A stretch of 30,661 nucleotides of DNA, taken from positions 2,494-33,154 of the IMG/VR virus record IMGVR_UViG_3300001460_000095; one strand, written 5' to 3'. Below the pieces are notes generated by a model. That model saw only the letters and a list, made by a program, of their open reading frames with translations, ran no database searches and was not told where the DNA came from. The translations under genes were made by a program, and so were the position numbers. Shown piece after piece: positions 1 to 30,661 of this stretch; position 1 is the stretch's first letter; every line of letters starts with the position of its first letter. Source of the DNA: a virus.

Positions 1-14
1 TTCCTACAATGACT

Positions 15-830
15 TCAGTTAACTTGTCCCATTCTGTCCATATCATTTAACACATCCTTCACCTGGGAGTTTAACAAAGCTGATAAGCACAGTCGATTAA
101 CCGGTCCACGTTGATACTCTTTGTACTTATCAGAGTAATCATACCCAAATATTACAGTGTCAGAAGGTTTAACTTCGAGTTCTGTACATATCTGTAATTG
201 CTTTTCTCTATATCTTGCAAACATATCATCAGGAGATATCTCGTTTATCAAACAAAACTTTTGATGCTGCAGCACTTGAGACATCAAAGGGTACATCCAC
301 TCATCATAAATCTTAGCTGGAAAATTATCCTTGCTGTATAATAATCCTACTCTGTGGAGCCCTGTTCCCATACACTTTGATAAACTAAAGCACACACTAT
401 GCACATTCTCAAATGCTGTAAAGTCAAAGGAGATATTATCACATATGCCAAAGAACGCGCAATCGACAAAGATAGGTTTATTGTAAGCGTCTGCTGCATG
501 CAATAGTGCTTCAGAGCTATTACCATCAGCAGAGAACGGGTGACTAATTACAATGCAGTCAGCTTCGTCCAAGTCTCTAGTTACTCTATCCCCTAGAACC
601 AGATCGTGGTAACCATACTCTCCATCAAACACTCCTATCTTATTGTATATTCCATACAGTTGATTGAATGCATCTGTAATTCCTGATACAACACATGGTT
701 TACCAGGCAGACCTTTTACAAGTTGTTTAGAGCTATGAATCCATTTGTCATAGTCCTTTATAAACTTGTAATATCCTTTTACATCTAATGACATATTAAA
801 CTGGATAGGAATGGCCTGTCTACTGATCAA
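15..830 (-). CDS. Compact PLP-dependent aminotransferase-like protein (fold type I)
   Basis: A 271-residue protein with the core signature of class I aminotransferases. It has a glycine/TDA segment near residues 50-54, an aspartate in a FVDCAFFG context (D123) that would contact the pyridine nitrogen, and SLSK with K152 followed by G155, G157, R160 and G162, matching the PLP-lysine motif. Family members are usually 350-400 residues; here only about 110 residues follow the lysine, so the C-terminal small domain is reduced or absent. The likely start is TTG at 830, with an AGAGGA ribosome site about 8 nt upstream inside the 3' end of the preceding oxygenase gene. ATG at 794 (259 residues) is the alternative but has no clear ribosome site. 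Substrate unknown; the setting suggests amino-sugar or amino-acid chemistry linked to the glycan island. Confidence 0.6.
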   Translation of the reverse strand: MISRQAIPIQFNMSLDVKGYYKFIKDYDKWIHSSKQLVKGLPGKPCVVSGITDAFNQLYGIYNKIGVFDGEYGYHDLVLGDRVTRDLDEADCIVISHPFSADGNSSEALLHAADAYNKPIFVDCAFFGICDNISFDFTAFENVHSVCFSLSKCMGTGLHRVGLLYSKDNFPAKIYDEWMYPLMSQVLQHQKFCLINEISPDDMFARYREKQLQICTELEVKPSDTVIFGYDYSDKYKEYQRGPVNRLCLSALLNSQVKDVLNDMDRMGQVN

Positions 831-1563
831 TAAGCATATCCTCTATAATACTAGTTGCTGATGGCAACACAGACATTAACATTGAGCTAACAAAGTCTTC
901 GTTCGCTATACCATGATGAACGCGAGTTGTGTCTAACAAGTATAATTCTCCTGGAATTAAATTATCTGAAAAGTTCACTAAACTGTCCTCATTATCTCTA
1001 CCACCAATTAGCAGCTCATGTGCTTGACCTGTCTTATTACTTATCCATAATCTATAACTAGTTGCCCAAGATGTTTTTCCATCAATATGAGGATAAAATT
1101 GGCCTCCTTTATTCCAAAGAGTTATATTTGTCCTGCAAATATGTTCTTTAAAAATATCATATACAGGGTGTATGCTTGTGAAGTAATCCATATATCTGGT
1201 GGGTACTGTTAAGTCACAATCTATTAAAGGTAGATATGGATGTTCATGTGTCCAGATATCTAATGGCCAATTTCCTGGATCGGGATAATATCTTCGTTCG
1301 ACTGAATCAAAAGTGGGCTTTGTTAGTGCTAACCCAAAGCGGTTGCCTTTATCTGGATTGTTTCCCCATGGTTGAAACTGATCTTCAACCTTACGTACTT
1401 GGGCATTGTATAAATCCAAATCAATGGACAGTCCTAATCTTTGGATTGGCTTAGCATGTATTTGTAGATATTTATCTTCGGGAATAGTTTCAAGGCTGGC
1501 AAAATGATCTCTTGCCTTTTGATATTGTGGGAGCGTTGCTAATTCTTCATGTAACTTATTCAT
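820..1563 (-). CDS. Putative 2OG/Fe(II)-dependent oxygenase (aspartyl hydroxylase-like)
   Basis: A 247-residue protein counted from ATG 1563, which overlaps the TAA of the upstream gene. A TTG one codon earlier is possible. The C-terminal half has a jelly-roll-type iron motif: HID at residues 159-161, then PGELYLLD and VHHG (H216/H217), with SYRLWI between, as in aspartyl/asparaginyl beta-hydroxylase-like proteins. The predicted reaction is 2-oxoglutarate-dependent hydroxylation of a protein or small molecule. The N-terminal half (about 100 residues) is not recognised. It sits directly downstream of another oxygenase gene and overlaps the aminotransferase gene by 11 nt, so the three are probably cotranslated. 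Confidence 0.6.
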   Translation of the reverse strand: MNKLHEELATLPQYQKARDHFASLETIPEDKYLQIHAKPIQRLGLSIDLDLYNAQVRKVEDQFQPWGNNPDKGNRFGLALTKPTFDSVERRYYPDPGNWPLDIWTHEHPYLPLIDCDLTVPTRYMDYFTSIHPVYDIFKEHICRTNITLWNKGGQFYPHIDGKTSWATSYRLWISNKTGQAHELLIGGRDNEDSLVNFSDNLIPGELYLLDTTRVHHGIANEDFVSSMLMSVLPSATSIIEDMLIDQ

Positions 1564-2077
1564 CAAAAAACTTTATAGCTAAGACTACTCTATCTATATT
1601 TCTCAAGCTGTTTGCTCTGTGTAAAATGGTGCCATCAAAAATTATAAGCCTGCCTGGCTTAGGGAAAATACCTCTGATTTCTTCATTAACTAAAAAGTCT
1701 GTTGAGCCCAAGTCATTATATTCAGTAGTAGGATTAAAATAAAACAAACACGTATATGATTTGTTTTCTCCAGCCTTCTGGTCTGTCGGAGTATCTGTAT
1801 GCCAGTTTGGAGCAATTGCGTTCAGAGGAGGATATATGTGTGCGTGGTTACAATAGTTTTTCATTTTTGCAAGCTGTGGCTCACGTTCAAACAATATGTT
1901 GTTAAACAGATTAAACTCTGGAGGTAATGGATTATCAAATTCACAAGTAATACTGTCAGTAGGATCGTCTGGTCCATCCCAACCGCTTCGGCCATTTTCT
2001 CTAGAATCTTCTAGTATTATGTCACGAAACATTAAATTGGTATCATAATCAACTACATTATCATATACTTTAATCAT
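1556..2077 (-). CDS. 2OG/Fe(II) oxygenase, prolyl 4-hydroxylase-like
   Basis: A 173-residue protein, close to a single double-stranded beta-helix domain. The facial triad is clear: H93 and D95 in WHTDTP, and H153 in GTILHRA. R163 ten residues later is positioned to bind 2-oxoglutarate. FPKPGRLIIFDG before the second histidine is typical of the P4Hc group. It probably hydroxylates a protein side chain or small metabolite. The start ATG overlaps the TAA region of the upstream coiled-coil gene, so translational coupling is likely, and there is no strong ribosome site. The target is unknown. Confidence 0.75.
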   Translation of the reverse strand: MIKVYDNVVDYDTNLMFRDIILEDSRENGRSGWDGPDDPTDSITCEFDNPLPPEFNLFNNILFEREPQLAKMKNYCNHAHIYPPLNAIAPNWHTDTPTDQKAGENKSYTCLFYFNPTTEYNDLGSTDFLVNEEIRGIFPKPGRLIIFDGTILHRANSLRNIDRVVLAIKFFDE

Positions 2078-2510
2078 TATTAGCTGGTGTTTCCACTACA
2101 ATAGACCATTCCTTTTGCATAAACTCAAGCTGCTTAATAATCTGCGCATCGACTGTTTTAGAGCGAGCAATGTCTGCTGCTACAAAGCCTTGTAAGCGCA
2201 ACATGTCTTTTTCCAACTGAGCAGTTCTTGCTATACTTTGTTCAAGCCTTGGTACCATTATACGTATAATGGATTCTAGCCGCTTTATAGTTTCTTCCAT
2301 TTTTGCTGCATCAGACTGAACATCTTCTACAGATTCTACAAAGAGCTCGTTTATATCATCCTGAGTTTCTAGTTGCTCGAGCAAATCTGTCTCAACATTT
2401 GTAACATACGCTTCTATAGCATATCTTTCAGCTTCAGCTTGAGACTGGACTTTATCTATTTCTGCGTCCACTGCAATCAAAGGTAGCAGCCACAGTAAAA
2501 AAATTTCCAT
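2070..2510 (-). CDS. Membrane-anchored coiled-coil protein of unknown function
   Basis: A 146-residue protein with an N-terminal hydrophobic segment (about residues 3-14, FLLWLLPLIAV) and a long, strongly charged helical remainder with heptad-like spacing of L, I, V and M. It is either a signal anchor with a periplasmic coiled coil or an exported protein. ATG 2510 is chosen because GGAAGGAAA lies 5-7 nt upstream. An in-frame ATG at 2525 would start one base after the tRNA CCA end and would place this ribosome site inside the gene. The topology resembles inner-membrane spanins, but no family is recognised. Confidence 0.6.
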   Translation of the reverse strand: MEIFLLWLLPLIAVDAEIDKVQSQAEAERYAIEAYVTNVETDLLEQLETQDDINELFVESVEDVQSDAAKMEETIKRLESIIRIMVPRLEQSIARTAQLEKDMLRLQGFVAADIARSKTVDAQIIKQLEFMQKEWSIVVETPANND

Positions 2511-2525
2511 TTGGTTTCCTTCCAT

Positions 2526-2602
2526 TGGTCTTGGTGGTAGGATTTGAACCTACGGTCTCCTGGTCCCAAACCAGGCGCTTTACCATACTAAGCTACACCA
2601 AG
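2526..2602 (-). tRNA. tRNA-Pro (anticodon UGG) with encoded CCA
   Basis: The reverse complement folds into a complete cloverleaf. It has a perfect 7-bp acceptor stem (CTTGGTG/CACCAAG), a 4-bp D stem (GCTT/AAGC), a 5-bp anticodon stem (CCTGG/CCAGG) around loop TTTGGGA with anticodon TGG, a 5-nt variable loop, and a T stem GTAGG/CCTAC with loop TTCAAAT. C1-G72 and discriminator A73 fit bacterial proline tRNA, and CCA is encoded (2528-2526). It is embedded in the leftward gene string, 15 nt after the glycine-zipper gene and 15 nt before the ATG at 2510, so it must be processed from a long transcript or have its own weak promoter. Confidence 0.96.
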
Positions 2603-2617
2603 TATTTATTACAAAAG

Positions 2618-3091
2618 TTATTTCTTAATGAAGTCTACCAGATATCTTTCACCATTTAGGTAGAATCTAATAGTAGAATGGCTATAGACTTCAACAGAAG
2701 TAGTAGAGTAAACATTAACATCTCTACATTGTCGTTCCGTTGTATATCCAATAATACGTTGCTCAGTTTTTGCTTGGGATCCTTTATCGGCTCCAATCAA
2801 TCCACCAATAACAGCTCCAGCTGCTGCACCGTTATCATTACCAGATATAGCTTTGCCACTTAGACCACCTAGCAGCATTCCTAACAATGCTCCACCAGCC
2901 GCGTCACCTTGACGCGTTACTGTTTGATACACTGGAACGTCAACATTATTACATCTGCGTTCCGTAACAGGTGTCGATTGATTAATGAACTTACTATGAT
3001 CATATATCTTAACCCGAGTCACTTCATCAGCAGCACTTGCTGCAAAAGGTATTGTAATTGCTAGTATTGATAATACAATAGTTTTCATCAT
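2618..3091 (-). CDS. Exported glycine-zipper protein (17-kDa surface antigen-like)
   Basis: A 157-residue protein with a classical Sec signal peptide: KT after the Met pair, a hydrophobic core, then AASA cut before A21. There is no lipobox cysteine. Residues about 66-101 form a glycine-zipper segment with GxxxG and AxxxG steps (GGALLGMLLGG, GAVIGGLIGA), as in Rick_17kDa/OmpA-linked glycine-zipper proteins. Two cysteines (C47, C122) in similar RRC/RQC contexts flank the zipper and could form a disulfide. The ribosome site AAGGAG lies 7 nt before ATG 3091. Family members act in or under the outer membrane. In a phage it could alter the envelope, or it could be a captured host gene. Confidence 0.7.
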   Translation of the reverse strand: MMKTIVLSILAITIPFAASAADEVTRVKIYDHSKFINQSTPVTERRCNNVDVPVYQTVTRQGDAAGGALLGMLLGGLSGKAISGNDNGAAAGAVIGGLIGADKGSQAKTEQRIIGYTTERQCRDVNVYSTTSVEVYSHSTIRFYLNGERYLVDFIKK

Positions 3092-3225
3092 TTAATTGCT
3101 CCTTGTACTTCTTCTAGTTCTTCTTCCACCCAGAATCTTACTGTAACAAGATTCTTACGAGAACACTTGACATAATATTCTAGACCTAGTTTTGCTAGTT
3201 CTTTAGTAAGTTCTTTAGTGGTCAT
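3088..3225 (-). CDS. Small conserved-looking protein (45 aa)
   Basis: This frame encodes 45 residues beginning MTTKELTKELAK and ending in a run of acidic residues and QGAIK. It has AAGGA about 8 nt before the ATG, and its TGA overlaps the ATG of the glycine-zipper gene (ATGA). Its own ATG overlaps the TGA of the preceding 28-residue frame in the same way. The fit to the packing style of the whole window is the main evidence. The product looks like a short helix-strand-helix protein with charged ends. Function not recognised. Confidence 0.6.
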   Translation of the reverse strand: MTTKELTKELAKLGLEYYVKCSRKNLVTVRFWVEEELEEVQGAIK

Positions 3226-3308
3226 TCAATTATCCTTTTTATTTTTGGTAGCCAACGATGTAGGTTTTGACCAGTTATATCATCGCATGGGTCATCTGAG
3301 TCAACCAT
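3222..3308 (-). CDS. Very small putative protein (28 aa)
   Basis: A 28-codon frame (MVDSDDPCDDIT...) that starts 8 nt inside the end of the LigA-related gene, with GAGAGG a few bases upstream, and ends in an ATGA overlap with the next small gene. The acidic N-terminus, a tryptophan and a basic C-terminus suggest a real peptide, but at this length coincidence cannot be excluded. It may serve mainly to keep ribosomes moving between the two neighbours. Confidence 0.4.
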   Translation of the reverse strand: MVDSDDPCDDITGQNLHRWLPKIKRIIE

Positions 3309-3606
3309 GTTTACCTCTCAATGCTCCCACTGCATCTTTCACACGTGTTGGGTAATCTCCTAAGTATGTACCAGCTTCTAACATATCTTTATTTAGAAAC
3401 GACTTGTGAAAATGCTCAACATTATCCCAACTACTCAATAACTTTTTTGCTAATCGGTCAAATGTATTATCTTCTAATAAAGGCTTGTCGTCAACATAAT
3501 ATGCATATGCTGCCATAATATACCATGGAACTGTCATGTTAATGTTGTCATCGACAACTTCAAGACATTCCTTATCAAACAGTTCGTTTAGTTTACGCTT
3601 GGGCAT
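3301..3606 (-). CDS. LigA-related small phage protein
   Basis: A 101-residue helical protein. Residues about 35-58 (a YYV-D-KP-L-D-FDRLAKKLL pattern) resemble the helical hairpin (domain Ia) at the N-terminus of NAD-dependent DNA ligases, with the YYxxDxPxxxDxxYDxL spacing. The adenylation and OB domains are missing, so it is not a ligase. Similar stand-alone proteins are often annotated as LigA-related in T4-like phages. Function unknown, possibly nicotinamide-nucleotide binding. A strong GGAGGGG ribosome site stands 4 nt before the ATG, inside the end of the zincin gene. Confidence 0.5.
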   Translation of the reverse strand: MPKRKLNELFDKECLEVVDDNINMTVPWYIMAAYAYYVDDKPLLEDNTFDRLAKKLLSSWDNVEHFHKSFLNKDMLEAGTYLGDYPTRVKDAVGALRGKHG

Positions 3607-3961
3607 AGAACCCCTCCGCTAATTCTTTCTCTAGAGCATGGGCTTCTATTTCCTGCCAGCGGTCGTCATAGGCACTTTCTGTGTCCATGATCATACACTC
3701 AAGGTATTGCTTAACATGCACAAGTTCGTGCAGTACTGTTATGATTAAATCTTTAAGGGAAAGAGACTTGTTCAGACGTATAGTAAAGTCTTTGTCGTCT
3801 TCAAACATACAATCACCACACACTCCTTGCTTCCTGATTGCTTCTATATTTATAAAAACACCATCTTCGTGTGGGAACAATTTCTGCGTACCATATGCAA
3901 TTGCATTAAATATTGCGTCTGTTTTAGTTTTAGAAAATTTACCTTCAAACTCTACTAACAT
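3593..3961 (-). CDS. Putative zinc metalloprotease (zincin, HExxH)
   Basis: A 122-residue protein with HELVH (H78, E79, H82) in a hydrophobic helix preceded by DLIITVL, and a downstream EIEAHALE segment (E104/E106, H108) that can supply the third zinc ligand. C48 and C51 form a CxxC upstream. The layout is that of small SprT/ImmA-like minigluzincins. The start is ATG 3961 because GGAGG lies 5 nt upstream; the longer frame from GTG 3973 would swallow that site. It has its own promoter (3985-4013) and probably starts a transcription unit running down to position 15. Substrate unknown; host regulators or virion proteins are candidates. Confidence 0.6.
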   Translation of the reverse strand: MLVEFEGKFSKTKTDAIFNAIAYGTQKLFPHEDGVFINIEAIRKQGVCGDCMFEDDKDFTIRLNKSLSLKDLIITVLHELVHVKQYLECMIMDTESAYDDRWQEIEAHALEKELAEGFYAQA

Positions 3962-3984
3962 TCTATCCTCCACTTGTCCTATAC

Positions 3985-4013
3985 TTTATAGCACAATGTG
4001 AAACAGAAGTCAA
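3985..4013 (-). promoter_or_regulatory. Sigma70-like promoter for the zincin operon
   Basis: On the minus strand, TTGACT (4013-4008) is followed after exactly 17 bases by TATAAA (3990-3985). It lies in the short gap between the stop of the gene ending at 4017 and the ATG at 3961, leaving a leader of roughly 17 nt that contains the GGAGG ribosome site. Both hexamers match consensus at five of six positions. This is the best evidence that genes from 3961 leftward can be transcribed separately from the sugar island. Confidence 0.7.
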
Positions 4014-4016
4014 CAG

Positions 4017-4640
4017 TTAATGTACAAAAGTTTCTACATTTTCTCCAGCTGGGACTTTTAAATCACCATGGTTATGATGAAGTACAAATTTTGTATCTTT
4101 AAACTCGTTGAAGATCCCAGTCCATATAGGTCTCCAACGATCATTCAATCGTACATTATTTGTTGCACCGCGGTCAGAGTTAAGAACAAAATCTGTATAG
4201 CTACGAAGGTTCATATCAAATAAAGAATCAAAACCATATAAATGGATTTCTTCTGCTTTACACCTGTTTGCTGTGTAATGCGCTGCCATATGCCCACAAT
4301 TGAAATTAGTGTACATGTTGCCAACGCTATCATTGTCAAATAGCTTAGTGTAAGAAGGAAGGTCGGTATAGAATTCTTTTATCTTATGACCAAACCGCAT
4401 TTTAAAATTGCCATTGTTTTGCTCATACCATACTTTAGGTCGGAACCCCATCACCCAATCGTATGGAATTTGAACACTACCTTCTGTTAGTGCAGCAGAC
4501 ATTTTAAAATCGACTATACATGAAGCATAACAATTCTCGACATGAAACGGAGGAACATTACAAACAATCTTTATTCCTTTAGCAGGTTTATATAAACCAG
4601 CCTGATCCCCATTACCAATAACATGCGCTACTCTACCCAT
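4017..4640 (-). CDS. Putative glycan-modifying protein (GT42/DUF115-like)
   Basis: A 207-residue protein starting with a beta-strand and HVIGNGDQA, a small-residue loop like the nucleotide-sugar site of sialyltransferase-like GT42 and DUF115 (MAF) proteins. IVCNVPP, IVDFKMS and later AEEIHLYGFDSLFD follow, in the order seen in those families (conserved N, D and the late GxD). A C-terminal HHNH stretch may be functional. AGAGG lies 8 nt before the ATG. It overlaps the upstream GT-A gene by 8 nt, supporting a role in the same pathway. The assignment rests on pattern only; it could be another Rossmann-like enzyme. Confidence 0.4.
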   Translation of the reverse strand: MGRVAHVIGNGDQAGLYKPAKGIKIVCNVPPFHVENCYASCIVDFKMSAALTEGSVQIPYDWVMGFRPKVWYEQNNGNFKMRFGHKIKEFYTDLPSYTKLFDNDSVGNMYTNFNCGHMAAHYTANRCKAEEIHLYGFDSLFDMNLRSYTDFVLNSDRGATNNVRLNDRWRPIWTGIFNEFKDTKFVLHHNHGDLKVPAGENVETFVH

Positions 4641-5238
4641 TGATCATACCTCTAATTACTTCTTTACCTTTTCCACCAGTCCAATGCATTATCTTTATAT
4701 CTTTAGGAGCTGTACTATCTAAGAGATCAATACGAAGGGTATTATATTCTCTGGGAAGGTCTGTTATATAGGTCAATCTTTTAAGGTCGTCTGTCATCAT
4801 AGAATGTAATACTTCTTGATCTCCAGTTTCAGTTTCATTTAAGGTAATTTTAAATGCCCATTCTTGCAAGATACGAGGTTCACCTTGAAAAGCGACTACT
4901 CCAGAATTATGCCATTTTTGTCCCCTGCGAGTAGTCCAAGGTCTGTCTTCAGCCATAGTAAGCTGGTTCTTACTAGTAAAGTTAAATATCTTATCAGGGC
5001 TAGCTTTGACATGACAATCGATGTCGATCCAACAAACTTTTTCTGCTTTAGTTGCCGCATTAAGCATAGCAAAAGGTTTTTTAAACCAATTCCTTTGATC
5101 CTTAATAGGAGCTTGAAACTTATCAAAATCATATACATGAATTGGAAGTTTGGAATGCTTTAGAAAGTTTTCCATAAACCAATCATACATCCAACTGCTG
5201 GATTGATCAAACCCAGTTATAAACAATTTTTTCATCAT
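4633..5238 (-). CDS. Glycosyltransferase, GT-A fold (GT8-like)
   Basis: A 201-residue protein with the features of a small GT-A enzyme. These are an N-terminal strand (KLFITGF), FKKPFAMLNA before the sugar-nucleotide region, and WIDIDCHV carrying a DxD motif (D72, D74) for the metal and nucleotide diphosphate. NSGVVAFQG and GDQEVLHSMM follow, as in GT8-type proteins, and IMHWTGGKGKE stands at the end, where GT8 enzymes have their HWxGxxKPW-like motif. It is short for GT8 (usually 250-330). Two ATGs in tandem (5238, 5235) overlap the TAA of the upstream GT25-like gene. Donor and acceptor unknown. Confidence 0.7.
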   Translation of the reverse strand: MMKKLFITGFDQSSSWMYDWFMENFLKHSKLPIHVYDFDKFQAPIKDQRNWFKKPFAMLNAATKAEKVCWIDIDCHVKASPDKIFNFTSKNQLTMAEDRPWTTRRGQKWHNSGVVAFQGEPRILQEWAFKITLNETETGDQEVLHSMMTDDLKRLTYITDLPREYNTLRIDLLDSTAPKDIKIMHWTGGKGKEVIRGMING

Positions 5239-5888
5239 TAGACTTTTTCTAACTTGTATGTATGATTAAACATATGCTTGGCCAAGCACCCTTGCTCTTT
5301 TTGAATAGTACTGAACCACTCTCTAACTTCAACTGGCCAGGGATAATATTCTTCTAAAAAAGGAAAGCGGTCGTTGTGCAGATATACGTCGGTTGGCCTA
5401 GCTTCAGTTTTAGCAGTTTCTACTAATATCTTTGCAGCATTAGGTCTTACTCTATATGCATGTGCCCCAGGAAAATATTGCTTGGATACTAACTTATTGC
5501 GACCTAACCCAAGAGGAGTATTAAACTTACCATAAGACGGTTTTCCAAATGAAATACATCCATTGTGTTCTACATTAGGTATAGGCTCCATAATAATAGC
5601 ATCATGTTCAAAGATAGTCACTTCTTCATTAGTCTCAGCTGACATTTGCCACAGAGAAAGATGTGATAGAAACGCAGCAATGCAATTATCAAGACGAGAA
5701 TATACTTCGTTGAACCCAGTTTCTGGGATACCGTACTCTTCAAGTAGAAGTCTTACATCTGAATTGTTGGGAGTAGTAGCTTCATAGTAATCAATGTCCA
5801 TGCCATACCGTGCACCTGACTCAATACACTTAGTTGCTGATGCAACAGACTTTTCATTCTCACGGATCGTAATAACAAAGTTTTTCAT
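5238..5888 (-). CDS. Glycosyltransferase family 25-like protein
   Basis: A 216-residue protein beginning with a FVITIRENEKS strand, then NCIAAFLSHLSLW (the conserved SH..W helix of GT25/LPS glycosyltransferases) and TIFEHDAII (E94-H95-D96), equivalent to the EDD/EHD metal motif of the family. FPGAHAYRVRPNAAKILV matches the following G-A-Y-x-S/R-AA segment. Such enzymes transfer sugars to lipooligosaccharide or hydroxylysine. AGGATAATT precedes the ATG. It is one of four diverged paralogs in the island (also at 5891, 8853 and 11701). Confidence 0.75.
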   Translation of the reverse strand: MKNFVITIRENEKSVASATKCIESGARYGMDIDYYEATTPNNSDVRLLLEEYGIPETGFNEVYSRLDNCIAAFLSHLSLWQMSAETNEEVTIFEHDAIIMEPIPNVEHNGCISFGKPSYGKFNTPLGLGRNKLVSKQYFPGAHAYRVRPNAAKILVETAKTEARPTDVYLHNDRFPFLEEYYPWPVEVREWFSTIQKEQGCLAKHMFNHTYKLEKV

Positions 5889-5890
5889 AA

Positions 5891-6745
5891 TTATCCTGTA
5901 GTTGTAGACTCAATTCTTTGCAGTTTTGTCATGTAAGGAAATACTTGATTGCATTTAATTAACTGTCGACACATCAAAGCATCATTGGGCCACACACCAT
6001 GTTCTTCTACTAAACCCAACATTTTTCTACATGATTTTCCTGAGATGAAATAAGCTGAATTACCAGCTAACCCTTGTGGGACTGTTTTATCATCATCCAC
6101 CCATGGCACAGAACCTATTCTATATGCATAGCCACCATAATCATGTTTTGTTTTTACAGAACCAAAGGGTCCATCCTCAAGGACCGTCCGTTGGTGATAC
6201 AACATAGATTTTCTTGTTGATCCTCTAGGATCATTTAATCCTACTATTCCTCTAGTCGCAAGTTCCATTCCATTAGTACTAATCTTCTTTGTAATTACTG
6301 CGTCATGTTCAAATACAAATCCACCATCAAAAAGAGACAATTGTTCCCACGCTCGATAGTGTGAGATAGCAGCTGAAAATACTTTCAATTGATCTTTAGC
6401 TTGGTATCCAGTAAGTGTTAGTCCAGATTTAAGATCTCTTCGTACTTCACCAGCTGGAGGATATCTCCACCAAGAACGATCCATACCAAATCCCATCCGA
6501 GAATTACGTAACCAATAATCTAGTGTCGCTGGCACGGTTGCTGGTAGAATAGATGGAGTAAGCTCGCTATCAGTTGATATGATAGAGTCTATTACTTGTC
6601 GAGCACCTATCATTGACTTTGGATTATTATGATCAGCAATAATTATTGCTGGATAGAAACTTGTCATTTGTTCATCCACCACATCCTGCTGTCTGGTATT
6701 CCAACTAGAATTAAAAATTGCCTCTTGAATATTTTCGTCCTTCAT
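5891..6745 (-). CDS. Glycosyltransferase family 25-like protein (long form)
   Basis: A 284-residue GT25-like protein. AAISHYRAWEQL is the SH..W helix, FVFEHDAVI (E146-H147-D148) is the metal motif, and AGNSAYFISGKSCRKML is followed by HGVWPNDALM, which fits the late acceptor-site aspartate. The N-terminal 110 residues are longer than in its paralogs and include a segment rich in W, R and P of unknown role. An AGGATAT ribosome site precedes the ATG. It lies 2 nt upstream of another GT25-like gene, so the two may add successive sugars. Confidence 0.7.
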   Translation of the reverse strand: MKDENIQEAIFNSSWNTRQQDVVDEQMTSFYPAIIIADHNNPKSMIGARQVIDSIISTDSELTPSILPATVPATLDYWLRNSRMGFGMDRSWWRYPPAGEVRRDLKSGLTLTGYQAKDQLKVFSAAISHYRAWEQLSLFDGGFVFEHDAVITKKISTNGMELATRGIVGLNDPRGSTRKSMLYHQRTVLEDGPFGSVKTKHDYGGYAYRIGSVPWVDDDKTVPQGLAGNSAYFISGKSCRKMLGLVEEHGVWPNDALMCRQLIKCNQVFPYMTKLQRIESTTTG

Positions 6746-6754
6746 GAGTATATC

Positions 6755-7333
6755 CTACTTTTGCTTTTGCATAACTGTATAGCCCACGTTTTCAACATTA
6801 CGTTCAATAATCTTCCACGGATAATCTAAGCAAAAGTTTTGCATACAATCATATAATCGACTGTCTTTCTTACCGTGTAACACGCTTGTGTCATGAGCAA
6901 TAATGTATCTATTTATATTGCTTTGATGCAGACGCAGCTCTTGAATTAGGTGCATAGGGTGATGATACGAGTCAATTACTAGCATATCTGCTTTTTTTGT
7001 TGATTTAATTGCAATTGAGCTTTCTTCAAGAACACGTAGTGTAATATTGTTGTCGATAGCATATTGTTCTGCAAGTGGTTGTAAAAACAATTTGTATCTT
7101 GAAGTATCAATATCTACAAGCTGAACTTCTTTAGGATTACATAACAGTGCAGTAGATGCTGTCCCACCTTGGTGGGTGCCCAACTCAAGATAGGAGTTAC
7201 ACTCTTTCATATACTTCTTAATGCCATGATGAATATCACAATAGTTTTCGCCATGCTCTTCTTCTTGCTGTCTTATAATATCTTTGTTAAATTCTTCTAC
7301 AGATTTTACGTGACCTAGTTCTGAGTTAATCAT
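6755..7333 (-). CDS. SAM-dependent methyltransferase-like protein
   Basis: A 192-residue class I methyltransferase fold. YLELGTHQGGTAS (motif I, residues 48-60) is followed by QLVDID, which ends in the acidic residue that would bind the SAM ribose, and by DMLVIDSYHHP, a metal/hydroxyl-type motif as in the CmcI/Methyltransf_24 group. The start is ATG 7333, which overlaps the stop of the epimerase gene. A longer frame to 7390 exists but would run 65 nt into that gene. It may methylate a sugar hydroxyl or another small molecule of the island pathway. Confidence 0.65.
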   Translation of the reverse strand: MINSELGHVKSVEEFNKDIIRQQEEEHGENYCDIHHGIKKYMKECNSYLELGTHQGGTASTALLCNPKEVQLVDIDTSRYKLFLQPLAEQYAIDNNITLRVLEESSIAIKSTKKADMLVIDSYHHPMHLIQELRLHQSNINRYIIAHDTSVLHGKKDSRLYDCMQNFCLDYPWKIIERNVENVGYTVMQKQK

Positions 7334-8276
7334 AATTTTTTCCAAAGTAGTTTCTATACCATTGAATGAAGTTTTTGACTCCTTGATCAATAGGTGTTGT
7401 TGATTTATATCCCAACTTCTCTATCTTAGTTGTATCAGACCAAGTCTCTAAAGCATCTGCAGGATGATGAGGTTTATAAATCTTTTCTGCGGTCTTATCT
7501 AAATTCTTTTCAATCTCTGAAATGAAATCCATTAGATTTACTTGCTTACCATTACCTATACAATATGTTTCTCGCTCTGACATATTCTGTGATACTATTG
7601 ATATCCCTTGAACAATATCATCAACATAAGTAAAGTCACGTTTCATATCTCCATTATTAAACACATCTATAGCTTTATCAGCTAGAATGTTTTTAGTAAA
7701 ATCAAACAATGCCATATCTGGTCGACCCCAAGGTCCATACACTGTAAAGAATCTTAAACATACTGCATTCTTAATTTTAGATATGTTAAACATATCTTCT
7801 GTTGTTTGCTTTGAGTATCCATATGGGCTTAACTGAGGTCCTAGCTTCTCATCTGGTGCCCATGGTAACGGATTTCCATGCATTACACAACTGGTAGAAG
7901 CAAATAAAACATTCTGTATATCAGCGTCTTCACAAGCTCTAATAAGGTTCATAGTACCTGTAATATTGTTATCTATATATTCATCTGCATGGTCCATTGA
8001 ATATCTAACACCAGCCATAGCAGCTAAATGTAATACCAGATCTGGTCTAATATAATCGATGTAGTGTTGCATAGCATCAGCATCGCGCAAGTCATAGTTT
8101 TCAACAATTATACCATGTTCGCGATCAAGATGCTTTGCTCTGTTTTCTTTTAGTTCGGGATCATAATAGTCATTAAAGTTATCAAAACCATATACTTCCC
8201 AACCATCTTTTTTGAATTTTATGGCTGTGTGAAATCCTATAAAGCCTGCAAGGCCTGTTATTAATATTTTCTTCAT
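7326..8276 (-). CDS. NAD-dependent sugar-nucleotide epimerase (UDP-glucuronate 4-epimerase-like)
   Basis: A 316-residue extended short-chain dehydrogenase. TGLAGFIG at the N-terminus (G8, G11, G14) binds NAD. FDNFNDYYDPELKENR is highly typical of UDP-glucuronate 4-epimerases, as is TVYGPWGRPDMALF. HLAAMAGVRYS, the S127/S129 region and Y152-x3-K156 give the catalytic set, and full family length is present. The likely reaction is interconversion of UDP-glucuronate and UDP-galacturonate, supplying a donor to the neighbouring glycosyltransferases. It overlaps the genes on both sides by a few nt. Confidence 0.88.
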   Translation of the reverse strand: MKKILITGLAGFIGFHTAIKFKKDGWEVYGFDNFNDYYDPELKENRAKHLDREHGIIVENYDLRDADAMQHYIDYIRPDLVLHLAAMAGVRYSMDHADEYIDNNITGTMNLIRACEDADIQNVLFASTSCVMHGNPLPWAPDEKLGPQLSPYGYSKQTTEDMFNISKIKNAVCLRFFTVYGPWGRPDMALFDFTKNILADKAIDVFNNGDMKRDFTYVDDIVQGISIVSQNMSERETYCIGNGKQVNLMDFISEIEKNLDKTAEKIYKPHHPADALETWSDTTKIEKLGYKSTTPIDQGVKNFIQWYRNYFGKNYD

Positions 8277-8839
8277 TTTGCTAACCTAGCCACAAACATT
8301 ATTCCTCCATGTTTAAGACTATTGTACCAAATGTCTTCTACAATCATTCCTGAACTTTTAATTAGATCATTAATTTCTCTATTTGTAGCTTCAAGTGGGT
8401 CCTCATAATGACCTCTACTTTGACTCTCTGCATATTCAATGAATAGTCTACCATTAGGGTTAAGTTGATCTTTCCATGTGGCCATAGTTTTTACTGGATC
8501 AATAGTATGGTCAAATGAATTAGAATAAACTATATCAGCCTTGCCAATCCATTCTTTTTTTGGAATTGTGAAATCATGGTGGACAGTATCTTTAATCCCA
8601 ACAGCTGTTTCACTAATTTCAGTTCCTATTACATATGCATGTTCATAGATTTCTTTAAAATACGCCTGCTCTGCACCGCTTCTTGTCCCGTGACATATTA
8701 TAAACCCAGGCATTGTTTTATATTCACATATTCTTTTTATTATCCTTCTAACAACATATACCCAGTCAACTTTAGCTTTATTTGTTTCAGTTTGGGCTTG
8801 AACATAATCGTCATAGTCTTTGTATTCATATACTCGCAT
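8273..8839 (-). CDS. SAM-dependent methyltransferase-like protein
   Basis: A 188-residue protein. FIICHGTRSGAEQAYF resembles the ExGTRxGxEQxYF motif I of a group of small methyltransferases, VIGTEIS follows as motif II, ADIVYSNSFDH as motif IV, and LNPNGRLFIEY as the usual LkPGG-type strand. ATG 8839 is preferred because GGAG sits 7 nt upstream and this avoids overlap with the preceding gene; the frame extends to 8896. Its ATGA overlap with the epimerase gene suggests coupled expression. Substrate unknown, perhaps a sugar of the same glycan. Confidence 0.65.
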   Translation of the reverse strand: MRVYEYKDYDDYVQAQTETNKAKVDWVYVVRRIIKRICEYKTMPGFIICHGTRSGAEQAYFKEIYEHAYVIGTEISETAVGIKDTVHHDFTIPKKEWIGKADIVYSNSFDHTIDPVKTMATWKDQLNPNGRLFIEYAESQSRGHYEDPLEATNREINDLIKSSGMIVEDIWYNSLKHGGIMFVARLAK

Positions 8840-8852
8840 TTGAGAACTCCGG

Positions 8853-9539
8853 TTATACGCTATCAAATTGTACACCAGCTGTTGATGTTGGTACAAATTC
8901 TAGTTTAGTTTTTATTGCACCACGATGAGTGTCCCATTGACTCTCATGTAAAGCATTTCCACCTACTACGGGCAGTCGTTGATGATATGGTGTTATTTTT
9001 ATTTCTTGTTCAGAATTGATATATCTGTTCATATTATCATGTCCAGCAAACCCTATTCGTTCATATATATCATTATATTTAAATGCACTGTCTGGGTTAC
9101 AAGTATACCCATGAGTAGATTGTTCTCTCATGCACAAATTAACAACCTTTGAAGCATATGGTTGACCCAGATCAAGGTTCCTGTTTACTATTGCATCATG
9201 TTCAAGAACAATACTGGTGTGGCCATCTTTAATAATCTTTTGTCTTACCATATAATGAGACATCGTCATACATTGCTGCATAACTATCATTCTATTCTCA
9301 ATCTCTTTAGTAGGCTCTTGGCCAGCTTTTTTTCGATAATTGCCAAGAAGTCTTTCTCTATAGTCTTCTCTAACAGGCCAGCCTGGATAATACTTTTCTA
9401 AAGTATAAGGTGTAATAGCATCAAAGAGCTTTGGAGTAATGTTATGCTTTCTACAAGATTCTACACATCTATTAGTAAGACTTATTACTTTATCAGTACC
9501 AAATGTGTTGATGGTTGTTATAATATAGGCATTAAACAT
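8853..9539 (-). CDS. Glycosyltransferase family 25-like protein
   Basis: A 228-residue protein starting AYIITTINTFG, with an FDAITP segment near residue 40 that parallels the YDAVxP segment of GT25 proteins, a CMTMSHYMVRQ helix, and IVLEHDAIV (E113-H114-D115). A late GGNALHESQWDTH replaces the usual A-Y-x-S-AA segment, so it is a diverged member. ATG 9539 overlaps the TAA of the upstream GT-A gene (TAATG). The frame could begin 15 nt earlier, but the overlap style of the region supports 9539. Confidence 0.6.
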   Translation of the reverse strand: MFNAYIITTINTFGTDKVISLTNRCVESCRKHNITPKLFDAITPYTLEKYYPGWPVREDYRERLLGNYRKKAGQEPTKEIENRMIVMQQCMTMSHYMVRQKIIKDGHTSIVLEHDAIVNRNLDLGQPYASKVVNLCMREQSTHGYTCNPDSAFKYNDIYERIGFAGHDNMNRYINSEQEIKITPYHQRLPVVGGNALHESQWDTHRGAIKTKLEFVPTSTAGVQFDSV

Positions 9540-10345
9540 TAAGGAAGCTGCCACTCTGATTGTGGTCTGTTAACGATAGTGTAATGCCAATGACCATCAT
9601 GATTATCAGCGTTTCTTAGCTGAACATGACACAACTTTGCGTCTCTATCATCTCTACCATCAAACACAGGCCTTGGTGTCTTATCTGCATTGCCAGCATA
9701 ATGAATTTGAGTATTCCATCCATGATCCATTTCTGTAATATCCATATTTGCAACAAACATCATAGCATGTAGATAGTTTTGATCAATAGTATAGAATTTA
9801 GGTAATGACGTTCCTCTAATATAAGTGACATATTCATTAAATGCATCAAAGCCTTTTCGAGCTTTTTCTCTACCTTCAGGTGTGTACAAAACTACCCCAG
9901 TGTTGAATACCTTCATATCACCATTATCGTTTACTGGCATGCGTTTATTATATTTTCTCAATATATAATTGCTCCAGAGAGTGTCAGTCTTTTTATTAAA
10001 CATCCCCTCTCCTTTACCTCTAGTGATTTCCTTATGTAGTTCTCTACATATTCCAATGTCCGCTACATCTTGATCAAATATACTTTCTTGTAATCCTTCT
10101 ACAGCAAATACGTCTGTGTCTGCAAATAAGATATTATCATACTCTTCAAATCGCTTGCCCCAGATAGGTTCAAATGCATTGTAGTATTGTGGAATGTCAG
10201 TATACTCTTGGGCCCATCTTGGGTTAGTTTTAAACTGATACTCAGCTCCAATACGCTCTGCATAAGTTCTCATGTTTTCTACACCGTATTTAACAGCGTC
10301 TCCTGGTGTTCCTAACCAGTATTGATATATTAAGTTCTTTACCAT
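9539..10345 (-). CDS. Glycosyltransferase, GT-A fold with DxD motif
   Basis: A 268-residue protein. It opens with LIYQYWLG and AYAERIGAEY-type spacing (TYAERIGAEY), has NILFADTDVF carrying D76-T77-D78 at the end of the nucleotide half, then VFNTGVVLYT and YTIDQNYLHAMM, the order expected in GT8/GT32-like enzymes. A late HVQLRNADNH region may carry the final histidine ligand. It is clearly paralogous to the protein at 10941, which shares the LIYQ start and the RIGA segment. It overlaps the upstream methyltransferase gene by 7 nt. Confidence 0.7.
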   Translation of the reverse strand: MVKNLIYQYWLGTPGDAVKYGVENMRTYAERIGAEYQFKTNPRWAQEYTDIPQYYNAFEPIWGKRFEEYDNILFADTDVFAVEGLQESIFDQDVADIGICRELHKEITRGKGEGMFNKKTDTLWSNYILRKYNKRMPVNDNGDMKVFNTGVVLYTPEGREKARKGFDAFNEYVTYIRGTSLPKFYTIDQNYLHAMMFVANMDITEMDHGWNTQIHYAGNADKTPRPVFDGRDDRDAKLCHVQLRNADNHDGHWHYTIVNRPQSEWQLP

Positions 10346-10944
10346 GGTTTAGTTGCCTCTACTACAGCTGAATGAAATGCTCTTATATTGCCAGGAGTGT
10401 CTATGTTACTAAACGCTGGCAACCCGCTTTGTTGATATTTGCACTCTCTTACATTAGTATACCCTAAATCTTTGAGGGTGTCAATCAATTCTTTTTTGTT
10501 CCATATGTGCTTATGTTCACCATTCTGATACATTATCCCTTCTGCACATTGATCTTGGATTCTCATAAACTCGCTTCCTGCAGGAGCAAACTTATGCTTA
10601 ACAACATAAAATTGGTAATAATGTTGAACCCATGAATGTTCAGTTAAGTCGTTGTCTTGACGCAGCCATTCGACAAACTCCATTGGAGGCCAGATGGAAC
10701 GGATAACTCCACCTGGTTTCATAATTCTCATCATCTCATTAAAGAAGTTAATTCCCTGATCTTTAGTTAGGTGTTCAATAAAATGTTCACTATACACTCC
10801 ATTGTATGTGTCTTCCCAAACACCCTTCATTGGAAGTTTTGTTAAATCACACTTCTCAACACCCTTTGCAGGATCAGCAACATCTCTTACAGCATCCCAG
10901 TTTAGTCCTCGTTTGGCACCAGCTGCTATCTCTAACAGTTTCAT
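10339..10944 (-). CDS. Class I SAM methyltransferase (Methyltransf_11-like)
   Basis: A 201-residue protein. LLEIAAGAKRG at residues 3-13 is a short motif I at the very N-terminus, VYSEHFIEHL resembles the D/SxxHxxEH motif IV of Methyltransf_11 proteins, and FFNEMMRIMKPGGVIR is a standard motif VI. The C-terminal third has HIWNKKELIDTLKDLGY, common in phage and glycan-cluster methyltransferases. AAGGG stands upstream of the ATG. It lies between two paralogous GT-A genes, suggesting methylation of the growing glycan. Confidence 0.75.
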   Translation of the reverse strand: MKLLEIAAGAKRGLNWDAVRDVADPAKGVEKCDLTKLPMKGVWEDTYNGVYSEHFIEHLTKDQGINFFNEMMRIMKPGGVIRSIWPPMEFVEWLRQDNDLTEHSWVQHYYQFYVVKHKFAPAGSEFMRIQDQCAEGIMYQNGEHKHIWNKKELIDTLKDLGYTNVRECKYQQSGLPAFSNIDTPGNIRAFHSAVVEATKPW

Positions 10945-11741
10945 CTCATATCCCTTATACCTACCAACTTAGCTAATTCAGCAATATTCTCTCCTTCTTG
11001 CGGTAAAACAGTTTTATGAAAGAAATGTATAAAATGAGCTTCTTTAAGTTTATCATTAGGTACTGCATTATACAACCCATTCCATTTCCAGTCAAGATGT
11101 TTCAGTCTCATCTTCTCTTCACGTATCCAAGTATTGAGAAGTGTCTGATCTGTTGACCACTTCCAAGGACCCATACCATCAATGAATGGTTTGAACCTTG
11201 GCCGTCTTAGGAATTGCGCTGGAGTTTCACCATTAAGATACTTGCCCATAGATTTATTCATTAACATCATACCCATGTTAAAGAACTCTGCCCCAAGATT
11301 ATTCCATTTCCAATCAATGTGTTTAAGAGATGCATATTGCATTCGAGAGTAGTTAGTTATCTTTTGTTGGTATCGTTCACCAAGTGGCATTTCCCTTTCA
11401 ATAACACCTGCAAAGTCAATGTCATGATCTATCTCGTCAAATAGATTAGGAGCTGTTTCTCTAATGTAGATGTCACCATCAATTAAACCAATTTTATCAT
11501 ATTGGTCAAAGTATCCAAATGCGTTTTCCTTCTCATAGATAGGAAGGAACCCACCATACTTACCGTATGATTCATTTGATCTATTTGTTTGAAAAACGTC
11601 TGGCTTGATCATAAGAATTGGACTTCTTTGAACAATATGATCGGCGCCTATTCTATCTGCATATGCTTTTACTGATGCAATACAGAAGTCGTAAATATTT
11701 TTACGCTTGCCCGTGTATACTTGGTATATCAATGTCTTCAT
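10941..11741 (-). CDS. Glycosyltransferase, GT-A fold with DGD motif
   Basis: A 266-residue paralog of the protein at 9539. It starts TLIYQVYTG, has AYADRIGADH, then KIGLIDGDIYI with D88-G89-D90 as the metal site, FFNMGMMLMN in place of the FNTGV segment, STDQTLLNTWI, and a late HFIHFFHKT. These follow the GT8-like order. The C-terminal 13 codons lie inside the 5' end-proximal overlap with the upstream GT25-like gene (41 nt shared at 11701-11741), an unusually long overlap for this window. The donor sugar cannot be inferred. Confidence 0.7.
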   Translation of the reverse strand: MKTLIYQVYTGKRKNIYDFCIASVKAYADRIGADHIVQRSPILMIKPDVFQTNRSNESYGKYGGFLPIYEKENAFGYFDQYDKIGLIDGDIYIRETAPNLFDEIDHDIDFAGVIEREMPLGERYQQKITNYSRMQYASLKHIDWKWNNLGAEFFNMGMMLMNKSMGKYLNGETPAQFLRRPRFKPFIDGMGPWKWSTDQTLLNTWIREEKMRLKHLDWKWNGLYNAVPNDKLKEAHFIHFFHKTVLPQEGENIAELAKLVGIRDMR

Positions 11742-12348
11742 AATCTAGACCTATAAATTTACGGTTGGGAGTGACATGGTCAATAGTATTTAGACCATCA
11801 AAATTAATCTGTTCAATATAGTGAAAGTCATTCATTTTCTTTTGTCTGTTATAGTTTAAAATTTCACAAAGGTGACCGTCACTATTCATACGAATAGGAC
11901 GGGCAACAGCTTTTGCAACTAGTCTCTCTGCAATAGGAGGAGTTATATAATATCCAGATCCAGGTGCCATATGTATTCCTGTTTCTCCATAATCTCTGTT
12001 GATAAAAGACAAAAACTTATACCCTTCTTTTGACAGATCAGGTAGCGGTTTGATCAATTTTGAATCATGTTCAATAACTATGAGTGGGCCTCTATGTACA
12101 CATTTACACCACAATTCAAAATGACTATACCACACTGCTTTTTCTGTAGCTGTAAACGGTCGTTTCTTTCCCACTGTTTTCATTGGGTGGAAATCAAGTT
12201 TAGATTTGTATGCTAAATCTTTAGGCGTGACAGCGTCAAATGGTTTTAGACTATAGTCTCCCCAAGACGGTCGGCATTCTCTTGTGTACATTAGCGAAAT
12301 GGGATGGTCCTGCATATTAATCATATATATTGGAATATTACTTTTCAT
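11701..12348 (-). CDS. Glycosyltransferase family 25-like protein
   Basis: A 215-residue protein. PIYMINMQDHPI is the first strand, FDAVTPKDL parallels the GT25 YDAVDG region, TATEKAVWYSHFELW is the SH..W helix, and LIVIEHDSKLI (E93-H94-D95) is the metal motif. GSGYYITPPIAERLV is the late A-Y-x-S-AA equivalent, followed by SDGHLCE, which has the acceptor-site aspartate. All GT25 landmarks are present in compact form. A strong GGAGGG site lies 2-3 nt before the ATG. It ends 41 nt inside the next gene. Confidence 0.72.
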   Translation of the reverse strand: MKSNIPIYMINMQDHPISLMYTRECRPSWGDYSLKPFDAVTPKDLAYKSKLDFHPMKTVGKKRPFTATEKAVWYSHFELWCKCVHRGPLIVIEHDSKLIKPLPDLSKEGYKFLSFINRDYGETGIHMAPGSGYYITPPIAERLVAKAVARPIRMNSDGHLCEILNYNRQKKMNDFHYIEQINFDGLNTIDHVTPNRKFIGLDYEDIDIPSIHGQA

Positions 12349-12940
12349 AGCCCTCCACAGACCGCAAGTCCATATTTACTTCTAAAGTATCACAATTGTG
12401 ATATGCTATCATATAATCATGGATAGAAACTCTAATTGGATCTGACACTTTAACTTCTTTTAACATCTCAATTGCCCCAATTGGATCCATAAGATAATTT
12501 TTACGGGTTGTCAGGTTAGTAGGATCTGATGGAAACCTGTAAGAAGTTTTTAAATCAGCATAATAACCATCGAGCATTGGACGAGGAAGTGATCTCATAT
12601 CATCTACTAATTGATTACCAGCAAAAGATATAATATACTGTCGATCTAATATTCTAGCTTTTTTTGCTATGCTAAAAAATCCATACCACTCTTTCATCTT
12701 AAAAGTATTCAAAGCTCTCTCATATAGCGGTAGCTTCTTTACTCCTATACTTTCATATGAATTGTTTATAATTTGATCAGTGCTAGGAAATGGTTGGAGA
12801 GTGCACTTGTATCCATATTGTTCAAATGATTGAACAGTTTGAACGAGCCTTGCAGAGTCTGTCATTCTCTCTGCTGTCGTCGCCTCATACAATACAAATA
12901 TCTTTGTGTCTTTAGGGGCATAAAATGATTCTAAACTCAT
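12338..12940 (-). CDS. Protein of unknown function next to the radical SAM gene
   Basis: A 200-residue protein with no motif I can name. It has an early beta-strand (TKIFVLYEATT), then SFEQYGYKCTLQPFPST, which loosely recalls the first strand and YDA region of GT25 proteins. It then continues with helical, aromatic-rich sequence (KMKEWYGFF) and a strand, YIISFAGNQLVDD. No EHD or DxD metal motif is visible, so it could be a degenerate GT25 relative or an unrelated partner. It starts in ATGA overlap with the radical SAM gene, so the two are probably coupled. Confidence 0.55.
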   Translation of the reverse strand: MSLESFYAPKDTKIFVLYEATTAERMTDSARLVQTVQSFEQYGYKCTLQPFPSTDQIINNSYESIGVKKLPLYERALNTFKMKEWYGFFSIAKKARILDRQYIISFAGNQLVDDMRSLPRPMLDGYYADLKTSYRFPSDPTNLTTRKNYLMDPIGAIEMLKEVKVSDPIRVSIHDYMIAYHNCDTLEVNMDLRSVEGYEK

Positions 12941-13896
12941 CTGTAATCTTCCAAGCTAAATTTTGTTCCATACATCTTATTGTTGGTTCGTCCATGATTA
13001 GTATACACCATAACCTCTGGATCGTCAATTAAAAAATCACAACTTTGGCAATAATCTGGATAATTGCCTGTTGTATGATCATCACGTAGTTTATTGTATT
13101 TATCACCATTCCATATCTCTTCTAATGAATTAGTTGATCCGTGTCCTAACACAGCTTCATCATCTCTTCCAAGCACCTGACAGCACGGATGTATAGCTCC
13201 AGTGTTGCCATCAAGGCCACCAGCCCTGATAACAATATCAGGACTAAAAGGCCTACCACAAGTTTTTTTTGAACCTTCTCTATCATATACTGGATCATAC
13301 ACTCCACTCCAATTATGCATCTTCCAAATCTCTGTTTGGACATTAGCGGATTGTACTATACGTTTATATTGCTCAACCTCAAAGTCAATGCTATCATTAT
13401 CAAGGATTAAATGATATGTAGCTACTATACATTTTGATTTAGATTTAGTTACATACCGTTTCATCTCATGTAGATTGCTTATAGTTCTATAAAAGTTTTT
13501 GCTATTCATCCATTTGCTGTACGTATCGTAATCATATCCTACAATAGAAAAACGAAAGAATCCTAATCCTGCATCGACACATTCTTCCATAAAGGTGCCA
13601 CTCATTTTATATCCATTCGAAAAGATTACAGATTGTGCACCTGCATCCGTGACAACTTTAATATATTCAGGTAAGTTTTTTACTATTGTAGCTTCACCTG
13701 AGCCGTCTAAATTAACAACACCTAGGCCTTTATCAACTAGTTGATTAACATAGCCTTTGAATTCATCCAAAGGCATTTTACCAGTCCAGTTCTTACCCCT
13801 AGCCCCAGTCTTACCTTCTGGAGTAGTTTGCGGACACATTTGGCATGTGTAATTACAACCACCATTAATTTCAATTACTGCGCGATCGACTTCCAT
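12937..13896 (-). CDS. Radical SAM enzyme with C-terminal cysteine cluster
   Basis: A 319-residue protein. CNYTCQMC gives C14-x3-C18-x2-C21, the canonical radical SAM [4Fe-4S] motif, right after the AVIEINGGC strand. VVNLDGSGEAT is the GGE-like motif. The C-terminal half has HPCCQVLG, LEEIWNGDKYNKLR and DYCQSCDF, the arrangement of a SPASM/Twitch auxiliary-cluster domain. Such enzymes modify peptides or sugars. It is flanked by an unknown protein (ATGA overlap) and a possible GT-B protein. GGATGG precedes the ATG. A complete radical SAM/SPASM-like enzyme in a phage glycan island is unusual; its substrate is unknown. Confidence 0.85.
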   Translation of the reverse strand: MEVDRAVIEINGGCNYTCQMCPQTTPEGKTGARGKNWTGKMPLDEFKGYVNQLVDKGLGVVNLDGSGEATIVKNLPEYIKVVTDAGAQSVIFSNGYKMSGTFMEECVDAGLGFFRFSIVGYDYDTYSKWMNSKNFYRTISNLHEMKRYVTKSKSKCIVATYHLILDNDSIDFEVEQYKRIVQSANVQTEIWKMHNWSGVYDPVYDREGSKKTCGRPFSPDIVIRAGGLDGNTGAIHPCCQVLGRDDEAVLGHGSTNSLEEIWNGDKYNKLRDDHTTGNYPDYCQSCDFLIDDPEVMVYTNHGRTNNKMYGTKFSLEDYR

Positions 13897-14718
13897 TTAC
13901 CATCCATTCACAAACTTAAAGAATGTGTCTTTGTAATTATATGCTCTTTCTGTTGCTTGCTCTACCATGTATTCAAACTTCTTTAGATCTCTATCTATAT
14001 AAAAACCATCTCTAGTTACTACTGCAGCAGGAGTATGCCACGTTGATATATTAGAGGTGCCAATAACTATATGAGGCTTGAAAAGATTCTTAGAAATATA
14101 GTGCCACATACCCTCATAAGATAAACAAACCTCGCATGTTCGTATATGATACAACACCTCTCTAACAGGAGTTCTATAATCTACTTCTACAATATCCCAA
14201 CCAAAGTCTGTTAATCTATCTATAAGTCTTTGCCATTCCCAATCAAGTAGGATGTGTTTATCATTGCCTATCTGTTGTCTCAGGTTAGTTGTAGGCCTCC
14301 AGAGACATATTTTTCTATTAACAGGGGTTGTATCAATTGTAGTATCAAAAGCCCAATAGCGGTACATTTCTGACTGCTTTATTCTATGGATTCCTTGATA
14401 GAACTCTTTGTATAACTCCATGTCATGACTGTCTAATACAACTTCTATGTTGACCATATCAGACCACATGTAACGCTTTTTAACATACTCATAACGCTGA
14501 AAGACCGTTTCTGGATCTTCGTAATGGTACTTATAATTTTTATTATGAAAGAAATGGAGCTGGAATGTAGTAGGTTTTTGATTAACAAAAGCTCTCATAT
14601 GAGCAATGTTCATACCATACATTGTATCGCCAATACCTACAGTTGTCTTCCAACGTATAGTATCTAAACCGTGATTATCTTTCCAGTTGCCTACCCAATG
14701 ATGCCACAGACTGCTCAT
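13897..14718 (-). CDS. Putative GT-B glycosyltransferase (GT9/heptosyltransferase-like)
   Basis: A 273-residue protein. VGIGDTMYGMNIAHMRA near residues 27-43 resembles the GxGD loop followed by a helix at the start of GT9 heptosyltransferases, and KICLWRPTTNLRQQ resembles the strand and substrate loop opening the second Rossmann half. The late CEVCLSYEGMWHYIS...KPHIVIGTS fits the donor-site region, where GT9 enzymes have D-S-G-x-x-H-x-A. Several of the usual residues are changed, so the call is tentative. The gene ends 1 nt before the radical SAM ATG. Confidence 0.45.
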   Translation of the reverse strand: MSSLWHHWVGNWKDNHGLDTIRWKTTVGIGDTMYGMNIAHMRAFVNQKPTTFQLHFFHNKNYKYHYEDPETVFQRYEYVKKRYMWSDMVNIEVVLDSHDMELYKEFYQGIHRIKQSEMYRYWAFDTTIDTTPVNRKICLWRPTTNLRQQIGNDKHILLDWEWQRLIDRLTDFGWDIVEVDYRTPVREVLYHIRTCEVCLSYEGMWHYISKNLFKPHIVIGTSNISTWHTPAAVVTRDGFYIDRDLKKFEYMVEQATERAYNYKDTFFKFVNGW

Positions 14719-14914
14719 AATGATGTAATATCTCTTTTGCTAATGTCATAGCTTCATTAAAGTTTTTACGGAAGCGATTGTTCTTATATCCACTATTTAT
14801 GAAGTATTTTAAACTGTCTATATCACTCAAGTAGTTAGGTAAATCATATGACTTGCGGTGAGATACTAGTTGTTCATATTGATATCGTTTAGATAATGCT
14901 TCAAATAATGTCAT
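14675..14914 (-). CDS. Small protein of unknown function (79 aa)
   Basis: Helical, basic and aromatic-rich, starting MTLFEALSKRYQYEQ. I chose ATG 14914 because it forms an ATGA overlap with the upstream methyltransferase gene. The longer frame to 14989 would lie wholly inside that gene and has an unnatural arginine/serine-rich start. The 3' end overlaps the next gene by 44 nt, so one of the two boundaries may be wrong. No recognised domain. Confidence 0.5.
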   Translation of the reverse strand: MTLFEALSKRYQYEQLVSHRKSYDLPNYLSDIDSLKYFINSGYKNNRFRKNFNEAMTLAKEILHHYEQSVASLGRQLER

Positions 14915-15600
14915 GTGATATCCGCTGGTTCTGCTTCGGGGTCGGCAATTGCTTCCCAGGCATATCCTTGCCCTGCTTCGTTGTTCCATATATCTTCATT
15001 GTTATCATAATTACCTTCCATTTTAAATAGTCCCATAATGCCTGGAGATTTTAAATTAGCTTTGACAGATTTTGCATATTTAATATTAGTGTAAAAAAAG
15101 TATTCAGGTTCAAATCGGGTATCCCATAATTTAAAATGCCGTTTAGTTGCTCCTCTTACAGACGGCTGTTCAATATTGTCAACAAGAATATATCTTGGTC
15201 GTATTTTTATACACGATTTTAAATCCTTTACTGGGGCTTCGTCAATATGATTCCCATCAACAAATATTAAATCAATGTCTTTATGACGAGATTCATTATC
15301 CCATATTACATCAGGATAATATATATGATTATAATATTTTTTTATTTGTCTGTGATTGGTCTGGGCAACCTTGATAGGATCATAACTTGTAATTGATTGA
15401 ATTTCATTAAACACATGAAACATTAATAGTGTAGCGTGGCCAGCAAACATACCAATTTCAATAACATTCTTAGGACGCACTATTTCATTAACTCGTTGAA
15501 AACCTTCAATCAAGTCTTTATTGTTTAAGTCTGTCCATCCCCAACCCTCTTTAGGAAAATGAAGGTAGTGATCGTCAATGTTTAAAATGTTCGAGGCCAT
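14911..15600 (-). CDS. SAM-dependent methyltransferase (Methyltransf_24-like)
   Basis: A 229-residue protein. NVIEIGMFAGHATLLM (residues 45-60) is motif I, SYDP is the ribose-binding acidic end of strand 2, and DLIFVDGNHIDEAPVKDL is the D-G-x-H metal-type motif of the Methyltransf_24/CmcI group, followed by YILVDNIEQPSVRGA. The C-terminus is acidic. O-methylation of a sugar or related product is plausible. Its start overlaps the 3' end of the upstream oxygenase gene by 26 nt. Confidence 0.72.
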   Translation of the reverse strand: MASNILNIDDHYLHFPKEGWGWTDLNNKDLIEGFQRVNEIVRPKNVIEIGMFAGHATLLMFHVFNEIQSITSYDPIKVAQTNHRQIKKYYNHIYYPDVIWDNESRHKDIDLIFVDGNHIDEAPVKDLKSCIKIRPRYILVDNIEQPSVRGATKRHFKLWDTRFEPEYFFYTNIKYAKSVKANLKSPGIMGLFKMEGNYDNNEDIWNNEAGQGYAWEAIADPEAEPADIT

Positions 15601-16189
15601 ATAATTTCACTAAATCCCTATCTGCAGTAAAATGTAAGTTTTTGGAGACAACAGTTTTTCTAGTGTTCTTCTTAATGGGTGGAGATCTGTGCATTAGCAT
15701 TGGAGGAAAGAATATAACATCCCCTTCGACTAAATTAAAATGACTGTAGTTTAAAAACTCAGTAGCTTCAGTGGGATCAGGTAGCTCTATGTAATATACC
15801 ATGGCCAGGTGACCATTATGAGTGTGCCAACCAAAGTCTGACCCAAATGTATATTGTTGGAACCACATTCCTCCCTTATCTTGTATAAGTTTAATACCAT
15901 ATGTTTCTTCAAGCTCAGTATAGTAGGGATCTAATATATCATCTATTATATGCTTATAACGAGCCTTTGGATCACCTTTATCATGATCAACATAAAAGTC
16001 GGTCAGAAACCCCCCTCTCCCAGTGGCTGAGATATCGAGATTTTGAGCTACACTATATTGATGTATAGATTCTAATAGTAAAGGCTTGTGTTTTTCATGA
16101 TCTTCTACTTTAAATATATGAACATGATTTACATTACTAACCTTGGAGGGGTTGGTTGTTAAATTCTTCTTTGTCGTATTCATCATCAT
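15575..16189 (-). CDS. Putative 2OG/Fe(II) oxygenase with HxH motif
   Basis: A 204-residue protein. FGWHTHNGHLAMVYYIELP (H122, H124) followed by GDVIFFPPMLMHRSPP (H167) and R177 matches the pattern of the 2OG-FeII_Oxy_5 family, where HxHxN and a late H with an R ten residues on are conserved. HxH instead of HxD is characteristic of that family rather than a defect, but the ligand set should be treated with care. Three tandem ATGs (16189, 16186, 16183) lie inside the small upstream gene (52-nt overlap). It is the third oxygenase of the window, each from a different subfamily. Confidence 0.65.
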   Translation of the reverse strand: MMMNTTKKNLTTNPSKVSNVNHVHIFKVEDHEKHKPLLLESIHQYSVAQNLDISATGRGGFLTDFYVDHDKGDPKARYKHIIDDILDPYYTELEETYGIKLIQDKGGMWFQQYTFGSDFGWHTHNGHLAMVYYIELPDPTEATEFLNYSHFNLVEGDVIFFPPMLMHRSPPIKKNTRKTVVSKNLHFTADRDLVKLYGLEHFKH

Positions 16190-16322
16190 ACATCACTTCA
16201 TTCAACTGTTGCTTGACATCATCGGCCGATACTTCTCGTATACGAAGATCTTTTGCCAAAGATTTAGCTTTGTTATTGCCTTCTTTTTTATTGCGGGGAT
16301 CGTGCCTTGAAAATTTTGTCAT
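16137..16322 (-). CDS. Small charged protein (61 aa)
   Basis: Highly charged. The N-terminal third is basic (MTKFSRHDPRNKKEG) and the C-terminal third acidic with glutamines, with a helical middle (ADDVKQQLNEVMYDD). AGGAAGG precedes the ATG by 3 nt. It lies between phoH and the oxygenase gene and may be an assembly or nucleic-acid-associated phage protein. No family recognised. The 52-nt overlap at its 3' end is long, but its own ribosome site supports it. Confidence 0.55.
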   Translation of the reverse strand: MTKFSRHDPRNKKEGNNKAKSLAKDLRIREVSADDVKQQLNEVMYDDEYDKEEFNNQPLQG

Positions 16323-16330
16323 GTGCCTTC

Positions 16331-17026
16331 CTAATATCCTAGCATTTCTTTTGTCATTATATAATCTCTTACAAAATCAGATCGGACAATATCTTCCCAT
16401 CCAAAATTAATTACAGTAAAGTTCTTTAGCTGTTCAACAATCTGTAAGAACTTTACAATACCATTTTTTTCATCAGCATACTTAAAATCTGATTGCTTAT
16501 AATCGCCACAGAATATAATTTTACTATCACGGCCTACTCGAGTTATAACAGAGTCTAACTCATGAAAGTTTAAATTTTGCATTTCATCTACGACTATAAT
16601 AGTGTTGTCAAATGTTGTACCTCGTATGAAAGATGTTGACTCAAATTTAATTTGACCTGCTGTTGTCATCTTATTATATGATGCTCGATCACCAAACAAC
16701 TCGTTACATATAGTTTGGTAAGGTGTAGTAAACGCTTCTTCTTTTTCTGCTTTTGTTCCTGGTAAAAATCCCATATCTCTTGTGGGGACCATAGATCTGA
16801 GAATAACTAGCTGGTCGTGAGTGGTTTCTTTATCTAGAATATCCTCAAGTGCAAGATACAAAGCCATGAATGTTTTACCTGTACCAGCTGATCCTGTTAG
16901 TACTAAATTGTCTCTATCATCCCATGCTTTATAAGTTAGTTCTTGATTTTTTGTTAGTGGGTCAAATTGAAGAAGATCGTCCAATCTTACCGACATTGAA
17001 TTATTAACAGTCTTTTGGCGTTTCAT
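16331..17026 (-). CDS. phoH: PhoH-like P-loop ATPase
   Basis: A 231-residue protein. LTKNQELTYKAW gives the Q-like motif ahead of GSAGTGKT (Walker A, residues 45-52). RSMVPTRDMGFLPG is the strongly conserved PhoH segment (RPxVPxGxxxGFLPG-like), IIVVDEMQN (143-151) is Walker B, and IIFCGDYKQSD is the sensor-like motif. Phage PhoH proteins are common in marine T4-like and other phages; a role in RNA metabolism or phosphate stress is proposed but unsettled. The ATG overlaps the stop of the upstream small gene (TAATG) without a clear ribosome site, so it is probably coupled. Confidence 0.92.
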   Translation of the reverse strand: MKRQKTVNNSMSVRLDDLLQFDPLTKNQELTYKAWDDRDNLVLTGSAGTGKTFMALYLALEDILDKETTHDQLVILRSMVPTRDMGFLPGTKAEKEEAFTTPYQTICNELFGDRASYNKMTTAGQIKFESTSFIRGTTFDNTIIVVDEMQNLNFHELDSVITRVGRDSKIIFCGDYKQSDFKYADEKNGIVKFLQIVEQLKNFTVINFGWEDIVRSDFVRDYIMTKEMLGY

Positions 17027-17259
17027 TATGTTTGAATCTTACTGTGCCTTCCAGCATTTTTATGAGTCTTTTGTAATAAGTTATTCCATTCATTTCCAGC
17101 TTGTCTCCGAGCTATATCTCCTCTCGCGGTAATAAACTTTGCAGTAGATAATAATTGCTTCCACTCGCCAGTGGCAAGAATATCTTCTCGTTCAGCGAGT
17201 GAAAGCACCATTTCTCTTTCTTCACCTGACTCTATATTTTTCATTGTATATGTGGGCAT
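17026..17259 (-). CDS. Small phage protein with FmdB-like start (77 aa)
   Basis: It begins MPTYTMKN-GEEREM, the pattern of FmdB-type zinc-ribbon proteins and of a marine-phage family that keeps the MPTYxF start but lacks the cysteines. No zinc ligand is present here. The second half is helical (WKQLLSTAKF, EWNNLLQKTHK). Similar proteins typically sit beside phoH-like or replication genes in T4-like marine phages. Function unknown. Confidence 0.6.
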   Translation of the reverse strand: MPTYTMKNIESGEEREMVLSLAEREDILATGEWKQLLSTAKFITARGDIARRQAGNEWNNLLQKTHKNAGRHSKIQT

Positions 17260-17277
17260 GTTAGTCTGGCTTTCCAG

Positions 17278-17430
17278 CTATGAAGCTACTTCCAACGTTG
17301 ATTTTAGATAATCGCGTTTGCGGTTTAATTTAGATATTAGGTCCTTATTGTTCTTCATTTTAACCCTTTCTATATAATTGTTCAACTCTAACAAATCGTT
17401 TTTTAGTCTATCAACTTGGATTTTACTCAT
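17278..17430 (-). CDS. Small coiled-coil protein (50 aa)
   Basis: A 50-residue helical protein (MSKIQVDRLKNDLL..., ending LKSTLEVAS) with regular leucine/isoleucine spacing that suggests a short coiled coil. AGGAGA stands about 5 nt before the ATG, one of the best ribosome sites in the region. It fits neatly between the genes at 17026 and 17449, with 18 nt on each side. Unknown function; possibly an assembly partner or small regulator. Confidence 0.65.
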   Translation of the reverse strand: MSKIQVDRLKNDLLELNNYIERVKMKNNKDLISKLNRKRDYLKSTLEVAS

Positions 17431-17448
17431 ATTATCTCCTGTGAAATT

Positions 17449-17883
17449 TTACTTGAGAATTAAGTCTGGATATGCCTCCTTTACTAAATTTTTTGTGATT
17501 CCTTTAACTGGCATTTTTTTATTAATCATGCCAACAATGAGTTCTGCATCGCGTGGATGTACAGTCTCAATAATGTCTAAAAACATCTTCTCTCTTTTGA
17601 CTGTCATCATCTGAGCGCCTGGTCCACCTTCAACAAAATACTGAAGTTGTTTATTATGTCTCACCCATTCAGAAGGATGAGAAATATCTGGTGCTGGCTC
17701 ATACGGAACAGCGCCAGTTGGAAGTAACCATTTAACTGCTTCATCAAAAGTTCCACGAAGAATATCTTTCGTAGCCCAATGATTGTTATGCGTTTGAAGA
17801 ATTTTAATTTTTTCTGCTTTAGTCTTTGCTGCAGCAACTGAATCCAATATCTCGAAGGATCTGTATTCTCTTTTATTAACCAT
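17449..17883 (-). CDS. Conserved T4-like phage protein, DUF6433-like (144 aa)
   Basis: The N-terminal AAAKTKAEKIKILQTH followed by ATKDILRGTFDEAVKWLLPTGAVPYEPAP resembles a family found in marine T4-like phages in which a KTK-EKI-IL helix is followed by a W-LP-G-PPY loop. I recall it as DUF6433, from memory. The C-terminal half is helical. No catalytic motif is visible. GAGAG precedes the ATG. It is adjacent to rnh, so a replication-linked role is possible but unproven. Confidence 0.6.
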   Translation of the reverse strand: MVNKREYRSFEILDSVAAAKTKAEKIKILQTHNNHWATKDILRGTFDEAVKWLLPTGAVPYEPAPDISHPSEWVRHNKQLQYFVEGGPGAQMMTVKREKMFLDIIETVHPRDAELIVGMINKKMPVKGITKNLVKEAYPDLILK

Positions 17884-17892
17884 GTAATTCTC

Positions 17893-18738
17893 TCATTCTA
17901 TAAAGTCTGATATGTCTTCTAATAATCTACGGCATCTCTTTTGCACAAGAAAGTTCAATACTTTCTTTTTATTGCCAACCTTATCTTGATTGTCGTACTT
18001 ATATATAATTTCTTTTTTGGCAGATTGAGGTGTCTCAGATAAATCTATTAACTTTTTATTGCGAAGATAGTTACGATATATCTCTTCTCCATGCGCTTTG
18101 GGATCGTTTATTAGCTCATCAAGAATATTTTTTCTTAAAGGAGATTGCCGTATTCCTTCAACAAAACATAGGTCACCAGATAATACATTAGGAATTCCAT
18201 CCGCCTGATCACCTTTTAAAATCAACTCCATTAGCTGTCGTCGAGGAGTTTCTTCTTTTATAAACTTCTTCTTCATAGGAGAGTATTGATTAATGTTATC
18301 ATACTTTTGAAGTTGTACAAAGTCTTTATCTGACGACACAATTAACACAGGTTCGTTCTTACCAAATTCTTGTGTCTCTTCGCACAATACAGCTATTATA
18401 TCATCAGCCTCGCAATCATTTTGACGTACGACTCTATAGGGAAAGTTATCTTCTATTTCATTAAGAACCATATTAGTAAGACGAAAAAGTTCTTCCCAAT
18501 CTAAACCAGAAGACTTTCGGCTTGCTTTTCGTTTAAACTTATAATGAGGATAAGCATCGTACCGCCAGTTTTTCATACCATCTGTACAAATAACCAATTC
18601 GCCATATTTTCCACTAAACTTTGATCTGTACATACGCATAGAGTTAAGAATCATATGACGTACCATATCTTCTTGCACATCTAATTTTTGTGTCACTACA
18701 TTACTAATGGCAATTGCATTATAATCAATTAATATCAT
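17893..18738 (-). CDS. rnh: T4-type RNase H (5'-3' FEN-family nuclease)
   Basis: A 281-residue protein matching T4 RNase H over its length. ILIDYNAIA carries D5, VRHMILNSMR follows, VICTDGMKNWRYD carries D53, and DCEADD (E110, D112, D113), SSDKDFVQL (D137, D139) and LKGDQADGIPN (D177, D180) complete the metal-binding set. T4 RNase H removes RNA primers and adjacent DNA from lagging-strand fragments. The short T4 N-terminal extension is absent. AAGGAC precedes the ATG. A consensus promoter (18777-18804) and a GC-rich leader hairpin lie immediately upstream, so it can be expressed apart from guaC. Confidence 0.9.
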   Translation of the reverse strand: MILIDYNAIAISNVVTQKLDVQEDMVRHMILNSMRMYRSKFSGKYGELVICTDGMKNWRYDAYPHYKFKRKASRKSSGLDWEELFRLTNMVLNEIEDNFPYRVVRQNDCEADDIIAVLCEETQEFGKNEPVLIVSSDKDFVQLQKYDNINQYSPMKKKFIKEETPRRQLMELILKGDQADGIPNVLSGDLCFVEGIRQSPLRKNILDELINDPKAHGEEIYRNYLRNKKLIDLSETPQSAKKEIIYKYDNQDKVGNKKKVLNFLVQKRCRRLLEDISDFIE

Positions 18739-18754
18739 TTAAAAGTCCTTTGCA

Positions 18755-18769
18755 GCCCCGCTCAGGGGG
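18755..18769 (-). promoter_or_regulatory. GC-rich leader hairpin of the rnh transcript
   Basis: The minus strand carries CCCCC, TGAGC and GGGG, a 4-bp G/C stem with a 6-7 base loop, in an otherwise AT-rich gap. It begins right where the mRNA from the 18777-18804 promoter would start, so it may protect the 5' end or act as a weak pause. There is no following T tract, so it is not an intrinsic terminator. Confidence 0.45.
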
Positions 18770-18776
18770 TACTTAG

Positions 18777-18804
18777 ATTATACATCAATTATTTTATTTG
18801 TCAA
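18777..18804 (-). promoter_or_regulatory. Consensus sigma70 promoter for rnh
   Basis: The minus strand carries TTGACA (18804-18799), 16 bases, and TATAAT (18782-18777): both hexamers are perfect. The -35 box lies inside the last codons of guaC and the -10 just after its TAA. The predicted start is near 18770, giving a leader of about 30 nt with the GC hairpin and the AAGGAC ribosome site. A promoter this strong implies early, host-polymerase-driven expression of rnh and the genes after it. Confidence 0.82.
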
Positions 18805-19888
18805 CAGCATATACAGAATTAAACTGTTGTGTACATTTTATAAAAGTTGTGCACTTACTAAGTTGCTTCAACTTCATGGCTCCTGCATATGTGCAAGTAC
18901 TTCGGATCCCACCAAGTAAATCTTGGATTGTTAATTTTACGTCTCCACGATATGGAACAAGTACTTCTCGTCCTTCTGAACTACGGTAGTCCTTTAGACC
19001 ACCAAAATGTTTTACATTTGCTGCGTCTGAACTCATTCCATAAAACTGCACAAACTGTTTTTTATCATAAATGGGTGCATAATACCCATCACCTTCATCT
19101 AAAAGTTCATTTAATTCATAAGTTTTAGTAATAATTTCACCACCACCTTCATCATGTCCAGCTAACATTCCTCCAAGCATAACGTAATCTGCGCCACCAG
19201 CAAATGCCTTAGCTACATCTCCAGGACAAGTGCACCCACCATCAGCAATGATGTGCCCTCCTAGTCCATGAGCAGCATCCGAGCACTCTATCACTGCGGA
19301 TAGTTGAGGATACCCCACACCAGTTTGAATACGAGTAGTACAAACACTGCCAGGGCCAATACCCACTTTAACAATATCGGCTCCAGCAAGAAGTAGTTCC
19401 TCTGTCATTTCACCTGTGACTACGTTCCCAGCTATGATTACTACATATGGAAATGCTTTACGTACTTTTCTAACTTGATCTACAAAGTGTTCTGAATATC
19501 CATTAGCAATATCCATGCACACATATTTCAAATGTCCACCCACTAAATCTTTGACTGCAACTAACTTATCATAATCAGTATCACTTGTACCCATGCTCAT
19601 TGCAGTATGATCACGAGATATTGAAAAGAAAGTTACTAGTTCTTCTACTGTGTATGTTTTAACAAGACATGTGAAGATGCTTTGGTCGGCCAATATTTCT
19701 GCCATTGCAAAAGTACCTACACCATCCATGTTAGCGGCCATAATGGGTATACCCACATATTCCAATTTACTATTACGGAATTTAAAGGTGCGTTCTAGCT
19801 TAACTTGACTACGACTTTTTAGTGTAGATCTTTTAGGACGAATTAATACATCTTTAAAGTCTAGCTTCTGATCCTGATCTATTCTCAT
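18794..19888 (-). CDS. guaC: GMP reductase
   Basis: A 364-residue protein, collinear with bacterial GuaC. The start [53 protein letters not shown], and [11 protein letters not shown] with catalytic C183 all match. [13 protein letters not shown] and [14 protein letters not shown] also match. It would reduce GMP to IMP with NADPH, releasing ammonia. The flap region (about 251-280) carries an insertion that makes it some 17 residues longer than the E. coli enzyme. The ATG overlaps the stop of the phosphoribosyltransferase gene (ATGA) with no ribosome site, so expression should be coupled. In a phage this is an auxiliary metabolic gene for purine balance. Confidence 0.95.
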
Positions 19889-20271
19889 TGAGATTCAGGC
19901 ATTGTGAATAACGCTCTAACTCCATCCAACACAGGTATAGGTTTTCGTGCAAATATAACCCATTTGTATGCCCACATGGTATCTGGAGAATTACAATACT
20001 CTCTGAAACTGGCTCCTGTCGTATAAACATCATCACAAACTAATACCTTGTGTTCTTTGTTTCCACTAGCATATTTGTTAAGAGCCAATTCTAAAGGAAC
20101 TCCACCACGTGGAATACCTCTTGCCTTATAAAAAGGTTCAGTCTGATACTCCATAATCATACGAGCTAGTGCTGTCCAACCTTCAATAGTTATAGCATCA
20201 CATTCTATTTTCCATGGCAATTTATTACCAGCGTGGCTTATAAAGTCACCTTCTTGAAACAATTCAATCAC
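19885..20271 (-). CDS. Phosphoribosyltransferase-like protein (OPRT-like, short)
   Basis: 128 residues counted from GTG 20271, whose G is the last base of the TAG of the Fe-S carrier gene. A longer frame from TTG 20301 runs through that gene and is less likely. [13 protein letters not shown] (residues 77-89) is the PRPP-binding signature with D80-D81. [14 protein letters not shown] precedes it, and [17 protein letters not shown] near the start recalls the opening of orotate phosphoribosyltransferase. It is shorter than most family members (170-210). It joins PRPP to a base or acts on another ribose phosphate; its pairing with guaC hints at purine salvage. Confidence 0.72.
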
Positions 20272-20555
20272 TACACACCAAAACTTTCTCCACAACCACA
20301 ATTGGCTGTTGCATTAGGGTTAATTATTTTTAGATACGATCCACCAAGCTCTTGTACATAATCTATTGTGCATCCCAGTATAAACATTTCAGCTAATGGA
20401 TCAATCCATAGATTACCTACAGTAGGTTCTTTATCTGTTTGGCCCCATTCATATTGGAACCCTGCACAGCCACCACCTTTAACAGCTAAGCTAACGGATG
20501 GCTGTCCTGCGACTGCTAAATATTTTTCAGCCGATTCAGTTAGTTGTATTTTCAA
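20271..20555 (-). CDS. A-type Fe-S cluster carrier (IscA/HesB-like)
   Basis: A 94-residue protein starting with KIQLTESA, the usual IscA/SufA beginning. The three cluster cysteines are present: C30 in GGGCAGF, and C86 and C88 in NCGCGESF. The start codon is TTG at 20555 with GGAG 8 nt upstream; no ATG fits the family alignment. These proteins receive and deliver [2Fe-2S]/[4Fe-4S] clusters or iron. HesB-like genes occur in T4-like cyanophages. Candidate clients in this phage are the radical SAM enzyme and host Fe-S proteins. Confidence 0.92.
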   Translation of the reverse strand: MKIQLTESAEKYLAVAGQPSVSLAVKGGGCAGFQYEWGQTDKEPTVGNLWIDPLAEMFILGCTIDYVQELGGSYLKIINPNATANCGCGESFGV

Positions 20556-20766
20556 AATGTTTCTCCAACATTTCTATTCTGTCGCTAGCGGCTGCCATTG
20601 TATCCAATTCACATTGAATTGCTTCAACAACATCACTGTGCTCGCCAATACCGACTGCATTATTCATATACACTAAGATGTTTGTCTTAGCTCGTTCTAG
20701 TTCACCCTCTGCGTGCATACGTGCTGCTTTGCATAGCTGCATGCTCAATGTAGTACTCACTTTCAT
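20536..20766 (-). CDS. Small helical protein of unknown function (76 aa)
   Basis: A largely alpha-helical protein (MQLCKAARMHAEGELERAKTN..., then SDVVEAIQCELDTMAAASDRIEMLEKHF) with two cysteines about 40 residues apart. AAGGAG stands 5 nt before the ATG, a strong ribosome site. Its last codons overlap the Fe-S carrier start and contain that gene's GGAG. No recognised domain. The position between a GIY-YIG gene and an Fe-S carrier does not define its function. Confidence 0.6.
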   Translation of the reverse strand: MKVSTTLSMQLCKAARMHAEGELERAKTNILVYMNNAVGIGEHSDVVEAIQCELDTMAAASDRIEMLEKHFENTTN

Positions 20767-20767
20767 A

Positions 20768-21169
20768 TTAACTCCTTAAATGTTTGCTGTGTATCTTACA
20801 ACCTATAAATTCGTTGTAGAATTCATTGCTTAATAGAACGTCATATTGAAATTGAAGTTTTGCTTCATAGTATGAACATTCACCTTTTGTCTTACATAAT
20901 GTTAGGATTTCTCTTGTGAACGATTCTTCGCCGTGTTTCTCTACAAGAAGTTTAACCTCTGTGGAAGAACCATAGTATGACCGCCAATCACTTTCTACAC
21001 GCGTTTTAACACGTCTCTTGCGTGCTTTAGTCACTGGTAACGTCTTTGGTTTCCAAAAGAATTTTTTACCAATATACTTTTTACTATTAATGAGATCAGT
21101 TATCATATAGACAAAACCCTGGTATTCTTCTGGCGTTTTATCAAACTGTTGATCATTGTATACCCACAT
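20768..21169 (-). CDS. GIY-YIG family nuclease (Seg-like)
   Basis: A 133-residue protein. GFVYMITD (residues 18-25) and KKYIGKKFF (30-38) are the two GIY-YIG halves, R63 in DWRSYYGSS fits the catalytic arginine, E102 in SYYEAKLQF the metal-binding glutamate, and N119 the late asparagine. The KARKRRVKTR stretch is basic and may bind DNA. Family members include homing endonucleases and phage nucleases that cut host or competing DNA. The ATG stands directly after the T tract of an intrinsic terminator with no room for a ribosome site, so initiation is unusual. Confidence 0.75.
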   Translation of the reverse strand: MWVYNDQQFDKTPEEYQGFVYMITDLINSKKYIGKKFFWKPKTLPVTKARKRRVKTRVESDWRSYYGSSTEVKLLVEKHGEESFTREILTLCKTKGECSYYEAKLQFQYDVLLSNEFYNEFIGCKIHSKHLRS

Positions 21170-21203
21170 AAAAAAATAACCTCACTGTTATATGAGGTTA
21201 TTT
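21170..21203 (-). terminator. Rho-independent terminator abutting the GIY-YIG start
   Basis: On the minus strand, AATAACCTCA pairs perfectly with TGAGGTTATT across an 8-base loop (one more A-T pair possible outside), followed by seven T (21176-21170) and then at once the ATG at 21169. This is a strong leftward terminator after the zinc-ribbon gene. It separates the nrdJ transcript from the nuclease gene and may work as an attenuator, since no promoter is visible between the hairpin and the start codon. Confidence 0.8.
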
Positions 21204-21213
21204 ATTACCTTTT

Positions 21214-21354
21214 TTATTCGTCGTCTTCTAGGACTTCAAACTTCATTGGACTTCCACACATTGGACAGTATTGTGGTTCTTCGTCAGTGTCGATAACCAG
21301 TACCTGTGTTTCTATATCACAGGCAATACACTCTGCCCAATATTCTTCTTCCAA
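21214..21354 (-). CDS. Zinc-ribbon miniprotein with TTG start (46 aa)
   Basis: A 46-residue frame with C9-x2-C12 (AECIACD) and C30-x2-C33 (YCPMCGSPM), a classic two-knuckle zinc ribbon, and acidic ends (EEEYW at the start, LEDDE at the end). The start codon is TTG at 21354, preceded at 7 nt by AAGGAGG, the strongest ribosome site in the window; no ATG lies in frame upstream. It lies between nrdJ and the terminator at 21170, so it is the last gene of the nrdJ transcript. Possibly a transcription- or nucleotide-related adaptor. Confidence 0.75.
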   Translation of the reverse strand: MEEEYWAECIACDIETQVLVIDTDEEPQYCPMCGSPMKFEVLEDDE

Positions 21355-21402
21355 TAGTGTTCCTCCTTATATGCACAGTATATATGCAATAATTACCCTA
21401 AA

Positions 21403-23631
21403 TTAGAAAGTAATCTCACAGGCACCACCTTGACAGGCAATTGCACCCATTGTATCAATGTCTGTAAACTCCTTTTGAGACAATTGTGTTACAAAGTCTA
21501 TGGGAGCCATATTCTGTTGGATCTTTTCCCACTTGTGTAGTAAGAACACATCTTTGAGACAATACTCTGTCTCTTTTAGATCTCCCATAAAATAGTTGTC
21601 AGCAAATTTCTTAAATCTACGAATCCATTCTGCATTAAGGTCTGACATCTCACCACGATATTCTGGTGGTGTCTGAGCTTGCATTGCTGCATCCCATAGA
21701 TCTCTGAAACCTGACTTACGAGTGTCAACTATAAGACCTGATGCAAACAAAGCGGCTTTGCCATATTTGTCTACAATTTGATCTTCTGTCAGTACTTCGG
21801 TCATTGGAGCTTGAGCAAAATCTTTATCTCCCATTCCTGCTAAGAATGAAATACCAGCAAATGAATGTCTATTATTAAAAACGTAATCTTCTACTTCAGA
21901 CCACATATGTGGTAGCACTGTAACTGTATTAGATACATTGTGACGAATGTTGGGAGCAGCACATAGTTCTTCATTTGTACCAAACTCAACCCAGTTGTTT
22001 TGAACTATACTAACTTTCTCTAATAGCTCTCGGCCATATAGCTCCTCACGGAACAGTGACTTTTCAGGAGCAATTACTGGGAAGCCAATACAATAATCTG
22101 TACCGTTGGCTGACCATACAGAGTCTTCTGCCATATAAGGATTAGAATCAACTATTAACTTTGCCACTTCTGTATCTTTATTAAGTTGTATGTGACGTAG
22201 ATATCGAGCAGAATGCTCAGCATGAATACCACTAGCTGTTTGAAGTAATACAGAAGCGTTACCAGATGGCTTAACACACGTGGTTCTAGCTGCTGCATTG
22301 ATCCCAATAAGACCTGCTACAGTTTTGTTAATCTGTTTTACAATTTCTGCACCTTCTTTTTGAATATTAACATCAAACAATACATCTGGGTTATTCATCC
22401 ATCCTGTGATGGAAACTCCTAAGAGTGCTTCTCTTTCAAAGATTTTCTTAGTTGTTTTATCTAAATATTTAAAGTCTGTATATCCAGCTTGTAGTGTTCC
22501 TAGAATTGCTCCAGCTCTACATGCTTTGTAGAACTCTTCTGGAGACGTACATTTACCACCGTTGATCTCTGTTAAGTTGCATCCCTGCCAACCCGACTTT
22601 CCTTTTATTTGTGGATACATACCAATCTCGACACAAGGATTAGTTGTAAAATCTCTATCCTCGACAAAGTAAAATCCTGGCTCACCAAATTCTTTAATTG
22701 ATCCCATAATAGTTTTAAACTGGTCTCTTGTGATCTCATCTCGAACAATGACAGCAGAGTTGTTGGATCGTCCACGCTGAGGATTATCAACAAACCAATT
22801 ACCTGTTTTGGCAACAAGCATGTCCTGATCGTCAGGAGAGAAGAGACATATAGTTGCACTTCGACGGACACCACCTGCAAGGACTGCATCCGATGCATGC
22901 ATTGCTATATCATATACATCTATTGGACGTAGACGTGTTTCTCCTTTTAGAACTCTTGACTGAATAAGATGCTCTATTTTATCTAATGCTCTACGCAATG
23001 GTTCCGGACCTGGAGCTTTGAATCCACCATTAATCATAGAACCTTTAGGACGCACTTGATTTAAATCAAAATAGACCTTACGTCCTTCCATCTCAGGGAA
23101 CTGTCCACCACCAACAAAGTAAGAAGATAGTAGTGCTCCTAAAGAGTCAGCCCAACCTTCTACCGAATCCTCGACAACCCACCCCTTTGCTTGCTTCTTA
23201 CGTTCTGCAACATCTGGTAGTTTGTCGACATGGTGATATTGCACTGAGAACCCCGCCCCAGCGCCGCAGAGAAGTACGTAGAACAACTCTGAAAAGAACC
23301 TTGGTCTATCAGCATATGTGGAAGTGCAGTTATACATTCTCATCTGGTGTTTACGTAGTTGCTCTCCACCAAACTGTAATGCGCGTTGCGCACCCAAAGC
23401 ATATCTTAACTTATATAATGACTCAGCCTCATCTATAAGTTGAGCAAGCTCCGGAGTCATTTTGTCCTTATAATAATCACGATGCATATTCATAACACGA
23501 GCGACTGATTCATCCCATGTCTCATACTGCCCTTTTGCTTCGTCCCAACGTGAATAACTTTCGTAGAATTTAGTATCTGACATTAGCCCTCTTAGATCAA
23601 TGTCTTGTTTGTTGGGAATAGCTTTTAGCAT
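21403..23631 (-). CDS. nrdJ: Adenosylcobalamin-dependent ribonucleotide reductase, class II
   Basis: A 742-residue protein, the size of the monomeric B12-dependent reductase (RTPR) of Lactobacillus. C102 in RMYNCTST is the first redox cysteine, NPCVEIG in the middle gives the active-site C-x-E region, GGVRRSAT and AARTTCVKPSGNASVLL are typical segments, and the CQGGAC tail (C733, C738) is the swinging thiol pair. It makes deoxynucleotides without oxygen but needs host cobalamin. AGAGG stands 8 nt before the ATG. It has its own promoter at 23710-23738 and a leader of about 70 nt. The triphosphate substrate is inferred from the family. Confidence 0.93.
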   Translation of the reverse strand: MLKAIPNKQDIDLRGLMSDTKFYESYSRWDEAKGQYETWDESVARVMNMHRDYYKDKMTPELAQLIDEAESLYKLRYALGAQRALQFGGEQLRKHQMRMYNCTSTYADRPRFFSELFYVLLCGAGAGFSVQYHHVDKLPDVAERKKQAKGWVVEDSVEGWADSLGALLSSYFVGGGQFPEMEGRKVYFDLNQVRPKGSMINGGFKAPGPEPLRRALDKIEHLIQSRVLKGETRLRPIDVYDIAMHASDAVLAGGVRRSATICLFSPDDQDMLVAKTGNWFVDNPQRGRSNNSAVIVRDEITRDQFKTIMGSIKEFGEPGFYFVEDRDFTTNPCVEIGMYPQIKGKSGWQGCNLTEINGGKCTSPEEFYKACRAGAILGTLQAGYTDFKYLDKTTKKIFEREALLGVSITGWMNNPDVLFDVNIQKEGAEIVKQINKTVAGLIGINAAARTTCVKPSGNASVLLQTASGIHAEHSARYLRHIQLNKDTEVAKLIVDSNPYMAEDSVWSANGTDYCIGFPVIAPEKSLFREELYGRELLEKVSIVQNNWVEFGTNEELCAAPNIRHNVSNTVTVLPHMWSEVEDYVFNNRHSFAGISFLAGMGDKDFAQAPMTEVLTEDQIVDKYGKAALFASGLIVDTRKSGFRDLWDAAMQAQTPPEYRGEMSDLNAEWIRRFKKFADNYFMGDLKETEYCLKDVFLLHKWEKIQQNMAPIDFVTQLSQKEFTDIDTMGAIACQGGACEITF

Positions 23632-23709
23632 TATAATTACCTCTGAGTATATGTATGGAAATCTATTACCGGATGCAATAGATATATGATTGTATCTGTA
23701 GTTGATAGC

Positions 23710-23738
23710 ATTATATAGGATTTACAATTCTTGGTAAA
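23710..23738 (-). promoter_or_regulatory. Sigma70-like promoter for nrdJ
   Basis: The minus strand carries TTTACC (23738-23733), 17 bases and TATAAT (23715-23710). The -10 is perfect and the -35 matches four of six. A long A-rich run just upstream (minus-strand reading of 23758-23780) could act as an UP element. The -35 box overlaps the stem of a hairpin. The predicted start near 23703 leaves about a 70-nt leader before the ATG at 23631. Confidence 0.6.
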
Positions 23739-23780
23739 CGCCATAAAACCAAGAATTTATTTTTTTATTTTTTTTATTTT
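23726..23780 (+). terminator. Rightward intrinsic terminator in the nrdJ-lipase gap
   Basis: On the plus strand, AATTCTTGGT and ACCAAGAATT form a perfect 10-bp stem (23726-23735 with 23748-23757) around a 12-base loop, followed by a T-rich run to 23780. This orientation stops rightward transcription, although no rightward gene is recognised to its left. Read leftward, the hairpin follows an A-rich run and has no T tract. The gap 23632-23785 otherwise holds only the nrdJ promoter and leader. Confidence 0.6.
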
Positions 23781-23785
23781 GAGGT

Positions 23786-24541
23786 TTAGATATTACTAAT
23801 GTGTTTAATATATTCGGTCATAGAATGATCACTAAAGTTGTCAACTTTACCTTTTTTCAAACCCATCCACATACCATTCAACTTATCTTTAACCCTTTGC
23901 CATTTGGTTAAAGTAATATACGTACCATATGCATTTATATAATGCTGTGTTCCGTGATGAACATATCCCATCAAACGTAGAGGAACTGTAGTAACAATAT
24001 CGTTATTGTTTTTCCATCTGTGATGAACTACACCTAGACTTTTAATATACTTTCTCCAACCTACACGAGGAGATCCATATGTATATAATTCTTCTACTGG
24101 TTGGATGTCAGGATATAAATGACAACGGCTGGACATTATAGTAGCCATTGCTGCTCCTAACGAGTGGCCACAGAACCATAAGTCTTTTTTTATGGTTGCT
24201 TTAGTGTTAAGATCTTTAAGTATTCTAGGCCATAACTCATCAACCTCAGCTTTGAACCCTCTATGAACTCTACTAACAGTCTCAGCTACTACTGGTAATG
24301 CTTTTAGATCTGCACTGATATCATTAAACTCTGTTGGTTCAGTCCCACGGCAGGCAATTACAACATCATCTTTATTAGCAAAACGATATGCCTGAGCTCC
24401 AGCTAAGTTATAAAATTCTGTTGAACTAAAACCTAATTTTTTAGCTTTACTTGTTGCTGTTTTTTTGTTGTTGTATGCAATACTAGCTAGGTTTGCAAAT
24501 AATAGTGATCTTTCTTTAAAACTTAGTTTACTAATAGACAT
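23786..24541 (-). CDS. Class 3 lipase (alpha/beta hydrolase)
   Basis: A 251-residue protein from ATG 24541, with AGGA 8 nt upstream; the longer frame begins with TTG inside the spanin gene. The full lipase_3 layout is present: VIACRGTEPTEFND, GHSLGAA with nucleophile S127, YTYGSPRVG, NNNDIVTTVP with D181, and FSDHSMTEYI with H239. It has no signal peptide. It would hydrolyse acylglycerols or phospholipids. Directly after the spanin pair, it may help open the outer membrane at lysis, though a metabolic role in releasing host fatty acids is possible. Confidence 0.85.
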   Translation of the reverse strand: MSISKLSFKERSLLFANLASIAYNNKKTATSKAKKLGFSSTEFYNLAGAQAYRFANKDDVVIACRGTEPTEFNDISADLKALPVVAETVSRVHRGFKAEVDELWPRILKDLNTKATIKKDLWFCGHSLGAAMATIMSSRCHLYPDIQPVEELYTYGSPRVGWRKYIKSLGVVHHRWKNNNDIVTTVPLRLMGYVHHGTQHYINAYGTYITLTKWQRVKDKLNGMWMGLKKGKVDNFSDHSMTEYIKHISNI

Positions 24542-24554
24542 AATAGATTCCTGA

Positions 24555-24986
24555 TCATTCAGTTGGGAGTTCAATCTCTGGGGATTTATCTAGGGCTTCT
24601 TCGTAGTAAGCAATAATTGCTTGTTGGTCTTTTACATATCGTCTAAGATCTGCTATTCCTATAGCTAGATTTTTATACCCTTTGGGAGTAGTGACAAACA
24701 TAACAACATTGCCTGTCTGTAAATTAATTTCATTAATTTTTTCTTCTATGTTATCTTCTGTGATAACAAACCAATCAACAGGTGGAAACTTGACCACCTT
24801 AGGACGTTCCTGAATAGGAATGTTCTGTTCTAGATACTCAGTTGTTACTACTACTTCCGGTTCCGGAGCCCTCGAGCACGCCACTAGGAGTAGTGTTGAT
24901 GCTAGAAGGAGGGGTAGTTTCAGCTTCAATTCTATCAATGAGTTTGCCAACTGCGTTGTTGACTCGGTCTTCAAGGCCTTGTGCAT
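24555..24986 (-). CDS. Outer-membrane lipoprotein, probable o-spanin (Rz1-like)
   Basis: A 143-residue protein with a type II signal peptide: a long n-region, the core LPLLLASTLLLVA, and the lipobox LVAC with C37. GGAGG stands 9 nt before ATG 24986, inside the coding sequence of the inner-membrane spanin. The mature part is about 107 residues: a proline-rich segment after the cysteine, then helices ending in an acidic tail. It starts within, and out of frame from, the upstream TM/coiled-coil gene (149-nt overlap), the hallmark of Rz/Rz1 pairs. It is longer than typical Rz1 (40-70 mature), so the call is probable, not certain. Confidence 0.6.
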   Translation of the reverse strand: MHKALKTESTTQLANSLIELKLKLPLLLASTLLLVACSRAPEPEVVVTTEYLEQNIPIQERPKVVKFPPVDWFVITEDNIEEKINEINLQTGNVVMFVTTPKGYKNLAIGIADLRRYVKDQQAIIAYYEEALDKSPEIELPTE

Positions 24987-25287
24987 CTGTTAATGCCTCC
25001 ATGGTCAAATCAATTTTAGCAAACACCCCTCTTATTTTATCAAGGTGCTCTTGCGATTTTTGTAATCTCTTTGTTAAATCTTTATTTAGTTGTTCATTCT
25101 TCTCTTGGTCAGCAGCAAGTTGATTTACTGTGTTCTGCAGAGTTTCTGCTGCAGTCTTTAACTTTACATTATTTTCTCGTAACGTAGTTATAGTTTCTTG
25201 TGACCATTCATAATAATTCTTTGCTGTGTATCCCACACCACCTAATATACCTATCACTATTAAAAATAAATATATTTTAGCCATCAT
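24838..25287 (-). CDS. Inner-membrane coiled-coil protein, probable i-spanin (Rz-like)
   Basis: A 149-residue protein with one N-terminal transmembrane helix (residues about 5-21, YLFLIVIGILGGVGYTA) and a periplasmic coiled coil (about 28-105) rich in N, Q, E and K. It ends in a low-complexity S/G/P/T tail that is encoded over the overlapping lipoprotein gene. Together with that lipoprotein it would form a spanin complex that fuses inner and outer membranes at the end of lysis. Tandem ATGs at 25287 and 25284 overlap the stop of the preceding gene. Confidence 0.6.
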   Translation of the reverse strand: MMAKIYLFLIVIGILGGVGYTAKNYYEWSQETITTLRENNVKLKTAAETLQNTVNQLAADQEKNEQLNKDLTKRLQKSQEHLDKIRGVFAKIDLTMEALTDAQGLEDRVNNAVGKLIDRIEAETTPPSSINTTPSGVLEGSGTGSSSNN

Positions 25288-25639
25288 AGTACTTTCTAAA
25301 TTGTTTTAGCAGTACAGGACTCTTAGTTTTTTTACGACGTCGATCTGTGACATTAATAGGAATTCCCATTTTCCTTCTGAAGATATTTGTAGGAAGTCTA
25401 CTAGGACCCATATTCTTAGTATCATGTGGAATACCAGCATCGGCTGCTGTCATTGCTTCTTCTTTTTGCATGTTTATAAAAAAGTTGGCTTGCTTCTTAT
25501 CCATAGTAGTAGCTCCTCGTCTATTCTTTAATTCATGAGCCTTCGCAATAGTCATCTTTCCTTTGACCTTACGTTTAAGAGTGCCTGGTGCACCTCTTTT
25601 AGAATGACTCTTGTTTATAAGATCAGATGTTTTGCTCAT
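25277..25639 (-). CDS. Basic protein of unknown function (120 aa)
   Basis: A very basic protein (KRKVKGKMT, DRRRKKTKS, lysine/arginine throughout) without membrane segments. The middle (DKKQANFFINMQKEEAM) is helical and a GPSRLPTNIFRRKMG stretch follows. The ATG overlaps the stop of the preceding gene (ATGA). The composition fits nucleic-acid binding or a capsid-internal role. No family recognised. It directly precedes the spanin pair. Confidence 0.55.
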   Translation of the reverse strand: MSKTSDLINKSHSKRGAPGTLKRKVKGKMTIAKAHELKNRRGATTMDKKQANFFINMQKEEAMTAADAGIPHDTKNMGPSRLPTNIFRRKMGIPINVTDRRRKKTKSPVLLKQFRKYYDG

Positions 25640-26235
25640 CTTGACAACTCACCAATTGAAACATATATATTTTTATTTGTTCTTACATGCTTAACTTCAT
25701 AGATGTTTATACCAAACATATCTCCAACAGGCAAACATTCATTACTTACTCTAATGTTGTCTCTTTTATTAACTATTTCATCTATTGTATCGTTTAGCAC
25801 TTTATCATTCAGTACTTTGTATACACCAGGAGATAATCGTCCATCTTCTAATACAAACCAGCCGCTTGACTCACTAAGAAAATCAAGTTGATCAAGGCCA
25901 TGAGCCTCTAGACATTGATTTATTTTTTGGTCTGAGATTCCAAATTTCTCTTTGAGTAAATATAAAGCAGTCGCATAGGATGCAAGTTTGCTTCCACCAC
26001 CAGGTGCTTTGGCCATAATCTTTTTAATGTTAAAAACTAATCTGTGGAATGGTGTATAATAATCTTTGTACTTTGATCGGTTTTCTGAGGTGTTTAAAGT
26101 AAATTTCTTATCTCTTTTTCCGTCTTTGTCTATTATACCCAACTTGAATGCTTCTGTGTCCTCAAAAGCAGTAGTAAGTAGTCGTAAGAATCTAAACGTA
26201 TAGACTAGGTCGCCAGCGCGTTTAATAATACTCAT
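25636..26235 (-). CDS. Conserved-looking phage protein of unknown function (199 aa)
   Basis: It begins MSIIKRAGDLVYTFRFLRLL, the style of several T4-like marine-phage proteins. A helical central region follows (YTPFHRLVFNIKKIM, then APGGGSKLASYATALYLLKEKFG), and a beta-rich C-terminus ends in a short strand (NIYVSIGEL). No enzyme motif seen. AAGGA lies 8 nt before the ATG. Its position in the lysine-rich cluster suggests a virion or assembly role, but this is inference only. Confidence 0.55.
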   Translation of the reverse strand: MSIIKRAGDLVYTFRFLRLLTTAFEDTEAFKLGIIDKDGKRDKKFTLNTSENRSKYKDYYTPFHRLVFNIKKIMAKAPGGGSKLASYATALYLLKEKFGISDQKINQCLEAHGLDQLDFLSESSGWFVLEDGRLSPGVYKVLNDKVLNDTIDEIVNKRDNIRVSNECLPVGDMFGINIYEVKHVRTNKNIYVSIGELSR

Positions 26236-26603
26236 TATATTTTCCTTAACCTACCTATTACTTCCTTGTCCATGCCTATATCGGTGTATTGATCATTACG
26301 AATGTGTTTCAAGTATATTAGAAACGGTTTTAGTACATGCCAATATCTTCCTTCTATCTGATACTCTAACATCTTTAAAGATGGATCTATATCAAACACA
26401 TTAAAGACTACTATCAAATGATTTAGAATTAATCTTTCGGATAGTTCACCAGTCTTATCATAACGGTTGAATAGACGCTTAAGGTACATGAATCTTTTTA
26501 GATCATCATAAAATTCTTGAGCGTCTATTATATTTGGTTTGTAGTAGCACTTAGCTGCATACAACAAAAAGTTTTTATCATCGAGGTTTTCAAATATTAG
26601 CAT
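26235..26603 (-). CDS. Helical phage protein of unknown function (122 aa)
   Basis: Entirely helical, aromatic-rich protein (NFLLYAAKCYYKPN, EFYDDLKRFMYLKRLFNRY, LILNHLIVVFNVF). Similar short proteins with an LLYAAKxYxxP start occur in T4-like phages next to structural genes; I cannot name a function. The TAATG overlap with the next gene suggests coupling. The 25 bases between its start and the preceding gene hold no visible promoter. Confidence 0.55.
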   Translation of the reverse strand: MLIFENLDDKNFLLYAAKCYYKPNIIDAQEFYDDLKRFMYLKRLFNRYDKTGELSERLILNHLIVVFNVFDIDPSLKMLEYQIEGRYWHVLKPFLIYLKHIRNDQYTDIGMDKEVIGRLRKI

Positions 26604-26628
26604 TAGTCATCCATAAAGTCTTTACACT

Positions 26629-27024
26629 CTATTTAGACAAGATACCTTTCATAGTTTGAACTAATGATTTTTTAGTTTTCCGACGATCTAATTCAACACC
26701 ATGCTCACGACCCAACAACTCTAGCTCATTTTTTGACATTGAATCAAGATCTTCGCCATGTGTATGATCTACATCTCCACCTTCATGCGAATGTTCCATA
26801 CCATTATCATGTGTATGCATCATTGGATCTGGTTTGAGCATTGACTTAATAGTCTCAAGAGGTTTTTTCTTTAACTCTTTTGCAGCAGGGACACCATAAA
26901 AATCGTCAATTTGTTCTTGCGTAAATCTTGATGATATGTAACACTCATCAGTAACAGGGTCTACCCATCCTTGATTTGCTACTGGTACTGCATGTTCACA
27001 CCACCCTGGAGGTTTAATTGCCAT
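26629..27024 (-). CDS. Histidine-rich protein with C-terminal SAP/HeH-like helices (131 aa)
   Basis: The N-terminus (KPPGWCEHAVPVANQGWVDPVTDECYIS) has two cysteines and tryptophans. The middle carries three HxH motifs (H70/H72, H78/H80, H87/H89) in an acidic, glycine-rich stretch, a probable metal-binding region. The C-terminus (residues about 93-129, MSKNELELLGREHGVELDRRKTKKSLVQ) looks like a SAP/HeH-type helix-extended loop-helix often found at the ends of phage structural proteins. AAGGA stands 8 nt before the ATG. A virion component that binds iron or zinc is a reasonable guess, no more. Confidence 0.6.
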   Translation of the reverse strand: MAIKPPGWCEHAVPVANQGWVDPVTDECYISSRFTQEQIDDFYGVPAAKELKKKPLETIKSMLKPDPMMHTHDNGMEHSHEGGDVDHTHGEDLDSMSKNELELLGREHGVELDRRKTKKSLVQTMKGILSK

Positions 27025-27028
27025 ATTA

Positions 27029-27253
27029 TTATCCTTCTTCTAGTTTTTTAACTCTAGCACCCGTTATAGGATTAAAGTTTTTCTCAGGTTCCTCATCATC
27101 TTCACCTTCAATAGGCATCATTAGTCGAGGGCTATCGGTTAAGTCCAGTTCACGCTCTACTATAACTCCATTGACTATGGATACAATCTTTGCAGCTTCA
27201 TCTTCAACTTCTGTGACTCTTAGACCCTCTTGCACTTTTTTCTTCGCGGCCAT
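27029..27253 (-). CDS. Small acidic protein of unknown function (74 aa)
   Basis: A basic start (MAAKKKVQE), a beta-strand-rich middle (AKIVSIVNGVIVERELDL) and an acidic, unstructured-looking end with ITGARVKKLEEG. AAGGG stands about 8 nt before the ATG. It lies between the histidine-rich and the calcium-loop proteins with minimal spacing. No family recognised. Confidence 0.55.
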   Translation of the reverse strand: MAAKKKVQEGLRVTEVEDEAAKIVSIVNGVIVERELDLTDSPRLMMPIEGEDDEEPEKNFNPITGARVKKLEEG

Positions 27254-27256
27254 AAT

Positions 27257-27976
27257 TTAACCCTTTGCTGGTGTCGCAGAAGGAATGATTTTCTTATCGC
27301 CTGCAGCGTTATCACCTTTGCGAGCCTTCATTGCTGGGACAGCAGCCACAGCTTTTGCCATTTGATCTTCCTCTTCAGGATTATCTTTAATTTCTGGCTC
27401 ATGATCTTTTCTCATTTGCTTTGCACCAGGAGAATCTTTTGAATCCATTTCTTCTCCGTCTGCTGCACTTTTATAATGTTTACCATCTTTATCTGCAGCA
27501 CCACGAGCTTCCATTATACGTGCATATACTGCAGGTATAGTAGATTCGGCTGCTGTATCAGCAGAATTAGTTTTCTTTTCTTTTTTAGGGTTCATCACTA
27601 TCTCCTCGTCACCTTCTTTTTTCATATTTTTAGAAATTGCTTTCCGCTTCTTATGTAAATACTCATCTGACTTATCTGCATCACCATCGTTGTCAATATC
27701 TTTATCATCGCGGTCTGCATGTTTACCTTTAAGCTCATCCTTGTCAACAGGATCCATCTTACCGTTGTACAAGCCTTTTGCCATTTTTTCTTTTGAAGAC
27801 ATACCTTCGGTAGCTTCTTTCTTAGGAATGTCAAATGGTGCTTTAGGCAGCGTGACCGCGGCCTTACCTTTTTCTGAGCTAGCTGCTGATTTAGCTAGTG
27901 TTTTGGCTAATTGTGCCTTTGTGTTTTCATTGACTTCAGAATATGCTCCAGCCAACTTTTTGATCCATTCGCTCAT
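27257..27976 (-). CDS. Acidic/lysine-rich phage protein with an EF-hand-like loop (239 aa)
   Basis: Low-complexity protein rich in K, D, E, A and G. Residues 93-104 form a canonical calcium loop (D93, D95, D97, G98, D99, D101, D104), followed by an EYLHKKRKAI helix. This motif recurs in marine T4-like phage proteins. The N-terminus (WIKKLAGAYSEVNE) resembles other proteins of such clusters. The sequence appears mostly disordered. AAGGAG stands before the ATG. A head-internal or tail-associated virion protein stabilised by seawater calcium is plausible but unproven. Confidence 0.6.
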   Translation of the reverse strand: MSEWIKKLAGAYSEVNENTKAQLAKTLAKSAASSEKGKAAVTLPKAPFDIPKKEATEGMSSKEKMAKGLYNGKMDPVDKDELKGKHADRDDKDIDNDGDADKSDEYLHKKRKAISKNMKKEGDEEIVMNPKKEKKTNSADTAAESTIPAVYARIMEARGAADKDGKHYKSAADGEEMDSKDSPGAKQMRKDHEPEIKDNPEEEDQMAKAVAAVPAMKARKGDNAAGDKKIIPSATPAKG

Positions 27977-27986
27977 GTGTATCTCC

Positions 27987-28319
27987 TTACATCCAAAGTT
28001 GAGCTGCGATTGATCCTATGATAGCTGCTATGGCTACCCAGAATAGTTTATTTATTAATCCTACAGTAGATGCGTTATCTCTTACCTGCAGTTCAATGAC
28101 ATCTAGTTTGCTAGAAAATTTGTTCATTCTTTCAAAAGATCTGTCATGATCTTCTTTTAGTCCTATTAATTTTTCTTCTGTACGAGCCATAGCAACCATT
28201 GCTTCAGCTAATAAATCTAATTTATCTTCGATACGGTCTAGTCTTACATTTGTGCTCATTTTATTTGCCATTTTAATTACTGGTTGCAGAGTCTGTTCCA
28301 TATCGTCTAACAATTCCAT
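27987..28319 (-). CDS. Coiled-coil protein with C-terminal membrane anchor (XhlA-like)
   Basis: A 110-residue protein. A heptad-patterned helix from about residue 25 to 82 (VRLDRIEDKLDLLAEAM..., KLDVIELQV) is followed by a C-terminal transmembrane helix (88-108, LINKLFWVAIAAIIGSIAAQL). This layout resembles haemolysin XhlA-type proteins that accompany holins. The start is uncertain: ATG 28319 overlaps the upstream gene by 13 nt, and ATG 28259 (90 residues, MSTNVRLDRI) is equally possible; neither has a strong ribosome site. A lysis or virion-membrane role is inferred. Confidence 0.5.
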   Translation of the reverse strand: MELLDDMEQTLQPVIKMANKMSTNVRLDRIEDKLDLLAEAMVAMARTEEKLIGLKEDHDRSFERMNKFSSKLDVIELQVRDNASTVGLINKLFWVAIAAIIGSIAAQLWM

Positions 28320-28588
28320 CTAGCTCGAGCAGCTTTGCCCCGTTCACTAGACCAACTTTGTGATCTGGAACAGAATGCCTTACGTCTGCCATGCGCTTTA
28401 GTACCTGGTTTAAGTGTACTAGGAGCTGCTGTAACTGCGGTACTAAGTTTACTACCTGGATTACGTCTCCTATATGCTGCCACACCCTTCTTTGTCATGC
28501 CTGCACCTTGAGCTACAGATCTCTTGTGACCTGACCCTACGGACATTCCTGACATATCTTCTTGTATGAAAGCCTTAAACTTTATCAC
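28307..28588 (-). CDS. Basic phage protein with KKGVAAYRRRNPGSKL motif (93 aa)
   Basis: A compact basic domain: GMTKKGVAAYRRRNPGSKL, then TAVT, KPGTKAHGRRKAFCSRS, and a C-terminal ARARWNC. This G-T-KKG-YRR-NPGSKL ... RR-FC-R ... W-C pattern is a known conserved phage domain (I recall it as DUF6321) seen in many tailed phages and sometimes inside larger virion proteins. The two cysteines may bind metal. The start is GTG at 28588, whose bases overlap the stop of the upstream gene, with GGGAG about 9 nt before. Function unknown. Confidence 0.65.
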   Translation of the reverse strand: MIKFKAFIQEDMSGMSVGSGHKRSVAQGAGMTKKGVAAYRRRNPGSKLSTAVTAAPSTLKPGTKAHGRRKAFCSRSQSWSSERGKAARARWNC

Positions 28589-29928
28589 TTCTTCTTTTCT
28601 CTCCCTAGCATCGCCATAACCTTTGCTAGTTTTTCCATGTCCTTGCTCTTAACAGGACCTGGTTTCGTCATCGCTGTCTGGCCATCTGGTATAGTAACTT
28701 CAGTAGCTGCGTTAGCCTCGTTTTTAGTACCAACCAATTTGTTTGTGGCAACTCGGATACCATCTCTACGCTTATCTACTTTCATAGCGCTATTAGTACC
28801 TTTTGTGTAGGCTTTGTTAGCATAATGTTTACCTTGGTCTTGCGCGTGGTCACTTGCATCATTAGATGCTGTTTTAATATAGTTGCCAAGTGTCGACTTT
28901 GATAATTCGTTAACTTCGTTAGCCTCGTTCTGCTTGCGCAATTCTTTTGATACTGCAGGATGCTTATCAAGTCCAGGATGAATCTTATTCATTACTTTAG
29001 ATGCACCGGTCATATTACCACCAGCATATCTTTTATCTTTAGCAATTCCAATTCCTTGTTTTACCTGCTTAGTAGTAGGTGACATTGCTTCTAGCCGATT
29101 GGATTTAATCCGGTCAGCTGCCTTTTTCTCATCACCAGGCTTTGGCTTTTTGTAATCATCCTTGGATGTGAAATTCATACCAATCTGTATTGGTTTCTTA
29201 TACTTGGCTTGCGGACCTGCAATTCTAGCAGCAAGTTTTCTTTGACGTAAACTTGCCACTTCCTCAACACTTTCAGCAGTAGGCTTGACAGAACCTTTGC
29301 GACCCAGCATTTTGTCAGTGTACATGTTAGAACCCCTAGAGCGCTTACGTAGTGTGTTGAGAGCTTTATGAGCTTTGGGAAAGTCTTTTGTATCTATTCC
29401 ATGCTTAACATCACGACCCGCTTGGTCTCTATTATCGACAGCTTTTTTGGCATAGTCAATTGCCTTGCCCACTGATATCTCTGTAACTGGTTTTTTAGCT
29501 GCAGCAGCTGATCGTTTGGCTTGATCTTTAGCCATCATAGTTCTAATTGCATCGGCACCTTTGTGATAACTTCCACCAGGACCAAACTTCTTATCCATAC
29601 GTCTTTTATACATATCCCTGAATGAGTTTTTAGCCATGTCGTCACCATTGCCTTCATTCGCTTGAGGTTTATCATGTGACCAGCCCATTTTCTTCATACG
29701 TAAATGATCAGCCTCAACTCGAGCCAATTTTCCTTTACCCGTCTTGGGGTCATACATCATGTGAGGTTCGAAATTATCCATGGACTCGTTCTGCCTTTTT
29801 ATCGATCTGCGTTTAAGTTCTGATGCTGCATGAGTATGCAAAGGGTGATTTTGATTCCTAGCAATGTTGGAAAGCTGGGAAGATGACATTGATGCTGGAT
29901 CACTAGATCCTACGTCTTCTTTTTTCAT
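28585..29928 (-). CDS. Large lysine-rich protein with internal repeat; putative internal virion protein
   Basis: A 447-residue, strongly basic and largely disordered protein. Two related modules are visible, about 148-211 and 339-402. Each opens with V-x-E and I/L-S (VTEIS, VNELS), continues with an alanine/lysine-rich helix, and closes with RR/RK, G, and K-L/M-x-G. A third V-x-E (VEEV, residue 223) opens another segment. Between them lies KDKRYAGGNMTGASKVMNKI, a segment common in marine-phage proteins. The composition fits DNA condensation in the capsid, and the V-x-E boundaries recall prohead-protease sites, but both are inference. The start forms ATGA with the upstream gene. Confidence 0.55.
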   Translation of the reverse strand: MKKEDVGSSDPASMSSSQLSNIARNQNHPLHTHAASELKRRSIKRQNESMDNFEPHMMYDPKTGKGKLARVEADHLRMKKMGWSHDKPQANEGNGDDMAKNSFRDMYKRRMDKKFGPGGSYHKGADAIRTMMAKDQAKRSAAAAKKPVTEISVGKAIDYAKKAVDNRDQAGRDVKHGIDTKDFPKAHKALNTLRKRSRGSNMYTDKMLGRKGSVKPTAESVEEVASLRQRKLAARIAGPQAKYKKPIQIGMNFTSKDDYKKPKPGDEKKAADRIKSNRLEAMSPTTKQVKQGIGIAKDKRYAGGNMTGASKVMNKIHPGLDKHPAVSKELRKQNEANEVNELSKSTLGNYIKTASNDASDHAQDQGKHYANKAYTKGTNSAMKVDKRRDGIRVATNKLVGTKNEANAATEVTIPDGQTAMTKPGPVKSKDMEKLAKVMAMLGREKKK

Positions 29929-30659
29929 TTGCTAGGCTCTCCTGTCGTCGCTCTATTTTTTTGTCTTGCTCGAGCTAAACGGGCACGATCTATTAGTCGA
30001 TCATGCTTGATAGCATCACGTGTCTTTTCTTTGTCTATTTTACCCTTAGCGTTTTGCATGTGATCAATTGCTTCAATGTCTAAAGTTTTAGGATAGTTCT
30101 TGTCACCTGGCTTCAACTTAGGTTTGCCAGCTGCCCTACGCTTACGTATATTGTGCCATAATCCATCACCTTCACCCATGGGCTTTTGCTTCAAATAATC
30201 TTTACGTGAGATCTTTGGACCACCATATTCTTTCATTTGACCTGGTGTGATTGATTTTGCTTTGGCTGTTGATTGAGGAGTTCCATCGTCGGGTAGATTT
30301 GCATATTCTTCAATCTTTTCTATTGCATCTAACCACTGACGCGTTTTACGCTCTGGAGTTTCAACAATAACATAGTTAGATCCAAGAAATGTAATAGTGC
30401 CTACTTCATCAGTTTTCTTAATAATAACTTGTTCATCTAAGTTAAACAATCTACCTTTAACAAACGCTTCTCTTGTATCAGATACTGACTCTAGTTGAAT
30501 ATGGTTTTTAAATTCTTTTGCTTCTTTAAGACCTAAGCCTTTGCGGACATCGTTAAACAATCTTTTTGCATCTGGATTGGATAATGCTTTAGGTAGGCCC
30601 TGAGCAAAAGCTGTAAAGTCATTGCCTTTGGCATTGTCTCTTTGCTTAGACGCGGACAT
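29925..30659 (-). CDS. Basic phage protein with SH3-like segment; start may lie outside the window
   Basis: At least 244 residues. Residues about 69-112 (GRLFNLDEQVIIKKTDEVGTI, FLGSNYVIVETPERKTRQWLDAI) look like a small KOW/SH3-type barrel. ITPGQMKEYGGPKISRKDYL and GLWHNIRKRRAAGKPKLKPG follow; the GLWxNIxxKR motif is frequent in proteins of marine T4-like phages. The C-terminus is highly basic. The ATG at 30659 is two bases from the window edge, so neither an upstream extension nor its ribosome site can be checked. Possible head-associated protein. Confidence 0.55.
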   Translation of the reverse strand: MSASKQRDNAKGNDFTAFAQGLPKALSNPDAKRLFNDVRKGLGLKEAKEFKNHIQLESVSDTREAFVKGRLFNLDEQVIIKKTDEVGTITFLGSNYVIVETPERKTRQWLDAIEKIEEYANLPDDGTPQSTAKAKSITPGQMKEYGGPKISRKDYLKQKPMGEGDGLWHNIRKRRAAGKPKLKPGDKNYPKTLDIEAIDHMQNAKGKIDKEKTRDAIKHDRLIDRARLARARQKNRATTGEPSK

Positions 30660-30661
30660 AC

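Follow-up and report, generated by a model that had tools for sequence, protein, structure and literature searches.

The DNA analysed here (the window) is a 30,661-nucleotide stretch of the IMG/VR virus record IMGVR_UViG_3300001460_000095 and carries, at positions 4017 to 16189, a glycan-building locus of a marine T4-type phage. As described in the first-pass annotation, about 12 kb are occupied by tightly overlapping leftward genes: an unbroken run of 18–19 intact genes, with most overlaps measuring 1–65 bases (all coordinates below refer to the minus strand). The locus is surrounded by phoH, RNR and RNase H genes; a T4 RNase H domain was found, phoH (16331..17026; tblastn 49% to cyanophage P-TIM40) adjoins the module in the window and in relatives, and an IscA-type carrier gene is present in the window and in 5 of 25 relatives. 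Just left of the window, the same record encodes a fifth GT25, a further methyltransferase-like protein and an amidinotransferase, all three new relative to the first-pass annotation; one module-bearing relative (L150) also has an amidinotransferase gene downstream. None of the island proteins has a transmembrane appearance, and all are predicted to be soluble. Megablast of window bases 1–25000 against named phages gave no match, and the gene content is shared with hundreds of IMG/VR contigs. Median dN/dS values per gene of ~0.03–0.22, together with a gene order common to dozens of contigs, exclude a chance origin, and strong purifying selection is seen on each of the three parts into which the locus divides: a frame that stays constant, a radical-SAM cassette that is all-or-none, and a hypervariable middle. 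This anatomy replaces the single fixed pathway proposed earlier, and movement of the island as one piece was rejected in its favour. Since the outer genes are common to hundreds of uncultured relatives, the inner ones are swapped and the radical-SAM block is gained and lost, the locus is a real, selected pathway.

The frame stands beside phoH in the strict order u104, GT8b, then GT25x, GT25a, a GT-A-type protein (g201) and g207, an order kept over deep divergence. With g207, the last gene, as anchor, 36 independent loci were compared: both GT25x and GT25a are present in 36/36, GT8b in 32/36 and g201 in 31/36; the synteny check proposed in the first-pass annotation, which asked whether the genes are scattered in relatives, thus finds the frame co-inherited. 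The alpha/beta protein g207 (4017..4640), with relatives in at least 569 viral contigs, had been considered possibly GT42-like, a label dropped here because its AlphaFold model (pLDDT 91) and sequence gave no GT42 match in the PDB or Pfam. Pfam proposes MptE-like only at E 0.076, no PDB entry matches the model below E 0.05, and BFVD returns unnamed phage proteins to E 1.7e-12 along with weak MptE-like and GT29-named matches. The adjacent g201 (4633..5238) falls in no Pfam family and is classed as GT-A-type by a DID motif read by eye. GT25a (5238..5888) matches Pfam GT25 at 6.5e-8 and retains its EHD motif in 35/35 relatives, while GT25x (5891..6745) is assigned by profile comparison (hhalign to GT25a 99.8%, E 1e-27; PDB GT25 proteins at E 1e-3); it is the one of the four GT25-like proteins originally counted that does not exceed the Pfam cut-off. 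Across the four GT25 genes, the acidic EHD/EQD metal-binding motif is kept in 106 of 110 sequences. GT8b (10941..11741) passes the Pfam GT8 cut-off (5.4e-6), with DxD conserved in 40/40 relatives. The small conserved protein u104 (14675..14914; recognized by alignment, inner ATG preferred), absent from the first-pass annotation, marks the cassette insertion point and usually abuts GT8b in the 26 cassette-free loci.

The cassette, inserted between u104 and GT8b, consists of a GT9-like GT-B glycosyltransferase (u273), a twitch radical SAM enzyme, an optional degenerate GT25 (u200) and GT25c, often accompanied by an upstream oxygenase and methyltransferase. It is all-or-none, with 27 loci having it and 26 lacking it: u273 is found in 27/27 and GT25c in 26/27 cassette-bearing loci, compared to 0/26 cassette-free loci for each. 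Its state switched at least four times on the PhoH tree (three forced by well-supported branches) and six on the g207 tree. The radical SAM gene had initially appeared to be a core gene, an artefact of anchoring loci on that gene that was overturned by a second anchor. GT25c (11701..12348) matches Pfam GT25 at 7.6e-8. The overlapping u200 (12338..12940) is newly recognized here as a degenerate GT25 (hhalign to GT25c 95.6%, E 1.3e-8, 159 columns) in which the EHD motif is replaced.

The radical SAM enzyme (12937..13896; Pfam Radical_SAM 2.6e-9, SPASM 4.8e-9), correctly named in the first-pass annotation, has eight Cys residues invariant in 25/25 sequences: C14, C18 and C21 of the CxxxCxxC motif, and C213, C238, C239, C283 and C286. 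With one set of auxiliary Cys it belongs to the twitch type, having a BtrN-like one-cluster domain; a full SPASM domain, with two clusters and the seven-Cys motif (PMC6231123), was rejected, as there are only five C-terminal invariant Cys, at other spacing. Its best PDB profile match is BtrN (8e-9, N-terminal part). The family spans 394 viral contigs, is essentially virus-only and keeps its GT9-like partner, u273 adjoining it in 55 of 66 non-redundant loci; in some contexts the radical SAM gene stands without nearby GT25 or GT8 genes. The earlier possible GT-B call for u273 (13897..14718) is upheld by an AlphaFold model (pLDDT 87) whose best PDB match is the GT9 heptosyltransferase WaaF (E 1.7e-4, TM 0.52), with TibC, WaaC and POMGNT2 also matching, supporting a predicted GT-B fold nearest GT9. 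Two further genes are linked to the cassette: MT229 (14911..15600; Pfam Methyltransf_24 1.1e-4, below cut-off), in 18/27 cassette-bearing and 0/26 cassette-free loci, and the 2OG-Fe(II) oxygenase-like Ox204 (15575..16189; PHROG 81 1.2e-16, in agreement with its first assignment), in 21/27 versus 0/26, whose true start is probably internal. The oxygenase family profile PHROG 61 matches both the N-terminal part of GT25a and the C-terminal part of Ox204, suggesting that GT25 and oxygenase domains may occur fused.

The interior varies from 1.0 to 7.2 kb and comprises 34 protein clusters across 42 loci, including a sulfotransferase, an FkbM methyltransferase, a UDP-galactopyranose mutase, a pyruvyl transferase and a cytidylyltransferase. 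In the window it encodes MT211 (6755..7390; rhamnosyl O-methyltransferase/CmcI-like, Pfam 0.004, in 15/81 loci), the NAD-dependent sugar-nucleotide epimerase EPI (7326..8276), MT207 (8273..8896; Pfam 5e-4), GT25b (8853..9554; Pfam GT25 2.9e-6, EHD in 6/6), GT8a (9539..10345; Pfam GT8 4.8e-4, below cut-off, related to GT8b by hhalign at 99.4%) and MT201 (10339..10944; Pfam 9e-4, PHROG methyltransferase 4e-5). EPI, as first named, is firmly identified (Pfam Epimerase 1.6e-47; PHROG nucleotide-sugar epimerase 5e-64; PDB 5u4q 2e-70 and 6zl6 1e-41) and keeps the GxxGFxG and YxxxK motifs. The four methyltransferase-like proteins originally listed (MT211, MT207, MT201 and MT229) all have Pfam matches, each of them weak and below cut-off. 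The genes at 15–2077, which had been appended to the island, lie outside the conserved unit and recur in almost no module locus; the oxygenase (820–1566) and aminotransferase (15–830) called there have no Pfam match, the latter showing weak matches only. With that aminotransferase as its sole basis, the amino-sugar part of the proposed glycan is weakened, although a real amidinotransferase lies just outside the window.

These features are tentatively explained by an operon-like, layered glycan-assembly module that remodels the host lipo-oligosaccharide (LOS) core during infection, a reading in which belief and doubt are nearly balanced; as target, the LOS core is slightly more probable than a virion protein. 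Starting from an acceptor that the cytoplasm already contains, the frame enzymes (GT8b, GT25x, GT25a, the GT-A protein and g207) would build the inner, conserved oligosaccharide. The middle block would then supply strain-specific sugars and caps, here perhaps an epimerised hexuronic acid, more GT25/GT8 sugars and methyl groups. One more branch could come from the optional cassette: the GT9-like transferase would attach a sugar, the twitch radical SAM enzyme would most likely oxidise or epimerise it, by analogy with BtrN and its kin, and GT25c would extend it, with the degenerate GT25 possibly serving as a non-catalytic partner. BtrN as the best profile match and the kept GT-B partner argue for this reading; the contexts in which the radical SAM gene lacks GT25 or GT8 neighbours count against it, and the function of twitch enzymes is not predictable from sequence (PMC6231123). 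The first-pass annotation had proposed decoration of an existing acceptor, and this holds: Wzy/WaaL- and Wzx-type genes were found in 0/15 records (the window's own and 14 longer relatives) by searches whose positive controls worked, and the proteins are soluble. An LOS core can be extended without a polymerase, flippase or O-antigen ligase, so their absence from these records favours the LOS core as the most likely acceptor. Assembly of LPS/LOS cores draws on the GT9, GT8 and GT25 families, and the corresponding make-up of the module, including the GT9 fold match, argues in the same direction, as does its setting amid the phoH, RNR and RNase H genes. The benefit could be the loss of binding by competitors or, on debris, by the phage's own progeny. 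Counted against the LOS core is TibC, a GT9 protein glycosyltransferase that matches the u273 fold almost as well as WaaF.

The next most plausible explanation, though a doubtful one, is that the module acts in the cytoplasm directly on a capsid or tail protein of the virion, building a glycan whose inner part is conserved and whose outer part varies. The layering resembles that of chlorovirus glycans, in which a conserved core receives virus-specific decoration from soluble cytoplasmic virus enzymes (PMC7826918), and the protein-glycosylating TibC and POMGNT2 are both among the u273 fold matches. The shared PHROG 61 match and possible GT25–oxygenase fusion also favour it, but collagen-type hydroxylysine glycosylation, the idea that this match raised, was rejected because the ORFs of relative G001 lack collagen-like repeats (>=6 G-X-Y), and the frame has no linked virion gene. 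The late-promoter octamer (NATAAATA) precedes many long-ORF tail-region ORFs of G001 and none of the module genes in the window, which counts for the LOS core and against a virion target; a similar octamer stands before GT25x in 5 of 35 relatives (~0.4 expected), which counts the other way and suggests late expression in some of them. Timing of expression was therefore set aside as a test of target, the octamer evidence being mixed. A less probable proposal is that the virus-only twitch radical SAM family and the GT9-like transferase, as a fixed pair, introduce a sugar oxidised or epimerised by radical chemistry into a modular glycan carried by the phages' own virions (or by host LOS).

An aminocyclitol-like small glycoside, either diffusible or intracellular and made with the nearby amidinotransferase, is an improbable product: the radical SAM enzyme is nearest BtrN and the record's amidinotransferase is related to HsvA, StrB and SxtG, but frame or cassette genes occurred in 0/31 scanned amidinotransferase-bearing viral contigs, within the DNA fetched, the 15–2077 genes accompany almost no module locus, and glycosyltransferases are many while scaffold enzymes are few. 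Both the glycosylated peptide and the phage DNA put forward in the first-pass annotation are disfavoured as targets. Maturation of a ribosomal peptide by the radical SAM enzyme and its neighbours would accord with the frequency of twitch/SPASM enzymes in RiPP systems (PMC6231123) and with the nearby small proteins u104 and h61. Such a peptide is nevertheless very unlikely: the radical SAM domain takes up the enzyme from about residue 4 onward, leaving no RRE, no precursor-like peptide was seen, u104 is still present in the 26 cassette-free loci, and NCBIfam RiPP-maturase models score far below cut-off. T4-type phages are able to glycosylate their DNA, and oxygenases are present in the locus. 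Placement of the glycan on DNA is equally hard to credit, however, as a thymidylate synthase/dCMP-hydroxymethylase family match is absent from 13 of 14 long relatives, the 147-kb one included (one has it, and the own record is a fragment), and TET/JBP matches numbered 0/15 records in a search without a positive control. Non-functional stuffer DNA, a possibility raised for P-SSM2-type clusters near phoH (PMC3037559), is effectively refuted by purifying selection (dN/dS medians 0.03–0.22), kept catalytic motifs and an order conserved over deep divergence.

In 2010 it was undecided whether the sugar-gene clusters that T4-type marine phages carry have a function or are stuffer DNA (PMC3037559); for the present locus, selection and a gene order that is fixed across hundreds of uncultured relatives demonstrate function. 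The pathway divides into a constant portion, which points to a conserved acceptor, and exchangeable portions, which probably make the outer sugars that are recognised; this division indicates which genes to assay first. The nearly virus-only radical SAM family, usually with its GT-B neighbour, is a concrete target for enzymology and, if the radical SAM/GT9-like sugar reading is true, would provide the first viral glycan tailored by a radical SAM enzyme, built by an architecture in which a cassette can be exchanged.

Among known systems, the glycan machinery of the chlorovirus PBCV-1 includes, to our knowledge, no radical SAM enzyme. It is otherwise alike in its virus-encoded soluble transferases and methyltransferase and in its conserved core with variable decoration (PMC7826918), although PBCV-1 is a eukaryotic virus with a proven capsid-protein N-glycan. 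The twitch dehydrogenase BtrN (PDB 4m7s, 4m7t), the best PDB profile match, is comparable in that the invariant C-terminal Cys of the phage enzyme suffice for one fully ligated auxiliary cluster; homology is demonstrated over the N-terminal half only, however, and the phage enzyme has one more invariant Cys, in an adjacent position. Environmental T4-type genomes also carry A-type carrier and radical SAM genes, as here with the IscA-type carrier, but these were tied to general Fe-S metabolism rather than a glycan cassette (PMC5332604). The pelagimyophage host-recognition cluster, for which a host-surface change against co-infection was proposed, shares GT8-rich LPS-type genes and radical SAM gene cassettes in T4-type marine phages (PMC7029224); it lacks synteny and is found with the tail fibres, between VrlC and gp14, in contrast to the constant frame beside phoH. 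Large LPS gene clusters whose function was left open also occur in the T4-type cyanophages P-SSM2, S-SSM7 and S-SM2, and one in P-SSM2 is situated near phoH, close to tRNAs (PMC3037559). The phoH-adjacent position is shared with the P-SSM2 kind but homologous genes are not: none of five genes tested had a cyanophage match, GT25a having one weak match, in a marine virus, and the radical SAM gene, g207, GT8b and GT25c no phage-record match except, for two of them, C48C1, a name for which a literature search returned nothing. C48C1 has the GT9-like/radical SAM pair together with a homologue of g207. The closest known kind is thus the glycosyltransferase/LPS clusters of T4-type cyanophages and pelagimyophages, among which the present locus is unusually well-ordered and, compared to the cyanophage clusters, has a fixed order and demonstrated selection.

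The island at 4017-16189 (minus strand) combines a fixed frame, comprising u104, GT8b, GT25x, GT25a, a GT-A gene and the gene at 4017-4640, with a cassette located between u104 and GT8b. The cassette consists of a GT9-like GT-B gene (13897-14718), a radical SAM gene (12937-13896), GT25c (11701-12348) and, optionally, a degenerate GT25 (12338-12940), and is linked to the oxygenase Ox204 (15575-16189) and the methyltransferase-like MT229 (14911-15600). Every island gene is intact, and the majority overlap. A scan of viral contigs yielded 394 relatives of the radical SAM protein, with the conserved gene order RNR, GIY, RNase H, phoH, oxygenase, methyltransferase, u104, GT9-like, radical SAM, GT25c, GT8b, a variable middle, GT25x, GT25a, GT-A and 4017-4640. 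Because the radical SAM anchor biases this picture, a second scan was anchored on 4017-4640, relatives of which occur in at least 569 contigs. Among the matches listed, 36 loci absent from the first set, taken with 9.5 kb upstream, all carried GT25x and GT25a; 32 had GT8b, 31 the GT-A gene, 29 u104 and 27 phoH; radical SAM and GT9-like genes were each present in one locus and GT25c in two. In 53 nonredundant loci with both u104 and GT8b, the cassette was carried by 27 (u104-GT8b gap, 2.4-4.4 kb); the other 26 lack it. In 19 of these, u104 and GT8b adjoin or overlap, and none of the 26 contains a GT9-like, GT25c, Ox204 or MT229 gene. Although related phages are nonindependent, cassette state changed at least four times on the PhoH tree and six times on the 4017-4640 tree. 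The first-pass check of whether the set moves as a unit comes out positive for the co-inherited frame but not for the cassette or the variable middle. The tightest partnership found is that of the GT9-like gene directly upstream of the radical SAM gene (55/66 nonredundant loci, including the named phage C48C1 and unrelated neighborhoods).

Across 25 diverse members, the radical SAM protein retains ~100 invariant residues over 319, including the cysteines of a CxxxCxxC motif and five C-terminal cysteines. Its best PDB profile match is BtrN (8e-9, N-terminal part only), whose auxiliary cysteines are presumably spaced alike, by 45 and 3 residues, providing a lead. SPASM is the two-cluster motif (PMC6231123); the cysteine number fits a one-cluster twitch domain rather than SPASM. 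Of 50,697 named phage records, only C48C1, filed in Kyanoviridae, has a relative. A pattern scan of 84,980 bacterial/archaeal genomes, which requires exact short peptides and so misses distant kin, gave two relatives of full length, each from a MAG contig that looks phage-like. The same family also occurs near a second radical SAM protein (~530 residues, B12-type by eye) at L011, L053, L057, L058 and L052, as well as L061, L063, L070 and L071, in some cases near structural genes; this is a different use of the enzyme. An IscA-type Fe-S carrier (20271-20555) lies on the same record, and in 5/25 relatives searched.

Enzyme classes were assigned by Pfam and PHROG matches, by comparing profiles and by predicting the structures of two proteins. 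The earlier GT42 call for 4017-4640 is not supported: this well-predicted alpha/beta protein has no PDB relatives, and its origin may be GT29/GT42/MptE-like. The gene at 12338-12940, flanked by the radical SAM gene and by GT25c (its nearest paralogue), was reassigned as a fast-evolving GT25 whose metal-binding motif is lost in aligned relatives. In one relative (G004:C1:41994-42965), two GT25 matches inside one 450-residue open frame suggest a putative fused pair. The interval between GT8b and GT25x holds 1-10 genes per locus (34 clusters, 42 loci), including GT8, epimerases, several methyltransferase types, two sulfotransferase families, UDP-galactopyranose mutase, polysaccharide pyruvyl transferase and cytidylyl-/nucleotidyl-transferases; these capping and donor-making functions fit outer, variable sugars.

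The two oxygenases and aminotransferase at 15-2077 had been attached to the island, a connection not borne out: close relatives are almost absent from module loci (although many of the loci retrieved stop short of this position), and the aminotransferase recurs once (62%). A tRNA-Pro (TGG) at 2526-2602 separates the two gene sets. In record bases left of the window (L002) are a fifth GT25, encoded on the other strand (252-929, +), another methyltransferase-like gene (910-1515, -) and a genuine amidinotransferase (1493-2539; ORF with ambiguous bases) related to HsvA (4.5e-21), StrB (2.6e-16) and SxtG. Several relatives also have the methyltransferase/GT25 pair downstream of their frame, in one case together with the amidinotransferase. 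Amidinotransferase relatives occur in 31 other viral contigs, where, in the DNA fetched, the gene travels without the glycan module. The 15-2077 genes and amidinotransferase are best treated as a separate set, perhaps cooperating with the module.

The window, bases 2494-33154 of the 33,154-base IMG/VR record, also encodes PhoH (49% to cyanophage P-TIM40), a T4-type RNase H, an IMPDH/GMP reductase-type protein and a ribonucleotide reductase (21403-23631), adenosylcobalamin-type judged by relatives. Its best named relative (65%), in Rhizobium phage RHph_I1_18, may be a host hint. The window also has a Class 3 lipase-like gene (23786-24574); in some relatives one lies between RNR and GIY, and in others it is missing. 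At ~37.4-40.1 kb of relative G001 (L089), putative tryptophan-halogenase-like and AMP-binding-enzyme-like proteins adjoin, both by eye. Most genes have median dN/dS values of 0.03-0.12; those of GT25c and the oxygenase are ~0.2. The values for phoH (0.05), RNase H (0.09) and RNR (0.07) are comparable.

Host LOS is tentatively favored as the glycan acceptor. LOS-core families include GT9, GT8 and GT25; no polymerase/ligase or flippase was found in the record or 14 longer relatives, in agreement with the first-pass proposal that an existing acceptor is decorated; and the locus lies among nucleotide-metabolism genes, with no late octamer found before module genes in the window. That octamer precedes GT25x in 5/35 relatives, which counts toward placement on a virion protein, a somewhat less probable reading also favored by GT-B fold matches to TibC and POMGNT2, by PHROG 61 matching both GT25a and the oxygenase, and by the precedent set by chloroviruses (PMC7826918). 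Phage DNA and a peptide are both unlikely targets.

This kind of locus is already known, because comparable phage gene sets have been described. In P-SSM2, LPS gene clusters near phoH were reported by Sullivan et al. 2010 (PMC3037559), who left their function open, and the phoH vicinity is common to those clusters and this island. A 2020 pelagimyophage study (PMC7029224) described variable islands that are rich in glycosyltransferases and include radical SAM cassettes, and suggested that they alter the host surface. A 2017 environmental-genome study (PMC5332604) described T4-type genomes in which radical SAM genes are numerous and an A-type carrier is present. The fixed frame, all-or-none cassette, GT9-like/radical SAM pair and degenerate GT25, not found described elsewhere, are additions to these systems.
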